Origin: an uncultured Verrucomicrobia subdivision 3 bacterium
GTDB taxonomy: Bacteria > Verrucomicrobiota > Verrucomicrobiia > Limisphaerales > UBA11358
Reading direction: 5' to 3'
DNA length: 64,000 bases
NCBI GenBank assembly: GCA_903835255.1
Contig: CAILMI010000012.1
Location: 1 to 64,000 of the forward strand
The position numbers and the translations under genes are program-made. Positions 1 to 64,000 of the stretch are shown piece by piece. Position 1 is the stretch's first letter, and each line of letters opens with the position of its first letter. The notes beneath the pieces were generated by a model. It worked only from the letters and a program-made list of their open reading frames with translations. It was not told the origin of the DNA and ran no database searches.

Positions 1-46
1 GGACTGATGCAACCCCTGCGGGGTAGCATCCGCTCCTGGGGTTCAC

Positions 47-80
47 CCCAGGGTAGCTCGTTCCTCGCAACCCTGGGCTG
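47..80. repeat. 34-bp palindromic repeat, copy 1
   Basis: The unit begins CCCAGGG and ends CCCTGGGCTG, so its ends form an inverted repeat. An identical 34-bp copy starts 79 bp downstream at 126. Neighbouring short palindromes (around 12-25 and 33-53) make the first 160 bases a cluster of hairpins. No gene is seen in 1-252. Confidence 0.75.
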
Positions 81-125
81 ATGGTTGGTTCCCCGTTGGG
101 GTAGGTGGAAATAAATTTCTGTTTA

Positions 126-159
126 CCCAGGGTAGCTCGTTCCTCGCAACCCTGGGCTG
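126..159. repeat. 34-bp palindromic repeat, copy 2
   Basis: Identical to the unit at 47-80, in the same orientation. It lies in the leader region of the DUF58 gene that starts at 253 and could form a hairpin in that transcript. A role in expression is not shown by the sequence. Confidence 0.75.
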
Positions 160-252
160 TATGCCTGAATCCCTTTGGGATTCCTGGATGGCTGCGGAAT
201 CCATTCGCGCGGATTCATCATTCATCATTCACCCTTCATCCTTTTACCCGGC

Positions 253-1161
253 ATGATTCCCCGCGAGATTCTCAAAAAAATCCGGCAGATCGAGCTGCGC
301 ACGAACCGCATCGTGACCGAGTCGCTCGCGGGCCAGTACCATTCCGTCTTCAAAGGCCAGGGCATGAATTTCGACGAGGTGCGCGAATACCAGCCCGGCG
401 ACGACGTGCGCGCCATCGACTGGAACGTCACCGCGCGGATGAATCATCCGTTCATCAAGAAGTTTGTCGAGGAGCGCGAGCTCACGCTCATGCTGGTGGT
501 GGATGTGAGCGGGTCGGGGCTGTTCGGCTCGCGCGACCAGTCGAAGCGCGAGCTGGCCGCCGAGATCGCCTCCGTGCTCGCCTTCTCCGCCATCCGGAAC
601 AACGACAAGGTGGGCCTGATTCTTTTCAGCGACGGGGTGGAGAAATTCATCCCGCCGCGCAAAGGGCGGCGCCACGTGCTGAGGGTGATCCGCGAGGTGC
701 TGTTCTTTGAGCCCCAGCGGCGCGGGACGGATCTGGTGAGCGCTCTGGAATTCATGGCGCGGGTCACCGCGCACCGGGCCATCACGGTGGTGGTCTCGGA
801 TTTCATCGCCTCCGACACGGGGGGCGTCTTGCCGAAGCTGACGCAGACCCGGCTGCGCATGTTGAATCGGAAGCACGACGTAGTGGCGGTCCAGATCACC
901 GACCCGCATGAGCTGGAACTGCCTGCGCTGGGCCGATTGACGCTGGAGGACGCTGAGACGGGGGAAATCCTGGAAGTGAATACAAGCAGCGCGAGCGGCC
1001 GCGACGCCTTTGCGCTGCGCCAGCAGAAGCAGATGGCCGGCCTGGCAAAACAGCTGCGGTCCTCAGGCATTGATTCCATCCAGCTCCGCACCCAAGAGCC
1101 CTATGGCGCCACGCTGGGGAAATTCTTTGAGACGCGCGAGAAGCGGAGGGCGAGAGGATGA
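253..1161 (+). CDS. DUF58 domain protein of the MoxR/Bat operon
   Basis: A 302-residue protein of the DUF58 family. The family signature is seen near residues 41-62 (DEVREYQPGDDVRAIDW). It is followed by a VWA-like fold whose MIDAS motif DVSGS lies at residues 84-88. The ATG at 253 is chosen because the family normally starts MIPREILKKIRQIE; the reading frame further upstream translates repeat DNA. Family members usually act with a MoxR AAA+ ATPase, which would lie upstream outside this window. The stop overlaps the ATG of the next small frame (ATGA at 1158). The biochemical role in this organism is not known. Confidence 0.93.
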   Translation: MIPREILKKIRQIELRTNRIVTESLAGQYHSVFKGQGMNFDEVREYQPGDDVRAIDWNVTARMNHPFIKKFVEERELTLMLVVDVSGSGLFGSRDQSKRELAAEIASVLAFSAIRNNDKVGLILFSDGVEKFIPPRKGRRHVLRVIREVLFFEPQRRGTDLVSALEFMARVTAHRAITVVVSDFIASDTGGVLPKLTQTRLRMLNRKHDVVAVQITDPHELELPALGRLTLEDAETGEILEVNTSSASGRDAFALRQQKQMAGLAKQLRSSGIDSIQLRTQEPYGATLGKFFETREKRRARG

Positions 1162-1274
1162 ACAAAATCCGCGTGTTGAGAGCGAGTCAAGGAATCGGTC
1201 GGCAGCGGGGCGGCAGAGGAAGTCGCCCGCTGCAGAGGTTGCCGGCCGCAATTCACTTTTTCAGCCCCGTATGA
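1158..1274 (+). CDS. Possible 38-aa coupling ORF between two Bat-operon genes
   Basis: A short frame begins at an ATGA overlap with the DUF58 stop. It ends at a TGA that overlaps the ATG of the next gene (ATGA at 1271). The predicted peptide is Arg-rich and resembles no family I know. Its only support is the double four-base overlap, which would let ribosomes pass from gene to gene by translational coupling. It may equally be chance sequence in a 110-bp gap. Confidence 0.25.
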   Translation: MNKIRVLRASQGIGRQRGGRGSRPLQRLPAAIHFFSPV

Positions 1275-1849
1275 TTGCTACCAACACGAGCGTCGCGCCG
1301 ATTGCGGCCGACATCCGCGATATCAAGCCGCCGATTGAAATCACCGATCCATGGGCCTGGCTGGGGTGGACGCTGGGGGCGCTTGCACTGGTGATCGCAG
1401 CAGTGCTGCTGTGGCGTTGGTGGCAGAAGCGCCGCCGGCAGATCGCGCTGGTGCCCCCGGTTCCTGCGCATGTCCGCGCCCGGCAACAATTGGATGAGGC
1501 TCTCGCTCTCATCGGTCAGCCGAAACCTTTTGTGGTGGCAGTGTCCGGCACGGCGCGGACTTATTTGGAGGAGCGCTTCGATTTCCGGGCACCGGACCGC
1601 ACCACCGAGGAATTTCTCCGCGAACTGAGCGGCACGGCGCTTTTGGATCGGGAGCAAAAAAACAGTCTCGGCGCGTTTCTGCAGAGCTGCGACCTTGTGA
1701 AATTCGCGCGGTATGAGCCGCGTGAGACGGAATTGCGGGAACTGCACGGCGCCGCCGTGAAACTGGTTGAGGAAACAGGTCCGGCGGCGGAAGGGGATTC
1801 GGAACGAAATAATCCATCTCCTCAAGCCGGCGCCTCACTTCCATCCTGA
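1271..1849 (+). CDS. DUF4381-like membrane protein of the Bat operon
   Basis: A 192-residue protein with an N-terminal periplasmic stretch, one membrane helix at about residues 28-49, a basic stop-transfer run (QKRRRQ) and a cytoplasmic domain. In this position of MoxR/DUF58/BatA/BatB operons a DUF4381-type protein is usual. The ATG at 1271 is chosen because the frame upstream has no protein-like content. Family members are thought to assist the VWA proteins at the membrane; the exact function is unknown. It is followed after 7 bp by batA. Confidence 0.78.
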   Translation: MIATNTSVAPIAADIRDIKPPIEITDPWAWLGWTLGALALVIAAVLLWRWWQKRRRQIALVPPVPAHVRARQQLDEALALIGQPKPFVVAVSGTARTYLEERFDFRAPDRTTEEFLRELSGTALLDREQKNSLGAFLQSCDLVKFARYEPRETELRELHGAAVKLVEETGPAAEGDSERNNPSPQAGASLPS

Positions 1850-1856
1850 TGCTGTC

Positions 1857-2861
1857 ATGACCTTTGCCCATCCCTTTTATTTATTGTTGCTGCTCCTGCT
1901 GCCATTGCTGGCGTGGCTGAAGGGCCGGCGCGGACGCGCCCCGGCCTTCTTGTACTCTTCGCTGAAGTTGGTGGAGGGGCTCACACGGGCGCGCCGGTCC
2001 CGGGCGGGAACCTTTTTATCGGCGCTGCGCTGGTTGTCCCTGGCCTTCCTCATCGTGGCCCTCGCGCAGCCGCGTCTCACAAAAAGTACCACCACCATCA
2101 AGGCGAGCGGCGTGGACATCGCGGTGGCGTTCGATCTTTCCGGCAGCATGCTCTCTGAGGATTTTGTGGTCAAAGGCGGGCGGGTGAACCGATTCAACAT
2201 GGCGCGTTCGGTGTTGAAGCAGTTCATTGACGAGCGCCCCGCCGACCGCATCGGGCTGGCGGTCTTCGCCTCCCAGGCCTACATCGCCACTCCGCTGACG
2301 CTGGATCATGAGTTCCTCCAGGAAAACCTCGATCGCCTCGAAATCGGGGCCATCAGCCAGAATCAAACGGCGATCGGGGATGGTTTGGGAACAGCGGTGA
2401 ACCGGTTGCGCGATCTGAAATCGAAAAGCAAGATCGTGATCCTGATGACCGACGGGGTGAACAATGCGGGCAAATTGAATCCGCTGCTGGCGGCGGATGC
2501 GGCGGCAGCGCTGGGCATCAAGGTGTACACCATCGGCATCGGGAAACAGGGCACGGCGCCCATGCCGGCAGGACGTAATCCCTACACCGGCCAGATGACC
2601 TACCAGAACGTGCCGGTGGATGTGGACGAAGAGACGCTGGAAAAAATCGCCGGGACCACTGGCGGGAAATATTATCGGGCGGACAATGCGGAGAAGTTCC
2701 GCCAGATCTACGCGGAAATCGACCGCCTGGAAAAGACCGAGGCAACCGTCAACAAATACGCGGAGTTCAAGGAGCTATTCCCCTGGTTCCTATCGGCAGG
2801 GTTTCTATTGTTGCTGCTGGAGCTGGTGCTGGGGCAAACGGTGTTCAGGAGGCTGCCGTGA
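1857..2861 (+). CDS. batA: BatA-like VWA domain membrane protein
   Basis: A 334-residue protein with two N-terminal membrane helices (about residues 5-20 and 53-70). A VWA domain follows, with MIDAS motif DLSGS at 93-97 and the downstream TDG motif, and a third helix lies near the C-terminus. This is the standard BatA layout. Bat proteins were linked to aerotolerance in Bacteroides and to stress survival elsewhere; the mechanism is unsettled. The start at 1857 lies just after the previous stop, and translation upstream is not protein-like. Confidence 0.9.
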   Translation: MTFAHPFYLLLLLLLPLLAWLKGRRGRAPAFLYSSLKLVEGLTRARRSRAGTFLSALRWLSLAFLIVALAQPRLTKSTTTIKASGVDIAVAFDLSGSMLSEDFVVKGGRVNRFNMARSVLKQFIDERPADRIGLAVFASQAYIATPLTLDHEFLQENLDRLEIGAISQNQTAIGDGLGTAVNRLRDLKSKSKIVILMTDGVNNAGKLNPLLAADAAAALGIKVYTIGIGKQGTAPMPAGRNPYTGQMTYQNVPVDVDEETLEKIAGTTGGKYYRADNAEKFRQIYAEIDRLEKTEATVNKYAEFKELFPWFLSAGFLLLLLELVLGQTVFRRLP

Positions 2862-2930
2862 AAGAGCACGCCATTCCAAGGCGCACCGTCCAGACCGTGG
2901 CCGCACCCAATCATCAACCAAGGATTTATC

Positions 2931-4628
2931 ATGAGGTTTGAATCGCCACAGATTTTATGGTTCCTGCCGGTAGTCCTGCTAGCGCTCGGATTGTTTTTTT
3001 GGTGGGCGGAGCGAACCCGGAAAAAGCTGCTGGCGCGCTTCGTCGAGCCCCGGCTCCTCGCGCAGCTGACGGTTGGAATTTCCCCGGCCCGGCGGAAAAT
3101 ACGGATCGCCCTGATCCTGGTGGCGGTGGCTTTGGGGGTGACCGCTCTCGCTCGGCCGCAGCGCGGATTTGACCTGCAGGAAGTGCAGCAGCATGGGCTG
3201 GATATCGTCGTGGCGGTGGACACGTCCAAGTCCATGCTCGCCACGGATATTCCGCCGAACCGACTGGCGCGGGCGAAACTCGCTGTGCAGGAGCTGATGC
3301 AAAAGGCGGACACAGACCGGCTGGGATTGGTGGCCTTCGCTGGCGACGCATTTTTGGAATGCCCGCTGACCATCGATAACACGGCATTCCAGCAGAGCCT
3401 CTCGGTCCTGGATGTAAACTCCATTCCGCAGGGAGGAACGGCGCTGGCGGCAGCGGTGGACATGGCCCTGACGGCTTTCAAGGAACAGGCGCACCATAGG
3501 GTGCTGGTGCTGTTCACGGACGGGGAGGACAACGACGCGGGAGCCCTGGCGGCGGCGAAAAAAGCAGCGGCGGCGGGTTTGAAAATTTTCACCATCGGTA
3601 TTGGTACGGCGGCTGGAGACCTGATCCGGGTCACCAATGACAGCGGCCAGTCGGACTATGTGCGGGATGCTCAGGGAAACGTGGTGAAATCGCACCTGAA
3701 TGAATCCCTGCTCCAGCAAATCGCCGGGGCGGCGGGCGGTTTTTATCTGCCCCTGCGGGGGGCGGATACCATGACCACGCTCTATGAACGCGGGCTGGCG
3801 CCGCTGCCGAAGTCTGAGGGAAAAGAAAAGCTGGTGAGACGCTATCACGAACAGTTCCAGTGGCCTCTGGCGGGGGCAATCCTCCTGTTGCTGGCGGAGA
3901 TGGTATTGCCGGAACGGAAGCGGGAAAAGAAGACCCGCGGCAGCGACCGCCCCCTTACATCTCAGAGACAGGGGAAACCCTCGCCGATTTCGCGTGCGGC
4001 GGCTGTGTTGGCGGTCGGTGCGCTCCTGGGCTGCGGCGGGAAAGTCGCGGCCTCGCCCGCGGATGCCCTGCGGGAGTATCAGTCAGGGAATTACACCAAT
4101 GCGCTGGCGGAATACGAGCGGCTGGCGGCGGTCGGCACGAATGATTTGAGGCTGGTGTTCAATGCGGGTGCGGCGGCATATCGGGGCACGAACTTTGAGG
4201 CGGCGGTCCAGGCGTTTACCCGGGTGACGGCGGGGCCGGATTTGAAACTGCAGCAGCAGGCTTATTATAATCTCGGCAATACCCAGTACCGGATGGGAGC
4301 TGCGGCCAAAGATCTGGACGCTCTGCAACAGACGTGGGAGGCGGGCATCAAAAGCTATGAGCGCGCCGTGAGCCTCAATACCAACGATGTGGACGCTGCC
4401 TACAACCTGATGTTCACCCGGAAGGCGGTCGGGCAGATCCAGGCATTCCGCGAAGCGATGCGCCGGGCCCGGGCGGATGCCGATGACGCCGTGCGCCGGC
4501 GGAATTATCATCGCGCCGTGGAGATCATGGAGGCGCTGATGCAGAACCAGGTCGCCGCCAAACAATTTGAAGAGTTCACAAAAAAACTGAAGGATATCGA
4601 TGCGATTGTCACACCTCCTCAGCCTTAG
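2931..4628 (+). CDS. batB: BatB-BatC fusion: VWA domain plus TPR repeats
   Basis: A 565-residue protein. Residues 1-330 are a BatB: helices at about 7-25 and 59-75, VWA MIDAS motif DTSKS at 97-101, TDGED at 196-200 and a helix at about 311-327. After a basic linker, residues 354-372 look like a second signal or lipobox segment (ALLGC, Cys368). A TPR domain follows to the end, as in BatC. BatB and BatC are normally separate genes, so this is a fusion that kept the export signal of the second partner as an internal membrane segment. The last 29 bp overlap the next gene. Confidence 0.9.
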   Translation: MRFESPQILWFLPVVLLALGLFFWWAERTRKKLLARFVEPRLLAQLTVGISPARRKIRIALILVAVALGVTALARPQRGFDLQEVQQHGLDIVVAVDTSKSMLATDIPPNRLARAKLAVQELMQKADTDRLGLVAFAGDAFLECPLTIDNTAFQQSLSVLDVNSIPQGGTALAAAVDMALTAFKEQAHHRVLVLFTDGEDNDAGALAAAKKAAAAGLKIFTIGIGTAAGDLIRVTNDSGQSDYVRDAQGNVVKSHLNESLLQQIAGAAGGFYLPLRGADTMTTLYERGLAPLPKSEGKEKLVRRYHEQFQWPLAGAILLLLAEMVLPERKREKKTRGSDRPLTSQRQGKPSPISRAAAVLAVGALLGCGGKVAASPADALREYQSGNYTNALAEYERLAAVGTNDLRLVFNAGAAAYRGTNFEAAVQAFTRVTAGPDLKLQQQAYYNLGNTQYRMGAAAKDLDALQQTWEAGIKSYERAVSLNTNDVDAAYNLMFTRKAVGQIQAFREAMRRARADADDAVRRRNYHRAVEIMEALMQNQVAAKQFEEFTKKLKDIDAIVTPPQP

Positions 4629-5175
4629 CCTGCTGCTGTGCGCCGCAGCCAGAACCGGGGCCCAGCTGGCACCGGCCGATGACTTTTTCCATCGCGGCGC
4701 CCAGAGCTATCTCTCCAACAACATCCCCGCCGCCCAGGCGCTGGTGGATGCCGGACTCAAACTGTATCCCGCAGATGAGCATTTGAAAAAACTGGATGAA
4801 CTGCTGAAACAAAAACAGCAAGATCAACAAAAGAATCAGGACCCGCAGCAACAGGATCAAAAAGATCAGCAAAATCAAAAATCAGAAGAGCAAAAAAAAC
4901 AGGACCAATCGAAGCCGCAGGAAGATCCACAAAAGGGGGACCCGAAAAAAGACGAACCGAGCCATCAGCCCGAACCGCAAAAACCATCGCCGGAAAAAAA
5001 AGAGGGTGAGAAACCGGAAGATCAAAAGGGCGATGGCCAGCCGCAGGCGCTCCAGCCGATGACGCCGGAGGAGGCCAAGCGGCTGCTGGACGCCCAAAAG
5101 AATGGGGAGCAGGTGCTTCAGCTCAAGCCGCCGGAAAAGCCGCAGGACCGCCGGCCGCCCGCCAAGGACTGGTAA
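4600..5175 (+). CDS. Exported TPR protein with Gln/Lys-rich low-complexity tail
   Basis: A 191-residue protein with a signal peptide at about residues 1-21 and a TPR-like helical pair at about 26-60. A long Q/K/D/E/P-rich stretch covers about 68-165. Layout and position fit a second BatC-like component of the Bat operon. An AAGGA ribosome site lies six bases before the ATG, inside the 3' end of the fusion gene, so translation is probably coupled. The usual next gene, batD, is absent: the following gene is convergent and unrelated. The low-complexity tail has no assigned role. Confidence 0.8.
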   Translation: MRLSHLLSLSLLLCAAARTGAQLAPADDFFHRGAQSYLSNNIPAAQALVDAGLKLYPADEHLKKLDELLKQKQQDQQKNQDPQQQDQKDQQNQKSEEQKKQDQSKPQEDPQKGDPKKDEPSHQPEPQKPSPEKKEGEKPEDQKGDGQPQALQPMTPEEAKRLLDAQKNGEQVLQLKPPEKPQDRRPPAKDW

Positions 5176-5254
5176 CGCGGTTCTTGGTTTAGCGGGACTT
5201 GGTTTTCATCCCCGTTGTTGGCGTCTCCTTGATACCGGGAGGGAGGGAGGAGCC

Positions 5255-6913
5255 TTACAGGGGAAATTCTCGATCCTCTTGTGGGAAGGTCACTGACCGC
5301 TTTGACGCGGAGGAAGACATAGCCGGGGTGGAGGCTTCTGATTCCGCCTCAACCGGTACTGCAACAAGGTTGTCGCTGGTATTCGGCGCGGAGGATTCCA
5401 CGGGTATGGAAGAGATTTTTTTAAGGCGTTTTTTTTCGGGAGGTGGGGCGGCCAAGGCCAGCGTGGACTCCGCCCGGGTGACGAGGGCGAGCAGGGAGAG
5501 AGCAGAGGCGGCCTCGCGTTCCGCAGTTTCAATTCGGGCAAACTCGCCATACACCTCGGCGCGCACCGGGCCGTCGCGCAGGGGCAATTCCTGGCCCGTG
5601 CCCGAGCGGAGCGCGTGCAGAACGTGATGGGCGTTGATGGTGTCGAGAGGACGGGCGGGAGCGTATCCGGGCTCGGAGCCGCCGGTTTCCACGACCAGGC
5701 GGGCGGCGAGCAGGGATTGCATCACCTGCTGCACCAGCCGGGAAGGGATGTCCAATTCGAGCGCGATGTTCTGGGGGGAGAGGGGAGGCTGTCCGCTGTG
5801 AAAGCGCTGCCCGATGCAGGTCATCAGCCGCAGCGCGATGAATTCGCGTCCCCGCTGGCTGATATTTTCAATCAGTTTATCCTGCAGGTAGGATCGGCGG
5901 TTTTGGAACGCGTAGGCAATCTGGGCGCCGAACAGCAGGATCAGCCACGAAAAATAAACCCCCGCCATGAATACAGGCACGAGGCCGAGGCTGCCGTAAA
6001 TCTTGCTGTTGCTCACAACGCGTGAGACGTAAAGGAAACCAAAGACGCTGTTCAAGTGCCACAGGGTTCCGCCGACGATGCCGCCGACCAGTGCCGCCCC
6101 GAACCGGACTTTTGTATTCGGCACCAGCTGGTAGGCGAGGGCGAAGGCCAGCCACAGCACGACGAGGGGCAGCACTTGGAAAATAATGGATCCGAGCAGG
6201 GTGCCGCTCAGAACTCCTTTGGTGGCTTGAAAATGGGGGCTGCTGGTCAGGCCCAGCGCGCTTGCCAGCAGCAGCGGACCCAGGGTGATGGTTGCCCAAT
6301 AAAGGATGATGCGTGAGAGCCAGCTCCGCCCCCGGGTCACACCCCAGATGTCATTGAAGGTTTCCTCGATGTTCGCGAGCATCCGGATAGCCACGATTAC
6401 CAGGACCAGCATGCCGATCAGCCCCAGCTTGCCGCTCTGGGTGTTCTGGATGAATTCATGGATCCACCGGGCCGCCTCTTTTTGCGCCGTCACCACCCGC
6501 GTGTCCGTGGCGACCGGGACGATTAAATCCGTCTCCAGAATCGTATTGGTTGTTTGATTGGGGGCGATGGTGGTCGGGCTGGGCTGGACTGGGGTGATAG
6601 CTGCTACGCTGTTGGTTGCGGGGGGGACCACTTGGGAGACGACTTTTTCAATGAATCCGTAGATTTCATTTTCCCCCTCGGTTTTCAGCAGGCTGCTGGT
6701 GACCCCGATGGCCACGGCGAGCATGGGGATGAGTGCGAGCAGGGTGGCAAAGGAAAGAGCTGCCGCCCTCACGGGACAACGATTCCGGACAAAACTTTTG
6801 GCGACCAGCACGCAAAAATGCGCGCAATGGTCGAGCCGGCTGACATTCTGTCCAGAACCGGATTGCGAGCCGGACAGAATTTGCACGAGGCGGGTGAAAG
6901 ACTTGGTGACCAT
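5255..6913 (-). CDS. YihY/BrkB family membrane protein with C-terminal winged-helix-like extension
   Basis: A 552-residue polytopic inner-membrane protein of the YihY/BrkB (formerly called RNase BN) family. The N-terminal region has the family start RAAALSFATLLALIPMLAVA, then about six membrane helices, including one near VPVFMAGVYFSWLILLFGA. From about residue 370 a soluble region with helix-turn-helix character (IALELDIPSRLVQQVMQSL) follows, then an acidic and Pro-rich tail. Function is unresolved; the old tRNase assignment has been withdrawn. The ATG at 6913 is preferred over one at 7021 because the extra 36 residues are Cys-rich and not family-like. Confidence 0.85.
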   Translation of the reverse strand: MVTKSFTRLVQILSGSQSGSGQNVSRLDHCAHFCVLVAKSFVRNRCPVRAAALSFATLLALIPMLAVAIGVTSSLLKTEGENEIYGFIEKVVSQVVPPATNSVAAITPVQPSPTTIAPNQTTNTILETDLIVPVATDTRVVTAQKEAARWIHEFIQNTQSGKLGLIGMLVLVIVAIRMLANIEETFNDIWGVTRGRSWLSRIILYWATITLGPLLLASALGLTSSPHFQATKGVLSGTLLGSIIFQVLPLVVLWLAFALAYQLVPNTKVRFGAALVGGIVGGTLWHLNSVFGFLYVSRVVSNSKIYGSLGLVPVFMAGVYFSWLILLFGAQIAYAFQNRRSYLQDKLIENISQRGREFIALRLMTCIGQRFHSGQPPLSPQNIALELDIPSRLVQQVMQSLLAARLVVETGGSEPGYAPARPLDTINAHHVLHALRSGTGQELPLRDGPVRAEVYGEFARIETAEREAASALSLLALVTRAESTLALAAPPPEKKRLKKISSIPVESSAPNTSDNLVAVPVEAESEASTPAMSSSASKRSVTFPQEDREFPL

Positions 6914-7080
6914 GTCAGAGCGCACGCTACCAAACCGCCGTTCCAAGTCAACGTGACACATGGCACAGGAGATACACCGTTTGCTGACGGCGCGACCCTG
7001 GGCGGGGTCTGTTTTTGGCAATACGTTGTGCTTTTACCCTCCGCCTCCCGGAAAAATCCGGACTCGGCTATGACCCAGAG

Positions 7081-7460
7081 TAATTCTTGGTAACTTTGGA
7101 ACAGGTGGGACGTTGGTCCGTGTGCGCCGTCGTGGTAAACCCGGACGCGCGGGTTGGCAACCGCGGCGGGCAGAGGACTGCCCGCCCTACCTGTGGATTT
7201 TTTGCGCAAGCGGATCGCTTTGTTATTACCCCGGCTTCAACTGGAAGAGAAGACCGGATACATCCCGATGAATGAAGAATGTATGAATCTGGATTGATCG
7301 ACCCAAGGATCGGCTGCCGCCCTCGCTGGATCGCGGTTAGGTAGGGCGCGACACTCCGTGCGCGCCGTCCCGGGGCATCAGGTGACGCGGGTTGGCAGCC
7401 GCGGCGGGCTGATGATAGCCCCCACGGCTGCCGATGTGCCACGGTTCAGTTCAACTGCCC
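7081..7460. repeat. Composite dispersed repeat, copy 1 (two palindromic units around a conserved core)
   Basis: The region between YihY and the kinase gene (6914-7584) holds no gene. About 375 bp of it matches 21259-21645 in order and orientation. A degenerate unit ends at 7190 with CTGCCCGCCCTAC, a shared core of about 150 bp follows (7193-7340), and a second unit begins at 7341 with GTAGGGCGCG. The units have partly palindromic ends (GTAGGGCG/CGCCCTAC). This resembles a REP-type or MITE-like non-autonomous element; no transposase lies beside it. Confidence 0.8.
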
Positions 7461-7584
7461 TAGCCCTGATTTCAAGAGGCCCTTCCGCTGGCCCTGCGGT
7501 GCCGGTGACAGGAACCGTCATGAAGAGGGAGCAGCGCGTGTCTCCGCGAGCTGTCCGCAGTGCCCGGCATGTCGGGCGAGAAAA

Positions 7585-8847
7585 TCATCCTCCGGCCAGC
7601 AGCTTCTCCCAGAGACCCCCGTTCAACAGTGCTTTCTGGAGAAAAGCCGATTCATCGGGGGAGGCGGATCCGGGCTCGGGTTGGAGCGGCAGATGCAGGG
7701 TGAAAGCATTGCCACCCCCCGGCTGGCTCTGGGCCTCAATCCTCCCGCCGTGATGGTGGACGATGAAAAAACAGGCCATTAAATTGATGCCATATTCCGC
7801 CGGGGCCCCGGCCGGCGCCGTGAACGGATCCAAAATGACGCTCAACGCCTCCTGAGGTAGCCCGGGCCCGTTGTCGCTCATTTTAAAAATAATTTCCGGC
7901 CGGGCACCGTTCGGATGTAATTCCGCCGAGAGCTCAATTCTGCTGCCGGCGGGCAGCAGCGCCAGCTCGTCCTGGATCAACAGTTCAAACAGCCGGTAAA
8001 ATTTGGGCCGTTCCCCCCGCAGTGTCGGAAGCGACTCCGGAATCGTGTTCTGCACGGCGATTTTTCGGGCTTCGAGCGGCGCCTGAAATTTTTCCAGTGC
8101 GGCGCCGACGGCGGCCGACAGGGATACGTCGTCCGCAAACTGGGTCGTGGCGGAGCTATCGGCCGAGGTCCGCAGGTCGCCCAGCAGGGAGTTGATTTTT
8201 TGAATCTGGCTCTGGGCGTTCTGGTGGTAGTCGCGCCAGAAATCGGGGTCGCGCAGGCCGGCGCCGCTGGCTTTTTCCTCGGACAGCTTGAGGGGCGCGA
8301 GCTCGAGAAACGTCTTCACCGCCACCATCGAGTTGCGGATGTGGTGGCTCAGGCCGGCGGCCAGCAGCCCGAGGCTCACGATGCGGTCGGCAATCATCAT
8401 GTTTCGGAGCACGGACATTTTCTCGTGCAGCAGCTGATCGCGCTCGGTCTGCACCATGAAAAACTCCAAAGCCTGACGGAGGGTGGCTTCCAGCTGCGGC
8501 GGATCCCAAGGCTTGTGGATGTACCGGTGGATCGCGCCGCTGTTGACTGCAGCAATGGCGGCGTCGAAGTCCGCAAACGCGGTCACGAGGATTCTCAGGA
8601 TTTGCGGGCGCAGCTGCCGGGCCCGCTCCAGCAGCCAGACACCCGTTTCGCCGGGCATCCGCTGGTCCGTCAGCAGCAGGCCGATCTCATCGGCGTGCGC
8701 CTCCAGCAGCGTCAGGCCTTCCCGCGCGGTCGGGGCGGTGAACACGCGGAATTCGTCGCCGAAGGCGCGCGCAAAATACTTCAGCGATTTCTCTTCGTCA
8801 TCGACGTAAAGGATGGCGAATTTCTTGTAGTCGTAGAGGGGTGCCAT
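7585..8847 (-). CDS. PhcQ/PhcR-like hybrid: receiver domain plus histidine kinase
   Basis: A 420-residue cytoplasmic protein. Residues 9-125 are a response-regulator receiver with acidic pair D16/D17, phosphoacceptor D61 (LLLTDQRMP), T89 and K112. A kinase-like region follows, with the H-box GLSHHIRNS (His168) and a GHKL ATPase domain with DNGPGLP and a C-terminal G-box. The residue after the phosphohistidine is His instead of the usual Glu. A receiver placed before a kinase domain, last in an operon with a methyltransferase and a sensor kinase, matches PhcQ/PhcR of the 3-hydroxypalmitate methyl ester signalling system. No DNA-binding output domain is present. Confidence 0.87.
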   Translation of the reverse strand: MAPLYDYKKFAILYVDDEEKSLKYFARAFGDEFRVFTAPTAREGLTLLEAHADEIGLLLTDQRMPGETGVWLLERARQLRPQILRILVTAFADFDAAIAAVNSGAIHRYIHKPWDPPQLEATLRQALEFFMVQTERDQLLHEKMSVLRNMMIADRIVSLGLLAAGLSHHIRNSMVAVKTFLELAPLKLSEEKASGAGLRDPDFWRDYHQNAQSQIQKINSLLGDLRTSADSSATTQFADDVSLSAAVGAALEKFQAPLEARKIAVQNTIPESLPTLRGERPKFYRLFELLIQDELALLPAGSRIELSAELHPNGARPEIIFKMSDNGPGLPQEALSVILDPFTAPAGAPAEYGINLMACFFIVHHHGGRIEAQSQPGGGNAFTLHLPLQPEPGSASPDESAFLQKALLNGGLWEKLLAGG

Positions 8848-8856
8848 GTTCGGTTC

Positions 8857-10218
8857 TCAGTGAGCGGTCGGTGCGGGGCTGGCTGGAAAAGCGAGGGTGA
8901 ACTCACAGAATTTTCCCGGCTCGGATTGCACGGTGATTTTACCGCCGGATTCCTGGAGGATGCGGTAGCAGATGCTCAGGCCCAGTCCCATGCCGGCCCC
9001 GACTTCCCGGGTGGTGAAGAAGGGGTCAAAAATCTTGCCCAGATGTTTCGGGTCGATTCCGCCGCCATTGTCGCGGACGGATAAAAGATTCTGTCCATTT
9101 TCAACGCGGCTTTTGATCCAGATGGTGGGAGGCTCGCCGGGGGTCGGGGGTTTCGATTTCAGAGCATCCAGGGAATTTTGCAGCAGGTTGACCAGCACTT
9201 GGATCAGCTTGTTTTTATTGGCTCGAATGGTTTGATGTTCCGCCAGCTGCTGTTCGATCTGCACGCGGTCCCGCCATTCATTGCTGAGGAAACGCAAGGC
9301 CAGGGTCACCACTTCAGCCACCTCGACTTCATCTTGCTGTTCGGTGTCCGGATGCGTGAACATCCTCAGATCCGAGACGATGGTCTGCACCCGCTTGAGG
9401 CCATCTTCGACATCGGTGAGGATTTCGGTGTAGTCGGCCTGCTGCTCGGCGGGGAGGTGCCGGCCTTTTTTTCGCAGGGTGAACAGGCCGGTGGTAGCGT
9501 AGTTCAGGGGGTTATTGATTTCGTGGATGATGCCGGCGCTCATGCGGCCCAGGGACGCGAGCTTTTCAGATTGCACCAGTTGCAGCTCGTTTTCTTTGAG
9601 CTGTTGAAGGCTCACCTCCAGCGCTTTGCGGCTTTGGTCGAGCTCGCTGCGGGAGACGAATTCCCGGGCGCGCACCCGGCTGTGGAAATACGTGCCGGCG
9701 ATGATGGCGATTCCAGAAGAGACCAGAAAAAATAGATTGCTCAGGAACAGACTTCCGTCAAAGGCCGCGGGGGAAAGCCAGCAGGCGGACACGTAGAGCA
9801 GGAGCACCAGTCCCACCGAGGCGACGCTCTGCCAGAATGGCCAGTCCAGCACCACCGCCAGCACCAGCAGCACCAGCGTGAGCCCCGCGTAATAGGGGGA
9901 CGCGCTCCCTTCCGTCGCAGCGATCATCCAGGCAATTGTGGCCGAGGGCAGGAAGAGCAGGACGCCGCCCTGGAAATGATAATATTTTTTTCCGAAGGGG
10001 GTGGAGAGGACCAGGGCGAGCCCGGCCATCAAGGCCGAGCAGAGCAGCCGCAACAGGAAAAAATCAAAAGCGTGATCTGGATAAACATACCAATCCAGCC
10101 CGCCGAAGAGCGGCACCATCCCGATGCCCAGCCAGCAGCCCCACCGGGTTTTGCGGATGGTGATTTCCCGATCGTGCTCCTGATAGGCGGCAAATAATTC
10201 TTTGGGGATCAAGGGCAT
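8857..10218 (-). CDS. PhcS-like membrane sensor histidine kinase
   Basis: A 453-residue kinase. About six membrane helices occupy residues 25-185. A coiled-coil linker (about 193-228), a HisKA box IIHEINNPLNYA and a GHKL ATPase domain follow, with N-box NLLQNSLDAL and the G-boxes DNGGGI and GMGLGLSI. It lies one base downstream of the methyltransferase gene and nine bases upstream of the receiver-kinase gene, so the three are one operon. In Ralstonia, PhcS senses a fatty-acid methyl ester made by PhcB; the same role here is inferred from gene order and architecture. Confidence 0.88.
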   Translation of the reverse strand: MPLIPKELFAAYQEHDREITIRKTRWGCWLGIGMVPLFGGLDWYVYPDHAFDFFLLRLLCSALMAGLALVLSTPFGKKYYHFQGGVLLFLPSATIAWMIAATEGSASPYYAGLTLVLLVLAVVLDWPFWQSVASVGLVLLLYVSACWLSPAAFDGSLFLSNLFFLVSSGIAIIAGTYFHSRVRAREFVSRSELDQSRKALEVSLQQLKENELQLVQSEKLASLGRMSAGIIHEINNPLNYATTGLFTLRKKGRHLPAEQQADYTEILTDVEDGLKRVQTIVSDLRMFTHPDTEQQDEVEVAEVVTLALRFLSNEWRDRVQIEQQLAEHQTIRANKNKLIQVLVNLLQNSLDALKSKPPTPGEPPTIWIKSRVENGQNLLSVRDNGGGIDPKHLGKIFDPFFTTREVGAGMGLGLSICYRILQESGGKITVQSEPGKFCEFTLAFPASPAPTAH

Positions 10219-10219
10219 G

Positions 10220-11722
10220 TCAGTCCGGCTTACGTATGTGGAGAAAGAGGTTCACCGAGGTCGGCTCTGCCATTACTCGCGTGGCGGCCCGGCAGCGATC
10301 AGGGACGAGGGACAAGAGTTGGTGGCGGTCGCGATAGATCAGCTGCCAGTCCAAGACGCACTCGATGAAATGGCGGAAGGGCTTGGTGTCATTCATGTTT
10401 GCGATCAGCATCAGGCCGCCGGGCGGCAGGGAATCATACCAGAGATCGATCAGGGCGCGGCAGGTCTGGGGCGCCAGATAATCGAATAGTCCCGCGCAGT
10501 AGATCAGGTCAAATTTTTCCGACGGCCCGGTCCGACGCTGCGTCCGTTTTAACAGTTCGTGCACCGACATTTTCTGCGCGCGGATCTCGGCGTGCCGGCC
10601 GCATTCGCGTTTTGCCTCCACCAGCTGTCGCCCGGTGTAGGCCAGGGTTTCCTCGTTGAAATCCACCAGGGTGAAGGCCGAATGGTTGCTCAGCGGGGTG
10701 GAGCGCAGAAAGGTCTGCACTTCGCGGGCCGGACCGCATCCGACGTTTAGGATGCGGGCGATTTTTCCGGTGCGGGCGGTGCGGGCGGTCTCGGCGATGA
10801 GGGTTTCGCCCAGATGAGCAATCCGGTTGCGGACGGATTTGGCCGGCCACTGGCTCATCAGCAAGAGATGAATTAATTTTTCAAAAAGCGAGCGGCCCTC
10901 CGGCTGGTTCCGGTGGATCATGTTCATCATCTCATAATCGCCCGCATGTCCGAGGGGTTTATGATAGGTGCGATGGCCGAACGGCGATCCTAAAAAAAGC
11001 TTATGCCAGTGGCGACGGACAAACTCCTGATGGACGTCGCGTGATTCCGGCGGCAGGGCGCCGAGGATGGACTCGAATTCCTCGTGCCGGCCGTTAAAGG
11101 CCCCTAAAATCCGGGGGGCGACCGTTTCCAACAGGGCCTGCTCTTCGGCGGCCGACTCACTTTCCGGATGCCTCCCAAACTCCAAACGCTCCAGCCAGTG
11201 GCGCACCCCCATAAGGTAGGACTCGACATCGGCGACCAGCACCTTGAACGCCGCCGTCATGCGGTAGTTTTTCTGCCAGTCCTGAAAAAATGCTTCGTAG
11301 GTTGCCGCCGCCAGGGGGGCGGAGCTGGGCGGCGGCTTGAAAAATGCCGTGTCCGAACCGGGGCCCTCGAGCTTGGCTTCCGCCACCAGTGACCCACCTG
11401 TGTCCACCACGCTGCTTACCACGGCCCGGCCGAAATACAGGATGCGCCGATCGCCGGTGATCTTAAAATGGCTGAGGACTTCTGAAGTCCGCAGGGTTCC
11501 GGCCAGCGGCCCGGCCTCAAATGTTGCCGTGTGGCGGGTCAACCGCGATAGGCGAGCGTGACAGTCCACGCCCTCCGCCGTTTGAAAGGTGACCTCAGTA
11601 GGGGAGGTGGCGGATGGGGTCGCGGCTCGGCTCGGCACCGCCTTCCTTTCAAGAGGGCCAACCGGGCGGTCGCGGCCATTGCTTTGGATGACGGGGCTCA
11701 TCTTCGTCCCAGAATGGAACAT
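10220..11722 (-). CDS. PhcB-like SAM methyltransferase with N-terminal PilZ-like domain
   Basis: A protein of about 500 residues. The N-terminal third resembles a PilZ-type domain. A helical region carries the motif PFGHRTYHKPLGHAGDYEMM, characteristic of this methyltransferase group. A class I SAM fold follows, with motif I ILNVGCGPAREVQTF and a later acidic VDFNEETL. Proteins of this kind are annotated as extracellular-factor 3-hydroxypalmitate methyl ester synthases (PhcB). The ATG at 11722 is chosen; 11701 is also possible. It is the first gene of the operon with the two kinases. The true substrate is unknown. Confidence 0.83.
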   Translation of the reverse strand: MFHSGTKMSPVIQSNGRDRPVGPLERKAVPSRAATPSATSPTEVTFQTAEGVDCHARLSRLTRHTATFEAGPLAGTLRTSEVLSHFKITGDRRILYFGRAVVSSVVDTGGSLVAEAKLEGPGSDTAFFKPPPSSAPLAAATYEAFFQDWQKNYRMTAAFKVLVADVESYLMGVRHWLERLEFGRHPESESAAEEQALLETVAPRILGAFNGRHEEFESILGALPPESRDVHQEFVRRHWHKLFLGSPFGHRTYHKPLGHAGDYEMMNMIHRNQPEGRSLFEKLIHLLLMSQWPAKSVRNRIAHLGETLIAETARTARTGKIARILNVGCGPAREVQTFLRSTPLSNHSAFTLVDFNEETLAYTGRQLVEAKRECGRHAEIRAQKMSVHELLKRTQRRTGPSEKFDLIYCAGLFDYLAPQTCRALIDLWYDSLPPGGLMLIANMNDTKPFRHFIECVLDWQLIYRDRHQLLSLVPDRCRAATRVMAEPTSVNLFLHIRKPD

Positions 11723-11800
11723 CTGCCCCCCCAAAACAACGCGATTGTTTGGGCTGGCCGAAGCCGTTTTTTACCCGAGCGTGGGGTTTACAACAAAAAT

Positions 11801-11827
11801 GCCGTGGCGGTAAATTCCCGCCACGGC
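11801..11827 (-). terminator. Rho-independent terminator of the Cys-rich repeat protein gene
   Basis: A perfect 10-bp stem (GCCGTGGCGG / CCGCCACGGC) with a 7-base loop. On the minus strand it is followed by ATTTTTGTTG. It lies 22 bp after the stop of the gene at 11850-12251. Confidence 0.8.
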
Positions 11828-11849
11828 GTGCTCCCCGATCTTAGGTATT

Positions 11850-12251
11850 TTAGATTTTACCGGCCGTCACCTGATTGGTGCAACCCAGCGTTTTCGCCAT
11901 GAGGCTGATGCTAAATTTGTTCGTGCAGCTCTTGCCGCATTCGGTGAAGAACTGGTTGGTGCCGCTTCCGGAGCAGCTCAGAAGGGTATTGATGCTGAAT
12001 TTGTTCGTGCAGCTCTTGCCGCATTCGGTGAAGAACTGGTTGGTGCCGCTTCCGGAGCAGCTCAGCAGGGTGTTGATGCTGAGTTTGTTCGTGCAGCTCT
12101 TACCGCATTCGGTGAAGAACTGGTTGGTGCCGCTTCCAGAACAGCCCAGCTGCGTGTTGAAGGCGTTGTTCGTGCAACTCGTCGGCGAACCAGCGGTTGC
12201 CATCAGGGCGCCCGCGATCAGAACTGAGGCTAATATCATCAATGATTTCAT
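11850..12251 (-). CDS. Small secreted Cys-rich protein with three 28-residue repeats
   Basis: A 133-residue protein with a clear signal peptide (about residues 1-21: MKSLMILASVLIAGALMATA). The mature part contains three near-identical 28-residue repeats, each with the spacing C-x11-C-x3-C, rich in Ser, Gly, Thr and Asn. A Cys-containing cap lies at each end. I recognise no family. The even Cys pattern suggests disulphides or metal binding after export. The ATG at 12251 is chosen because it starts the signal peptide. The gene stands alone with its own terminator, which suggests strong separate expression. Confidence 0.75.
   Translation of the reverse strand: MKSLMILASVLIAGALMATAGSPTSCTNNAFNTQLGCSGSGTNQFFTECGKSCTNKLSINTLLSCSGSGTNQFFTECGKSCTNKFSINTLLSCSGSGTNQFFTECGKSCTNKFSISLMAKTLGCTNQVTAGKI
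11917..12146. repeat. Tandem 84-bp repeats inside the Cys-rich protein gene
   Basis: Three units start at 11917, 12001 and 12085, each opening TTGTTCGTGCAGCTCTT on the plus strand. The first two are almost identical and the third slightly diverged, which suggests recent expansion by slippage or unequal crossing-over. The period is a multiple of three, so copy-number change keeps the reading frame. Confidence 0.85.
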
Positions 12252-12408
12252 ACTTTTTTTTGGTTGTGTATAAATTTTACCGAATATCAAAAGTAACTAT
12301 AGCATGGCGCCCCCCGACAGGCAATTAAAATTTAATATTTTACGATGGCGGCCTTCATTTCCATCTAACGGGGCCGCCCAAGCCGGTTCCGAAACAGCCG
12401 CTATAGCT

Positions 12409-15400
12409 TCATGCCGGTGGCTTCAAACTGCGCGATCGCCACAGGAAATAAATCGCGGGATACACCGCCAGCTCCATGATGGTCGAGGTGATGACGCCGC
12501 CGACCATTGGCGTGGCGATTCGTTTCATCACGTCCGCGCCCGCGCCGTGGCTCCACAAAATCGGCGCGAGGCCGGCGATGATGACGCACGCGGTCATGGC
12601 TTTCGGTCGGACGCGCTTCACGGCGCCGTGATAAATCGCGTCGCGCAAATCGGCGGTGGTATTGAGCAGGCCTTTCTTTTTCCAGTCCGCATGGGCCAGG
12701 TCCAAGTAGAGCAGCATGACCACGCCGGTTTCCGCGTCGAGGCCAGCGAGCGCGATGATGCCGACCCAGACAGCCACGCTCAAATTATAGTCGCACAGAT
12801 AAATTGCCCAGAACGCGCCGACCAGCGAGAACGGCACCGCGAGCATGACGATGGCGGTCTTGATGAGGGACTTCGTGTTGAGGTAAATGATCAGCGTGAT
12901 GAGCAGCAGCGTCAGCGGCACGACAATCATCAGCCGTTCCTTGGCGTGCAGCATGTATTCGTATTGGCCGCTCCAGAAAAGGTTGTAGCCGCCGGGCAGT
13001 TTGATTTCTCCATGCGCCACCGCCTCATTCACGGCGCGCATGGCCATCTGCACATAGGTTCCGACATCCACGCCACGGATATCCACATAGACCCAGGCGT
13101 TTGGCACCGCGCCTTCGCTCTTGATGCCCATCGGGCCGTCCACGACCTTCACTGTCGCCAACTGGCCGAGCGGAATCTGCGCGCCGGTCGGCGTGGGGAC
13201 AACGATGTCCTCGCGCAACGCCCGCAGGTCGGAGCGGAAATCGCGATCGTAACGCAAATTGATCGTGTAGCGTTGCAAGCCCTCCACGGTCGTCGTCAAC
13301 GCCATGCCGCCGAGCGCGACCGACAAAACATCCTGCACATCGGCCAGCGTCAGGCCGTAACGCGCGATGGCCTCGCGATCAATTTCAAATTCGATGAAGC
13401 GTCCGTCCATGACGCGCTCCGCGAACACGCTGGTGGTGCCGGGAACTTTGCGGACGACAGCCTCGACCTCGGTGCCGATGCGTTCGAGCGTGGCCAGATC
13501 CGCCCCGGCGACCTTGATGCCAACAGGCGTCTTAATGCCGGTGGACAGCATGTCAATGCGCGTGCGGATCGGCATCGTCCACGCATTGTTCAATCCGGGA
13601 ATCTGCACCACTTCATTCAGCGCGTCCGTGAGTTCATCCGGCGTGCGCTGGCGGTGCGCGATGACTTTGCCGTCCCCGTCTTTGATATCCACGGCGGGCC
13701 ATTCCGACACGGGCTTGAGGCGGATGGTGGTTTCGATCATGTCCATCGGGGCGGGATCGGTGGCGGTCTCGGCGCGGCCGGCTTTGCCGAACACCTCGGC
13801 GACTTCAGGAAACGATTTTATGAGACGGTCGGTGACCTGCAGGATTTCCCGCGCCTTCGTGGGCGAGATGCCTGGAAACGTCGTGGGCATGTAAAGCAGA
13901 TCGCCTTCGTAGAGCGGCGGCATGAATTCAGAGCCGATATTCTGATACGGAAAGAGTTTTCCCACGGAGAACGCCGCATCGCGAACCTTGCCTTCGGGCA
14001 GGACGCGCGAGGCCATCCAATTCCATGGTAAAAACACCCAGATGACAATGGCGGCGGCGGCAAGGATCACCTGCCAGCGCCATTTGATGACGAAATCCAA
14101 AACCGGATGATAAATCCAGATGAGCAGGCGATTGAGCGGATTTTTCTCTACCGACGGAATTTTTCCCCGGATGAACCAGCCCATCAGCACCGGCGCCAGC
14201 GTGAGGGACAGCAGCGCGGCGGCCGCCATGCAATACGTCTTGGTGAACGCCAGCGGCTTGAACAGCCGGCCTTCCTGCTCCTCCAATGTGAATACGGGAA
14301 GGAACGAAACCGTGATGACGAGCAGCGAATAAAATAGCGTCGGGCCGACTTCCACCGCGGCGTCGCGGATGATCTGCCAATGCGGTTTTTTGCCCTGGTC
14401 ACGTTCGAGATGCTTGTGCGCGTTCTCGATCATGATGATGACCGCATCCACCATCGCGCCGATGGCGATGGCGATGCCGCCCAGCGACATGATGTTGGCG
14501 CTGATGCCCTGACCGAACATCACGAGGAACGCCATCAGCACCGCGACCGGCAAAATGAGGATGGCCACCAGCGCGCTCCGCAGATGGAGCAGGAACGCGA
14601 GACAGACAAGCGCCACAACCACGCTTTCCTCGATCAGTTTTTCCTCGAGCGTCTTCACCGCGCGGTCGATCAGCGAGGTGCGGTCGTAGTTCACCGTGAC
14701 TTTCACGTCTTCCGGCAACGCCTTCGTCGCTGTCGCCAGCTTGGCTTTCACGTCTTGGATGACTTGATAGGCATTCGCGCCGTAGCGGACGACGACGATG
14801 CCGCCCACGGTTTCGCCCTCCCCATTGGCTTCGGCGATGCCGCGCCGCATGTCGGGGCCGAACTGGATGCTCGCCACATCGCGTAGAAGAATCGGCACGC
14901 CTTTGTCGCCAATACCGACGGCGACTTTTTTCAAATCGTCGAGGCTGGTGATGTAGCCTTTGACGCGCAGGATGAATTCACGTTCCGCCAATTCCAACGA
15001 ACGTCCCCCCACCTCGCCGTTGCTGCGTTCGATGGCCATGCTGACGTCTTTCAAGGCAAGGTTGTAGGCGCGCAGTTTGGTGGGGTCCACCGTGATTTGA
15101 TATTGCTTCTCAAAACCGCCAACGCTCGCGACTTCTGCCACGCCCGGCACGGAAGTGAGTTGATATTTTAGATACCAGTCTTGAATCGAGCGCAGTTCAG
15201 CGAGGTCGCGGTTCGTGGAATTGAGCGAATACATGAACGCCCAGCCCACGCCGGTCGCGTCCGGACCGAGCGATGGCGTGACGCCCTTGGGTAACTGGCC
15301 GCTGATGCTGCTCAAATACTCCAGCACGCGGCTCCGCGCCCAATACGGGTCGGTGCCGTCCTCAAAAATCACATAAACGAACGAGTAGCCGTAAAACGAA

Positions 15401-15654
15401 TAGCCACGCACGGTTTTCGCCTTCGCCACCGAAAGCATTTTCGTGGTGATGGGATAAGTGACCTGATCCTCGATGATGTTCGGCGCCTGGCCTTCCCACG
15501 GCGTGTAGATGATGACCTGCGTGTCGGAGAGGTCGGGAATTGCATCGAGGGGGATGTTGCGCGCCGCATAGACACCGCCAAACACCAGCGCCACCGTGGC
15601 GAGCAGCACGAGGAACTTGTTCCGCAGCGAAAAATCAATGATGCGTTGGAGCAT
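12409..15654 (-). CDS. cusA: Heavy-metal efflux RND transporter, CusA/CzcA family (Cu/Ag type)
   Basis: A 1081-residue inner-membrane proton-driven pump and the third gene of a tripartite efflux operon. It has the RND layout of 12 helices and two large periplasmic loops. Family motifs include IPDLSDTQVIIYT near the N-terminus and GKAGRAETATDPAPMDM. Three Met positions that bind Cu(I)/Ag(I) in E. coli CusA are conserved in context (LLYMPTT, MDMIETT, IDMLSTG), which favours copper/silver over zinc/cobalt. The ATG at 15654 is chosen; a longer frame to 15687 translates a palindromic repeat. Confidence 0.94.
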   Translation of the reverse strand: MLQRIIDFSLRNKFLVLLATVALVFGGVYAARNIPLDAIPDLSDTQVIIYTPWEGQAPNIIEDQVTYPITTKMLSVAKAKTVRGYSFYGYSFVYVIFEDGTDPYWARSRVLEYLSSISGQLPKGVTPSLGPDATGVGWAFMYSLNSTNRDLAELRSIQDWYLKYQLTSVPGVAEVASVGGFEKQYQITVDPTKLRAYNLALKDVSMAIERSNGEVGGRSLELAEREFILRVKGYITSLDDLKKVAVGIGDKGVPILLRDVASIQFGPDMRRGIAEANGEGETVGGIVVVRYGANAYQVIQDVKAKLATATKALPEDVKVTVNYDRTSLIDRAVKTLEEKLIEESVVVALVCLAFLLHLRSALVAILILPVAVLMAFLVMFGQGISANIMSLGGIAIAIGAMVDAVIIMIENAHKHLERDQGKKPHWQIIRDAAVEVGPTLFYSLLVITVSFLPVFTLEEQEGRLFKPLAFTKTYCMAAAALLSLTLAPVLMGWFIRGKIPSVEKNPLNRLLIWIYHPVLDFVIKWRWQVILAAAAIVIWVFLPWNWMASRVLPEGKVRDAAFSVGKLFPYQNIGSEFMPPLYEGDLLYMPTTFPGISPTKAREILQVTDRLIKSFPEVAEVFGKAGRAETATDPAPMDMIETTIRLKPVSEWPAVDIKDGDGKVIAHRQRTPDELTDALNEVVQIPGLNNAWTMPIRTRIDMLSTGIKTPVGIKVAGADLATLERIGTEVEAVVRKVPGTTSVFAERVMDGRFIEFEIDREAIARYGLTLADVQDVLSVALGGMALTTTVEGLQRYTINLRYDRDFRSDLRALREDIVVPTPTGAQIPLGQLATVKVVDGPMGIKSEGAVPNAWVYVDIRGVDVGTYVQMAMRAVNEAVAHGEIKLPGGYNLFWSGQYEYMLHAKERLMIVVPLTLLLITLIIYLNTKSLIKTAIVMLAVPFSLVGAFWAIYLCDYNLSVAVWVGIIALAGLDAETGVVMLLYLDLAHADWKKKGLLNTTADLRDAIYHGAVKRVRPKAMTACVIIAGLAPILWSHGAGADVMKRIATPMVGGVITSTIMELAVYPAIYFLWRSRSLKPPA

Positions 15655-15664
15655 GGTTAAAGTG

Positions 15665-15761
15665 GGGCAGGCGTCTCGCCTGCCCAAGCCCTATGAATGG
15701 CGGAGCTGTTTATTTTACTGTGCGCGCTGACGCGCTCGTTGGGCAGGCGGGACGCCTGCCC
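15665..15761. repeat. Two palindromes between the adaptor and pump genes
   Basis: Two 21-bp hairpins, 15665-15685 and 15741-15761, share the same 9-bp stem (GGGCAGGCG / CGCCTGCCC) with different 3-base loops. A GCGCGCTGACGCGC palindrome lies between them. They fill most of the 130-bp gap inside the efflux operon and could attenuate or stabilise parts of the transcript, or may simply be REP-type repeats. Confidence 0.8.
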
Positions 15762-15784
15762 TGCTTTATTGGAGTTCGTCGTTG

Positions 15785-17620
15785 TCATTTCTTAACGGGC
15801 ACCAGATCCATTTCGCATTTTTGGCATTTGCCCGGCTGGTCGGAAATGATCTCCGGGTGCATCGGACAGGTGAATTGCGGTGTCGCCGGCAAGGCTGCCT
15901 GCGGGTGTTGTTTCAGCCAGTTTGCTTCGGCAACCTTGCCATGTTTCACGGTGGAGGTCGGAACCAGTTGCATCTCACATTTCGGGCAGATGGCCGCATG
16001 ATCCGAAACAATATCCGCGTCCACGGCCATCGGACAGGTGTAGAGCACCGGCAAATCAGTCTTAACGGCGGCGGGCTTGGCCATCACCGGGATCAGCGTC
16101 ATGGCGCACAACGGACATTTACCCGGCTTGTCCTCGTGAATGCTCGCGTGCTCCAGCAGGGGGCAGGTGTAGTAAAGCACTTTGCCGCCGGGATGGATAT
16201 TTTTCAGCGCCGAGGGGCTGGCCGACACCAACGCCATGTTGCAGATCGAGCATTTCCCCGCGTGTTCATAAACAATCGGGATGTGTTCCGGCATCGGACA
16301 AACGTAAACCGACATTTCTGTTTCCGCCTTGGCTGGCAGGGTGCCGGTGGCTTCGTTTGTAGGACTTGCGCCGGTCATTTCCGTTTTCACAGCGGTGGTT
16401 GAGCCGCGCATCTTTTCAATCGCCTCGCGTAACTGGCTTTCCGAATCCAGCAGGAATTGTCCCGAAGTTACAACCCGTTCGCCCGCGCTCAAGCCGCTGA
16501 TGACTTGAATCAAGCCCTTCTCCGATTCCACGCCCAATACCACGTCGCGACCCTCGAATTTGCCGCCGTCCAGCGCAACGAACACCGTGTTCCGCGCGCC
16601 GCTGCGCAGCACGGCCGAGTCCGGCACCAGCACCACCGAATCTTCCAGCTCCGCGTGAATTTGCGCGGAGACAAACATCCCCGGCTTCAAAAAATAGCCC
16701 GGATTCTCAAACTCCAGCCGCACTTTGGCCGTGCGCGTCTTCTCATCCACGGTCGGATAAATGAACGCCACCCGCCCGTGAAACTCGCGGTCCGGCAGCG
16801 ACGCGACTTTCACGATCGCTTCCTGCCCCAGCTTCACAAACGGCAGGTCCTGCTCATACATTTGCGCGATCACCCAGACGATGCCGAGGTCCGCCAACCG
16901 GTAAAGTTTCATGCCGGCGTCCACCATCTGGCCGGCCACGACATTTTTCTCGATCACGAAACCGGACATCGGCGCAGCCACCGTCAAGGTCTTGGTCAGC
17001 TTGCGGGTTTTCTCCAGCTCCGCGATCTGCGCGTCCGGCACGTCGAAATACTTCAGCTTGTTCAGCGCCGACTCCCGCAAGGACGCCGCGCTGGGGTCAT
17101 TGGTGGCATTCCTGAAATTGAGCGCCAGCAAAAATTCCGATTGGGCGTTGTAAAGTTCCGGCGCATAGATCTCGAACAGCGGCTCGCCGCGATGCACCAG
17201 CCGGCCGGTGGCGTCCACTTCCAGCTTTTCAACCCAGCCTTTGAACTTCGTGGTCACGTCCGCCAGCGCGGTTTCGTTGTAATCAATCGTGCCGACCGTG
17301 CGGATGGTTTTGCGCAGCGGGCCGTGAATAACCTCCGCCGTGCGGATGTTCATGTTCTGTTGCGTCGCTACGTCCACGGCGATGGCGGACGGATTGGCCG
17401 AAGCCTCCGGGCTCGCACCGCTGTTGCGAATCGGAGTCAGTTTCATCCCGCAGATGGGGCAGTTGCCGGGATGATCCTGGATCACCGACGGATGCATGCC
17501 GCAGGTATAGAGCTGTTTGTTTTCGGAGGCGTGGGCGGAAAAAACCAGTACCGCCAGCAGGCTCATCACCGCCAGGAAAAAGCCGGAGGAACGAAAAAAG
17601 AATAGCGGGAGGGGGTTCAT
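15785..17620 (-). CDS. cusB: CusB-like efflux adaptor with five heavy-metal-binding modules
   Basis: A 611-residue periplasmic adaptor with an N-terminal signal/anchor (about residues 8-30). One heavy-metal-binding module follows at about 36-63 (YTCGMHP...CPICGMKL), then the membrane-fusion core with barrel-sandwich and beta-barrel parts. The C-terminal 150 residues hold four more modules, each with CPM or CPL followed by C-x2-C-x-M. CusB-type adaptors usually carry one or none. The ATG at 17620 lies directly after the stop of the upstream TolC-type gene. The Met/Cys-rich modules probably bind Cu(I)/Ag(I) and pass it to the pump. Confidence 0.93.
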   Translation of the reverse strand: MNPLPLFFFRSSGFFLAVMSLLAVLVFSAHASENKQLYTCGMHPSVIQDHPGNCPICGMKLTPIRNSGASPEASANPSAIAVDVATQQNMNIRTAEVIHGPLRKTIRTVGTIDYNETALADVTTKFKGWVEKLEVDATGRLVHRGEPLFEIYAPELYNAQSEFLLALNFRNATNDPSAASLRESALNKLKYFDVPDAQIAELEKTRKLTKTLTVAAPMSGFVIEKNVVAGQMVDAGMKLYRLADLGIVWVIAQMYEQDLPFVKLGQEAIVKVASLPDREFHGRVAFIYPTVDEKTRTAKVRLEFENPGYFLKPGMFVSAQIHAELEDSVVLVPDSAVLRSGARNTVFVALDGGKFEGRDVVLGVESEKGLIQVISGLSAGERVVTSGQFLLDSESQLREAIEKMRGSTTAVKTEMTGASPTNEATGTLPAKAETEMSVYVCPMPEHIPIVYEHAGKCSICNMALVSASPSALKNIHPGGKVLYYTCPLLEHASIHEDKPGKCPLCAMTLIPVMAKPAAVKTDLPVLYTCPMAVDADIVSDHAAICPKCEMQLVPTSTVKHGKVAEANWLKQHPQAALPATPQFTCPMHPEIISDQPGKCQKCEMDLVPVKK

Positions 17621-17621
17621 G

Positions 17622-18944
17622 TCAGGGATTGGCCGTCGGGGTTTTATCAGGTGTGGATTCGGGTTCGGCACCGATCATCGGCAAGGCGCTTAAATCACCT
17701 AGGCCGCAATAGAGCGCCAGCTCGGAAAGGCCCTGGTATTGATTGGCTATCGAGCGGTCCAGCGTGAGCTGCGCCTCCAGCAGCGCCCGGTGCGTTTCGA
17801 GCACCTCGCGGAAAGGAGTCTGCCCGGCCTGCCATCCGGAGCGGAGGTTATCCAGCGTCGCCTCCGTGCGCGGGATGATTTGGTCGCGGTACAGCAGGGC
17901 GTCGCGTCGCGCGGCATCCACTTGGAGGGTGAGCTGATGAAGATCCTCGCGCAGGGCGGCCTGTTCGCTGGCCAGTTCCCATTGCGCGGAGGAGAGTCGC
18001 GCCTCTTCGCGCCGGACGTCCGCCCGGATCTGTCCGTAATTGAACCACGGCAGACTCATGTTGAGCCGGAGCATCTCCTGCCGGAAACTGCCGTCGCCGC
18101 TGTAATTGCGGACTTCGACGCCCGCCGAAACATCCGGATACGATTGGCGGCGGGCGACGGCCACCCGGGCCTCGGCCTGTTTCGCCTGCTGCCGTTGCAT
18201 CAGGGTCTTCGGCTCGAATTTCAGGGCCAAGTCCTCCAGGCGTGCGCTGTAGGGGACAGCTCCAGCCACCGGCGGCAGTTCCAAGGACGGCCACGGTGCC
18301 TGCGCGCTCCGGTTGAGCAGCCGGTTTAAGCTAATTTTCTCCTGCGCCAGAAGCGCGCGGTCCGTTTCCAGCTGGTTGAGGCGGCGGGAACGTTCGTTTT
18401 GGATGCGCAACACGTCCGCCAGCGGAGTCAGCCCCGCGGGCGCATTGTTTTCTTGAAGCTGCCGGAGCGTGTCGAGCCAATCCAAATCCTGCTGCCCGAG
18501 GAGGACGACGCGTTCCGCCAGAGCGGTGCGGAAGGCAGCGCGGGCGAGGTCGGCGCGCTTTTTCTGGAATTGATAATCCCGGCTGGCGTTCTCGGTGAGC
18601 AACGCGGCGCGGGCGGCCTCCCGCTCCAGCCGCGGCTTGCCGAATAGCGGCAGCTTTTGTTCGACCCCGTACAAGAGGTCGCCCTCATCCGCCCGCATGC
18701 CCTCGTTGCCGGCGACGCCGCCCATCACGAGATGCGGATCTTCCCACGTCCGCACGGCCGCCACCTCCGCCTCCGCCGCCTGTGTCAATGCTTCCGCCGA
18801 ACGGAGGGCGGGATTGTTGGTCCGCATTTCCTCCGCGAGCGGGACGAGATAGTCCGGCGTGATCACCACCGCATGGGCGACCGCAGCCACACAGGTCACT
18901 CCTGCCAGCAGGGTCGGAAGCGTGAGCGAAAAAATGCGGTTCAT
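17622..18944 (-). CDS. cusC: TolC-family outer-membrane efflux channel (CusC-like)
   Basis: A 440-residue protein with a signal peptide (about 1-25) and two long alpha-helical outer-membrane-efflux repeats rich in Ala, Arg and Leu. The sequences VEQKLPLFGKPRLEREAARA and LRLNMSLPWFNYGQ mark the start of each repeat. It is the first gene of the efflux operon and ends one base before the adaptor start codon. The lipobox Cys of E. coli CusC is not evident, so it is probably cleaved by signal peptidase I. Role: the outer-membrane conduit for metal export. Confidence 0.9.
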   Translation of the reverse strand: MNRIFSLTLPTLLAGVTCVAAVAHAVVITPDYLVPLAEEMRTNNPALRSAEALTQAAEAEVAAVRTWEDPHLVMGGVAGNEGMRADEGDLLYGVEQKLPLFGKPRLEREAARAALLTENASRDYQFQKKRADLARAAFRTALAERVVLLGQQDLDWLDTLRQLQENNAPAGLTPLADVLRIQNERSRRLNQLETDRALLAQEKISLNRLLNRSAQAPWPSLELPPVAGAVPYSARLEDLALKFEPKTLMQRQQAKQAEARVAVARRQSYPDVSAGVEVRNYSGDGSFRQEMLRLNMSLPWFNYGQIRADVRREEARLSSAQWELASEQAALREDLHQLTLQVDAARRDALLYRDQIIPRTEATLDNLRSGWQAGQTPFREVLETHRALLEAQLTLDRSIANQYQGLSELALYCGLGDLSALPMIGAEPESTPDKTPTANP

Positions 18945-19033
18945 ACCGGTTTCAGATGTCGTCCCATCAACCCGCCGGGCTGGCGCAAACCCGACTCCGG
19001 TTCGCCCGTGCCGTCGGCGAAGAGGGCAGGCGC

Positions 19034-19306
19034 TTATTTCTTATCCGCCGCGCGAATCAGGGCGATGTATTTCTCCGGATTTTTATCGAAATCTTTTTTA
19101 CTGCCCTTGCAGCACAGCTTCACTTCTTGCCCCTGATAGGTGAAGGCGAAGGGGGCTCCCATCCCGCCCAACTTCTCGCCGGATACTGGGCAGGTGCTGA
19201 GCAGATCCGCTGTCACCTTGGTTTCGTCGGCCAAAAGCCTCGGGGACAGAGCCAAGGCGGTCAGAGCGCAGAGAGTCAGGAGGAGGTGGAGGGATGTTTT
19301 TTTCAT
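19034..19306 (-). CDS. Small periplasmic YHS-like metal-binding protein
   Basis: A 90-residue protein with a signal peptide (about 1-24). The mature region has TCPVSGEKLGG and VKLCCKGSKKDFDKNPEKY, the pattern of a YHS domain, in which clustered Cys residues bind metal. It lies 89 bp upstream of the TolC-type gene on the same strand, so it probably belongs to the copper/silver efflux operon as a periplasmic metal-binding accessory. The ATG at 19306 starts the signal peptide. Confidence 0.8.
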   Translation of the reverse strand: MKKTSLHLLLTLCALTALALSPRLLADETKVTADLLSTCPVSGEKLGGMGAPFAFTYQGQEVKLCCKGSKKDFDKNPEKYIALIRAADKK

Positions 19307-19544
19307 TGGGGTTAGGTGGATTGGATTGCTTTTTCTTGTACCCAGTTTTGACACCGGCGACGTTAAAACCGCTCAAAAAAGCACGTTTTATGGCCTCGAC
19401 CCTTCCACGATACCAATCCGGACCCGCGACACAAGTACTCTAGATGAAGTTTCTCTGGAGCGGCCGTTGCGGCAACCCCGCCGGCCCCGGGGAAAACAGT
19501 GAGGCTCGGGAAAAGCGGGCTGAGCTCTGCAAAAAAGAAAGTGG

Positions 19545-19627
19545 TGGTAGGTGCTGGAGTCGAACCAGCGAAGGCGTTAGCCGACAGATTTACAGTCTGC
19601 ACCCTTTAGCCGCTTGGATAACCTACC
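19545..19627 (-). tRNA. tRNA-Tyr (GUA)
   Basis: On the minus strand the acceptor arms GGTAGGT and ACCTACC pair perfectly, with discriminator A. An encoded CCA follows (19542-19544). The anticodon stem-loop GCAGACTGTAAATCTGT gives anticodon GTA. A long variable arm makes it a class II tRNA, as expected for tRNA-Tyr in bacteria. Confidence 0.95.
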
Positions 19628-19700
19628 ACGTAAGGGAAGCCCATTAAGCCAGACCGCCGCAGCCTTGTCAATCCGCCCGGTTTTGTGATTCAATAGCGGG

Positions 19701-21047
19701 ATGTTCGAATCGTTCAGCAGCAAACTCCAGGGGGCCTTCCGAAACCTCCGCGGCCTCGGCCGAATTTCCGAGAGCAACATCGCCGAGGCCCTGCGCGAGG
19801 TCCGCCTGGCGCTGCTCGAGGCCGACGTGAATTTCAAGGTCGCCCGCGATTTCATTGAGCGCGTCAAAATCAAGGCGCTCGGCGCGGAAGTCATCGCCAG
19901 CATCCAGCCCGGCCAGCAAATCGTCAAAATCATCTCCGACGAGCTCACCGAGCTGCTCGGCTCCACCCAGGCCGCGCTGGATCTCTCCGGAACCCCCAGC
20001 TGCCTCCTGATGGTCGGCTTGCATGGCGCGGGGAAAACAACCTCGTCCGGAAAGCTCGCCCGACTCTTGCTCAAGCAGGGGCGCCTGCCGCTGCTCGTCG
20101 CCGCGGATGTGTACCGCCCGGCGGCCATGGATCAGCTCGAAACGCTCGGACAGCAGCTCGGCATTCCTGTCTTCCTCAAGCGCGGCGAGACGGATGTCCT
20201 AAAAATCGCGCGGGAAGCTCTCGACTTTGCCAAGGCCAACCAGCGCAACACCCTCATCTTCGACACCGCCGGTCGCCTGCAGATCGATGAAGCGCTTGTG
20301 CAGGAACTCGTCCGTCTGCGCGACTTCGTAAAGCCGCAGGAAATCCTCCTCGTGCTCGACGCCGCCACGGGTCAGGAAGCGGTCAACGTCGCCACCCATT
20401 TCGATTCGGCCCTGCAGCTCACCGGCGCGATTCTCACCAAGCTCGATGGCGATGCGCGCGGCGGCGCGGCCCTGAGCCTGAAGGCCGTCACCGGCCGACC
20501 CATCAAGTTCATCGGCACCGGCGAAAAGCTGGACGAGTTCGAGCCGTTTCATCCCGAGCGGATGGCCTCGCGCATCCTCGGCATGGGCGACGTCGTCAGC
20601 CTCGTGGAACGCGCTGCTGAAGCCGTCGATGAAGACGATCTGAAGCGCATGGAGGAAAAGATGCGCCGGGGCCAGTTTACCCTCGAGGATTTTCTGGATC
20701 AGCTGCGCCAGATGAAAAAGCTCGGACCGCTGGAAAATGTGATGAAGATGCTGCCTGGCGGGGCGGAGGCTATGAAGGGTCAGGACCTGTCGAAACAGGA
20801 GCGCGAGTTTAAGCACATGGAGGCGATGATCTGCGGCATGACATCCCAGGAGCGGCGCACGCCCGCCCTCCTCAACGCCAAGCGCCGCATCCGGGTGGCC
20901 AAGGGCAGCGGTGTGACGGTGACCGAGCTGAACACCATGATGAACAAGTTCGCGCAGATGCAGCAGATGATGAAAAAAATGGGCAAGTTTCAGAAGATGA
21001 TGGGCAAGATGGGCGGCGGCCTGCCCGGGATGCTGGGACGAAGATAA
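19701..21047 (+). CDS. ffh: Signal recognition particle protein Ffh (SRP54)
   Basis: A 448-residue GTPase that targets membrane proteins to the translocon together with SRP RNA and FtsY. The N domain (about 1-90) is followed by the G domain with G1 [15 protein letters not shown], the DTAGRLQID box, [10 protein letters not shown] and [12 protein letters not shown]. The C-terminal M domain is Met-rich ([18 protein letters not shown]). Length is normal for the family. It is a single gene with no operon partner in view. Confidence 0.98.
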
Positions 21048-21258
21048 AGTTCAATGCACGGGCTCCGGTTCTGGCGGCAGCGAAGATCGGGCTCGGAATA
21101 GTGGCTGACAGAGAGCCTTTGAATCCGATCCTAGGTTCCCCTCTCCTCGATCCTCTCCCCATTTGTTCCTCATGGGGCGAGGAGGAAAGCATCCGGCTTT
21201 GAGATGCTTTCAGAGAGGAACGCCCACCTCAACCCTGCCCGCATCTGTGTGAGTTATA

Positions 21259-21645
21259 GCCGTTCTTGGCAACTGTGTGACCGGGTAGGGCGCGTCACTC
21301 CGTGCGCGCCGCCCGGGACCTAAGGTGACGTAGGTTGGCAACCGCGGCGGGCAAGGGACTGCCCGCCCTACCTGCGGACGTTTTTGCGCAAGCGGCTCGC
21401 TTTGTTTTTACCCTGGCTTCAGTAGCCAGAGCCGACCGGATACATTCGGGTGGATGAAGGATGCCTGGATCCGGATTGACCGACCCAAGGACAGTCCACC
21501 TCCCTCGCTGGATCGCTGTTAGGTAGGGCGCGTCACTCCGTGCGCGCCGTCAGGGCATCAGGTGACGCGGGTTAGCAACCGCGGCGGGCAGAGGACTGCC
21601 CGCCCTACCCGCCGATATCCCAGGTTAAGTTTAACGGCCATATTA
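21259..21645. repeat. Composite dispersed repeat, copy 2
   Basis: This is the best-preserved copy of the element at 7081-7460, in the same orientation. It has a first palindromic unit at 21285-21371 (GTAGGGCGCGTCACTCC ... CGCCCTAC), a conserved core of about 150 bp and a second unit at 21523-21608. The second unit is followed by GCCGATATCCCAGG, which is also shared with copy 1. It occupies most of the gap 21048-21729, in which I see no gene. Confidence 0.82.
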
Positions 21646-21729
21646 TCATGCCGTGGGATGTCCAAACTCGTTTTGGAGACCGGGCCAAACCCGTCTCATA
21701 ATCGCCTCGATTGCGTCCCGGCTTCAGGG

Positions 21730-22620
21730 TCAGGGCGCTATCACCCGCAGCTTTTCAGGCCCGAGCGTGAAGGTGGCGGGCAGGTTCCCCACCCATTCGC
21801 CATCCAGTTCAAACCCCGCAGGTGCGTCGCTCGTCAGCTCAAAGCGGGCAGTTCTCACGCGCACCAGTGCGCCCGCCGACAATGTCCCCCGCAGAAGCAG
21901 CCCTGGCACATGGCGCAACAGCGTCCGCCAGTGCGCGCGTGGCAGCACGCCGAGGTCCAGCTGTCCGTCGCGCCAGTCCGCTTCCGGCAGGAGCGCGAAC
22001 GCGCCGCCGTAGAGCCGCCCGTTGCCGATCAGCACCCATTCGCCAGTGGCGCTCTGTCCGGCTGCGTGCACGGTGATGAGAGGTTTCTTTTCCCGCAACG
22101 CCCGCAATCCGGCGATGAAGTAAGCCAGCGGTCCGACCTGTTTCTTTTGGTGCCAGTCCACGAGTTCAATTGCTCGCGCGTCTAGACCTGCCCCAGCCAG
22201 CTGGCAGAAGTAGCGGGTCTGCCGGATGCCGTTGGCGAGGAATTCCACGCGCGGCAGGTCGATGGCCAGTTCGCGGCCGCGCTTCAGAATTTCCCACGAG
22301 CGCTCGATGCGCCGCGGCATCCCCAGTTCGCGCGCAAAGACATTCACCGTGCCGAGCGGCAGCACGCCGAGCCGTGCCCGGGCAAATCCCTCCGGCGCGT
22401 CGCCAATGCCGTTGAGCACCTCATTGACGGTGCCGTCGCCGCCCGCTGCCACTATCAGGTCGAATCCGTCCGCCACCGCCTCCGTTGCGAGCCGCCGCGC
22501 ATCGCCCGCCGCCGCTGTGGCCCGGAGCGCGCTGAGCGCGCCGATGGCGTCCAGCTGGCGCCGGAAGCGGCGGGCCTTGTCGCCGCGCGCGGTCGGGTTG
22601 AAGATCACACAGAGAGGCAC
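21730..22620 (-). CDS. YegS/DagK-type lipid kinase
   Basis: A 296-residue member of the diacylglycerol kinase catalytic family (YegS/BmrU group). It has the N-terminal motif IFNPTARGDKARR and the nucleotide-binding signature VAAGGDGTVNEVLNGI at about residues 55-70. The downstream region GVLPLGTVNVFARELG is also typical. It probably phosphorylates diacylglycerol, a sphingoid base or a similar lipid at the inner membrane; the substrate cannot be told from sequence. The start codon is GTG. Confidence 0.9.
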   Translation of the reverse strand: MPLCVIFNPTARGDKARRFRRQLDAIGALSALRATAAAGDARRLATEAVADGFDLIVAAGGDGTVNEVLNGIGDAPEGFARARLGVLPLGTVNVFARELGMPRRIERSWEILKRGRELAIDLPRVEFLANGIRQTRYFCQLAGAGLDARAIELVDWHQKKQVGPLAYFIAGLRALREKKPLITVHAAGQSATGEWVLIGNGRLYGGAFALLPEADWRDGQLDLGVLPRAHWRTLLRHVPGLLLRGTLSAGALVRVRTARFELTSDAPAGFELDGEWVGNLPATFTLGPEKLRVIAP

Positions 22621-22757
22621 GGGCGCATGATTTTGGCGGCAGCGGAGTTAGTCGAGAAGAAAGCGATTCTTGCAGAGAGCGGCGTCGGTCTCCGGCGCCG
22701 CGGTGGTCCGCCAAATGTGAATTGCGCAATGGAAGGGTTTCCGCAAAACTGGCCGTA

Positions 22758-23600
22758 ATGAATGACCACCAACAAGGAAAGGTTCCCAAATGGCCGTTTT
22801 TTCTGGCGGACGCGCTGCTGCTGGGGTTTGCCTGGGTTTTCCTTAGCCGCGCGCCGCTGCCGCTGCATCATTGGGAACTCGCCGCCGGATGTGTTGCCCT
22901 CGGGGCTGTTCTGGGCGTGATCCCTTTCTACTGGGATTATCGGGCGGCGGGAAAAGCCCTTGAGATCAACGCTCTCGGTGCGGTGGCCGAAAAAATTCAG
23001 GGGTTGGAAAAGTTGTCCGCCCAGATCGGGGCGGCCACGAATCATTGGGGGATCATCCAGGAAACAGTCCAGTCGGAGTCCGGCAAAACAGCCGCCATCG
23101 CCAAGGACATTGCCGACAAGATGACTGAGGAGGTCCGCCAGTTTTCGGACTTTATGCAGAGGACGAACGACGGCGAAAAAGCCACCCTGCGGCTCGAAGT
23201 CGAAAAGCTGCGCCGGGCGGAGGGCGAATGGCTCCAGATGCAGGTGCGTGTCCTGGATCATGTGTTTGCGCTGCACACTGGCGCGGTGCGCACCGGCGAC
23301 GCGCGCTTCATTGAGCCCATCGCCAACTTTCAAAACGCCTGTCGCGAGACGGTGCGTCGCTTGGGCCTCACCCCCTACGTGGCCGCGCCGGACGAGCCGT
23401 TTGATGCCGAGCGGCATCAGGCGGCGGGTCATCCGGGGGAGGTCCCGCCTGGCGCGCGGGTGAGCGAAACAGTCAGCGCCGGATACACCTTCCAAGGCAA
23501 GCCGCTGCGGCCCGCCCTGGTCCGGTTGCAGGCGGCCGGCGCCGATAAAGCCGCAGAGACCGCAGACCTTCCGGTGCCGGCCGTCGGCGGGCCGGAATGA
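22758..23600 (+). CDS. Membrane-anchored GrpE-like protein
   Basis: A 280-residue protein with two N-terminal membrane helices (about 12-30 and 37-55). A long coiled-coil region (about 65-165) follows, then a C-terminal beta-rich part resembling the head of GrpE: PDEPFDAERHQAAG, then GARVSETVSAGYTFQGKPLRPALVRL. GrpE is the nucleotide exchange factor of DnaK and is normally soluble. This looks like a membrane-tethered version that could recruit an Hsp70 to the inner membrane. The gene overlaps the next by four bases (ATGA), so they are co-translated. The GrpE assignment is by motif only. Confidence 0.68.
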   Translation: MNDHQQGKVPKWPFFLADALLLGFAWVFLSRAPLPLHHWELAAGCVALGAVLGVIPFYWDYRAAGKALEINALGAVAEKIQGLEKLSAQIGAATNHWGIIQETVQSESGKTAAIAKDIADKMTEEVRQFSDFMQRTNDGEKATLRLEVEKLRRAEGEWLQMQVRVLDHVFALHTGAVRTGDARFIEPIANFQNACRETVRRLGLTPYVAAPDEPFDAERHQAAGHPGEVPPGARVSETVSAGYTFQGKPLRPALVRLQAAGADKAAETADLPVPAVGGPE

Positions 23601-25153
23601 AACCGGCCTTGGCGTCCGACCGTTTTCTATTCCGGCTGACGCTATGTCTTGGGGTTTTCTCTTTCGGCACTCTGCTGGCCGCCTGTCATATCGCCGATGG
23701 GGATCTCTGGGCCAAGCTGGCCCTCGGCGCGCATGTCTGGAAATTCGGCGCGGTGCCGCTCAGCAACATGTTTGCCTTCACCCCCGTCCTGCCGGTTTAT
23801 ATCGACCATGAATGCGGCGCGGGCATCCTTTTTTTTGGGGCGCTCAAATTATTCGGGTCGGCAGGGCTGATGCTGCTGAAAATCATTCTCGGTTTTGGCG
23901 CCCTGATGGCCGCGCTGGCAGCGGGCCGGCGGGCCGGCGCCTCCTGGGAATCGCTGTTGTTGCTGGCGGTCCCGTCCTCGGCCTGCCTGTTGCTGGGCTA
24001 TATCCCCGTACTGCGCAGCCATACCTTCACCTATTGTTTCTTCGCCCTCACTCTTCTGGGCCTGGAAGAAATCCGGCGCGGGGGCCGATGGCCTCTTTTT
24101 GTTCTGCCGCCCCTGATGCTCGTCTGGTCCAATGTCCACGGCGGATTCGTGGCGGGGCTGGGGGCCTTGGGGGTCTACACGGCCCTAGCCCTCGTGACGC
24201 GCCAGCGAGGGAAAGTTTTTTTTCTGATCACGGCGGCCTGTATGGCGGTGACGTTTATTAATCTTAACGGGCTGACCTTCTGGGCCCACCTCATTCCGGC
24301 TTTGCTCAATCCGCGCCCGCAAATCGCCGAATGGCGTCCGCTGCCGCTCTTTGCCAGCGACATCTTCAACAGCTTCCGGATCCTCTTCGGGATGGTCTTG
24401 GTTCTGGTGCTGGCCGGCTGGCGTCGGGTGGAAAGGAAAAACTGGCCCGGACTTGTGATGCTGGCCCTGACGGCCTTTCTGGCTTGGCGCAGTCGCCGGC
24501 ACGCCCCGTTTTTTGCCGTGGCGGCCCTGGCGTTCGCCGGGCCTTTTTTACAGGTGCTTTTTTCCAGCCTGGCCGCGCGGCTGTCGCCGCGCGCACGGAA
24601 TTTTTTTAGGCCGCAGCTGGGGTTGATGATTCTCTACGGCGCGCTGTCCCTATTTGTGGCCGCGCGGTTTCTACCGCAGGCCTCGTTCGACGTGCTGGCG
24701 CCGCTTGGCCACGATCCCGTGCGCGAGGTGGATATCCTCTCCCGGGCGGAGGCGGTCGGCAATCTGGCGACCCCCTTCGGCTGGGGCTCCTATTGTTCCT
24801 GGCGGCTTTATCCGCGCATCCAGGTTTCCATGGATGGACGTTATGAGGCCGCCTACCCCGAATCCACGTTCCAGTTGAACAACGCTTTTTATGAGAAACG
24901 GGGAGCAAATTGGGACCGGCTCATCCGGGATTATCCGGTGGACTATGTCCTGCTCGAACTCGGCGGGGAACCCTTGCGCCCGGGGGATTTGATCGCAGCC
25001 GGGTACGTTTTGATCTGGCAGAATCCCGGGCAGTCCGCGCTGCTGGCCCTGCCGAAGCACGCGGAGAAACTTAAACAGGTGGCCGCCAGCCTCCCTCCCA
25101 CCACCGTCAACCCGTTCGACGCAGCCATCCCAGAAGCGTGGTGGCCGCGCTGA
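23597..25153 (+). CDS. Polytopic membrane protein, GT-C glycosyltransferase-like
   Basis: A 518-residue protein with about ten predicted membrane helices. The first loop has HIADGDLWAKLALGAHVWK and then PLSNMFAFT, a pattern found in large integral-membrane proteins resembling GT-C transferases, where an acidic residue after the first helix is catalytic. The C-terminal 130 residues are soluble. It overlaps the GrpE-like gene by four bases. Substrate and role are unknown; GT-C membership is inferred from topology and the loop motif only. Confidence 0.65.
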   Translation: MKPALASDRFLFRLTLCLGVFSFGTLLAACHIADGDLWAKLALGAHVWKFGAVPLSNMFAFTPVLPVYIDHECGAGILFFGALKLFGSAGLMLLKIILGFGALMAALAAGRRAGASWESLLLLAVPSSACLLLGYIPVLRSHTFTYCFFALTLLGLEEIRRGGRWPLFVLPPLMLVWSNVHGGFVAGLGALGVYTALALVTRQRGKVFFLITAACMAVTFINLNGLTFWAHLIPALLNPRPQIAEWRPLPLFASDIFNSFRILFGMVLVLVLAGWRRVERKNWPGLVMLALTAFLAWRSRRHAPFFAVAALAFAGPFLQVLFSSLAARLSPRARNFFRPQLGLMILYGALSLFVAARFLPQASFDVLAPLGHDPVREVDILSRAEAVGNLATPFGWGSYCSWRLYPRIQVSMDGRYEAAYPESTFQLNNAFYEKRGANWDRLIRDYPVDYVLLELGGEPLRPGDLIAAGYVLIWQNPGQSALLALPKHAEKLKQVAASLPPTTVNPFDAAIPEAWWPR

Positions 25154-25337
25154 TGTCGGGTACTGGCGGCAATCTCTCCTTCCGCCAGAAAACGGTCCAG
25201 GTCAGCCCCGTCAAACAGGGGGCCGCACGCTCCCGTCCTGCGGCGGTTTTGGGCGGGTGCTGGAGTCGTTTGAATCCCCCTTGTGGCGGATCTTTTTTTA
25301 AGTGGTGAACGTGTTGGATTTTGTTCAGAATAATTCC

Positions 25338-26057
25338 ATGAAACCGCTTTGTATCCTGGCGCTCGCACTGTGGCTGGGCCCGACCGTTCCCCGTGCGCTG
25401 GCTGTCCCATCGACCCACAACACTCTTACCGCCGCAGAAAAAGCTGCCGGCTGGCACAGTCTGTTTGATGGCAGTGACCTGGCAGGATGGCATTCTTTCA
25501 AGCAGGAGGGCGTGCGCCCCGGCTGGCAGGTCCGGGACGGCGCGCTGGTCTGCGTGGACCCGCATACGGCCGGCGATCTGGTGACGGATGAAACCTTCGG
25601 CGCCTTTGAACTGGAACTCGATTACAACATCGCTGAGGGCGGCAACAGCGGTATTTTTTATCACGTGACCGATGCCGGGAGCGCGGTGTGGGTGACCGGC
25701 CCGGAATTTCAGCTGGAGGATAATGCTAAGGCCGCCGACGCACAGCGGTGCGGCTGGCTTTATGGGCTGTATCAGCCCCCGGTGGATCCGGGAACGGGTC
25801 GGCCGCTCGACGCCACTCGGCCGGCCGGAGAATGGAATCATGTCCGGCTTCTCGTCACGCCGAAAAAATGCCTCCACGAAATCAACGGCGTGAAGTATTT
25901 TGAATACGTCCTCGGCAGCGACGATTTCAACGCCCGCGTGGCGGCCAGTAAATTCAGCAAGATGCCCTTGTTCGCCAAGTCGCCGGTTGGACGGATCGGG
26001 CTCCAGGGCGACCATGGCCGGGTTGCCTTCCGCAACCTCAAGATTCGTCCGCTCTGA
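25338..26057 (+). CDS. Exported DUF1080 (3-keto-disaccharide hydrolase family) protein
   Basis: A 239-residue protein with a signal peptide (about 1-23) and a single DUF1080 domain. Hallmarks are GWHSLFDGSDLAGW at about residues 38-51, then ELELDYNIAEGGNSGIFYHV, GEWNHVRLLV and PVGRIGLQGDHGRVAFRNLKIRPL. This concanavalin-like family includes enzymes acting on 3-keto-glycosides and is greatly expanded in Planctomycetes and Verrucomicrobia. The ATG at 25338 begins the signal peptide. Confidence 0.9.
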   Translation: MKPLCILALALWLGPTVPRALAVPSTHNTLTAAEKAAGWHSLFDGSDLAGWHSFKQEGVRPGWQVRDGALVCVDPHTAGDLVTDETFGAFELELDYNIAEGGNSGIFYHVTDAGSAVWVTGPEFQLEDNAKAADAQRCGWLYGLYQPPVDPGTGRPLDATRPAGEWNHVRLLVTPKKCLHEINGVKYFEYVLGSDDFNARVAASKFSKMPLFAKSPVGRIGLQGDHGRVAFRNLKIRPL

Positions 26058-26076
26058 CTTTCTCAAATCAGAAGGG

Positions 26077-26697
26077 ATGGATAGTTTTCCGCCCATTGCC
26101 AGCCGCGCCGTCTTGGGGCACATTGCCCCGGAAATGAAAGGCACGGACAAATCTCTCAAGGGAAAATTGCTTCTGGATGGGGGTGCGTTGGAAGGCTCTT
26201 TTTTCCATCACACCGTTGTTCTCATCTGTGAACACAGCGCCGAAGGAGCATTCGGTTTGGTGCTCAACCGCTCCAGCGGCAGCAAGGTGGGCGCGGTGGT
26301 GGACGTGGATCTTCCTGAACCCTTTAAAGAGGCCCCTCTCTTCCTGGGTGGACCAGTACAGCCCACGGCGTTGAGCTTTCTGCACGTCGACAGTTTTCTG
26401 CCGGCCCCGGATGTTTTTCCCCAGGTAAGCCTCAGTCATTCGATCGAGGACTTGATGGAGATGGGAGGATTTATTTCCGCTTCGATGAAAGTCAAAATGT
26501 TCGCCGGTTACGCCGGCTGGTCGGCAGGTCAGCTGGAGATGGAAATCAAACGCAAATCCTGGCTGACGTATCCCGGGTCGCTCGAACTGGTTTTCGAAAC
26601 GCCGCCCGACCTGCTCTGGCGGAAAATTCTCAAGACCAAGGGCGGCTGGAAAAATAAGCTGCTCGCCCAGACGCCGGAAGATGTCTCCCTGAATTGA
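26077..26697 (+). CDS. YqgE/AlgH family protein
   Basis: A 206-residue member of the UPF0301 (YqgE/AlgH) family. Motifs are LKGKLLLDGGALEGSFFHHTVVLICEH, then GAFGLVLNR, then GGPVQPTALSFLH and GYAGWSAGQLEMEI. AlgH affects alginate synthesis in Pseudomonas, but the molecular function of the family is unresolved. The start at 26077 gives a short N-terminal extension; an internal ATG at 26134 would match the usual family start (MKGTDKSLKGKLLL). It lies 19 bp after the DUF1080 gene and may be co-transcribed with it. Confidence 0.9.
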   Translation: MDSFPPIASRAVLGHIAPEMKGTDKSLKGKLLLDGGALEGSFFHHTVVLICEHSAEGAFGLVLNRSSGSKVGAVVDVDLPEPFKEAPLFLGGPVQPTALSFLHVDSFLPAPDVFPQVSLSHSIEDLMEMGGFISASMKVKMFAGYAGWSAGQLEMEIKRKSWLTYPGSLELVFETPPDLLWRKILKTKGGWKNKLLAQTPEDVSLN

Positions 26698-26834
26698 ATA
26701 TTCACAAGGAGACCCGGTGGAGGCCCGGATGTTCTCCTCCGCTATTTCAAGATTAGGTTCCGCGCAGATTTTAAGGAGCGGCTCCAGCCGGCGGCGGGGC
26801 TTTCGCCCGCCGATGGATTCCGTCGGGCGCCGGA

Positions 26835-27248
26835 CTATTTCGCCGTTTTCCGGACGCGTTTTTTGGAGGCCTGGCGGCGGGTCAGTTTCACCTTGGCCGG
26901 TTTGCTTTTGGCTTTCACCCGCGCCGCATCGCCCCAGAGACCCTCCAGATCATAGCGCTCGCGCGCATCCGGGCGCATGACGTGCACGATCACATCAAAG
27001 AAATCCAGAATTACCCACGCGCCCTGCATCGAGCCGTCCTGACGCATTGGCCGCAGGTCGTGCTCCTCCCGCAGGCGGTCGGTGATTTCGCTGACAACGG
27101 CCCGCAAATGGGGCTCGCTCGTGCCGGACGCGATCACGAAAAAATCCGTCACCGAGGATAGGTCCCGGACGTCGAGCAGGACGATGTTCTCCGCCTTTTT
27201 GTTGTCCGCGTAATCGCGGCACAACTCAGCCAATTTTTTTGAATCCAT
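26835..27248 (-). CDS. rsfS: Ribosomal silencing factor RsfS (Iojap family)
   Basis: A 137-residue RsfS, which binds ribosomal protein uL14 and blocks subunit joining when nutrients are low. The core (about 1-105) has NIVLLDVRDLSSVTDFFVIASG and the WVILDFFDVIVHV strand, and a Lys/Arg-rich tail follows. rsfS is commonly next to nadD; here nadD lies 20 kb away at 47745 on the same strand, with a mobile island between. The ATG at 27248 is chosen; upstream residues are not family-like. Confidence 0.95.
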   Translation of the reverse strand: MDSKKLAELCRDYADNKKAENIVLLDVRDLSSVTDFFVIASGTSEPHLRAVVSEITDRLREEHDLRPMRQDGSMQGAWVILDFFDVIVHVMRPDARERYDLEGLWGDAARVKAKSKPAKVKLTRRQASKKRVRKTAK

Positions 27249-27349
27249 AGTTGCGGGGAGGATTAAACCACAGATGAACACGGTCTGTATATCAATTTCA
27301 GATTTCAATAAACTAGCGAAAACCATTGAAAATCCAATGCAAATTCGCT

Positions 27350-28159
27350 CTAACTCGTCACTATTTTTTCTAACTTTTCGGTGCTGTCACTGACACTTTC
27401 ACTGACAGTAGTTTTTGCAGTAGTTTTTGCTTTCGCGAGAAGGTCGCGAAGCTGTTGTATTGTCAATGCAGGTTCTAACCTGTGAATCATCGCATGGCAA
27501 TTTGGGCAAACGGGAATCAAATCAGTCTTTGGATCAACCTCGTATTCCTTACGGATTTTTCCGATGGGTTTCAAATGATGGACATGAATGAATTCTTGCC
27601 CCAGCGCACCATAAACTGCCTCGAAATTAAAATCGCAAGCCGAACACAAGAAACCGTGATGAGCCACGCAAGCTTCCCGTGCTTTCGGGTTTCGTTCATA
27701 AGCATTGACCGTGACCGTCCGCTTTGCACCTTCGGGATATTTCTCCGGGGAATCGAGTTCTTCCGTGAGCGGAATCAATGCGTCATAATCGGCAGCATAC
27801 CAAGATATGCCGTCTCTCACCAAAGTCTTCTCCGTGAGTTTCGGAGTAAAACTTTCGATTTTTGGAATTTGACCGTTTACCCAGCTTGTTTCGGTGGGCT
27901 TCATCGGGAATGTCATCAATCGGTATTTCTGTTCCTCGACCAACCGAATATGTTCTCGTGATTGTTTGTAACCTTTGCTGCTCATTCCCTTCGCGTTTAT
28001 TTTCCAGTCTTCCGCAAAAATCAGGGATTTTTTAATATCATTAAAACGGTTCCATGCTCCAAAAATAACAAAACGTTCGGATTCGTTGACAAATGACCAG
28101 CTCCAATTCCAGTTCTTGCAGGTGGCTCCTTGTGAGATGATGAATTTTTTCCGAGACAT
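27350..28159 (-). CDS. HNH endonuclease, restriction-type
   Basis: A 269-residue protein. The N-terminal domain (about 1-130) opens SRKKFIISQGATCKNWNWSWSF. The C-terminal HNH nuclease has the zinc pair CSACDF, the catalytic VHHLKPIGKI and the second pair CPNCHAMIH. Such proteins cleave modified or foreign DNA in some systems. Base composition is AT-rich compared with neighbouring chromosomal genes, a sign of transfer. The left copy of the island boundary repeat lies inside its 3' coding end, where the protein becomes a Ser/Thr-rich tail. ATG 28159 is preferred to a TTG at 28177. Confidence 0.82.
   Translation of the reverse strand: MSRKKFIISQGATCKNWNWSWSFVNESERFVIFGAWNRFNDIKKSLIFAEDWKINAKGMSSKGYKQSREHIRLVEEQKYRLMTFPMKPTETSWVNGQIPKIESFTPKLTEKTLVRDGISWYAADYDALIPLTEELDSPEKYPEGAKRTVTVNAYERNPKAREACVAHHGFLCSACDFNFEAVYGALGQEFIHVHHLKPIGKIRKEYEVDPKTDLIPVCPNCHAMIHRLEPALTIQQLRDLLAKAKTTAKTTVSESVSDSTEKLEKIVTS
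27389..27409. repeat. Candidate attachment site, left copy of 21-bp direct repeat
   Basis: The sequence is ACTGACACTTT, then CA, then CTGACAGT. It matches 47540-47560 at 19 of 21 positions in the same orientation; only the central CA/TG differs. It is the left limit of the region separating rsfS from nadD. Confidence 0.55.
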
Positions 28160-28235
28160 ATTTGTTTCTGTCGTCAATGGTTTCGGCTCCTAGATTTTAT
28201 TTGATATGCTCACAATATCACGGTTCTCGTTATGG

Positions 28236-28751
28236 TTAAGCGTAAAAATAACCAAGACTGCGAAGCGATGAAAAATTGCCATTGCCGACAACCACATGAT
28301 CTAGCAATTCCATTTTCAAAAGCTGACCGGCGCGGATGAGGTCGCGGGTCACTTTGATGTCTGCCTCTGACGGGGTGCTTTCGCCGCTGGGGTGATTGTG
28401 CATGACGATCACGGCACTGGCGGCGGTGACGATGGCGAGCCGGAACACTTCGCGGGGATGCACAAGAATTGTGTCCATCGTGCCGATTGAAACAAGGTGA
28501 TGTCCTTTGACACGGCGGCGCGTGTTCAAAAGCAACACGGCCAAACATTCACAATCCGGGTTAAAATGGGGATGGCTGGCAATGTGCAAACGCCAATAAT
28601 CGGCGGCTTTGTCGGGTGTCTCGCAATGCTGCAAGGCGTCCGGCGTCGGACATTCGCGCAACGGCGTCACCTTGTATTCATACGGGCTGGCCGCAAACTT
28701 GAACGGTTTAACGAGTCCGGCAAAGCCGGGGAGAATGGTTTCGGTATTCAT
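28236..28751 (-). CDS. RadC-family JAB domain protein
   Basis: A 171-residue protein of the RadC (UPF0758) family. The JAB/MPN metalloprotease-like core has HNHPSGESTPSEAD (the HxH-S-D metal site) preceded by ECLAVLLLNTRRRVKGHHLVSIGT. The helix-hairpin-helix region of chromosomal RadC is missing, as is usual for the short forms found on mobile elements. A strong ribosome site (AAGGAGA, six-base spacing) precedes the ATG. Function is unknown; the old DNA-repair role is not supported. Confidence 0.92.
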   Translation of the reverse strand: MNTETILPGFAGLVKPFKFAASPYEYKVTPLRECPTPDALQHCETPDKAADYWRLHIASHPHFNPDCECLAVLLLNTRRRVKGHHLVSIGTMDTILVHPREVFRLAIVTAASAVIVMHNHPSGESTPSEADIKVTRDLIRAGQLLKMELLDHVVVGNGNFSSLRSLGYFYA

Positions 28752-28764
28752 CGCGGTTCTCCTT

Positions 28765-29145
28765 TCAAGCGGGCTTCACGTCGGCGGCGAAATAGCTGCC
28801 GTAACGCTTGCGCGGGTCATAAGTCGCCCGGTCGTCGGGTATCGTGCCGCAAGGGTGCTGCCACGTCTGGCGGGTGTTGTTCCAATGAAAGCCAAGCTCG
28901 GCCAATACTCGTGTGACGGTGGGAGGCTGCTTGTCTGAAAACTGAATCCAAACCCATTTCCCAACAACCTCCGCCAATTCAAAGAAGTTAGGTGTTTTGC
29001 TGCGGAGTAAAGCCAGCAACTTTTCGGTTTCAAGTTTCCGATTTGCTCGGCGCAATTCCAGATTGATTTTTGGTCTGTCCCCCGTGCTCAACTGTTCGGG
29101 ACGGCTCTGAAGCTCTGATTTTTGATTTTTAAGTTTAGTTTTCAT
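28765..29145 (-). CDS. Hypothetical protein, mobile-element type, upstream of radC
   Basis: A 126-residue protein. The N-terminus is basic and coiled, and the C-terminal half contains WVWIQFSDKQP and LGFHWNNTRQTWQHPCG. This W/H-rich motif recurs in small proteins beside RadC genes on mobile elements. It lies 13 bp upstream of radC on the same strand and so forms an operon with it. A DNA-binding or metal-binding role is possible from the His/Trp/Cys cluster but not shown. Confidence 0.7.
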   Translation of the reverse strand: MKTKLKNQKSELQSRPEQLSTGDRPKINLELRRANRKLETEKLLALLRSKTPNFFELAEVVGKWVWIQFSDKQPPTVTRVLAELGFHWNNTRQTWQHPCGTIPDDRATYDPRKRYGSYFAADVKPA

Positions 29146-29178
29146 GGTCTTTTTTTTGTGCTCTGCTGTTCGGTCCGG

Positions 29179-29292
29179 TCTTTCGCCCTTCACGAAAAAG
29201 CGGAGTCCGCCAGCCTTCCCCCGTGGGAGTGGTCTTCAGAGGGCACCACGAGGGGCAGGCTGGTTTTGCGGCGACGCAGTGAGGGCGAAAGA
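29179..29292. repeat. Long imperfect palindrome (about 114 nt)
   Basis: The outer arms TCTTTCGCCCT and AGGGCGAAAGA pair over 11 bp. Inner arms CCAGCCT / AGGCTGG, CCCC / GGGG and CGTGG / CCACG continue the helix, with small internal loops and an apical loop near 29228-29245. It lies just upstream of the two-gene radC operon on the minus strand, so it may be a leader structure or a remnant of a transposon end. The gap 29146-29658 otherwise holds only the RNA candidate at 29469. Confidence 0.7.
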
Positions 29293-29468
29293 ACGCGCCG
29301 ATGCAGAGGGGAGCACTTGCGGAAAAGGATCTGAAAACGGTTTAATCAATTTTAATCACTGACTCCGCGAAGCGGGCGAAACTGGCGGGCTTCATGGCAC
29401 CCGCATGAGGCATGACGGGAGAGCATCAAACAGGGCTGGGAAGTTGGGACATAGTAATTCTGACGTAT

Positions 29469-29657
29469 GGCCGGGAGTGAGCAGCCGGGAGCCGTGGCTT
29501 GCAGGGTGAAGGGGCAAGATCAAAGGCGCACGGCGGAACACGGACGGCCAAAGGTCAGACTAACTTGGGGGACGAACAAGTGTCATCTGTTGCGCGGTGG
29601 CTTGCCACGCTGAAAGCGAGCGCAACGGATGACTCTTGGAAGGACGGGGGTAAATCC
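29469..29657 (+). ncRNA. Candidate structured RNA, copy A
   Basis: This sequence recurs at 36636-36816. Two blocks are identical: 51 nt (29511-29561) and 32 nt (29591-29622). Around the second block a 13-bp helix (29582-29594 with 29621-29633) differs in sequence between the copies at many positions, but the pairing is largely kept, with five compensatory pair changes. One pair is U-G on the plus strand and would be A-C on the minus, which favours plus-strand transcription. Reading frames are not conserved between copies. Family unknown to me; a HEARO/omega-RNA relation is only a guess. Confidence 0.6.
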
Positions 29658-29658
29658 C

Positions 29659-32600
29659 TCAACTACCCGCTTTGTTGCGCAAGGTTTCGTAGAGGCCCGC
29701 GTGGTTGAGCAGGATGTCTTTCATCCCGTTTTGGACGGTAGCGGAATTTAGCGCCTGCGTGCTCATTAGGGTGTGCGCGTCCAGTGCGCCCATGATGGCG
29801 TTTAGCAACTCGGACTTCAGGTCGGGTGAGTTTGCGAACTGTTCCTTGGTGTTGTTTGCGGCCTGCTGGCGGAGCTTGTCAGACTCTAGCAGCTTGCCCT
29901 TAATCACATTGTTCACATAAACCAGTTTGTCCTGGTCGGTAAGCTCGCCCTCAAAAAGGTCGTTCACCTTTTCGATGATCTCATTCAGCAAGGCTTTCTC
30001 TTTCTCCTGCACACTGCCGCTGCCAGCTTCGGTGATTGGCTCCAGCTTTGGCATTTCTCCGGTGTTCAAAGGCATCGGTTGCCGTCCGATGTTTTTCAGG
30101 TGGTGATGCGTGAGGATCACTTTCGAGAGGTCAATGCCCTCGCGCTCGCGGCCAAACTCAAGCAGCGGTAAAAGGCGTTTGAAAAAGATTGCGCGTTTCT
30201 CAAGCGCGGTGTTGCCGTAGTCGAAAATTTGGGAAAGGAACGTGTAGAGCCGGATGAATGCGCCCAGGTCGGTCTTGAACAAAATGAGCGCGTTCAACTC
30301 GTCTTGCGCGATTTTGGCGGCGGCTTCGTCATTCTTATCCTTCGCCGTTTTCAATGCCTCCTGCGCGGCCTTGTAACGCTTCATCAAGCGGTCTTCCACG
30401 GGCGCAATCGCCGCCAGCAATTCACTCTGTTTCGCGTTCGGATTCAATTCCACCGCCACCACACGGTCAACCTCGAAGTCGTCGTAATGTCCGGCGGCAT
30501 CCAGCTTGGCGCGGAGATTATAGACAAGGTTTGGGTCGGTGGTCGCCGAGAGTTCTGCCGTCGTGTGGTAGGTCTTGAACGCTGCAAGGACTTCCTCGGT
30601 GTCATTCACGAAATCCAGCACATAGGTCGTGTCCTTGCCGGGGTGGGCGCGATTCAGGCGCGAAAGCGTCTGCACGGCCTGAATGCCTGCGAGCCGCTTG
30701 TCCACATACATCCCGCATAGCAACGGCTGATCGAAGCCGGTTTGAAATTTGTTCGCGACGAGCAGGATTTGATACTCGTCGCCTTTGAAGGCTTCTCGAA
30801 TGTCGCGGCCTTTGAGATTTGGATTGAGCGCGTGGCTGTTTTCCGTAAAACCGTCCGGGCCGGATTGCTTGTCGTTCACTTCACCGGAGAAGGCAACGAG
30901 CGTGCCGATCTTGTAGCCGTGTTCCTTGATGTATTTATCAATCGCCAGTTGCCAACGCACGGCCTCAACGCGACTGCCTACAACTACCATTGCCTTGGCC
31001 CGGCCATTCAGCAGCGGAGTGACAAATTTGCGGAAATGCTCAACCACGACTTCAACTTTTTGCGCGATGTTATATGGGTGCAATCGCACCCAGCCCATGA
31101 TGCCCTTCATAGCCGCGCTGCGTTCGACGGTTTTGTCGTCGTAGTCCTTGCCTTCATGCGCCAACTTGAACGCCAGTTTGTAAGGCGTGTAGTTTTTCAA
31201 AACGTCGAGGATAAATTCTTCCTCAATGGCTTGGCGCATGGAATAAACGTGGAACGGCGCGGGGAGATTTCCCGGCCCGGCGGGTTTGGCGGGATCGGGG
31301 CGCGTGCCGAAAAGTTCCATCGTCTTGGTTTTCGGCGTGGCGGTGAACGCGACGAAAGTGATTCCGCCATCGTCGGCCCGTGCTGCCATCTGCGCCGCAA
31401 GCACGTCGTCCATGCTCACTTCGCCGCCGTCGTTCAACTCCTGCAATTCCTCGGGACTCAACACCGCCTTTAGTTTTGCGGCGGCTTCGCCGGTCTGCGA
31501 ACTGTGCGCTTCATCGGCGATCACGGCAAAGCGTTTGCCCTGCGTAGCTGCGAGCTTGCGGACAGCTTCCAACGCAAACGGAAAGGTCTGAATGGTGCAA
31601 ACCACAATCTTCTTGTCGCCCGACAAGGCTTCGGCCAACTCACCGCTCTTGCTGCCTTCGCTGCCTTTGATGGTGGCAACCACGCCGCTCGTGCGCTGGA
31701 AATCAAAGAGGGCTTCCTGAAGTTGTGAATCAATCACCGTGCGGTCGGAGACGACTAGCACCGTGTCGAAAATCTTTTTGGCCGTGGCATCGTGCAATTC
31801 AGCGAGAAAGTGCGCCGTCCATGCAATCGAGTTCGTCTTGCCTGATCCTGCGGAGTGCTGGACGAGATACTTTCCGCCGGGGCCGTCTTTTAGCACGGCC
31901 ACTTGGAGCTTCCGCGTCACGTCGAGTTGGTGAAAGCGCGGGAAAATTACCTTCGTGATCTGCTTCTTCTTGTCACGTTGGGCGATGAGGTAACGCCCAA
32001 GAATTTCCAGCCAGCTTTCACGCGCCCAAACTTTTTCCCATAGATAGGCGGTGCGGTGGCCTGCGGGGTTCACCGGGTTGCCTGCCGCGCCGTCGTTGCC
32101 TTGGTTGAAGGGCAGGAACACCGTAGCCGGGCCGTCCAGCTTCGTGACCATGTGGACTTCGCTGTTGCTCACTGCGAAATGCACAAGCGCCCCGTTGGGA
32201 AACGACAACAACGGTTCGGCGGCTTGGCCTTTGGGCTTGGGGTTGCGGTCAAAACGATATTGGTCAATCGCGTCGCCGATGCTTTGGGTGAAATCAGTTT
32301 TCAATTCCACCGTGGCGACGGGGATGCCGTTGAGGAACAACACTAGGTCAATGCTGTTTTCGTTGTGCTGGGAGTATTTCACCTGCCGCACCACGCGCAA
32401 GCGGTTGGCGGCGTAACGGGCGAGGATTTCGGGATTGATGGCGAGGGCGGGTTTGAACTCCGCCAGCTTCAACGGTTTTTTCAGGCCAAGCAGTTCAACG
32501 CCGTGGCGCAATACATCCAACGTGCCGCGTTGGTCAAGTTGGTCGCGCAGGCGGGCGAGCAAAGTTTCACCCGCTTTGTCGCCGTGATTTTTGACGAGGA

Positions 32601-32769
32601 TTTCCCATGCTTGGGGCTGCGTGGCTTGCACCCATGCTAGAACATCCGCTGGAAACAAAGCCTGTGCGCGGACATAGCCCGCTGCATCGCCCTCAGCATA
32701 GAGCCAGCCGTGGGTGGCAAGGTGCTGGCAAATCTCCGTCTCGAAACAGATTTCTTTATGCAGGCTCAT
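29659..32769 (-). CDS. hsdR: Type I restriction enzyme, R subunit
   Basis: A 1036-residue translocase-nuclease that cuts unmodified DNA in complex with HsdM and HsdS. The N-terminal PD-(D/E)XK nuclease has IDLVLFLNGIPVATVELKTD. The SF2 motor has Walker A QHSAGSGKTNS, DEAHSSQ and FTATPKTK, and a helical C-terminal region follows. Length is normal and no frame break is seen. It overlaps hsdS by four bases (ATGA), so the three subunits are one operon read hsdM-hsdS-hsdR. Confidence 0.96.
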   Translation of the reverse strand: MSLHKEICFETEICQHLATHGWLYAEGDAAGYVRAQALFPADVLAWVQATQPQAWEILVKNHGDKAGETLLARLRDQLDQRGTLDVLRHGVELLGLKKPLKLAEFKPALAINPEILARYAANRLRVVRQVKYSQHNENSIDLVLFLNGIPVATVELKTDFTQSIGDAIDQYRFDRNPKPKGQAAEPLLSFPNGALVHFAVSNSEVHMVTKLDGPATVFLPFNQGNDGAAGNPVNPAGHRTAYLWEKVWARESWLEILGRYLIAQRDKKKQITKVIFPRFHQLDVTRKLQVAVLKDGPGGKYLVQHSAGSGKTNSIAWTAHFLAELHDATAKKIFDTVLVVSDRTVIDSQLQEALFDFQRTSGVVATIKGSEGSKSGELAEALSGDKKIVVCTIQTFPFALEAVRKLAATQGKRFAVIADEAHSSQTGEAAAKLKAVLSPEELQELNDGGEVSMDDVLAAQMAARADDGGITFVAFTATPKTKTMELFGTRPDPAKPAGPGNLPAPFHVYSMRQAIEEEFILDVLKNYTPYKLAFKLAHEGKDYDDKTVERSAAMKGIMGWVRLHPYNIAQKVEVVVEHFRKFVTPLLNGRAKAMVVVGSRVEAVRWQLAIDKYIKEHGYKIGTLVAFSGEVNDKQSGPDGFTENSHALNPNLKGRDIREAFKGDEYQILLVANKFQTGFDQPLLCGMYVDKRLAGIQAVQTLSRLNRAHPGKDTTYVLDFVNDTEEVLAAFKTYHTTAELSATTDPNLVYNLRAKLDAAGHYDDFEVDRVVAVELNPNAKQSELLAAIAPVEDRLMKRYKAAQEALKTAKDKNDEAAAKIAQDELNALILFKTDLGAFIRLYTFLSQIFDYGNTALEKRAIFFKRLLPLLEFGREREGIDLSKVILTHHHLKNIGRQPMPLNTGEMPKLEPITEAGSGSVQEKEKALLNEIIEKVNDLFEGELTDQDKLVYVNNVIKGKLLESDKLRQQAANNTKEQFANSPDLKSELLNAIMGALDAHTLMSTQALNSATVQNGMKDILLNHAGLYETLRNKAGS

Positions 32770-34010
32770 GCGGCTTCCTTTTTCAGTAAGGGGCGGACAT
32801 CAATCTGGCCGGTAACAACGGCTGAAATCAGTGCAGTCCGGCGTTCTTTGAGAAGTTCGATTTGCTTAGAAATCTCAATTAACAGTTTATTCCTCCAATA
32901 AACGGCTTGTGTGACCTTCTCTTGAGTTTGCATGTCAGGAACGGGGATTTTTTCCTTCAGTAGCGAATTTATATTTAGAGGTCTATTTCTGCCTGCCGCG
33001 CCGCGTGAGTTTTCGTTCAATAAAAAATCACCGTGCTTTGTTGATAGCAAAGCAAGTAAGTATTCTGTCAGGACAACCCCAGGTTTTCCGCGTAGCACCG
33101 GATAGCGATGAGATACTACACATCCTGTGTCTTCTTTACCGGCTAATGCAACTGCACCCTCCCATGCAAATTGCCCGCTGATAATGAGGTCTCCATCTTC
33201 AATCCAGAAAAAGTCAGAGTCCCCCATGTCATCTTTCTCGCTGGCATCTTTATGAAATAGCCCTCTGCCTCTATTGTAGAGGCCAATGCGAGTGTATTCT
33301 TCACCTTCTTTTTGGATAACTGGGCGCGAAATAATTTGAGCTACCGAACCGAATCGTAGCTGCTTGGTTTCTGGCAAATCAAAGGCGGACAAAACAAGAG
33401 ATTTTACTTTTTCTGTAAGTAACACAATCAATCGCTCTTGCTCCGCTATCAGTTCATCAATCTTCGCCGTCTCCCGATCCAGAAATTCGAGAATCGCTTG
33501 TTGCTCACCCTTTGGAGGGACGCCGACGTATATTGACTTGAGGATGTCCCAATTAATTGAGCAACGATGTTCCAAAATGCCATTTCCAAAAGATTGCGCA
33601 TAGGTTTGAAACGCACGGTTTTCAAAAATCCGAAATGCGAAACGCGATTCGACAACATCGTTTTGTGGTTTTAGCACAATGTAAACAGGGCTACAAACAC
33701 CGTCATAATCGGACAGCCCGTATGAGCCTATCCCATAGTTCATGCTGTTTATGACGAAATCCCCACGGGTGACGATTTTACACTTGGTCAAGTCTTCTGG
33801 TTTTTTGTTCCCAACGTCACCTTTTTCCGCATACGGAATGATGCCGACATTTGCCATCAGTGAGAGGTAGTCCTGACACTTTGCACCATCATTTTTGGCT
33901 GTCCGCTCATGCACAATTGCTCGGCATGGCAGCATTTCCCAATGCTCCGGCACTTCGCCCAGCCTCTCCACGCCACTGCTCTTGTATTTCTGGTAGCTGG
34001 GGAAACTCAT
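32766..34010 (-). CDS. hsdS: Type I restriction enzyme, specificity subunit
   Basis: A 414-residue protein with two target-recognition domains and the conserved helices between and after them. The first domain starts [22 protein letters not shown]; the central helix has [24 protein letters not shown]; the C-terminal helix has [24 protein letters not shown]. It sets the DNA sequence recognised by the complex. The gene is AT-richer than hsdR and hsdM, as is common for variable specificity genes. It overlaps both neighbours by four bases. Confidence 0.95.
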
Positions 34011-35749
34011 TTGGTCAGTCCCCCGATCATGGTCAATATGCGGTCGGTGACGCCTTTCAACTCAGCGTCAATTTCACTTAATGGGCGCGGCGGTTGGAAA
34101 ACATAGAAGTGCCGGTTGAATGGAATATCATAGCCAACCTGGGTCTTGTCGTGGTCAATCCACGCATCCGGCGCGTGAGGCAATACCTCGCGCTTGAAAT
34201 AATTTTCCACGTCTTCGCTCAACGGAACATTTTCGGTGTCGCGCAAACTGGAATCTGGCACCGGCTTGTCTTTGCCTTTGCCCTTGGTGCCGAGAATGAT
34301 TTTGCCTTTCGCATCGCGCTCCGGGCGCTCAACGGTGATGGTGCGATAGCCAAAATCCTCGTTTTTGAAAATGAGGCTGATCGGCACGCCGTCCTTGGAA
34401 TCTTTTTTAAAATTGCCAAACTGCTTGGTGATTTCCTCGATGTGGTCGGGACTGAGTTCTTTGCGTTTGCAGCCAAGACTTTTACGCATCTTCTGCCAAA
34501 AGCTGCTGGCGTCAATCAACTGCACCTTCCCTTTACGCGCGGTGGGCTTCCGGTTGCTGACAATCCAGACGTAGGTGTTGATAGGGGTATTGTAAAACAT
34601 ATCCGTCGGTAAACCGATGATGGCTTCGACAAGATCATTTTCCAAAACGTAACGCCGTATCTCGCTCTCGCCCGAACCTGCGCCGCCAGAAAAAAGTGGC
34701 GAGCCATTGAGAACAATTCCAAAGCGGCTGCCGCCGTCCACGGCGGGGCGCATTTTGGAAATTAGATGCAGCAGAAAAAGCAGCGAGCCATCGCTGATGC
34801 GCGGCAAGCCGGGACCGAACCGGCCATTGAAACCTTGTTCCTCGGCTTCCTTGCGGACTTCCCGCTCAATCTTTTTCCATTCCACGCCAAAGGGCGGATT
34901 GGAAAGCGAGTAGTCGAAATGTTTCCCCGGCAGGCCGTCAGCGGAGAGGGTGTTGCCAAGGATGATGTTGGCGATGTCCTGGCCCTTGATGAGCATGTCT
35001 GCCTTGCAGATGGCGTAGGACTCCGGGTTTAGTTCTTGCCCATACATGACGAGCCGGGCGTCGGGATTCAGGCTGGCAAGATGTTCCCCGCCCACACTCA
35101 ACATGCCGCCGGTGCCTGCCGTAGGATCGTAGAGCGACCGCACGACGCCGGGCTTGGTCAGGGCTTCATCATCTTCGATGAAAAGCAGATTAACCATGAG
35201 CCGGATGACTTCACGCGGGGTGAAGTGTTCCCCGGCGGTCTCGTTGGAAAGTTCGGCAAATTTGCGGATGAGTTCTTCAAACACCGCACCCATTTGGGCA
35301 TTGCTGACGACTTCGGGATGCAGGTCAATGGCGGCGAATTTTTCCGTGACGAGATAGAGCAGCCCGGACTTGGCGAGTTTATCAATCTGAGTGTGAAACT
35401 CGAAACTCTCAAAAATGTCGCGCACGGCGGGCGAGAATGCTTGCACGTAGGCGCGGAGATTTTCGCCGATGTGGTCTTGGTCGCCCATGAGCTTCTTCAA
35501 GTCGAGCGGCGATGTGTTGTAAAAAAGCTGACCGGATTTTTTGAGCAAGAAAGGTTCGGGGTTCACTCCGGCCTTCGTGCGTTTTTCCAACTCGGCAAGC
35601 ACTGCGGCCTTGGTTGGCTCCAGGACGCAATCAAGACGGCGCAAAACGGTGAATGGCAAAATGACTTTGCCATATTCGGATTGCTTGTAATCGCCGCGCA
35701 ACAAATCGGCGACCGACCAGATGAAGGATGAAAGATTTGTGTTACTCAT
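34007..35749 (-). CDS. hsdM: Type I restriction enzyme, DNA methyltransferase subunit
   Basis: A 580-residue N6-adenine methyltransferase subunit. The N-terminal helical domain (about 1-150) is followed by the SAM site [10 protein letters not shown] and the catalytic NPPF within SNPPFGVEW. It protects host DNA and forms the core of the restriction complex. The ATG at 35749 is chosen because the family starts with a short helix leading to [30 protein letters not shown]. It is the first gene of the operon. Confidence 0.96.
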
Positions 35750-36192
35750 GTGTTTTCGATACCGGAAAAAGGAGTTGCGAAAGTGGTGCAACCGTCACCC
35801 TTCCGAAAAGCATAGTCAAAATTCTTGATGGCTTGTGCAAACATTGGCAAATCGGTTGTTAAAAACGGCGCTGGCATTCAATGTCTTATAGCGAGAAATA
35901 GCGACGAAATAAACAAAAATGGCACAGAGCGAGCGGCACACGGTTTGATTGGGCTGCTTGGGCGGCTGGGCGGGCATTCCAGCCGCCCGGTTTCCGGTCA
36001 ATCCTCCCCCGGCAGCATAACGGTGGTGGCCGGTTCCGGCGCATCCAGACGATGCCCCAAAGTCGCCCTGCTCGTGTGTAGGGATGGAAGATTATTCATA
36101 CGAGCAAATCTGCGGAAGCTTCTTTGCAACACGGGTAGAATCTGTTAGAAATGGCTAGCAGCGAACCGCAGCAACACATTTAGGAAAATCGT
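35750..36192. other. Intergenic region between hsdM and the TIR-like fragment
   Basis: No gene is seen in these 443 bases. A perfect 10-bp hairpin (GGGCGGCTGG / CCAGCCGCCC) lies at 35960-35988. The hsdM promoter should lie in the part nearest 35750, but no clear boxes stand out. An AGGA ribosome site precedes the ATG at 36193. Confidence 0.6.
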
Positions 36193-36453
36193 ATGGCGAC
36201 TAAAAAAAGAGTGTTTATTAGTTTCGATTACGACAATGACGAAGGCACGAAAATCATGCTCGCCGGACAGGCGAAGCTGCCTGATAGCCCGTTCGATTTT
36301 ACAGACGCATCGGTAAGGGATCATTTAACTGGCGACTGGAAAGACAAAGTTCGACGCAGGATGGACAATATTGATGTCGTCATTGTTCTTTGTGGAGAGA
36401 AAACACATAGCCGTGTCGCTGGCATGGCCCATGCCCTTCGTCGCTGGAAATAA
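36193..36453 (+). pseudogene. Truncated TIR-like (MTH538/DUF1863 type) defence protein
   Basis: An 86-residue frame starting KKRVFISFDYDNDE and continuing LTGDWKDKVRRRMDNIDVVIVLCGEKTHS. This is the first two-thirds of the MTH538-type TIR-like domain, the family that includes Thoeris ThsB. The usual continuation (an alternating helix and YFLL strand) is replaced after THSRVAG by unrelated sequence and a stop. An intact ribosome site (AGGA) precedes the ATG. It is probably a remnant of a phage-defence gene broken by recombination, though a short product could still be made. Confidence 0.7.
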
Positions 36454-36635
36454 AACGCCCCGCGAGAGCGGGAATCAGAAGTTTGAAAAAGATGGCGTAG
36501 CAGCAAGCGGGCTACGGTGAGATAAGAAGGCGTCCCGTTAAAACAAAACGCGCCATGTCAAAAACACTAAACAAAAATTCTCTAGCCCCGCAGGGTCGCC
36601 AAAGGTTCAAATCCGGTCAGTTCGGACTTTTGGCA

Positions 36636-36816
36636 GGCCGGGAGTAGCCGGGAGCCGTGGCTTGGCGGGGATGGGGCAAGATCAAAGGCGCACGGCGGAA
36701 CACGGACGGCCAAAGGTCAGACTCACATGGGCAAGGACAAGTGGCACAAGCTGCGCGGTGGCTTGCCACGCTGAAAGCGAGCGGCTGCTTGTGCCTCTTG
36801 GACGGCGGGGGAAATT
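36636..36816 (+). ncRNA. Candidate structured RNA, copy B
   Basis: Second copy of the element at 29469-29657, same strand. The identical blocks lie at 36673-36723 (51 nt) and 36752-36783 (32 nt). The variable helix is formed by 36743-36755 with the segment ending at 36796 (GGCACAAGC pairs with GCTTGTGCC). Directly upstream, 36593-36635 differs completely from copy A and contains a tRNA 3'-end-like stretch. In the gap 36454-36842 I see no other feature. Confidence 0.6.
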
Positions 36817-36842
36817 TACACCTTCTCGATCTTGTGCTGGCG

Positions 36843-37409
36843 TTATGAAATCGCTTCTACCCAACCAATCAGCTTTGTCTCAAATCCGTGGCTGCCTTTG
36901 GCCAGTCCCCGGTGTTCAAGTTCACGTTGCAACATTGGTTCGAGCTTTTCGCGAAGCAATGATTCCATCGCCTCCGAAGTTGCACCATTCTGCGACGATG
37001 GTTGGGCGTGCCAGAGTGTTTCGGGGTTGCGCTCCCACGGGACAAGGCGTTTGCCTTCTGTGTCCACGGCGAGCGGCAGGATGATGCGTTTCACCTGGCC
37101 TTTGTCTCCACGGGCTTCAACAGCCCATACCGCGAGAACGCCGCTGTGTCCGTCCGGTGACTGCACCCGAACGCCAAGCTGCTCCGGCGGGATGTCGCGA
37201 AAAAGCCGCAAGTAGGAAGTGACAATTGGATGGTCGAGACCGAGCAACTGGACTTTCTCCTTTTGCAATGAGAAATCGCGATCGGTCGTTAATAGCGTTT
37301 CGATTTTTGTGTTCCCGTCAATCCAAGCGAACAGCTTGTCACCACGGTTGGTGAAGGTATCGGTTTCGGCGCTGGCGGCGTCGCTAACGAAGCTCACCAG
37401 TGCGCCCAT
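36843..37409 (-). pseudogene. C-terminal remnant of an SNF2-type helicase
   Basis: A 188-residue frame whose sequence (LLGLDHPIVTSYLRLF, PEQLGVRVQSPDGHSGVLAVW, then RIILPLAVDTEGKRLVPWE) resembles the extreme C-terminal domain of large SNF2-family helicases found in defence loci such as DISARM (DrmD-like). All motor motifs are missing, so it is probably the tail of a gene whose first part was lost. No ribosome site is evident at 37409. The attribution is from memory of family sequences and is tentative. Confidence 0.5.
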
Positions 37410-37464
37410 GCCTTCCTCAGGACTGCCCAGGCAACCGGAGCCGGTCTGAACGCTTAAAGCCGAT

Positions 37465-39120
37465 TCATCCCGCGTTTAATTTGAACATCCGTATCAGGTC
37501 GCGGTTAAGGCGGTCGTTTGCCAGTCCAATACGGGCCAAATCATTGCTGGTTTCCAAAGCGTGTTCTCGGACAACGGGATCGTCAAACGCATCGCGGCTG
37601 ATTTGTTCCGAGGCCAGACTAGCCGTTAGTTTGGTCATTTGGGAGTGCGCGTCTTGCAGCGCCATTGTCCGGCTGTTGGCGTCAGTTTCAGTTTCAAGAA
37701 CGCGGACGAACTGGTCAATACTGCCGAGACGCATTATCAACTCCTGTTTGGATTGGGCGAATTTTGAAAGCTTGTCCTGCTGGTTGCTTTGCTCGTCCAT
37801 GTTCTGCATCTGCTGTTGAAACTCGCGCTGCTCGCGCTGATTTTGCGCCTCCTGATTCTTTTGGGCGGCGTCTTGTTTCATGGACACCTGAACTCCTGCG
37901 ATGATGTGGGCAACGATGAAAACCAAAACCAGCCCGAAAACACCGCCCATGATTACGCCCATCCGGGCATTGTCGGCGTCACTATTCAGGACGCCAGCGC
38001 CGCTTGACCAGAAATGGGAAAAGCCGGTTTTCGTTGCGGTTTCTGCCGCCGCCTTGTCGTAGGCATTGTTCGCCATGCTGATGATCCACCCCATCCAGAT
38101 GACGGAAAGTGCAAAAAACCAAATCCACCGCGCTTTCTTTTTGTAGGCGTCGTAATAGGCGTCCGGTTTGGTCGGTGGCGTCCGTCGCAGGACGGCAACT
38201 TGGAAACAGTATTTCCAAGCGAGGTTGGCAATCCGGCCAACGAGCCTAAATTCTTGGACTGGCAAATCAACGATGATGATCTTGCCCCCGAAGGCATCCT
38301 CCGGTTTGATGTTGGTGTCGGCGGAAAAAAGTTCCCGCAAGGGCCGCGTGACGAGCGGCCTTGCCAGCATCGAAAACGTCAAGCTGATGATACTGCGCGT
38401 TTTTTCAGCCAGATTGGGAAACTCGACTTCCCAATATTTTTGGCAGCGCATGAAGTCGTCGCGGATTCCCGCGCTGGCTTTTTTGGTGGCATCGTCCGCC
38501 TCCTTCAAGATTTTCCCGCAGGCGCTTTCCGTCTTCCATTGGTCACTGCTGGCCTGCTCTGGATTCAACGGAGCGGATGCGACGATGTCAGCAAGTAGTG
38601 GCAGGGAAACGGGTATTTCGGCAAACAGGGGCAAATCCACCAGATTGGTATTCATGTGGTGAAGGGCATCTTCCCAAAATTTGTTTGATCCGCCGCCCCC
38701 TTCGGTTGCCCCGCTGCCCCCGGAAATCGCCGTGGCGATTTCGTCCAGAAGATTGACGATGTTAATCGCCATGCCGCCGCCCGCCTCCGGGCGGCTGGCC
38801 TCCCACGCCATAAAATTGAAGCGGTTTTGACCGCTGGCGTCCACGATGACAAGGTCATCGGTTCGGTCGCATTCCGCCGCCCAATGCTCCCATTGGCGGC
38901 GTTCCTCCTTCTTGGCGCAAAGCACCAGCCCGCCGAAACCGGCGGCTAGGTAGCCGTAGGCCAGGTGCTTTGCTGGCCCGGAAGTTTTTCCACTGCCGGT
39001 TGCGCCGAACACACAGACGCCCGTGAGGGCGTCGGACAGGCGGAAGCCTTCCCCATTGCCCCAATCCCGCAACACCGTTTGTGGGTGGAATTCGGGCAAC
39101 TGTGTTTTGCCGCTGGTCAT
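37465..39120 (-). CDS. Coupling-type ATPase fused to an unrelated membrane/coiled-coil domain
   Basis: A 551-residue protein. Residues 1 to about 315 resemble a TraG/TraD-type coupling ATPase: Walker A FGATGSGKTSGPAKHL, then KIIIVDLPVQEFRLVG, the strand that should precede the second half of the motor. The conserved ADEAQ segment that should follow is missing. From about 318 the frame enters a different protein: PDAYYDAYKKKARW, two membrane helices (about 325-342 and 378-400), a Gln-rich coiled coil and a helical tail. It looks like an in-frame deletion fusion of two transfer genes; ATPase activity is doubtful. Confidence 0.65.
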   Translation of the reverse strand: MTSGKTQLPEFHPQTVLRDWGNGEGFRLSDALTGVCVFGATGSGKTSGPAKHLAYGYLAAGFGGLVLCAKKEERRQWEHWAAECDRTDDLVIVDASGQNRFNFMAWEASRPEAGGGMAINIVNLLDEIATAISGGSGATEGGGGSNKFWEDALHHMNTNLVDLPLFAEIPVSLPLLADIVASAPLNPEQASSDQWKTESACGKILKEADDATKKASAGIRDDFMRCQKYWEVEFPNLAEKTRSIISLTFSMLARPLVTRPLRELFSADTNIKPEDAFGGKIIIVDLPVQEFRLVGRIANLAWKYCFQVAVLRRTPPTKPDAYYDAYKKKARWIWFFALSVIWMGWIISMANNAYDKAAAETATKTGFSHFWSSGAGVLNSDADNARMGVIMGGVFGLVLVFIVAHIIAGVQVSMKQDAAQKNQEAQNQREQREFQQQMQNMDEQSNQQDKLSKFAQSKQELIMRLGSIDQFVRVLETETDANSRTMALQDAHSQMTKLTASLASEQISRDAFDDPVVREHALETSNDLARIGLANDRLNRDLIRMFKLNAG

Positions 39121-39628
39121 GCTAGACAGCGTGGCAAGCCCCGGTTTGCCCGGCAAGGCAAAACGGGCTTCGGGGTGTCAGGGGCTTGCCCCTGCCAGAG
39201 CGCAAGGCTCTAGCGGCATCCAACCGGCGGACGGTTGGGCATGGTTCCAAGGGTGGCAACCTTTGGGCAGGGTCTAGGGCGGCACGCCCTTGTGCGGGGG
39301 TTTAAGGGGCGGCAAAGCCCCTGCCGGAGCGTCAGAGCGGAGGCGGTGAAAGCGGGGTCTAGGGGACGGATTTGGAGTCCCCTTGCGCGGTCAACATCGG
39401 CACGATGTATAACCGCGCTATTCAGGCTTTTTCCCCTGCTGCTGTTTTCGCCGGGGATGTGCGGCGAAGCCAAGCGGCCACGGTGTCTTATATGGGTGTG
39501 CCGGGTCGCTTTTGCCCGTGTGGGGCAAAACGCGGAAACCAGCACTCAGAGCCAATCTCCGAGGGACGGAGCCGTTAATTTTTGATATAATGTTCTATAT
39601 GGAGGGCGGCTGGCGACTGTAGTGGGGA
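39121..39628. other. Divergent intergenic region with hairpin array; possible oriT
   Basis: Between the coupling-ATPase gene (minus) and the relaxase gene (plus) lie 508 bases without a gene. Six different short hairpins follow one another at 39179-39194, 39197-39211, 39220-39238, 39247-39266, 39276-39290 and 39305-39322. A TATAAT box at 39586-39591, 38 bp before the relaxase ATG, is a plausible -10 element, though no good -35 is seen. Position beside the relaxase gene makes this the most likely place for a transfer origin. Confidence 0.5.
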
Positions 39629-40525
39629 ATGGCAATATACCGATGCGAAGCAAGAATTATCAGCCGCGAGAAACGGGGACATTCCGTGGTCGCCGCCAGC
39701 GCCTACCGGGCTGGCCTCAAACTCAAGGACGAACTTAGCGGCAAGATGCACGACTATTCCCGCCGCAGCAAGGGCGTCGTTGAGACGGCCATTGTCGGCC
39801 CCGATAATGCGCCCGGATGGGTGCATGATCCGGGACAGCTTTGGAACAAAGTCGAGGCGGGCGAGAAGCGCAAAGATGCACAACTTGCACGCGAATTTAT
39901 TCTGGCAGTTCCCAAGGAACTGTCCCCTCAAGCCCAATTCCAGACGGCGCTGGATTGGGCGAAAAAAGAGCTGGTCGCTTCCGGCATGATTACGGAAATT
40001 TCCCTGCACCATAGCAAGACCGGCAAGAATCCCCATGTCCACGTCCTCTGCACCATGCGGAAGCTGGACGGCGAAAATTTCAGCGCCAAGAAACCCCGCG
40101 AATGGAATGACGTGAAGCTGCTGCTTCACCAGCGCGAGTCCTGGGCGGACGCCGTCAATGCCGCCTTGGAAAAGGCAGGTCGCCCGGAACGGGTTGACCA
40201 TCGGTCGCTAAAAGACCGGGGCATTGACCAGCTTCCGCAGCCTAAAATCGGCAAGGAAGCAACCGCCATGAAACGCAAGGGCATCCTGCAAGACCCGGAG
40301 CGGTTCAAGGCCGTCCGGGAAGTGAAAATGATGAACGAAGTTAAGGCCATGATGAAGGCCGTATTGAAGCGCGGCGAAGTGGCTCAAGTTGGGATGGGTG
40401 ATACATGGTGGGAAAAATCCATCACCTTCATGTCCCGCATCCGGGAACAAGCCGCGACGGTCGTTAAAGACTCTTGGCGGAAACTGGTGAGCCGTCCAAA
40501 GGACGGGCCGGAAATTGAAATGTGA
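39629..40525 (+). CDS. MobA/MobL-type (MobQ) relaxase
   Basis: A 298-residue DNA-nicking relaxase domain protein. The N-terminus MAIYRCEARIISREKRGHS and ASAYRAGLKL carry the catalytic Tyr region. The three-His metal motif is in ISLHHSKTGKNPHVHVLC, with an upstream acidic REF. The C-terminus is short, with no helicase or primase. It would nick oriT and lead single-strand transfer using conjugation machinery from another element. The coupling ATPase beside it appears broken, so the element may be immobile or depend fully on a helper. Confidence 0.88.
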   Translation: MAIYRCEARIISREKRGHSVVAASAYRAGLKLKDELSGKMHDYSRRSKGVVETAIVGPDNAPGWVHDPGQLWNKVEAGEKRKDAQLAREFILAVPKELSPQAQFQTALDWAKKELVASGMITEISLHHSKTGKNPHVHVLCTMRKLDGENFSAKKPREWNDVKLLLHQRESWADAVNAALEKAGRPERVDHRSLKDRGIDQLPQPKIGKEATAMKRKGILQDPERFKAVREVKMMNEVKAMMKAVLKRGEVAQVGMGDTWWEKSITFMSRIREQAATVVKDSWRKLVSRPKDGPEIEM

Positions 40526-40529
40526 ATTT

Positions 40530-40718
40530 ATGAAACCAACTGATGAAATAAAAAAACAGGCCGTGAACGCGTTCACTTGTGCGGAAACGGTCGCCCAGGT
40601 CGGCATGATTAAGCTGACCGGCGGCATTGCCTTGTATGCCGCCCATATCCGTCAAATGGATCGGCAATCGCCCCCGCCGCGACAGGTGCGGCGGGACGCG
40701 ATTGGGAGGGAAGTATGA
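40530..40718 (+). CDS. Small hypothetical protein after the relaxase
   Basis: A 62-residue frame that starts 4 bp after the relaxase stop and overlaps the next gene by four bases (ATGA at 40715). Operon packing supports that it is real. It has one amphipathic to hydrophobic stretch (MIKLTGGIALYAAHI) and a basic C-terminus. No family recognised. Confidence 0.6.
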   Translation: MKPTDEIKKQAVNAFTCAETVAQVGMIKLTGGIALYAAHIRQMDRQSPPPRQVRRDAIGREV

Positions 40719-41173
40719 CTGACCCGCTGGCGCAATACCGGAAAAAGCCGGATGGCGTGGTGGCACAGCCGCCTCCGCCCAAAGGCCCGGATGAGTATCT
40801 GGCGTTTGACGCCAAAGACCGGGTTTCCCGCCTGAAAATCCGGCGGGCCAGCGAAGATGACCCGACGCGGTCGCCGGGGTATCACTACCTGCTGGACGTG
40901 GTTTATAGCGGCCCGAACGTCACGCATCTGGTGCTGCTCTACACGTTCCTGATTGTGAAGGTGCGAGGGACAAATTTGTCACCAATCGTGATGGCGGTGG
41001 AACTAGGCACGGCGGATTTCATACAGGAATTTGACGCCGAAAGATGGCCGAAACCCAAAGACACTAAAGCCCCGCTGATTGAGTCCATCGAAGTGGTGGT
41101 CAAGGAAAACGGACCAGAAGTTGAGGAAACGGAAAACACCGTCAGGGCCAAGCCGGGGCCGAATCTGCATTAG
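40715..41173 (+). CDS. Hypothetical protein of the mobilisation operon
   Basis: A 152-residue soluble protein with a Pro-rich N-terminus (VVAQPPPPKGPDEY). A beta-rich middle segment (YHYLLDVVYSGPNVTHLVLLYTFLIVKV) and an acidic C-terminus follow. It overlaps the small gene upstream by four bases and is the last gene of the relaxase operon. No family recognised and no catalytic motif seen. Confidence 0.65.
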   Translation: MTDPLAQYRKKPDGVVAQPPPPKGPDEYLAFDAKDRVSRLKIRRASEDDPTRSPGYHYLLDVVYSGPNVTHLVLLYTFLIVKVRGTNLSPIVMAVELGTADFIQEFDAERWPKPKDTKAPLIESIEVVVKENGPEVEETENTVRAKPGPNLH

Positions 41174-41524
41174 TGGCGATTCTGGCGGGGTGGCAGGATT
41201 CCGCCTCTTTCGCACCAAGCCCGCCCGTTCCACCGCTGGGCGGGCGTTTTTACGGGCTTCCTGGGCCTATAAGCCGGTTCTCGCTAATCTTCATGTCTCC
41301 ATCTGAAATCGTCAGGTTTTCCTCTCCTGCCGCCCTTGGCGTGGCTGCGAACTATCTCTAGCCGGTTCCGCATAACGTCCAAGGCGATTCGCTTCCGCGC
41401 TGCGCTTGTGCAGCTTCATCCCGCGTCCTCGGCGCTGCGCGGCCTTTCCCGTTGTGCTTCTGAAACCGGCTTTTGACCTCGATCACGTCACGCCAATTAA
41501 GGCGGACAAATTGAGGAAAAATCC

Positions 41525-41623
41525 ATGACCAACATTGATTTCACATTGCTGATTGACGCGCTTGTCCGGCTCGTGGCCGCACTCACTGCCTTCGTCATCG
41601 CGCTGCGTCGCCGTCGCCGCTAG
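41525..41623 (+). CDS. 32-aa single-helix membrane peptide
   Basis: A short frame encoding MTNIDFTLLIDALVRLVAAL followed by a short hydrophobic run and five Arg. It is preceded by a good ribosome site (GAGGA, seven-base spacing), better than most sites in this window. One membrane helix with a positive C-terminus fits a small membrane protein or toxin-like peptide. It ends just before the tRNA-Leu. The rest of 41174-41634 shows no gene. Confidence 0.45.
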   Translation: MTNIDFTLLIDALVRLVAALTAFVIALRRRRR

Positions 41624-41634
41624 GCGATGGTTGG

Positions 41635-41716
41635 TGCGGATGATCGGACTTGAACCGATACTCTGTAAGGAACGGGAACCTAAATCCCGCGCGTCTGCCA
41701 ATTCCGCCACACCCGC
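41635..41716 (-). tRNA. tRNA-Leu (UAG)
   Basis: On the minus strand the acceptor arms GCGGGTG and CATCCGC pair with one G-U, with discriminator A and encoded CCA (41632-41634). The anticodon stem-loop CGGGATTTAGGTTCCCG gives anticodon TAG. A long variable arm fits a class II leucine tRNA. It lies inside the island, 56 bp from a tyrosine recombinase gene, so it is a likely integration target. Confidence 0.93.
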
Positions 41717-41772
41717 CTTATGTCATCTGTAACGGGGAAAATTAATTCTGCAACCGATATTGCGGCGTCCGA

Positions 41773-42963
41773 TTATTCCGTTTCATCGGCTGGCCGCTTG
41801 CCTAGCTTCGGTTTTTTAACATTGATGGCTGCGGCATCAAGTGTGTTTTTAATATGCGATGCGTAATACTTCTCAATCATCTCAACGCTGGTGCGGCAAT
41901 TTTTTGCAACTTGATAAATATCCGCGCCCTCCATCAGGCGCAGGCAAATGTAAGTATGCCGCAGACTGTATGCGGTGCGCCGGTTGCCGTCGCGGTCAAA
42001 CTTTAATTCGAGTTCTTTCAAGATGGCATTCAATAATTCGCGCTGGCTCTTGGATTTTCCAAAGACACGGTCGGTTGGCTTTGTCTTGTTGCGCTTCCGC
42101 AACCGTTCAAAAGGCAGGATCGCGCCAGTCATGCTTTTGCAATAACCAACCCCGCGCTTGCCGCGCACTTCGATTTCGAGGATGCGTTCGCCCGTTGCTT
42201 CATCGGTGACGATGGCAACGTCTCGAAATTCGAGGCGGGCGGCTTCGTCCGGCCTCAAGCCGGTGTTGGCCATGAACAAAACATAGTCGTGCAAGTTCTC
42301 GCACGCTGTTTTCCAGCGGGCATTCTTGGGAGTTTTCGCCCGCTGGCGGGTCGCTTGGTAAAGCTGCTTGTATTCTGCGGGCGAAAACCACGCCCGGTGG
42401 CCGATCTTCCCGGACATTTTGTAAGGGGCGGAAAGGTCGGGCAAATAAGCCAGCCAGCCGTTCCGGTTGGCAGTTTTCAAAACGTGTCGCAACACGACGA
42501 TTTCCTGCTGGAGCGTTTTACGCGCTGGTCGCACCGGCTGGCCGGTGTGCCGATTCTTTCGGGAAGTGGTGCGGTGGATGCGATATTCCTGCACCAAGCC
42601 AGGGGTGATTTCAGTCAAGAGTTTGTCACCAAAAAACGGCAGCAGATGAACTTTGAGCGCAAGCCCCAAACTGGCGACATATTCGGGACTCCGTTCGCCG
42701 ATGGTGAGGGCTTGGTATTCGGGCAAGAATTTTTCCGCTGCGTCCTCAAAGGTCTTGCCGATTTTCAACTCGCCGCCGCGCATCTTGCCTTTGAGTTCTA
42801 AATACCAGTCCTCGGCAATGGCCTTGGCGTGGGCAAAGCTGTCCTCCTTGGTGGATTTCCGCCAATTTTTCCCGGCCAAGAAAGTTGAACATTGCCATTT
42901 GGTGCTATTTTCCCGGCGGTAAACATGAAGTTTCCCGCCCATTAACTCGACCTGTTCGACCAT
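41773..42963 (-). CDS. Tyrosine recombinase (integrase) next to tRNA-Leu
   Basis: A 396-residue integrase. The N-terminal arm-binding and SAM-like core-binding domains (about 1-200) are followed by a catalytic domain with Arg I in NTGLRPDEAARL, the SLRHTYI box (Arg II and His) and the tyrosine in IEKYYASH. All expected catalytic residues are present, so it is probably active. An AGGAGG ribosome site lies just before the ATG at 42963. TGTGTAA repeats lie upstream and are candidate binding sites. Confidence 0.93.
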   Translation of the reverse strand: MVEQVELMGGKLHVYRRENSTKWQCSTFLAGKNWRKSTKEDSFAHAKAIAEDWYLELKGKMRGGELKIGKTFEDAAEKFLPEYQALTIGERSPEYVASLGLALKVHLLPFFGDKLLTEITPGLVQEYRIHRTTSRKNRHTGQPVRPARKTLQQEIVVLRHVLKTANRNGWLAYLPDLSAPYKMSGKIGHRAWFSPAEYKQLYQATRQRAKTPKNARWKTACENLHDYVLFMANTGLRPDEAARLEFRDVAIVTDEATGERILEIEVRGKRGVGYCKSMTGAILPFERLRKRNKTKPTDRVFGKSKSQRELLNAILKELELKFDRDGNRRTAYSLRHTYICLRLMEGADIYQVAKNCRTSVEMIEKYYASHIKNTLDAAAINVKKPKLGKRPADETE

Positions 42964-42986
42964 TGCGCCCCCTCCTGTGCAAAAAG

Positions 42987-43170
42987 TGTGTAAGAAATGT
43001 GTAACGGTTTTTTAGGGCGGGGTCAATCGGAAATAGCCTGATTTCATTGGCTTTTTTGATGGCATTGGGTTTTCGTCACTACGTTTAGGTTCGCCTTTGG
43101 ACTGAAATAAACGATTGATACTGCTTCATAAAATCACGGTCGAATTGTCACTGTGTAAGCCAGTGTGTAA
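42987..43170. repeat. Two pairs of TGTGTAA motifs upstream of the integrase gene
   Basis: TGTGTAA occurs at 42987, 42998, 43152 and 43164. Within each pair the copies are 11 or 12 bp apart, one helical turn. Such phased short direct repeats beside an integrase gene resemble arm-type sites for integrase or excisionase. The gap 42964-43269 holds no gene. Confidence 0.55.
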
Positions 43171-43269
43171 AAAATGGCCGTTTTTACGTTTTTGTAGTGG
43201 CAGGACTTCCGCGATTAACACAAACGGTGGTAAAGGGCGCATTTCTGCGCGGAATTCCAAACCAGAAAT

Positions 43270-43500
43270 TTAGGGTTCCAAACCCGGTTCCGGCGGCTTC
43301 GGCCCCCGGTCTTTGTCGGGGCTTGGCGCGGGCTTGCTGGCGCGGCTGGCGGTCTGCTCCTGTTCCCATTGCTCCCGCACGGTGTTCTTGACCGATTCCA
43401 GGCTCTTGTCAGAAACCGGATGTTTTTTGGCCCAGCCCAAGCGCACGCGATGCCCCAGCTTTTGCAGGGCGGCTTCGGCGTCTGTGTTTTGGTTTGGCAT
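43270..43500 (-). CDS. Small hypothetical protein after the sigma factor
   Basis: A 76-residue basic, helical protein (ALQKLGHRVRLGWAKKHPVS) with a Pro-rich tail. It starts two bases after the stop of the sigma-like gene, so it is co-transcribed with it. No family recognised. A regulator of the sigma-like protein is possible by position only. Confidence 0.6.
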   Translation of the reverse strand: MPNQNTDAEAALQKLGHRVRLGWAKKHPVSDKSLESVKNTVREQWEQEQTASRASKPAPSPDKDRGPKPPEPGLEP

Positions 43501-43502
43501 GG

Positions 43503-44126
43503 TCAGGCAACGAGCGACTTGGCTTCGTCCAAGCAGCGCCCGATTTTCATTCTCACGTTATCGTAATTCAGGTTTTGTTCCTCGGCAATCTCGGTGTAAT
43601 CGAATCCGATCACATAATGATTCCAAAGATAATCCCGGCATTCGGGTTTTGAGCCATCGAGCAATTTCAACGCGTATTCCAAATCGTGCCGGTCTGCCGC
43701 CGTCATGGGTTCGGCCTGCTCTGATGCGTCCACCAAATCCAGAATTTCCTCATGGGGCATGGGCTGCAAGCGGTCACTGGCTTTTTTGCGAAGATGGTCG
43801 CACACCCTCCGGCGGGCGATGGTTTTGCACCATGACCAAAATTCCCCGTTTGAGCGGCCTTCAAACTTCTTCAAGCTGTCGCTGATGCTTATCAGAATGT
43901 CCTGTAACACCTCTTGGGCCGCATGTGGCTTGAGGGTGCTGAATACAAAACCGCTCAATTCCGGCGCAATCAGGCGGCAGATGGCGTCTGCCAGCCGTTG
44001 CCGTTCCGCCAGTCCCGCCGTCACGCGGTAGGTGCGGACAAGTTTAATCAAGTCGTCCATTGCTTGCCCGTAGCCTAATGAAATTGGCTGTTCTATTTCA
44101 AGCACTGTCCGCGACTCAATTTGCAT
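43503..44126 (-). CDS. Sigma-70 family (ECF-like) factor on the island
   Basis: About 207 residues. Region 2 has HAAQEVLQDILISISDSLKKFEGRSNGEFWSW and ARRRVCDHLRKK. Region 4 has YLWNHYVIGFDYTEIAEEQNLNYDNVRMKIGRCLDEAK. This is an ECF-type layout in which the usual aromatic region 2 residues are kept. The start is uncertain: ATG 44126 shares its CATG with the divergent gene, and an ATG at 44060 would give 185 residues. It is probably a regulator of island genes. It forms an operon with the 76-residue protein. Confidence 0.8.
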   Translation of the reverse strand: MQIESRTVLEIEQPISLGYGQAMDDLIKLVRTYRVTAGLAERQRLADAICRLIAPELSGFVFSTLKPHAAQEVLQDILISISDSLKKFEGRSNGEFWSWCKTIARRRVCDHLRKKASDRLQPMPHEEILDLVDASEQAEPMTAADRHDLEYALKLLDGSKPECRDYLWNHYVIGFDYTEIAEEQNLNYDNVRMKIGRCLDEAKSLVA

Positions 44127-44457
44127 GAAAGAAGAACAGCACCGTTTCCTGTCGCTCTTGGGACAAATGCCCGCCCGCCTCACGGCGGAGCAAGCGGGCT
44201 GGGTGCTGAACTGCCAGCCGCACGATATTCCCGCGCTGGTCAACGCCCGGTTGCTCAAGCCGCTCGGTAATTTTTCCCCAAATTCCACCAAGTATTTCGC
44301 CACGGCGGACGTGCTGGAAATGACAAAAGACCGTGGGTGGTTGGTCAAAGTCAGTAACACCATTTGCCAGCATTGGCAAAAGCAGAACGCCCGCAAGTCA
44401 CAGCATTCGGCAAACGGTTCACTGAATGGCAGTGCGGCTTTGTTGACGGTTGCTTAA
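44125..44457 (+). CDS. Excisionase-like winged-helix protein
   Basis: A 110-residue protein with an N-terminal helix-turn-helix (RLTAEQAGWVLNCQPHDIPALV). A wing-like ARLLKPLGN follows, then PNSTKYFATADVLEM. The pattern resembles MerR-like excisionases and is seen beside recombinases on mobile elements. It is divergent from the sigma-like gene with essentially no gap, so the two share a compact control region. It probably guides excision or regulates the integrase. Confidence 0.68.
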   Translation: MKEEQHRFLSLLGQMPARLTAEQAGWVLNCQPHDIPALVNARLLKPLGNFSPNSTKYFATADVLEMTKDRGWLVKVSNTICQHWQKQNARKSQHSANGSLNGSAALLTVA

Positions 44458-44570
44458 CAAAGTCAAAACCTTCTTTTAGGTTGTGAATAAATAAGCGCGA
44501 AACGCGCGGTGAAATTTTAGACGGTGCTTCTGTCGCTCTCTGCCGCCGCGACGGGCGGCAATCCGAAAAA

Positions 44571-45521
44571 TCAAGCTTGGTCTGTAATGTCCGTCATCTG
44601 TTGTAGGGTATATCGAGGCCGCCCTTGGCCTACTTGTATAACGTGAAATTTCGCCGTCAAATGCTTATGCAGAATTCCGTTCAATACATCTGCGTCTTCA
44701 ATTTCAGGGCCGACTTTGCCCCGCAAAATTTCGTCGCCGTCAAGCACCTTAAATTCAAAGGTTCTGCTTTTTGGCAATACCCCCTGAAATTCGCCGCGAA
44801 AACTTTCGTCAGCTTCTTTGATATTGTTGGACAGAAGCCTCGCCGCACTTTCACGGACTTGCTCTACACCGCCAAATCTAAAAACCGTTTCCTTAAATTC
44901 AACGCCACACCAAGCATCCTGTTGTGAAAGATAATCCAAAAACTCCCATGCCTTTTTTACTGCGCGAGGATGAATTTCATCAACCAACTCAGCGATGTCA
45001 TCATCGCTTCCTTCAGCAGCAACCTGAAAAAGCTTTTCAAGCTTTTCCATTGCGACCTCGGGTCTATTTTCAGGTTTAATCCCTTCAACAAATAAATCGA
45101 CTTGGCCATTTGTGTTTTCGATCTGAAGGGGGGGGAGCTCGAATTCAAATCCAAAAGACCCAATGGCCGTGCCAGTAATGAGCAACTGGTTTTTTTCTTT
45201 ATCGGGAATCGGCCCCATGTATCGAAGACTTTCAGAGATACCCGCCACGACAGCAGAAAACGCTTCGGTAAAATAAGTGGAAGCCCTTGAAGCAAATTCA
45301 GCGGATGCACCATAAGAACCGACAACCGGCCTGCCCCGGAACGTGAGCCGTGCCTTTCGAGGCAGTTCTAGCGGATTAAATCCAGCAATTGCTTCCCGCG
45401 CAGCTTTCAGGCGAGATTCCAAACCCATCCGGCTGATAACATTTTCTGCCGGAATTCGAGCCAAGAGGGATTCCAATTCCTTGACTTCCGAGGCGAACGA
45501 AATGTAATCGTTATGGTTCAT
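44571..45521 (-). CDS. Hypothetical partner of the nucleotidyltransferase-fold protein
   Basis: A 316-residue soluble protein that overlaps the upstream gene by four bases (ATGA at 45518). It starts MNHNDYISFASEVKELESLL, has a predicted coiled N-terminus, a central beta-rich region and a C-terminal domain ending QGRPRYTLQQMTDI. No family recognised. Tight coupling to a nucleotidyltransferase-fold gene on a defence-rich island suggests a two-component toxin-antitoxin or defence module; this is inference from context. Confidence 0.7.
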   Translation of the reverse strand: MNHNDYISFASEVKELESLLARIPAENVISRMGLESRLKAAREAIAGFNPLELPRKARLTFRGRPVVGSYGASAEFASRASTYFTEAFSAVVAGISESLRYMGPIPDKEKNQLLITGTAIGSFGFEFELPPLQIENTNGQVDLFVEGIKPENRPEVAMEKLEKLFQVAAEGSDDDIAELVDEIHPRAVKKAWEFLDYLSQQDAWCGVEFKETVFRFGGVEQVRESAARLLSNNIKEADESFRGEFQGVLPKSRTFEFKVLDGDEILRGKVGPEIEDADVLNGILHKHLTAKFHVIQVGQGRPRYTLQQMTDITDQA

Positions 45522-46090
45522 TGTCTCGCAAGCTCCTGTGCAATTTGAGCCATGAGTGCCATAGCAATATTGTCCTCGTCCTCTGAAATGTCCACTTGGA
45601 CAAAGCCTTTCCAAAGGCCGTTTCGACGATGAGACCACATGCTATACCAATATGAAATCAAGGTTACATGGGTTTCCCCCAGGGAGACGCCTAGCACATA
45701 AGGATATGCATCAACGTGGTAAATTTGCTTGGTGTTTTGGACATCGAACAAGTCAGCAACTTGGGGAAGAAAAGCTGTTTCATTCAATCCATCTGGCAGA
45801 TTGAAAAACGTAACAACGTCAACGTCGTTTGGGGGCTCCTGAATTAAAACTTCCTTATGTTCCATGAAGCTTCCATTGAGCCATTGAAAACCGGTCGAGA
45901 TTCCTCTTTTCCGCAATTCTGCTCGGTAATTCAAAAGTCCCCGCAAAATTTCTAGGCGTGCAGGGGTTTTTGCAAATCTTTCGACGACTTCAGAAAGTGA
46001 AGCCTTGTAAGGAGAGCGATCAGGGCTGTGCCCTGCCGCCCCCGGCCTGATAGGCGGCAAAACCGCCGATATATTCCATTCAGGAATCAT
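45518..46090 (-). CDS. Nucleotidyltransferase-fold protein (DUF6932-like)
   Basis: A 190-residue protein. The N-terminus IPEWNISAVLPPI and the motif WLNGSFMEHKE followed by PPNDVDVVTFF are the G-S-x and D-x-D signature of a nucleotidyltransferase fold, as in DUF6932 proteins. Nucleotidyltransferases of this kind often pair with a second gene in toxin-antitoxin or abortive-infection systems. It is the first of two overlapping genes. Composition is AT-rich relative to the chromosome. Confidence 0.7.
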   Translation of the reverse strand: MIPEWNISAVLPPIRPGAAGHSPDRSPYKASLSEVVERFAKTPARLEILRGLLNYRAELRKRGISTGFQWLNGSFMEHKEVLIQEPPNDVDVVTFFNLPDGLNETAFLPQVADLFDVQNTKQIYHVDAYPYVLGVSLGETHVTLISYWYSMWSHRRNGLWKGFVQVDISEDEDNIAMALMAQIAQELARQ

Positions 46091-46295
46091 TGTTGGCCTG
46101 TAATTCTGCGTTCTGCAAAACCTGTTTATACGAAAATTGCGTTAAGAAAACAACAAGAAGCAGATTATCTTTATATTACAGCGAATTCCACAGAAAACCT
46201 AGCGATTGAACGAACAGCAATTTTGAAACATTTTTCTTTCCGCCGTGCGGAAAGTTGCGCGTCAGCGATCAGGCCAGCGCGAGCGGGTGATGAGT

Positions 46296-46345
46296 CCAGA
46301 GGCAACGCCTCTGGCGCGGGGCTTGGGGACGGCGCAAGTCCCCAA
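46296..46345. repeat. Two short hairpins upstream of the terminator
   Basis: CCAGAGGC / GCCTCTGG (46296-46314, loop AAC) and TTGGGGAC / GTCCCCAA (46323-46345, 7-base loop). With the terminator at 46354 they form a row of three hairpins resembling the array at 39179-39322. In the gap 46091-46400 no gene is seen. Confidence 0.7.
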
Positions 46346-46353
46346 AATACTAA

Positions 46354-46383
46354 AAGCGGTTGAGTCGCGGGACTCAACCGCTT
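46354..46383 (-). terminator. Terminator of the right-hand recombinase gene
   Basis: A perfect 13-bp stem (AAGCGGTTGAGTC / GACTCAACCGCTT) with a 4-base loop. On the minus strand it is followed by TTAGTATTTT. It starts 17 bp after the recombinase stop and could act in both directions. Confidence 0.82.
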
Positions 46384-46400
46384 CGTTCCTTTTGGCGGCT

Positions 46401-47417
46401 TCAAGCCGCAACTAACTTTTGCTGCGCCGCTTTCGCTTCGTAATCCTCAAGTGACGGCGCAATGATGATTGCCTTCTTCGCATACGCGCGGTGAATCGCC
46501 TTGCTGTTGTGGCCTAGCGCGGCCTGTGCGAACCGTTCCGGCATCCCGACAATCTTCGCCCGTTCCGCCCATGCGTAGCGGTAGCTGTGCAACGTCACAC
46601 CCGACACGCCCGCCCGTTCGCAACGGCGGCGAAAGCGGCTGGCGCGGTCGCTCTGCGAGAACGTGGACAACTTCGGAAACAAAACGCCGGTCGTCGGTAG
46701 ATGGCTCAAGACGGTTTCCAATTTCTTGCTGATGGTGAACTGTGCAAGTGATCCGGTCTTTTGCCGGAAATAAGAAATCGTCCGCGTCTGCTGGTCAACG
46801 TCCTCGGCTTTGAAGTTCACCGCGTCGCTCTGCGCTGCGCCAGTTTCCCAAAGCAATTCCAGATACAATTTCCATTCGGCGTTTTTCTCCTGCTGCAAAA
46901 CGCTCTGGTGTTCGTCCTGGGTGATGCCCCGCCGGTCTTTGGCTTCATACTTCGGCCAAAGGTAGGGGGCGACAATCGGAATCGCAATCCAGCCCAAACT
47001 CAAGGCGAAGTTGTGAAGCCGTTTTAGAAAATAGACGATGGACACTTTGCCGTCTTTGAACACGGCAAAGAAATCGTCGGTCGTTGTCTCTAACAGTTTC
47101 TTGTTTCGCAGTCCGTCAAAGGACGGCGATTTGAACACGCTGGCGTAACGCTCGCGGCTCGTGTCCTTGCCGCGTGATTGTAATTGCTGCATGACGGTCT
47201 GCCATGTGCGTTCTACAAACGCGGGGTCACTGGCCGTCAGGTAGGCGCGGGCAAGGTGCAAGTTTAGCGTTGGCTGCTGCTGCGCCGCGTTGCGGGCGTT
47301 TAGCAAGCTGCTGGCCTCGGCTTCGTCTTTGGTGCGTAGGCTGGTCTGTTTGCCGGTCGCGCTGTCCTGCATATAGAACATTGCGCCGCGCCGGAACATC
47401 GTGAATTTTGTTTTCAT
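46401..47417 (-). CDS. Tyrosine recombinase of the right island end, atypical Arg I box
   Basis: A 338-residue recombinase. The C-terminal catalytic domain has LHSYRYAWAERA (Arg II and His), LGHNSKAIHRAYAKKA (His and Tyr) and the strand region YFRQKTGS. The first box, normally TG-x-R, reads ETGAAQSDAV and lacks Arg. This variant is shared, as far as I recall, by many verrucomicrobial integrases. It ends next to a strong terminator and starts 123 bp from the right 21-bp repeat. It is the best candidate for the enzyme that inserted the island. Confidence 0.87.
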   Translation of the reverse strand: MKTKFTMFRRGAMFYMQDSATGKQTSLRTKDEAEASSLLNARNAAQQQPTLNLHLARAYLTASDPAFVERTWQTVMQQLQSRGKDTSRERYASVFKSPSFDGLRNKKLLETTTDDFFAVFKDGKVSIVYFLKRLHNFALSLGWIAIPIVAPYLWPKYEAKDRRGITQDEHQSVLQQEKNAEWKLYLELLWETGAAQSDAVNFKAEDVDQQTRTISYFRQKTGSLAQFTISKKLETVLSHLPTTGVLFPKLSTFSQSDRASRFRRRCERAGVSGVTLHSYRYAWAERAKIVGMPERFAQAALGHNSKAIHRAYAKKAIIIAPSLEDYEAKAAQQKLVAA

Positions 47418-47744
47418 AACTGGCTTTCTCTGTTTCGAGATACCAGTCCCGTTTCAACGGCGTTTGTGAACGCCAGTGGTGGCAAAGTTTCAGCAAGTTC
47501 TAGCCAGTTTTGGCGAATTGTTTTACCATCCGCCCCATGACTGACACTTTTGCTGACAGTGGCCGTCCATCCGGCGAGCAAACCCTAATAAACAAAGGGT
47601 TTAATTAAACCCGCCACAGATGGACACGAATGGACACGGATATATTTCCAAAAAGCCGGCCCTCGCAATAACGCCGAGGCGGCAAGGGAAAGAGAAGACC
47701 GGGCTTCAGTATCGTTTTTTCGTCTCCTTCGCGCGCCGCTCTTT
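47418..47744. other. Right flank of the island
   Basis: No gene is seen in 327 bases. It holds the right copy of the 21-bp repeat (47540-47560). It also holds AT-rich sequence with AAAGGGTTTAATTAAACCC near 47596 and a tandem GATGGACACGAATGGACACGG near 47627. Part of the latter resembles CACAGATGAACACGG near rsfS (around 27267), a second faint match between the island flanks. Confidence 0.6.
47540..47560. repeat. Candidate attachment site, right copy of 21-bp direct repeat
   Basis: ACTGACACTTT, then TG, then CTGACAGT. It matches 27389-27409 except for the central two bases. It lies between the right-hand recombinase and nadD. Confidence 0.55.
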
Positions 47745-48317
47745 TTAAACGTAAAGCTGTGCGGCGCGGATGGCGTCTGCCACGAACGGCGGCACCAGGT
47801 GGTCTACTGGCTGGCCCGCCTTCACCCGCGCGCGAACGAGCGAGGAGGACAGAGCGAGAGGGAAACCCGTGAGCGTGCGGCCGCGGAACGGGGGTTGAAA
47901 GTGGGGGGCAGCTCCGCCCGGCCGCGGAACAGCCACAAACTCCGCCAGCGTTGCCAGTTCGCTGGCCTCTCGCCAGCGGCTCAGCGCAGCGGCGTTATCG
48001 GCGCCGATCAGGTAAAACAGTTCGGCTCCGGGAAAGCGGCGCGCATAATCCCGCAGCGTCTCCACCGCGTAGGAAATGCCCCCGCGCTGGATCTCTTGCG
48101 CGTCCAATTCATAGTGGGTCCGCCCTGCGAGCGCGAGGCGAAGCAGCTGCAGCCGGACGGCGGCGGGGGACGGCGGGCTTTGCAGTTTGAAAGGCGACTG
48201 GCCGGCGGGGATGAAAAACAGCCGGTCCAGACCCAGTTCCTCCACCGCCGCCTGCGCGACGAGCAGGTGCCCGAGATGCACCGGATCAAATGAGCCGCCA
48301 AATAATCCCAGTTTCAT
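47745..48317 (-). CDS. nadD: Nicotinate-nucleotide adenylyltransferase
   Basis: A 190-residue enzyme of NAD synthesis that joins nicotinate mononucleotide and ATP. The N-terminal motif MKLGLFGGSFDPVHLGHLL contains the GxFDPxHxGH nucleotide site. FFIPAGQSPFKL and the C-terminal SSSLVRARVKAG (the ISSTxxR equivalent) are also present. The ATG at 48317 is fixed by the family start. It lies two bases after the fucosyltransferase-like gene on the same strand. rsfS, its common partner, is now 20 kb away beyond the island. Confidence 0.95.
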   Translation of the reverse strand: MKLGLFGGSFDPVHLGHLLVAQAAVEELGLDRLFFIPAGQSPFKLQSPPSPAAVRLQLLRLALAGRTHYELDAQEIQRGGISYAVETLRDYARRFPGAELFYLIGADNAAALSRWREASELATLAEFVAVPRPGGAAPHFQPPFRGRTLTGFPLALSSSLVRARVKAGQPVDHLVPPFVADAIRAAQLYV

Positions 48318-48319
48318 GG

Positions 48320-49246
48320 TCAATCCCAGTCCAGGTAGCAGACGCGGAAGTTTTCCAGCCGGACGGAATCGTTCACGTCCAAAAGATGCAGCAGCGGCTT
48401 CCCGCCATAAAACGAGGCCCATTCCGAGAAGGTGCTCTTGGGGCCGAGAATATAATCGCACAGGGACAGGGCAAAGACATCGCTCACGGGCGAGGGGGTG
48501 CCGAATCCAACAGTCAGGCCGGGAAATTCTTCCGCGCGGCGCCGCTCATCGCTGCAGACCAAAAAAGAAACCCGCCGGCCGGGAAATTGAGCGGCAAGGT
48601 CCCGCATCCATGTGGCGTAGCGTTCCACCGGATAAAAATAGCGGCCATTCTTCCATCCGCGATAGTCGCCGTGACGCACGTGCACGCCAATCACCACGTC
48701 GGCGTCGCGCCGGAGCGGCTCCACGGCGGCCCGGCTGGCGGTCTGGAATTCCGCCCGCGGCCGGAAGTAGGCCCGGATTTTATCCGCGTGTTTCCGCACC
48801 AGATCCGGTGCTCGAAAGCGCCAGCCATAGACAAAAACGATCCGCGCTGGGCGGATTTTCTCCTGCACTTCCGGGCCGTCCAGGGCGGTGATGAAATGCC
48901 CCTTCAGCTGGCAGAGCGTGAGCACTTTTCCCCCAAAAATCGGGAGGCTGCCATTCAGCACGCTGGCGTACCGGGTCAGGTGATAAAAAATCCGGGAGCG
49001 GCGGAGGACGGCGCCGAGGCCGGGGATGCGGTCGAGCCAGCTGATGCGTCCGGGAACGGGGTAGGCGCAATGGAGGTTGTCGCGCGTGGCCTCGAACAGG
49101 CCGGAATAGCTGTGGAACGTGTAATTGATGAGGCGGTGCCCCTGTTCCTCCGCGAGCGCGATGAAATTAGCGAAGAGAATGAGGCGGTTCGCCAGCCGGC
49201 CGCACCGGCGTCCGATGGTGAACAACTTCGTATGCTGCGGCGTCAT
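48320..49246 (-). CDS. Fucosyltransferase-like (GT11-type) glycosyltransferase
   Basis: A 308-residue protein. The motif GRLANRLILFANFIALAEE at about residues 16-34 corresponds to the GGLGNQ-type start of alpha-1,2-fucosyltransferases. GVHVRHGDYRGW at about 193-204 is the GDP-fucose-binding HxRxGDY box, and ILGPKSTFSEWASFYGGKP the C-terminal box. It probably decorates a surface glycan. It is close to nadD but functionally unrelated. Confidence 0.75.
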   Translation of the reverse strand: MTPQHTKLFTIGRRCGRLANRLILFANFIALAEEQGHRLINYTFHSYSGLFEATRDNLHCAYPVPGRISWLDRIPGLGAVLRRSRIFYHLTRYASVLNGSLPIFGGKVLTLCQLKGHFITALDGPEVQEKIRPARIVFVYGWRFRAPDLVRKHADKIRAYFRPRAEFQTASRAAVEPLRRDADVVIGVHVRHGDYRGWKNGRYFYPVERYATWMRDLAAQFPGRRVSFLVCSDERRRAEEFPGLTVGFGTPSPVSDVFALSLCDYILGPKSTFSEWASFYGGKPLLHLLDVNDSVRLENFRVCYLDWD

Positions 49247-49316
49247 TGTGTTTGATTATCCACGCGGCCTGTTTCAAAACAAATCTTTCTTTGGCGCCGC
49301 TGCAGGCGCGTCGATT

Positions 49317-51683
49317 TCAGCAGCATCGCCGCACGCCGTTGAAGCGCTGCTCGGTCGTCTCCAGGTAGATCTGTTCCCGGGTTTTTGTGGGCGCCGGGTC
49401 GTGCGCGCGGCACTCGCAGACAGCCGCCTCCTGCCGGGCCCGTTCCAGCTGCGACTCGCCGGATAGCTCCTTGGCCAGGGTGAAGGCGATGGCCACCGTC
49501 CCCAGGGCGCTCACAGGTTTGCCGCCCTCGTTTACGGCGTACTCCGGCAGGTAAACCGGCTCCGACTCGTGCAATACCGCCGGCTTGCGCCGCGATAAAA
49601 GCAGAAACCATTCCCGGAGGCTCAGCAAAAGAATCACTGTGACGAGTAAAAGGAAGGTTCCGGTGACAGCGGCATCAATCATTTGGTTGGCATAAAGCTG
49701 GATGCCCAGAGCGTGATCTTTGGAAGCTTGCGCCGCGGCGGCCGGGTCGGATGAAGTCAGTGCCAGGTGCGCCGCCTGGATCTTCTTTGATTGCACGTCC
49801 GCCTGTGCCAGAAAACCGATCTTCGGGTCCGGATGAAAGATTTTTTCCAGCCCCGCCGTGAATGTGACCGCCAGTAGCCAGGCCAGCGGGATCAGGGTGA
49901 TGCAGGCGAATGCGGGCTTGCCCTTCAGCGGACCCTGGGTTCCCGGTTCCCCCGCCGGGGTGGAAGGGCGGGAGGCGGCGGCGAGCTGCATTTTCAAAAT
50001 GACGGTGGTCCCCAGGCAGAGGGCGATGGCGGCGAGCATCTGATTAGCGATGCCGAACAGGGGCCAGAGCGAATTGATGCCGCCGAGCGGATCGCGCACG
50101 CCTTGAATTAAAAACCAGCCCCAGGCGCTGACCAGCAAGACGGTGGCGAACAGGTTGGCGCGTAGGTCGCGGGTGTTGCCCAGGGGCTTCCAGAGGTGGC
50201 TGAGAAAATCCTGGAGAATATAGCGGCCCACCCGCGTGCCGGCGTCGATCGTGGTCAGGATGAACAGCGCCTCGAACATGATGGCAAAGTGGTACCAGAG
50301 ATCCAGCCAGCGCCCGTGTGTGACATTGGCAAAGATCTGGGCCATGCCCACCGCCAGCGTGGCGGCGCCGCCCGTGCGGCCGAACAGGGATTTTTCTCCC
50401 ACCTCGGCCGCGAGGGAATCCATTTGTTCGATGGAAGCGTGAAAGGCGGGCGCGTGGAGCGCGTTGATTTTGGCCACGGTGGCGGCGGGGTCGCCTTTGA
50501 TATTCATGCCCAGATAAACGCCCGGATCCAGCGTGCAGGCGGCGATCAGGGCCATGATGGCCACGAGCGATTCGAGGCACATGGCCCCGTAGCCGATGGA
50601 ACGCGCATAGCCTTCGCGGGTGATCAGCTTGGGGGTCGTGCCGCTGGCGATGAGGGTGTGAAAGCCCGAGATGGCGCCGCAGGCGATGGTGATGAAGCAG
50701 AACGGGAACAGCTTGCCGGCAAAGACCAATCCGGAACCATCGGTGAAGGCGGTGAGCGCGGGCATCTTCAATTCCGGCAGCACGAGTAATATCCCAAGAG
50801 CAAGGGCGAAGATGGTGCCCAGCTTCATGAACGTGCTCAAATAATCGCGCGGCGCGAGCAGCAGCCATACCGGCAGCACGCTGGCGGCAATCCCGTAAAG
50901 GATGATGCTCCATGCAAGGTGGATGTCCGTGAGGCTGAAGACGGAAGCCCAGGAGGCATTTTCGTGGACGAACTTCCCGCCCCAGACCGCGAGCAGGAGC
51001 AGGCCGACGCCCAGCGCCGACGCCTCCAGCACCCGGCCGATGCGCAGAAAGCGCATGTAGCCGCCCATGAACAGAGCAATGGGAATCGTCGCCGCCACGG
51101 TGAAGACGCCCCAGGGACTTTCCGCCAGCGCCCGGACGACCACCAGGGACAGCACCGCCAGCAAAATGATGAGAATGGCGAGGATGGCCACCAGCGAAAT
51201 GAAGCCGGCGGTGGAATTCAATTCCTCCTTCACCATCTGGCCGAGCGATTTTCCATTCCGTCGCATCGAACAGAAAAGGACCACGAAATCCTGAACAGCG
51301 CCCCCCAGCACCACCCCGATGAGAATCCATAGCGCTCCGGGCAGATAGCCGAATTGCGCGGCCAGCACGGGGCCCACCAGCGGGCCCGGCCCGGAAATAG
51401 CGGCAAAATGATGGCCGAAGACGACCCACCGATGGGTGCGGACGAAATCCTTGCCGTCATCGTGGATCATGCACGGTGTCGCGCGGCGGCTGTCGAGGGT
51501 CAGCACGCGGGCGGCAATCCACTTCGAATAAAAACGGTAGCCGATGACGTAGGTGCAGATGGCGGCAATGAGGAGGTGGGCGGAATTGACCGGCTCTCCG
51601 CGGCGGAAGGCCAGCACGGCATAAGCCCAGGATCCCAGCAGAATGAGGGCAAACCATAAAGCAGGCGCAAAGAATTTCTTCAT
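49317..51683 (-). CDS. cstA: Carbon starvation protein CstA (peptide/pyruvate transporter family)
   Basis: A 788-residue inner-membrane protein with about 16-18 helices. Family hallmarks include NSAHLLIAAICTYVIGYRFYSKWI, FGHHFAAISGPGPLVGPVLAAQFGYLPG and GAVQDFVVLFCSMRRNGKSLG. CstA proteins import peptides or pyruvate under carbon limitation. The C-terminus is longer than in E. coli and includes LSLREWFLLLSRRKP. ATG 51683 is chosen; a longer frame to 51722 adds non-family residues. Monocistronic. Confidence 0.95.
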   Translation of the reverse strand: MKKFFAPALWFALILLGSWAYAVLAFRRGEPVNSAHLLIAAICTYVIGYRFYSKWIAARVLTLDSRRATPCMIHDDGKDFVRTHRWVVFGHHFAAISGPGPLVGPVLAAQFGYLPGALWILIGVVLGGAVQDFVVLFCSMRRNGKSLGQMVKEELNSTAGFISLVAILAILIILLAVLSLVVVRALAESPWGVFTVAATIPIALFMGGYMRFLRIGRVLEASALGVGLLLLAVWGGKFVHENASWASVFSLTDIHLAWSIILYGIAASVLPVWLLLAPRDYLSTFMKLGTIFALALGILLVLPELKMPALTAFTDGSGLVFAGKLFPFCFITIACGAISGFHTLIASGTTPKLITREGYARSIGYGAMCLESLVAIMALIAACTLDPGVYLGMNIKGDPAATVAKINALHAPAFHASIEQMDSLAAEVGEKSLFGRTGGAATLAVGMAQIFANVTHGRWLDLWYHFAIMFEALFILTTIDAGTRVGRYILQDFLSHLWKPLGNTRDLRANLFATVLLVSAWGWFLIQGVRDPLGGINSLWPLFGIANQMLAAIALCLGTTVILKMQLAAASRPSTPAGEPGTQGPLKGKPAFACITLIPLAWLLAVTFTAGLEKIFHPDPKIGFLAQADVQSKKIQAAHLALTSSDPAAAAQASKDHALGIQLYANQMIDAAVTGTFLLLVTVILLLSLREWFLLLSRRKPAVLHESEPVYLPEYAVNEGGKPVSALGTVAIAFTLAKELSGESQLERARQEAAVCECRAHDPAPTKTREQIYLETTEQRFNGVRRCC

Positions 51684-51874
51684 ACGTGAAAGGCTGCGTC
51701 CATAAAAACGGGATATTGCCAAAAGGGCAAACCAATTCCATCTGAACGCAGTGCGCGGCTTTCCGCCGCAGTGATGGAGCCGTTCCAGTAGGCCGTCCGC
51801 AAGGGCTCTCCCGCGATGGAATAGAAGTAAAGGGAACCGGCGGTTCTGGACAAGGCGCCTTGGCGGCGGATAAA

Positions 51875-52387
51875 ATGTCCTGCGACGTGATCACGACATT
51901 TTACAAAGCGCCATGGGGAAAAACGGTGCGCTGGGTTTCCGCCCTATCCACAGGGGTGCTGCTCTGGGGCGGGGCGTCACTGGCCGGCGAGCCGGCGCCC
52001 CTGCGCTGGCTGGCGGTGCTGCCGGCTTTGATTCTCATTGGCGCCGCCCTGTTCGTCATCCGCAGCTATGCCATCGAGCCGGAGGCGCTGGCTATCCGGC
52101 GTTTGCTGTGGACAACGCGCCTTCCACTCTCCGGTTTGCAGTCGGCCACGCTGGAGTTCCATGCCATGCGCTGGAGCCTCCGCCTCTGGGGCAATGGAGG
52201 CCTGTTTTCTGTCACTGGCTGGTATTACAACCGCACCCTGGGATGGTATCGGGCGTTCGTCACGGATCCGGCTCAAACTGTGGTCTTGCGGTACCCCAAA
52301 AAAACCATCGTCCTTTCCCCAGAAAACCCCGGGCGCTTTCTTTCAGATATGACCCCATTGATGATTCGCACTTCCGGAAACTCATGA
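51875..52387 (+). CDS. Small membrane protein with PH-like domain
   Basis: A 170-residue protein with two N-terminal membrane helices (about 20-38 and 46-64). A beta-rich soluble part follows (YAIEPEALAIRRLLWTTRLPLSGLQSA, then TDPAQTVVLRYPKKTIVLSPENPGRFLSDM). This matches the layout of bacterial PH-domain membrane proteins in which the PH-like domain follows two helices. Function unknown. Its stop overlaps the start of the next gene (ATGA). Confidence 0.7.
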   Translation: MSCDVITTFYKAPWGKTVRWVSALSTGVLLWGGASLAGEPAPLRWLAVLPALILIGAALFVIRSYAIEPEALAIRRLLWTTRLPLSGLQSATLEFHAMRWSLRLWGNGGLFSVTGWYYNRTLGWYRAFVTDPAQTVVLRYPKKTIVLSPENPGRFLSDMTPLMIRTSGNS

Positions 52388-52680
52388 AACGACATTGCCA
52401 TCACTGTGGCGAACCTTGGACGATTAGCGGCAATCCCGGGCGCGGGGAAGTCTGCATGAAGTGCCGCGCCGATTTGCGCGTCTGCCTGAACTGCGCCAGC
52501 CACGATCCGCGGGTGGCGCAGCAGTGCCGGGAACGCCGTGCCGATCCGGTGCTGGAAAAGCACCTCGGAAATTTCTGCGAATATTTTGAATTCATCCCCC
52601 GCACCTGGGCGCCAACGACGGTGGCGAATCCCCGTGAAGCCGCGGCGCGCGCGCGGATGAATCAGCTGTTTGGGGATTGA
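52384..52680 (+). CDS. Small Cys-rich zinc-ribbon-like protein
   Basis: A 98-residue protein with Cys/His clusters HCHHCGEPW, VCMKCRADLRVCLNC, QQCRE and NFCEYFEF. It could bind two zinc ions, or one zinc and another cofactor. The C-terminal PREAAARARMNQLFGD is helical. It overlaps the PH-like gene by four bases. Similar small proteins are widespread, but I know of no assigned function. Confidence 0.75.
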   Translation: MKRHCHHCGEPWTISGNPGRGEVCMKCRADLRVCLNCASHDPRVAQQCRERRADPVLEKHLGNFCEYFEFIPRTWAPTTVANPREAAARARMNQLFGD

Positions 52681-52845
52681 ATCGGCGCCGCTCGGGCTTC
52701 AGCCCCTTTAAACTTTCATTGCCAAGTCAGAGGCCAGCCCAATCGGAAGCGGCATAAACGCCTTGCTCCGCGCCACTCCAAAAATAAATCGCAGTTGACC
52801 CGAGGCCGTTTTTGCTTTGCAATCGGTGTCTTAGCGGAATCCATT

Positions 52846-53286
52846 ATGATTTATTGGTTCACAGGACAACCGGGTGCGGGCAAGACGACGCTGGCGCTGG
52901 CGTTGCAACGGGAATTGCGGCAGCGCGGCCGGGTGGCGGTGCATCTGGACGGCGACCTGTTGCGCATTGTCACGGCGAACCAGGATTTCTCCACCGCCGG
53001 GCGGATGAAGAACATCCGGGCGGCGCAGGCGCTGGCGGCCAAAATCCACGACGACGGCGCGTGGGTGGTGGCGGCGTTCGTGTCGCCGTTCCGCCTCTTG
53101 CGCGAGGAATTCAAGCGGCGCCCGGAGGTTTTGGAAATTTACGTCCACACGTCCGAGCGGCGCGGCCGGGAAAAAAACTTTGCCGATGGCTACGAGCCGC
53201 CGCTGGAGAATTTCCTGGATATCGACACGACCGGCGTGGCCGTGGAGGACTGCGTGCAGCGCATTCTCGCTGCGGAAGTTTTTTGA
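52846..53286 (+). CDS. cysC: Adenylyl-sulfate kinase-like protein (CysC family)
   Basis: A 146-residue P-loop kinase. It has Walker A WFTGQPGAGKTTLA at about residues 4-17, HLDGDLLRIVTANQDFS (APS-binding DGD box), AAFVSPFRLLREEF and YEPPLENFLDIDT. It is shorter than typical CysC (about 180-200) because the N-terminal segment and lid are reduced. It would make PAPS, the sulfate donor of the sulfotransferase encoded next door at 53431-54300. Start fixed by MIYWFTGQPG. Confidence 0.85.
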   Translation: MIYWFTGQPGAGKTTLALALQRELRQRGRVAVHLDGDLLRIVTANQDFSTAGRMKNIRAAQALAAKIHDDGAWVVAAFVSPFRLLREEFKRRPEVLEIYVHTSERRGREKNFADGYEPPLENFLDIDTTGVAVEDCVQRILAAEVF

Positions 53287-53430
53287 CCCGGCATCCGGTG
53301 TTTCAGCTGGAGCGATTGAGTCAATCATCTCGACTCGGCGTTTGGCCTTGGCTGTTGGCCGCCGTTTCCCAGAAGGGAGGCCGACCGGAGGGCTCAACGG
53401 CGTGACACGGCAAGCCAGTGCCGTTGCCGC

Positions 53431-54300
53431 CTAGAAATCCAGCACTTGAAGGAGGAGAGGCGTAAAACAGCTGAGCGGTCTGAAACTTTCCGGCCTTTTG
53501 GCTGCCGGATCCCCGCCCGACGGAGAAAAAAAACGGCGCCGGACTTTATAGATCTGCCGGAATACCTTGTTGTAAACCCGGCCGAATTTATATTTCAGCC
53601 GCAGGTCATTCGTGGAAACCTCAAAAGAGGGGGCCTGGGCCAGTGGATTGAGACCTGCTTTACGGCACAGTTTTGGGAATAGCTCGTTTGCGGCAAATGC
53701 GTACAATTCAAGGTCGAGCTGATTGTGTTTGCGGGCCAGCTCCAGCATCCCGGGGTCAGCCAGCAGTTTTTTTTGAATCTGGTTATCCCTTGCGACGATC
53801 AGCCGCCGGTAGCGCAAGTTCATCGGCCGGGGGGCCAGCTTGCCAAAAACCTGCAGGGACAGGTTGAAGTGTTCCGTCAGGCCGATGAAGTCGCAGCGTT
53901 CCAAAAAACGTTTTGCCTGGTCGAGATTCTCCCCGCCGGTCATGAGTTTCACCTGCCAGTTATTGAGACGGGTGTCGGTCTGCAGGCTTTCTTCGAACGA
54001 TTTCCGGTTTGTGCCCCGCAGAACGGAGTCTTGATAATGCGAAATCACCCGCTCCACCGGGGCCCGTAAAAACGTGGCGTAAAAGGGATTGGCAACCTTG
54101 AGCTGCAGGGGATTCACCAGGTTGTGGCCGGTGATCGCGCCCAGGTTGGGGAACACCTTTCCAGCGAATTCCAGATCCGCCTGACTGAACAGATCGCCGC
54201 GCGTCTGATTGGTGTGGCAGCAAGACGCGCCCAGGTTCTTTTCCAGGATGGAGCGGAAACTGGTGCCGCCGGTTTTATGGATGTGTAAAAAAATGATCAC
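53431..54300 (-). CDS. PAPS-dependent sulfotransferase family protein
   Basis: A 289-residue protein starting at GTG 54300. The N-terminal IIFLHIHKTGGTSFRSIL is the 5'-phosphosulfate loop, and FLRAPVERVISHYQDS near residue 85 is the 3'-phosphate-binding box. This is the sulfotransferase-2 pattern. It probably adds sulfate to a surface carbohydrate or glycolipid. The convergent adenylyl-sulfate kinase would supply its donor. A longer TTG start at 54348 adds residues outside the family. Confidence 0.82.
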   Translation of the reverse strand: MIIFLHIHKTGGTSFRSILEKNLGASCCHTNQTRGDLFSQADLEFAGKVFPNLGAITGHNLVNPLQLKVANPFYATFLRAPVERVISHYQDSVLRGTNRKSFEESLQTDTRLNNWQVKLMTGGENLDQAKRFLERCDFIGLTEHFNLSLQVFGKLAPRPMNLRYRRLIVARDNQIQKKLLADPGMLELARKHNQLDLELYAFAANELFPKLCRKAGLNPLAQAPSFEVSTNDLRLKYKFGRVYNKVFRQIYKVRRRFFSPSGGDPAAKRPESFRPLSCFTPLLLQVLDF

Positions 54301-54429
54301 AGGGCTTGAATTGCGGGCTAAAGTCCACCAACGCAGCCCTGCTGGCAATCATTAATTTGCCCATTGAGGCTTGCGCTGGTGGCTGCCCCTGCTTTATTAA
54401 AGCCATCCAATGTTGATCCACCCGCGCGC

Positions 54430-55305
54430 ATGAAAGTCAGCGCGTTCACTTTTTTGAGGAACGGCCAGAAGCTGGGCTACCCCTTTGTGGAATCCATCCG
54501 CTCGGTGCTGCCGATCGTGGATGAGTTCGTCGTGGCGCTCGGCCCCTGCGACGACGACACGGAGCGGATGCTGCGGGCCATCGGCGATCCCAAGATCCGC
54601 ATCTTTCCAACGCAATGGAACGAGCGGGTAAAAAACGACTACAGCATCAAGGGATTCGTTTACGGCCAGCAGAAATCCATCGCGCTCTTCAACTGCACGG
54701 GCGACTGGGCGTTTTATCTGGAAGGCGACGAGATAGTTCATGAAAGCGAGCTGGCGAAAATCCGTGCCGCCATGGAGCGGCATCTGGACGATCCGCGCGT
54801 CGAGGCGCTGGCGTTCGACTATCTGCATTTCTACGGCAATGCGAACACCATCGCCTGGTCGCCGCGCTGGTATCGCAGCGAGGTGCGCATCCTCCGCAAC
54901 ACCATCCCGGCGTGGGGACCGAAGGGATTGTTTTTCGTGGTGCTGGACTCAGCGTTGCGTGGCCATTACCCGACCGCAGCGCACACGGGCGCGACGATTT
55001 ACCACTACGGCTGGGTGAGGAGCGAGACGCAGATGAATTTAAAATCGGAGGCGGTGGAAAAATTTTGGAGCAATCAGGTCAAGACGGGAACGGACTACTC
55101 CCAAATTGATGCGGCCACGCTAAAACCGTTCGCCGGCGTGCATCCGAAAGTCATTCAAGAATGGCTGCCCCCGGCGGCCGGGGTATTTCAGGCCGACCCG
55201 GGCTATCGCCTCACGAGGCGCGACAGGAAACATCGCTTCATGTTGCAACTTGAGCGGTGGTTCGGCTTTCGCTTCAACAAAAAGCATTACAAGCGGGTGC
55301 GCTGA
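54430..55305 (+). CDS. Family 2-like glycosyltransferase
   Basis: A 291-residue protein. The N-terminus MKVSAFTFLRNGQKLGYPF and GDWAFYLEGDEIVHES (a D-x-D-like EGDE) follow the GT-A/GT2 pattern. A conserved ATIYHYGWVRSETQM follows, as in many GT2-like proteins beside sulfotransferases. ATG 54430 is chosen from the family start. It is divergent from the sulfotransferase gene. The acceptor is unknown; a surface polysaccharide role is likely from context. Confidence 0.78.
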   Translation: MKVSAFTFLRNGQKLGYPFVESIRSVLPIVDEFVVALGPCDDDTERMLRAIGDPKIRIFPTQWNERVKNDYSIKGFVYGQQKSIALFNCTGDWAFYLEGDEIVHESELAKIRAAMERHLDDPRVEALAFDYLHFYGNANTIAWSPRWYRSEVRILRNTIPAWGPKGLFFVVLDSALRGHYPTAAHTGATIYHYGWVRSETQMNLKSEAVEKFWSNQVKTGTDYSQIDAATLKPFAGVHPKVIQEWLPPAAGVFQADPGYRLTRRDRKHRFMLQLERWFGFRFNKKHYKRVR

Positions 55306-55320
55306 CAGGGAGCGCGGCAT

Positions 55321-55465
55321 GGTAGGGAAGCCGCGCTGCGGCGTCCCCGCCCGTCAGCGAAGCGAGGGCGGAACGAACGTGGTAAACCGTGCGTCTCTGC
55401 CACTCGATTCCGTCACCTGACGCTGCGCTCGGTGACGGGGAACGGCGCAGCGCGCCTTCCCTACC
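55321..55465. repeat. 145-bp element with 20-bp inverted ends
   Basis: The left end GGTAGGGAAGCCGCGCTGCG pairs with the right end (55446-55465) at 19 of 20 positions. An inner hairpin GTCACCTGACGCTGCG...GGTGAC lies near 55412. The end sequence resembles the GTAGGGCG ends of the composite repeat at 7.1 and 21.3 kb. It is probably a REP- or MITE-type unit; no coding capacity. Confidence 0.75.
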
Positions 55466-55478
55466 AGTGCAAACCGTC

Positions 55479-56924
55479 CTATTTGCCCCGCGCGTAATCC
55501 CGATAATTCCTCTGATATGACCAGCGGTTACGAAGCAGCCAGACGCGGTGTTTCATCCGCTCCGCCCATCCGAAGTCGGCGTCGTGCAATAATTGTTTCC
55601 GGCGGGCTGCAGGAACCTGCAGTTCTTCCAGCCATGAAACCAGCAGAGCAAAAAGCTCCTCCGCCACCGGGCGATTCTGTGCGGCGACGTCCTGAGTCTG
55701 CGCCGGGTCGGTGGGGCGATGAAACAGTTCTGCGCCGCCCAGTCCTTTAGCAGGGGCATAGACGAGGCACCATGTGTCGGTGAGCACGGTCAGGCAGCTC
55801 ACCTGGCCCTTGTGCGGATGGCAGCCGCTGACGGCAAAGCGTTGCGTGCCGGGCTGGCCTTTTATGCGCGGCAGCAGGGAGTTCCCCTGTGCCCAGCGGA
55901 CTTTTGGAATTCCCGCCAGCTCCAGCGCGGTGGCGAACAGGTCCGGCGGCTGGCAGAGTCCGCGCAATGCCTGTCCGGCGCCGAGGCCCGCGGGATGGCG
56001 CACCAGCAAGGGGATATGTCCCAGCTCCTCATAAATCGTGGTGGGACGCGATAACTGCCCTTTCAACGGTTTGCCCAGCATCCCGTGTTCGCCGAAATAG
56101 TAGCCATGGTCGGAGCAGAAAATCACCGCCGTCGATTCCAGTAAGTTTTTTTTCTGCAGGTGCGCCATCAATTGGCCCACCCAGAAATCGGTTTGACTGA
56201 CTTCTGCCTTGTAGAGGCTCCGCATATTTTCGAGATCTGCCATGGGATAACGGCTGGCCTTGCCCGAGTGGGGCCAGAAAACCTTGTCACCTGAAGGATT
56301 CCAAGGGTACTGGTCCAGATAACGCTGGGGTGCGTCCCAAGGCTCATGGGGGTCGAAGGTGTCCAGCCAGAGAAAAAATTTATCGGGCGGCTGATCGAGC
56401 CAGCGCAGGGTTTCCTGGAACACGGTCTCAGTGGGGTTCGTGTTTTTCTGGCGATACCAGTGAGCGTTCCGGCGGTAGCGCTCGAGCCGGTTGGGTTTGG
56501 GTTCCAGTTTTTCCACCGCACAGGGGAGTTCGATCATCGGTTCCGAGGCGGGCTGGAATGGATCGTGCAGCTGGCCCGGCACGTCCCTGACAAAATCAAA
56601 TCCCCGCCCGAATCCGAAGCCCTCCTGCATCAGGTGCAAATTGTCCGCGATGAGCGCCGTGCCGAAGCCGTGGTGTTTGAACACTTCCGCCAGCACCGGG
56701 AATTGAAACGGCAGCGCGCCCCAATCCACCAGTGGAAACGTGTAGCGGCCGCTGAACACTTCGATGCGATTGACCAGCGTGGGAAAGGAGCAGAGCCAGA
56801 AGTCCGAGAAGCTCGCGCTCTCCTTCGCCAGCTGATCCAGATGAGGCGTGGCGACGGGCTGCCGCCCGACAAAGCCGAGGTGGTCGTAGCGGAACGTGTC
56901 TGAACAGATGACGAGGATGTTCAT
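55479..56924 (-). CDS. Alkaline-phosphatase superfamily (sulfatase-like) hydrolase with non-sulfatase nucleophile box
   Basis: A 481-residue protein. The metal-site motifs NILVICSDTFRYDHLGF at the N-terminus and IFCSDHGYYFGEHG are typical of the sulfatase family. The nucleophile box, normally C/S-x-P-x-R followed by a Gly six residues after Arg, reads T-L-V-N-R with that Gly kept, so the formylglycine Cys is replaced by Thr. This suggests a phosphatase, phosphodiesterase or phosphotransferase of the superfamily. It overlaps the glycosyltransferase gene by four bases. ATG 56924 is fixed by the motif. Confidence 0.83.
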   Translation of the reverse strand: MNILVICSDTFRYDHLGFVGRQPVATPHLDQLAKESASFSDFWLCSFPTLVNRIEVFSGRYTFPLVDWGALPFQFPVLAEVFKHHGFGTALIADNLHLMQEGFGFGRGFDFVRDVPGQLHDPFQPASEPMIELPCAVEKLEPKPNRLERYRRNAHWYRQKNTNPTETVFQETLRWLDQPPDKFFLWLDTFDPHEPWDAPQRYLDQYPWNPSGDKVFWPHSGKASRYPMADLENMRSLYKAEVSQTDFWVGQLMAHLQKKNLLESTAVIFCSDHGYYFGEHGMLGKPLKGQLSRPTTIYEELGHIPLLVRHPAGLGAGQALRGLCQPPDLFATALELAGIPKVRWAQGNSLLPRIKGQPGTQRFAVSGCHPHKGQVSCLTVLTDTWCLVYAPAKGLGGAELFHRPTDPAQTQDVAAQNRPVAEELFALLVSWLEELQVPAARRKQLLHDADFGWAERMKHRVWLLRNRWSYQRNYRDYARGK

Positions 56925-57709
56925 GGGCGGGAAATCTTGTCCGATGACGACCACCGGCGTTCCAGCAGAAAGGCATACTTGGCGAAGACGTTCATCCACT
57001 TTGCGCCAGCGATCACCCAACCGCGCCAGCCGTCGCGCCAGCCGTTCTTTACCATGAGTATTTTAAAAAACGCCATCCAGGGAGAAAAGACCGCCTGATA
57101 CCATCGGCAAGACCGCCCGGAGTGCTCAAAGGAATCAGCCGCGAGCTTGGCGTATTTCAAAGTGTTCTGAAAATGATCCAGAACAGAACAAAACGGATAG
57201 TGCAACAGATCGCCTGCCAGCCGGCGGGTAATGCCTGTCACTTCAAGTTTTTCGTGAACCTCCAGCCCGACCCAGCGCGCACAATTCCCGCGCACCAGGC
57301 GTAAACGCCATTCCGGATACCAGGCGTGGCGTATCCATTGGCCCAGATAAAAATTCAGACGGCTGCAGAAGAAGCCCTGTTCATGCGGCTCCCCCTGGGA
57401 AAAAAGCTGGCGGATATTGGCCGCCAGCTCCGGGGATACCGCTTCATCCGCATCCAGAAAAAGAATCCAAGGTTGGGTGCAATAGGACAAGGCGACGTTT
57501 TTCTGCGCGACGTATCCCGCCCAAGGGTTCACCTTGAAAACCGCCCCGGCGCGTTCGGCGGCGGCACGCGTGCCGTCCGTGGAGCCGGAGTCAATCACCA
57601 CAATCTCAGCTGCGAGGCCGCGGATGCTTTCAAGGCAGCGGGGCAGATTGTGCTCCTCGTTTAAGGTGATGATCGCCACGGAAAGCGGCAGCCTGTTTTC
57701 TACCGGCAT
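56921..57709 (-). CDS. Family 2 glycosyltransferase, LPS core type
   Basis: A 262-residue protein. It has LSVAIITLNEEHNLPRCLESI at the N-terminus, VVIDSGSTDGT (nucleotide-binding) and ILFLDADEAVSPEL (D-x-D). The Trp-rich C-terminal part is typical of WaaE/KdtX-like enzymes that add glucose to the lipopolysaccharide core. It lies between a heptosyltransferase and the sulfatase-like gene in one minus-strand operon, supporting a role in the LPS core or a related surface glycan. Confidence 0.88.
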   Translation of the reverse strand: MPVENRLPLSVAIITLNEEHNLPRCLESIRGLAAEIVVIDSGSTDGTRAAAERAGAVFKVNPWAGYVAQKNVALSYCTQPWILFLDADEAVSPELAANIRQLFSQGEPHEQGFFCSRLNFYLGQWIRHAWYPEWRLRLVRGNCARWVGLEVHEKLEVTGITRRLAGDLLHYPFCSVLDHFQNTLKYAKLAADSFEHSGRSCRWYQAVFSPWMAFFKILMVKNGWRDGWRGWVIAGAKWMNVFAKYAFLLERRWSSSDKISRP

Positions 57710-57734
57710 GATGGCGGAGTGTAGCCGGGTTCAT

Positions 57735-58763
57735 TCACGCAGTGCAAAAAGATTCCGCCGCGCCCTCCGGCTTAAGGCGCAGCGCGTGAGTGGTCGCCTT
57801 GATCACCGTGTTGATTTCCACCGACGATATCGGCTGGCCGGGGGATGCCGCAACCGTCCAGTCCGGATGCAGGAAGGGAAAGGTCGGGCCGCACTTATCG
57901 TCCTTGCGATCGGAACGCATGAGCATCACCACGCGCCGGCCCAGCGCCACGGCGAGGTGCGGCAGTCCCGTGTCGCCACCCACGACGAGCGTGGACAGTT
58001 TCATCAGTCCGCCGGTGACGAGCAGCGGCACGCCGGCGGAAACAGGAAAGCCCGCCGCGCGGACGGATTCCAGCGCGGCGCGGTCAGCCGGGCCGCCGCC
58101 GAAAACAACGTGCACGCCCAGGGCCTGCCAGTGTCCCGCCAGCGCCAAAAAATTTTTCAGCGGCCAGTTGTTTTTCGTCTTGCTGGTGAAGGGCTGGAGA
58201 AATAGCGTGGGCCTGCCCGTGTCTAGCCTGTGCGCTGCAAAAAACCGCCGCGCTTCCTCCAGTGCGTCTTCGGGTAAGATGTATTCATTGCGGATGGGGC
58301 CGATACGCAGTCCGCAGTCCCGCAGCAGCCCTAGGCTGGCTTCGGCCGGATGCTGAGTCTCGACGCGCGGCACGCCGTGGGTATAGGCCCAGCTGCGCGG
58401 CGACTGATAGACCGTGCCCCAGCGTTCCGGCGCCCCGGTCCACCAGGACAGTAATGCCGTCTCGCCATAGCCTTGAAAATCAATGGTGCGGGAAAATCCC
58501 GGCTGGCGGAGGGCGCGCAGCAGGCGCAGGGTGCTCGCGCAGGCAGTGGAAATTTTCCCTGAACGGTAAATCTTGCGATCCACCGGAATGACCGCGTCAA
58601 TCTCCGCAAACCCGCGCACCAGCGGCGCATGTTCCTGGGAGACTAGAAAATGGAGTTTCGCGTCAGGAAAATTTTCCCGGACGACATGAACGGCGGGTAG
58701 CGTGAAGAGCACATCGCCGATGGATCTCAGGCGGATCAATAAAATATTTTCCCGGGCGGTCAT
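57735..58763 (-). CDS. Family 9 glycosyltransferase (heptosyltransferase type)
   Basis: A 342-residue GT9 protein with ENILLIRLRSIGDVLFTLPAVHVV at the N-terminus (the GDxLxxTPA-like box) and LFLQPFTSKTKNNWPLKNFLALA. The donor-site segment VVGGDTGLPHLAVALGRRVVMLM follows. These enzymes add heptose or similar sugars during LPS core synthesis at the cytoplasmic face. First gene of the three-gene glycan operon. Confidence 0.9.
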   Translation of the reverse strand: MTARENILLIRLRSIGDVLFTLPAVHVVRENFPDAKLHFLVSQEHAPLVRGFAEIDAVIPVDRKIYRSGKISTACASTLRLLRALRQPGFSRTIDFQGYGETALLSWWTGAPERWGTVYQSPRSWAYTHGVPRVETQHPAEASLGLLRDCGLRIGPIRNEYILPEDALEEARRFFAAHRLDTGRPTLFLQPFTSKTKNNWPLKNFLALAGHWQALGVHVVFGGGPADRAALESVRAAGFPVSAGVPLLVTGGLMKLSTLVVGGDTGLPHLAVALGRRVVMLMRSDRKDDKCGPTFPFLHPDWTVAASPGQPISSVEINTVIKATTHALRLKPEGAAESFCTA

Positions 58764-58961
58764 GCGAGTGCTTCCTTCAGTTTATGTGGAGAAGTGTCTG
58801 CGGGCAAAAACAATCCTCCTCGACCAATGGTGGGCGGAGCAACGCGTCCCACCTGTCCCAAAGTTACCCGGAACTGCTAGAGACGAAGTCCCTCGAGAAA
58901 TTCTACGGCGATGAAGCGTTTGCCGCTGCGGCTGACCCCGGATGGGTCTCACACCCTGAAA

Positions 58962-60119
58962 TCAGCCGCGCCGTTCGACCAGCGCCCGGAATTCGGCGAA
59001 CAGCGGGGTGGAATCATGCGGCCCCGGCGAGGCTTCGGGATGGTATTGCACGGAAAACACCGGCTTGGTCTTGTGTCGCAATCCCTCGACCGTCTGGTCG
59101 TTGAGATTGATGCGGTTCACCACCACCTCGGACGGAAGGCTGGCCGCATCCACCGCGAAGCCGTGGTTTTGGGAGGTGATCTCCACCCGGCCTGAATCCA
59201 GATCCTTGACTGGCTGGTTGCCGCCCCGGTGGCCGAATTTCAACTTGAAGGTTTTCCCGCCAAACGCCTGGCCCAAAATCTGGTTGCCCAGACAGATGCC
59301 GAAAATAGGGATGCCGGTGTCCAGCAGGGCCTTCACTTCCTGCACGATGTAGCCGAGCGCGGCAGGATCGCCGGGGCCGTTGGAGAGGAAAATTCCGGCG
59401 GGCTTGTGGCGCAGCGCCTCCGCCGCGGTCGTCGTCGCAGGCAGGACCTGCGTGGCAAAACCGTGCTGACGCAGGCGGCGCAGGATGTTGTATTTCATCC
59501 CGTAATCAAAGGCGACGATGGGAATATCGGCGGGCGGCAGCGGTTTGCGGGCGCTGCGGGCATCGGCCATCGCAATCCCGCGCACAAGATCAAATGCGGC
59601 ACTTTGTTCGTCTTTTTCGTCCCAGCGAAACGCCTTCGGATGCGTGACCTCTTTGACGTAGTCCACGCCGGCGAAGACAAACGCCTTCGCGCGGCGGACC
59701 GCCTCGGTTTCAGTGATGTCTTCGGTGGAGATGAACCCGTTCAGAGCCCCGCGCACCCGGAGTTTCTTGGTCAGCGCGCGCGTATCAATCCCTTGTATGC
59801 CGGGGATGCCGTTTTTCTCCAAATAATCTCCCAGGGAAGAATCGGAGCGCCAATTGCTGACCACCGGCGAGAGTTCGCGGACGACAAATCCGGCCGCATG
59901 CGGTTTCCAGGATTCCACGTCCACGGTGTTGACCCCGTAATTGCCGATGAGCGGGTAGGTCATCGTGACGATCTGGCCCTTGTAGGAAGGGTCGGTGAGG
60001 ATTTCCTGGTAGCCAGTCATGGACGTGTTGAAGCAGACCTCGCCGCTGGCGGAGGCGCGCGCGCCAAAACCCTGACCGTGAAACACCGAGCCGTCTTCAA
60101 GTGCTAAAATGGCTTTCAT
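58962..60119 (-). CDS. carA: Carbamoyl-phosphate synthase small subunit
   Basis: A 385-residue glutamine amidotransferase that feeds ammonia to CarB for arginine and pyrimidine synthesis. The N-terminal domain has [18 protein letters not shown]. The class I amidotransferase domain has the nucleophile box [13 protein letters not shown] and the His/Glu box [13 protein letters not shown]. Length and motifs are complete. pyrC lies two genes upstream on the same strand, which fits a pyrimidine gene cluster. Confidence 0.97.
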
Positions 60120-60167
60120 CAGATTCGCAGCAGCGTAGGGGAAATTCCGGCCTGATGCAAAAAAAAA

Positions 60168-60190
60168 GGCGCGCCAGTTTCAGGCGCGCC
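60168..60190 (-). terminator. Terminator of the thioredoxin-like gene
   Basis: A perfect 8-bp stem (GGCGCGCC twice, self-complementary) with a 7-base loop. On the minus strand it is followed by a run of nine or more T. It lies 22 bp after the stop of the gene at 60212-60661 and separates it from carA. Confidence 0.88.
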
Positions 60191-60211
60191 TGGAAAGTGT
60201 TCGGAAGAAAT

Positions 60212-60661
60212 CTAGGGCTTGTTGAATTTTTTCAGTTTCGCGATGAACGCGTCCGGCCCGCCGGGGGCGTAGCCGACCTGGCGTCCGATCTCTTTGCCCT
60301 CGGCATTGAGCACGACAAAAGTCGGATAGCCATCCACCTTGTATTTCGCGCCCAGCGCCTTGTTGGCGGCCTTCAAGGCGTCGCTTTGAGGTTTTGCCTT
60401 AGGGTAATCCACGACCACCAATTCCAAGTGGGTCCTGGCGTATGCCGCAAAGGTGTCCGTGGCCAAGGTGTCCTTGTCAAACTTGATGCACCAGCTGCAC
60501 CAGTCTGAGCCGGTGAAATCCAGCAGGACCATCTTCTTTTCCGCCTTGGCCTGAGCCAGGGCCTTGGGCAAATCGGTGCCCCAATTCAAGTCCGCCGCCA
60601 TGGCCTGCAGGCCAATGCCAGCCATCAGCGCCACGGCCGCCAGTAGTTGTCGTTTTTTCAT
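60212..60661 (-). CDS. Periplasmic thioredoxin-like protein
   Basis: A 149-residue protein with a signal peptide (about 1-22) and a thioredoxin fold. The redox motif is WCSWC (about residues 54-58) within LLDFTGSDWCSWCIKFDKDTL, and the cis-Pro segment is DGYPTFVVL. This is the DUF255/thioredoxin_7-like class common in exported redox proteins. It probably reduces or isomerises disulphides in the periplasm. It lies between pyrC and carA but has its own terminator. Confidence 0.9.
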   Translation of the reverse strand: MKKRQLLAAVALMAGIGLQAMAADLNWGTDLPKALAQAKAEKKMVLLDFTGSDWCSWCIKFDKDTLATDTFAAYARTHLELVVVDYPKAKPQSDALKAANKALGAKYKVDGYPTFVVLNAEGKEIGRQVGYAPGGPDAFIAKLKKFNKP

Positions 60662-60677
60662 AATGGGATTTTCAGAG

Positions 60678-62063
60678 TCAGACTCCGGGGGCTTTCACCC
60701 GTTCGCTCCAGACGGTTTTTCCTGCGACCACGGTTGCCACCGCCTTGCCTTTGAGCTTCCACCCAAAAAATGGGGAGTTCTTGGATTTGCTAGCGGAGGT
60801 CCCCGGTTGAAAGACCCATTCGCAGTCGGGATCCAGCACAGTCACATCCGCTACGGCGCCGACGCTCAGCGTGCCCCGGTTTAGGTTCAGCAACCGCGCC
60901 GGATTGATCGTGAACTTCGCGAGCATGTCGGCGAGCGACATCCGGTTCGTGTGGACGAGCTGCATGAGCGAGAGCGCCAGTTCGGTTTCGAGGCCGGTGA
61001 TGCCAAAGGGCGCGTAGTCGAATTCTACTTCCTTCTCGTAATCGCAGTGCGGCGCGTGGTCGCTGCACAGGATCTCAATCGTCCCGTCGGCCAGGCCCTC
61101 TAGAATCGCCTCCCGGTCGCGCGCGGAGCGCAGGGGCGGATTCATCTTGAAATTCGTGTCGTAGGCCGGCCAGGTCGGCAGCCCCTCCCTCCTCCCGCCC
61201 CCCGTCGCCAGAAGCGATTGGCCGTCGTCGGCCCAGAATTTTTCGCTGCCCGCAACCGCCGCATCCGTCAGGGTGAAATGATGGGGGCAGGCTTCGCCGG
61301 ACACCGGCACCCCGCGCTTTTTTGCCTCGCGGATCAGTGCCACGCTGCCCGCCGCGCTCAAGTGCTGGCAGTGGATCCGTGTGCCGGTGAGTTCCGCGAG
61401 CAGGATGTTCCGGGCCACGATCATTTCTTCGCCGGCCGACGGCCAGCCGCGGAGGCCGAGCGCCACGCTCCAATAGCCCTCGTTCATCACGCCGTCCGTC
61501 ACCAGCGGATAATCCTGGCAATGATCCATGACCGGCAGGTCGAACATCTTGGCGTATTCACAGGCGCGCCGCATGAGTTCGTTGTTCTGGACACAGTGTC
61601 CGTCATCGGTGATGGCGACGACGCCGGCTTTTTTGAGCGAGCCGATGGGGGAGAGCTCCTCGCCGGCGATGTTTTTGGTAATAGTGCCGGCGACGAAAAC
61701 GTTGACGAGGCCGGCCTGCGCCGCCCGCTCGTGGATGAGCGCCACGGTGCCGGCATTGTCGATCGCCGGGGAGGTATTGGGCATGCAGACCACGGAGGCG
61801 AATCCGCCGCGTGCCGCTGCGGCGGCGCCGCTGGCAATGGTTTCCTTGGCGGTCTGTCCTGGTTCGCGAAAATGGACATGCAGGTCGATCAGGCCGGGGC
61901 AGACAATTTTCCCGGTCGCGTCGAGCCGGGGGATGTCGGCGGGTGCTGGAAGGAGGTTGCCGACGGCGGCGATTTTCCCATTGAGAATCAAGACCTCAGC
62001 GCGGGCGTCAAAATGGTTGGCGGGGTCGATCACCCGTCCGCCGGTGAGCAGCAGTGAATTCAC
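60678..62063 (-). CDS. pyrC: Dihydroorotase, class I
   Basis: A 461-residue amidohydrolase of pyrimidine synthesis. It has LIDLHVHFREPGQTAKETI (metal-binding HxH), CMPNTSPAIDNA, HCQHLSAAGSV, EACPHHFTLTD and ILCSDHAPHCDYEKE. A Gly/Arg-rich insertion of about 25 residues (SEKFWADDGQSLLATGGGRR and on) sits between ACPHHFTLTDAAV and YDTNFKMNPPLR, where most relatives run straight through. The start codon is GTG. With carA it forms a pyrimidine cluster. Confidence 0.95.
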   Translation of the reverse strand: MNSLLLTGGRVIDPANHFDARAEVLILNGKIAAVGNLLPAPADIPRLDATGKIVCPGLIDLHVHFREPGQTAKETIASGAAAAARGGFASVVCMPNTSPAIDNAGTVALIHERAAQAGLVNVFVAGTITKNIAGEELSPIGSLKKAGVVAITDDGHCVQNNELMRRACEYAKMFDLPVMDHCQDYPLVTDGVMNEGYWSVALGLRGWPSAGEEMIVARNILLAELTGTRIHCQHLSAAGSVALIREAKKRGVPVSGEACPHHFTLTDAAVAGSEKFWADDGQSLLATGGGRREGLPTWPAYDTNFKMNPPLRSARDREAILEGLADGTIEILCSDHAPHCDYEKEVEFDYAPFGITGLETELALSLMQLVHTNRMSLADMLAKFTINPARLLNLNRGTLSVGAVADVTVLDPDCEWVFQPGTSASKSKNSPFFGWKLKGKAVATVVAGKTVWSERVKAPGV

Positions 62064-62176
62064 GGGCCCAGACTAGTGGCGGGGGTGGGGCAAGGCAAGG
62101 TCAGACCACGGCCGGGCGGCCATAAATTGACTCGCGCGCGCGCCTTTTTTTTGACACGGTCGCGGCGGTAATTGCA

Positions 62177-63142
62177 ATGTGGCCATTCCTTTTCAAGCGT
62201 CTGCTGCACCTGATTCCGCTCTTGCTGGGCGTTTCCCTGCTGACGTTCCTGCTCATGGCCCTGTCCCCGGGCGATTACTACACGGCGCTTTCGCAGAACC
62301 CCCAGATCTCCCCGGAAACCCTCGCCCATCTCAAGGCCCGGTTTCATCTCGGCGAGCCCTGGTACGTGCAATACTTTTACTGGCTTAAAAACATCCTGCA
62401 CGGCGATTTCGGCTACTCGATGGCCTACAAAATCCCCGCCAGCTCGCTCATTTTCGAGCGCCTCGGCAACACCTTTCTGCTGTCGTTCTCCGCCCTGATC
62501 CTCGCTTGGGGCGTTGCCATCCCGCTCGGCATTTGGGCGGCGGTTAAAAAAGATTCGTGGGCCGACCGCGCCTGCTCGCTGGTGGCGTTCGTCGGCCTCT
62601 CCGTGCCAGATGTGCTGCTGTCCCTGCTTGCCTTATGGTTCGCCGCCGCCACCGGCTGGTTTCCCGTGGGCGGCGCGCAAAGCCCGATTTACGATCTGCT
62701 TTCACCGGCCCAGCAATTCTGGGATCGGGCCCATCATCTGCTGCTGCCCGCGCTGGTGCTGGCTGCCGCCGACATGGCGGGCATCATGCGACAGACCCGC
62801 TCCAATCTGCTCGACACCCTCCGGGCCGAATACGTCACCGCCGCGCGCGCGCGCGGCCTTGGCGAAGGCTGGGTGATTTACCGGCACGCGCTCCGCAACG
62901 CTATCAACCCCCTGCTCACGATTTTCGGCTACTCGCTGGCCGCGCTGTTGAGCGGCGCGTTCATTGTTGAAAACATCATGGCCTGGCCCGGCCTCGGACG
63001 CCTGACCCTCGAGGCGTTTTTTGCAAAGGATTCCTACCTGGTCGTGGACTCGGTCGTTTTGGCCACCGCCCTGCTGGTCGCAGGCAACTTCATCGCCGAC
63101 CTGCTCCTCGCCTGGAGCGACCCGCGCATCCGACTCAAATAA
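62177..63142 (+). CDS. ABC transporter permease, DppB/OppB type
   Basis: A 321-residue inner-membrane permease with six helices. It has the family N-terminus LFKRLLHLIPLLLGVSLLTFLL and the EAA loop EYVTAARARGLGEGWVIYRHALRNAINPLLTIFG, which contacts the ATPase. It belongs to the peptide/nickel/oligopeptide importer family. The next gene, three bases after its stop, is the matching DppC-type permease; ATPase and binding-protein genes would lie beyond the window. Confidence 0.94.
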   Translation: MWPFLFKRLLHLIPLLLGVSLLTFLLMALSPGDYYTALSQNPQISPETLAHLKARFHLGEPWYVQYFYWLKNILHGDFGYSMAYKIPASSLIFERLGNTFLLSFSALILAWGVAIPLGIWAAVKKDSWADRACSLVAFVGLSVPDVLLSLLALWFAAATGWFPVGGAQSPIYDLLSPAQQFWDRAHHLLLPALVLAAADMAGIMRQTRSNLLDTLRAEYVTAARARGLGEGWVIYRHALRNAINPLLTIFGYSLAALLSGAFIVENIMAWPGLGRLTLEAFFAKDSYLVVDSVVLATALLVAGNFIADLLLAWSDPRIRLK

Positions 63143-63145
63143 GCG

Positions 63146-64000
63146 ATGAAGTCCTCTTTTAAAGAAGAAGTTGAGATGGTTGCCCTTTCGCCGGGGCGGC
63201 TCTTCTGGCAACGGTTGAAACGTCGGCGCTTGGCCATGGGGGGCGGGGTGATTCTCGGCGGATTATATCTTATCTCGCTGTTCGCCGGGTTTGTGGCCCC
63301 CTACAGCCATGACCGGCTGGATCGCGACCGTTTTTTTCACCCGCCCACCGGGCTCCGGATGCAAGGATGGCGTCTGGCCGTGCCGCGGTACGAACCCCAG
63401 CCCGGCCAGTTCCGGTATCATCCCGTGGCGGACGACCGGAAGCCGGTGCGCTGGTTTGTGGCGGGCGAGCCCTACCGGTTGTTTGGATGCCTGCCGGCGA
63501 CCGTCCATCTTTTTGGCACCGGGGATGACCGGTATCCCGTCTATCTGCTCGGAACCGACCAGTTTGGCCGCGACGTTTTTTCGCGGCTGCTTTACGGCTC
63601 GCAAATCTCGCTTTCGATTGGTGTCATCGGCATCGCTCTGTCGTTCAGCCTCGGCCTCATCATCGGGGGTATCTCCGGCTACTGCGCGGGCGGGGTGGAC
63701 ACGGTGATCATGCGGTTTTGCGAGCTGATCATGTCCGTGCCATCGCTGTATCTCATCATTGCGCTGCGCGGAACCTTCCCGCCAGGGCTGAGTTCGGCCC
63801 AGGTCTATGGCATGATCGTGGCGATCCTGAGCTTCATCGGCTGGGCCGGCATGGCGCGGGTCATCCGGGGCATGGCGCTCACGCTGCGCAAACAGCCCTT
63901 CGTGCTCGCCGCCCGCTCGTTGGGTGCGCCCCCCTGGCGCATCCTCGTCCGCCACGTTTTGCCCAGCACCTTTTCGTATGTCATCGTGGCGGCGACCCTG
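63146..64000 (+). CDS. ABC transporter permease, DppC/OppC type (cut by window end)
   Basis: An open frame of 285 codons running off the right edge. A membrane helix follows the start (RRRLAMGGGVILGGLYLISL). A long periplasmic loop comes next, then LLGTDQFGRDVFSRLLYGSQISLSIG, the DppC hallmark, and the EAA loop FVLAARSLGAPPWRILVRHVLPSTF. It pairs with the DppB-type permease upstream. The insertion of about 100 residues between the first helix and LGTDQFGRD is longer than in E. coli DppC. Confidence 0.92.
   Translation, partial: MKSSFKEEVEMVALSPGRLFWQRLKRRRLAMGGGVILGGLYLISLFAGFVAPYSHDRLDRDRFFHPPTGLRMQGWRLAVPRYEPQPGQFRYHPVADDRKPVRWFVAGEPYRLFGCLPATVHLFGTGDDRYPVYLLGTDQFGRDVFSRLLYGSQISLSIGVIGIALSFSLGLIIGGISGYCAGGVDTVIMRFCELIMSVPSLYLIIALRGTFPPGLSSAQVYGMIVAILSFIGWAGMARVIRGMALTLRKQPFVLAARSLGAPPWRILVRHVLPSTFSYVIVAATL

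Follow-up and report, generated by a model that had tools for sequence, protein, structure and literature searches.

Could a compact three-gene operon from an uncultured verrucomicrobial bacterium be a counterpart of the Phc system of Ralstonia, in which a diffusible ester is made by PhcB and sensed by PhcS (PMC8578825 and PMC11960443, in the portions available), and through what would it act? The operon lies on the minus strand of the 64,000-nucleotide stretch of DNA analysed here (the window). Its first gene (10220..11722; ATG at 11722, alternative TTG start at 11734) is predicted to encode a PhcB-like SAM-dependent methyltransferase (Pfam Methyltransf_25/12); the second (8857..10218), a PhcS-like membrane sensor histidine kinase of short form, made up of a sensor and one kinase (HisKA and HATPase_c); and the third (7585..8847), a PhcQ-like receiver protein (Response_reg, HisKA and HATPase_c) with a degenerate C-terminal HisKA/HATPase region and no DNA-binding domain. 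An earlier note on this DNA had described three ORFs separated by gaps of 1 bp and 9 bp, the last encoding a receiver-first kinase-like protein devoid of a DNA-binding domain; the ORF coordinates and the Pfam matches bear out this description. The order had been read as phcB-phcS-phcR/Q. Reciprocal best matches and the placement of gene 1 in the PhcB clade uphold phcB-phcS-phcQ; the PhcR part of the reading does not stand, gene 3 being of the Q type. To judge from the sequences, the operon is phcB-phcS-phcQ. Upstream of it are a small cysteine-rich ORF (11850-12290) that contains three 84-bp repeats, 88-100% alike, and for which no clear family could be assigned, and CusA/CusB/TolC-like metal efflux genes (12409-18944). 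Further along the window, a stretch of lower GC (26000-47400) carries type I restriction genes (hsdR, 29659-32769; hsdM, 34007-35791), a MobQ-type relaxase gene (39629-40525) and an ORF at 41773 that adjoins tRNA-Leu (41632-41716); this stretch looks like an integrated mobile element.

A search of named genomes with an alignment of the methyltransferase yielded at least 584 confirmed relatives, the best 80 of which were used. All of these 80 were from Burkholderiales or Proteobacteria bins, a bias probably due to ranking by the first sequence, which is from Paraburkholderia. The Burkholderiales relatives are surrounded by phcB-phcS-phcR-phcQ operons, and their proteins have lengths like those given for Ralstonia (PhcB 464-468 aa, PhcR 368-374 aa and PhcQ 336-337 aa; PMC8578825, available part). 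The methyltransferase, about 29-33% identical to PhcB, was placed in the PhcB clade and not in an unrelated one in a 59-row tree that has long outgroup branches and includes 14 Burkholderiales PhcB rows; this and the other trees are quick builds with SH-aLRT support only. PhcB residue R22, alteration of which reduced the QS signal in a Ralstonia mutant (PMC6989110, available portion), is conserved in all five Burkholderiales proteins checked and aligns with H59 of the window protein, a difference that counts against the signalling reading given below. The Phc identity is anchored on the Cupriavidus proteins and on this R22 conservation, in place of a direct R. solanacearum sequence. A PDB sequence search with the methyltransferase alone gave no match, a profile search gave weak generic matches only, and Foldseek with the full model returned generic class I methyltransferases. 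Taken together with the kinase and receiver comparisons below, the homology of the three window genes to the Phc enzyme, sensor and relay of Ralstonia and Cupriavidus is real.

Cupriavidus PhcS found 16 matches in the window genome, the window kinase coming first (E 2e-70; runner-up 9e-21), and the two proteins are full-length reciprocal best matches (32% identity over residues 9-443 of 445). The catalytic boxes of the window kinase are intact (H232, N348 and the G boxes). A rough hydropathy check of the six-helix sensor proposed in the earlier note put the number of hydrophobic segments ahead of residue 180 at about five or six. Gene 2 can be classed as a PhcS-type membrane histidine kinase. 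The S proteins of Verrucomicrobiota are mostly about 900 aa long and consist of a sensor, kinase 1, a receiver and kinase 2. The operons of these long-form relatives have the same gene order as that of the window, whose kinase has neither their first kinase nor their receiver and in this resembles PhcS, itself a sensor joined to one kinase. In the kinase tree the window kinase domain groups with kinase 2 of the long-form proteins, to which it is 51-68% identical within the order. Among the 19 S proteins visible in the window's order, 10 are long and 9 short, all of the short ones belonging to the window's genus, and the kinase tree requires two changes between the forms within the order. The short kinase is likely to have arisen by one or two deletions, the direction of change not being proven.

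The receiver domain of gene 3 (8458..8835, minus strand) keeps D61, T89 and K112. In its C-terminal kinase, the asparagine of what we take to be the N box is lost (LIQDELAL) and the presumed G2 box is altered; we infer that this domain is a pseudo-kinase. The protein shares a DQRMPG motif and an ERDxLLxEKxSVL linker with Q-type proteins. Cupriavidus PhcQ identified gene 3 as its first match in the window genome (1.4e-42; next match 1.6e-9), and when gene 3 was compared with Burkholderiales, its top match was phcQ and its second the neighbouring phcR in 4/4 genomes searched. The receiver tree places gene 3 among verrucomicrobial Q-type receivers, with the PhcR receivers on a separate branch. 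Tree and motifs rule out a PhcR identity and point to a PhcQ-type receiver protein. PhcR, the second receiver-kinase, is absent from the operon, which has three genes only, the third of the Q type. Deletion of PhcR in strain OE1-1 left most QS phenotypes largely unaltered (PMC8578825, same portion); in some Paraburkholderia, a receiver is all that is kept. Ralstonia PhcQ R154 and PhcS L161 have no match by number in Cupriavidus; an arginine three positions on from the R154 number in Cupriavidus PhcQ aligns with R155 of gene 3, which is suggestive only.

The output of the operon was approached through the regulator on which PhcQ acts in Ralstonia, where it binds and stabilises PhcA (PMC13320629, in the part available). 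Only one LysR gene is present in the window genome, which is 97.5% complete; its product has 293 aa, and the best NCBIfam match, below cut-off, is a selenium-metabolism LysR. No PhcA-like LysR protein (347 aa) was found in this genome. The lack of a phcA-type regulator, remarked on earlier for the sequence in view, thus holds for the genome as assembled. As no PhcA was found, the output must differ from that of Ralstonia, and the PhcQ-PhcA route would be impossible here unless PhcA sits in the portion that the assembly lacks. In sum, the operon resembles the Phc systems of Ralstonia and Cupriavidus in its PilZ-fold/SAM methyltransferase, membrane kinase and receiver protein and in their order and tight packing, but differs from them in lacking PhcR and a PhcA-like LysR and in having a PhcQ-like protein that retains a degenerate kinase domain.

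The distribution of the genes was determined in a phylum sample of 288 genomes (cut-offs of E<=1e-10 for the methyltransferase and E<=1e-30 for gene 3). The methyltransferase matched in 19 genomes, nearly full length in 17 and as short methyltransferases only in two (G015 and G066). Gene 3 matched in 17 genomes, identical to the 17 with a near-full-length methyltransferase. All three genes lie together in 15 of these genomes, represented by the window and by 14 of the 15 loci L023-L037. The two exceptions are G121, whose nearest Q-type genes are ~210 kb from the methyltransferase gene, and G234, whose Q-type gene is on a different contig. The 40 genomes closest to the window genome all belong to its order, are mostly drafts and are not independent of each other; 29 of them have the methyltransferase, including 21 of the 25 from the window's genus. 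Of 20 order-level loci (19 genomes), 18 have the genes for methyltransferase, S and Q side by side and the other two end at contig edges; the gene order is kept across families. The earlier note had asked whether the three genes co-occur elsewhere: every one of the 17 genomes has both gene 1 and gene 3, and the order-level loci agree. The association of gene 1 and gene 3 is far beyond chance.

Genes related to lipid traffic accompany the operon in the relatives. A FadL/TodX porin (PF03349) is encoded in 29/29 of the phcB-positive genomes among the 40 from the order; strong FadL matches occur in 2 of the 11 phcB-negative ones (G313 and G325), or in 4 when weak fragments are counted (G315 and G320). 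Fisher's p for the association, with kinship among genomes ignored, is 2e-7 for strong matches and 1.8e-5 with fragments. Within the window's genus, FadL is present in 21/21 phcB-positive versus 0/4 phcB-negative genomes. The fadL gene is at most 1.3 kb from phcB in 22 of the 29 genomes, about 5 kb away in G309, and on another contig in G000, G298, G307, G311, G316 and G326. Its orientation relative to phcB varies among loci, which argues against mere frozen synteny, with the caveat that a DAHP synthase gene also adjoins the locus (seven loci, two families). An alpha/beta hydrolase gene adjoins phcB in 5/20 order-level loci, and a REC-GAF-PAS-HATPase gene follows phcQ in 11/20. In the window genome these genes lie away from the operon: its one fadL gene and an overlapping hydrolase gene, the product of which is 66% identical to that of L174, are on contig 33, and a REC-GAF-PAS-HATPase gene (74% identical) is on contig 29. 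In three other genomes (G131, G048 and G039; L031 5-5827, L034 6-5714 and L036 131-5539) a reducing type I PKS gene, of at least 1800-1940 aa, is found directly upstream of the phcB-like gene; the domain scan covered one of these genes, and BLAST matched the other two. Enterobacter plasmid matches to the methyltransferase also fall within an annotated type I PKS gene. Linkage to fadL, the hydrolase gene and the REC-GAF-PAS-HATPase gene sets the verrucomicrobial relatives apart from Phc: in the 80 Burkholderiales loci, a FadL-like gene was seen in one and a hydrolase-like gene in one, so that the FadL link is unseen in the known Phc system. A precedent is the FadL-AHL system, in which a FadL porin moves a long-chain quorum signal; there the signal is an AHL, and synthase and receptor are unrelated to those described here.

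The operon is probably the core of a PhcA-independent system for lipid signalling between cells, homologous to PhcB-PhcS-PhcQ, in which an ester would be made, moved and sensed. By homology, the PhcB-like protein would methylate a (hydroxy) fatty acid or a related acyl chain. The FadL-family porin would help the hydrophobic ester through the outer membrane, and an alpha/beta hydrolase may trim or destroy it; both roles are suggested by the neighbourhoods in relatives and by the fadL-hydrolase pair elsewhere in the window genome. The membrane kinase would sense the ester and autophosphorylate at H232, from which the phosphate would pass to D61 of the PhcQ-like receiver, activity and transfer being predicted from the residues observed. 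The PhcQ-like protein would then act through a partner other than PhcA. The leading candidate is the REC-GAF-PAS-HATPase protein, whose gene adjoins phcQ in 11 of the 20 relatives' loci and is unlinked in the window genome. The putative function of the whole would be quorum sensing. Alternatively, the system might sense and handle fatty acids privately, with no signal passing between cells: FadL would import them, the methyltransferase and hydrolase would modify or detoxify them, and the kinase and receiver would report on them. In E. coli, FadL serves as a nutrient porin; in the relatives its presence tracks phcB, which lipid genes adjoin. We nevertheless consider this explanation unlikely, given that the homologous PhcB and PhcS of Ralstonia make and sense a diffusible ester and that the PKS gene beside phcB in three genomes suggests dedicated synthesis of an acyl chain.

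A different role is brought to mind by the N-terminus of the methyltransferase. The protein had been described as a PilZ/SAM methyltransferase. Its class I SAM methyltransferase domain (10223..10849, minus strand; motifs NVGCGPA and YCAGLFDY) is recognised by Pfam, and a PilZ Pfam match is absent from the window protein and from 16/16 family members scanned. The N-terminal domain (11366..11602, minus strand; residues 45-123 of the 504-aa reading), modelled alone with AlphaFold, has six strands at a mean pLDDT of 85.5. In VIA/Foldseek comparisons its best match to a PilZ structure has Z 11.2 and an rmsd of 2.3 across 88 aligned residues, and nearly all of the top 27 structure matches are PilZ or PilZ-containing proteins; Foldseek E-values against PilZ structures are weak (best 7e-3). 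The description thus holds, the model assigning a PilZ fold to the N-terminus. This domain is absent from 8/8 short methyltransferases compared and from L193, an N-terminally short row of the PhcB clade. A second, parallel three-gene set in G199 (L041 7505-11346) encodes a methyltransferase of 319 aa that has no PilZ-like domain, a kinase of 497 aa with 41% identity to that of the window, and a receiver-kinase of 417 aa; on a Pseudanabaena plasmid (L044 8043-10662), a gene for a short related methyltransferase converges on a kinase and receiver gene. As the CheR1-MapZ complex ranks 20th among the structure matches and the methyltransferase gives a weak Pfam match to CheR, the enzyme might act on a protein or a small polar molecule under PilZ control, in the manner of MapZ on CheR1, as part of a c-di-GMP-linked intracellular regulator. 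Membership in the PhcB clade and the lipid-gene neighbourhood argue against this, as does the PilZ-like domain, in which no canonical c-di-GMP motif was seen by eye; the explanation is very improbable. That a generic methyltransferase came to lie beside an unrelated two-component pair by chance is conceivable in that histidine kinases are common (witness the 16 PhcS matches), but is ruled out by the 17/17 co-occurrence of genes 1 and 3 in the 288 genomes, the reciprocal best matches and the gene order kept across families.

Lipid signalling homologous to PhcB-PhcS-PhcQ being the preferred reading, its history can be considered. The Burkholderiales PhcB proteins nest among verrucomicrobial rows of the methyltransferase tree; verrucomicrobial monophyly is not rejected (p-AU 0.184, in a test from which six rows had been dropped, namely L193, L038 and the four longest of the short methyltransferases). 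A survey of phc genes confined to Proteobacteria describes a restricted spread in Betaproteobacteria (PMC10653808, available part), and in the accessible portions and listings of the open-licence PMC literature we found no report of a Phc system outside Proteobacteria or of phc genes in Verrucomicrobiota. Tentatively, and with some doubt, one might imagine an old PhcA-independent lipid-ester QS system in Verrucomicrobiota, its signal being dealt with by FadL and the hydrolase and in some lineages made by the PKS, from which the Phc system of Ralstonia and Cupriavidus would be a transferred branch, PhcA having come later.

As 17 of the 288 genomes from the phylum, and the majority of those sampled from one order, have the core, the finding would extend fatty-acid methyl-ester signalling to abundant, poorly cultured bacteria. 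FadL, the hydrolase and the PKS would provide concrete partners for the traffic and synthesis of the signal, a step that goes without explanation in the available portions of the Phc papers. The comparison would also reveal a minimal machine, consisting of B, S and Q, as distinct from the lineage add-ons R and PhcA.

Follow-up and report, generated by a model that had tools for sequence, protein, structure and literature searches.

Two hairpin copies on a verrucomicrobial integrative element as candidate short members of a family of large, structured phage-origin RNAs

In a 64,000-nucleotide stretch of DNA from an uncultured Verrucomicrobia subdivision 3 bacterium (the window), two related hairpin-bearing sequences, copies A and B, lie on an integrative mobile element. 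Judged from sequence comparison, A and B are, on balance, probably short representatives of a new family of RNAs that are large, highly structured and originate in phages. The original prediction described two structured RNA candidates that flank a type I restriction system; the observation itself is confirmed and is larger than first described, and its interpretation is partly supported. The features needed for the argument are listed below with their window coordinates.

27284-47613, no strand: integrative mobile element, 20.3 kb, holding copies A and B
28239-28751, minus: RadC-like JAB protein, downstream of X (Pfam PF04002, 1.4e-36)
28768-29145, minus: X, a 126-aa protein, fold unassigned (11 homologues aligned, more in prophages)
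29146-29457, plus: leader of copy A, with further long hairpins including TCTTTCGCCCTTCAC/GTGAGGGCGAAAGA and ACTGGCG..CATGAC
29458-29559, plus: P1 of copy A (TTCTGAC ... GTCAGA closure, 1x1 mismatch, conserved internal loops)
29577-29638, plus: P2 of copy A (base CAAG...CTTG; apex of two small hairpins, GTGG-CTTG-CCAC and GCTGAAAGC)
29659-32769, minus: HsdR, stop codon 21 nt past the P2 end of copy A
32766-34010, minus: HsdS
34007-35791, minus: HsdM
36193-36453, plus: ThsB/TIR-like gene, cut short by the left edge of the copy B leader (junction at about 36420)
36421-36620, plus: leader of copy B, of the other subtype, its left side broken inside a leader-hairpin apex
36621-36721, plus: P1 of copy B
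36738-36800, plus: P2 of copy B
39629-40525, plus: MobQ relaxase (MobA/MobL; NCBIfam NF041496, 1.1e-64; Pfam PF03389, 1.9e-64)
41632-41716, minus: tRNA-Leu inside the element
46404-47417, minus: Int2, a tyrosine recombinase adjoining the right end

Copy A (29458-29638) and copy B (36621-36800) lie on the plus strand, and each consists of two hairpins, P1 followed by P2. The two copies are real and stand where they had been placed: they have in common an exact 49-nt core, which none of 100 shuffles matched, and are 84% identical overall. Their starts needed correction, since the 5' end lies 11-15 nt upstream of the positions given, at the closure of P1. There, TTCTGAC (29458) or TTCGGAC (36621) pairs with GTCAGA (29554-29559 or 36716-36721, respectively) to close a hairpin of about 100 nt. 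The long helix noticed originally is P2, and the alignment columns bear out the five pairs said to differ between the copies in both bases (133/188, 136/185, 137/184, 138/183 and 140/181). Compared with shuffled sequences, the plus-strand fold has a z of -5.9 for A and -3.3 for B, and the minus-strand fold a z of -6.2 and -1.7, respectively. A sequence search of the bacterium's own genome (3.17 Mb) found no third copy.

Relatives were found by DNA search in 9 of 59 related genomes, this genome included. The covariance-model search proposed with the original prediction yielded covarying homologues in 22-26 of 320 genomes of the order, 22 being matched by model R1 and 26 by the P1 model R2, with 1-3 hairpin copies per genome. 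The original prediction therefore survived the refuting outcome it had named, a lack of further covarying homologues. Among 388 genomes drawn from the phylum, R1 gave one match besides this genome, at a marginal E-value, and the matches of R2 in a class search all fell inside the order. Note that the E-values of these home-made models are rough and that the genomes, G094 excepted, are drafts or MAGs. In an alignment of 18 P1 sequences, 87.8% of cells are paired and both bases changed in 20 of 34 pairs, and none of 500 shuffles reached any of the five measures used; when the structure was slid along the alignment, the paired fraction dropped to 29-38%. The covariation result is repeated by held-out P1 matches, whose alignment was fitted to the model. 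The earlier claim of selection for structure and not for protein thus holds.

The view that the sequence belongs to no recognised family also stands. A cmscan against Rfam 15, applied to the window, to copy A at E up to 10 and to prophage arrays, gave no match in the element. Neither the DNA nor protein X had a match in the plasmid and phage collections, and a viral contig collection likewise gave none. HEARO, proposed originally together with IscB, shares with the hairpins the character of a structured RNA on mobile DNA. However, the Rfam scan, which included RF02033, was negative for it up to E 10, and no IscB-type gene stands beside the elements examined, the neighbours being restriction-modification (RM), RadC, HNH, X and relaxase genes. 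As far as these searches reach, the structure family is absent from Rfam and, within the phylum, almost confined to this order.

The strand that folds can be read from mismatches inside the stems, which were located by Watson-Crick pairs only, with wobble disallowed. These mismatches are G-T in 55 cases and A-C in 9 (p 3.5e-9), and in an independent prophage set 56 and 13 (p 1.7e-7). Because a double-stranded DNA feature would give G-T and A-C equally, it is the plus strand, as had been favoured, that folds in single-stranded form, as RNA or ssDNA, and selection on this strand for single-strand folding is shown. The same bias rules out a double-stranded cruciform or protein-binding palindrome, as well as a 5' or 3' UTR of the minus-strand genes (X, RadC and Hsd). 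The structure is not part of the messages of those genes, since they lie on the minus strand. The G-T excess is also compatible with folded ssDNA and to that extent counts against the RNA-family reading.

That the copies lie on mobile DNA is confirmed by the borders of the 20.3-kb element and by an empty site. The att repeats are 16 bp long (CACAGATGRACACG), with CACAGATGAACACGG at 27269 on the left and CACAGATGGACACG at 47615 on the right. At the empty site in the relative G001 (contig L079), the left flank matches up to L079:1945 and the right flank from L079:1930, an overlap of exactly 16 bp, and the interior of the element has no match there. The element contains genes for HNH, RadC and X, copy A, HsdR-S-M, the truncated ThsB-like gene, copy B, a VirD4-like protein (a label that reads a P-loop region, with no family scan behind it), the MobQ relaxase, tRNA-Leu, two tyrosine recombinases and a sigma-like protein. 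With its integrase, att repeats, relaxase and empty site, it is an integrative mobilisable element; no capsid or packaging genes were recognised in it. Homologues of Int2 adjoin the right end of sister elements, and one occurs in a prophage contig (L157, 41% identity). A scan limited to sigma-70-type promoters found none on either strand in 29050-29700 and 36420-36860, and no terminator was found on the plus strand of the element; both results count against the RNA-family reading.

Upstream of each copy, a hairpin-rich leader of about 300 nt was found. The leaders fall into two subtypes that are conserved among relatives, so that the upstream sequences, described earlier as different, are not unrelated; conservation within each subtype likewise speaks against the suggested 5' guide or mobile junction. 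Modules of the copy A leader are also found 5' of P1 in prophages, and the copy B leader breaks at about 36420, where it truncates the ThsB/TIR-like gene. X is always divergent from the hairpin array, and a structural search with its predicted fold (pLDDT 76) gave no credible match.

The longest arrays are found in prophages, between terL and the portal gene. Several hairpin matches adjoin portal, scaffold and major head genes. Genomes G094 and G241 show the order terL-[X, DUF6573 or RM operon, on the opposite strand]-array-portal, and G040 and G147 show a partial terL-array-portal order on contigs that break off; the terL-array-portal loci are L066, L147, L149, L071 and L072. Here terL is named from a P-loop motif and its place before portal, with no family scan. 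A terL search of the order that was blind to the hairpin was positive in 48 of 313 genomes, and twenty loci were fetched. Nine contigs cover terL to portal in full, all with a gap before portal; eight of these carry X, and the exception, L205, carries DUF6573. R2 detected P1 in 10 of the 20 loci, further to the earlier prophages and always on the late-gene strand; six of the ten reach portal, and four contigs end before it. At L195 and L200, two informative prophage loci, R2 gave no match, which counts against the RNA-family reading.

The gap from X (or DUF6573) to portal measures 2.2-3.9 kb (1 kb in L195) and is mostly without convincing genes. With a detector that counts only long, nearly ungapped stems, 10-18% of gap bases lie in long stems at nine of ten loci (6% at L195), against 2-5% in shuffled sequences and 0-6% in downstream coding DNA. 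The position of the array in prophages is confirmed by the terL-blind search.

The prophage hairpins follow a common order across about 1.2 kb, although their length and number vary, and segments of this ordered array have counterparts in the window's leader, P1 and P2. An alignment of six prophage arrays has a fold z of -19.5, a value that rests on 20 column shuffles, and contains 83 double-change pairs versus 29 after column shuffling. The array shows two marks of a large ornate phage RNA, an extensive covarying fold and a place in a non-coding stretch of prophages. The module belongs to a prophage family and to integrative elements that derive from, or share parts with, that family. The flanking of a type I restriction system, emphasised originally, applies in the window and not as the underlying context.

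A palindromic insertion sequence, or a REP/MITE-like repeat without a product, is hardly tenable in the face of this conserved terL-X-array-portal synteny, the conserved internal loops and the strand bias. The elements are indeed scattered and some are fragmentary, and the ORF bordering a weak match in L074 looks like a RAYT-like transposase (by reading of the ORF, with no family-library scan). However, REP/MITE repeats were rejected for copy number, 1-3 per genome being too low against tens to hundreds.

Another possibility is that the folded molecule is the ssDNA of the transferred strand in conjugative mobilisation: an Frpo/ssi-like ssDNA promoter, a single-strand origin or an oriT that would drive X-RadC-DUF6573 from the incoming strand. 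Frpo is defined by -35 and -10 elements. It is a hairpin-forming single strand upstream of leading-region genes on plasmids, methyltransferase genes included (PMC11541004), and our family resembles Frpo/ssi in that a single strand able to form hairpins precedes establishment-type genes on mobile DNA, a positional likeness seen in the integrative elements only. A leading-region ssDNA promoter was favoured at first because the window element carries MobQ and because the X operon, whose template strand is the folded plus strand, has the array immediately upstream. This reading was lowered because terL and portal surround the longest arrays: the longest and most regular arrays belong to prophages with terminase and portal, where a conjugative ssDNA stage is absent. 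In addition, the element has no -35/-10 match, its many hairpins stand in fixed order, unlike Frpo/ssi, and some sister elements (G057 and G012) lack a MobQ homologue. We consider the conjugative explanation distinctly unlikely, and RNA is preferred to it because prophages contain the fullest arrays and the scan gave no promoter signature.

If RNA, the array might act in cis on the late transcript, by processing, antitermination or stability, to separate terL from portal expression, and survive as a relic in integrative elements. The phage arrays do lie always on the late strand, in the terL-portal interval. However, integrative elements express nothing downstream on the array strand, their cargo being on the opposite strand; compensatory changes nevertheless persist in P1 and P2, both between A and B and against sisters; and an array of at least 1.2 kb far exceeds the length that such signals require. 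We judge a cis-acting element unlikely. That the array is conserved in elements without a downstream portal gene argues that it is more than a leader for the portal transcript, and a self-contained RNA is preferred to a late-message cis element because integrative elements without a downstream late gene keep the covarying structure. Both preferences, over ssDNA and over a cis element, are provisional.

The reading we adopt, a self-contained RNA, would work as follows. In phages the array would be transcribed with the late genes, and in integrative elements from a promoter of its own; the transcript would build up as a stable non-coding RNA and may act as RNA, as a scaffold, cage or decoy, in keeping with the genomic behaviour of GOLLD and ROOL. 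Phage-derived defence islands would retain the array in shortened form. GOLLD, ROOL and other large ornate phage RNAs can reach high abundance. GOLLD is a large, ornate structured non-coding region of phages and prophages, often near tRNAs (PMC12286853, PMC7567579); its RNA increases upon lysis (PMC12286853), and in one prophage it is not needed for phage production (PMC7567579). ROOL is likewise a large ornate RNA borne by phages and prophages (PMC12286853). Our family is similar to GOLLD as a structured phage/prophage non-coding region, and the window element too holds a tRNA. It differs in having no Rfam match, in consisting of separate long hairpins of variable number where GOLLD has a single fixed fold whose 3' domain is conserved, and in its setting, as a putative RNA, in the terL-portal gap, here in one Verrucomicrobia order. 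With ROOL it shares phage/prophage carriage, but in the Rfam search it has no sequence or model similarity to it, and its architecture and hosts are different. By analogy, then, the hairpin family is comparable to GOLLD and ROOL in genomic behaviour and is a member of neither. The variation in hairpin length and number counts against the RNA-family reading, as does a stem divergence far above our expectation for GOLLD or ROOL. If that reading is true, another phylum holds a separate family of large ornate phage RNAs, with a fixed prophage position and strong covariation.

In integrative elements without head genes, the X module and a short array persist beside defence cargo. The same element ends occur in G057 (11.7 kb), G012, G079, G013 and G241. 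Directly 3' of the hairpins, the cargo is a type II RM system in G057, Gabija and then a type I system in G035, a type I RM system with PrrC in G012 and a type IIG enzyme in G001. The HsdR of G035, near another hairpin copy, is 96% identical to that of the window, and L063 (G033) has two copies with a cytosine methyltransferase in between. Defence neighbours were scanned at selected loci only, and no enrichment statistic is claimed.

Such variation of defence cargo at the same place would suit an attC-like folded recombination site for cargo exchange, with A and B as the borders of a defence cassette, as would the truncated copies (L018, L023 and the B leader) that break in or near hairpin apexes. 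However, breaks of this kind are equally expected from ordinary palindrome instability. By eye, neither a recombinase cut site nor conserved R boxes could be seen, there is no gene-plus-site cassette array, and the G-T bias is also present in prophages without cassette exchange. The site is therefore very improbable, and integron cassettes as such were rejected on the varying orientation of the cargo, which lies on either strand (L063).

Like P4, PICIs and IMEs, the elements combine an integrase, att sites and variable anti-phage cargo with some prophage-shared genes; they differ in the hairpin module X-RadC-DUF6573 and, in some members, a MobQ relaxase. A further idea, which we regard as doubtful, is that a giant modular hairpin RNA (at least 1.2 kb) from the phage terL-portal gap has a short form on satellite islands that targets the helper phage or its packaging, which would link phage and satellite at the level of RNA. 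The self-contained RNA would, if real, have natural short forms on satellite-like islands beside defence systems, and comparison of phage and island forms would make its function testable. The element family represents a new set of mobile carriers for restriction systems and Gabija. Two loci depart from the usual arrangement: G021 (L016) is a rearranged exception in which an efflux operon is present, and in G001 (L114) the leader is present and P1 has the conserved base with a short apex.

In L016, a locus from a related genome of the same order, the 126-aa protein X, which is divergent from the hairpin array, is fused in frame after residue about 91 to a repeat-type protein, and this fusion (L016:3524-5893) is a rearranged left end. 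At L063:7575-12639, three C-terminal fragments of DUF6573, another module protein, are present, two of them followed by a P2-containing element, and a methyltransferase lies between these units; we read this layout as module ends that accreted repeatedly. In the L111 element, an HsdR gene (87% identical) is joined directly to the module gene RadC, and X, the leader and the hairpins are absent.

In the window, the leader of hairpin copy B intrudes with its left end into a ThsB/TIR-like gene (36193-36453) and truncates it. The junction, at 36420, falls in or near the apex of a leader hairpin, and other truncated copies, in L018 and L023, are likewise broken at hairpin apexes. Further long hairpins occur near the portal gene in prophage loci (L205:4358-4427 and L191/L194; e.g. 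GCGGCCCTGCTGGAATGTCTGGTGTGTCTCA), apart from the main array.

The integrative element also contains a VirD4-like ORF (37465-39156) that, judging from its matches, looks like a chimera: residues 1-334 match L023 (67%), and the match to residues 335-561 (84%) lies in L017, in an ORF of its own. A tRNA-Leu (TAG; 41632-41716) and a second tyrosine recombinase (41773-42963) also lie inside the element. The two-gene unit at 44571-46090 (products of 355 and 190 aa) is possibly a defence or toxin-antitoxin pair; the 190-aa product matches PADLOC PDC-M63A, and the unit is kept at 78-80% in the related genome G033, where it adjoins another hairpin copy.
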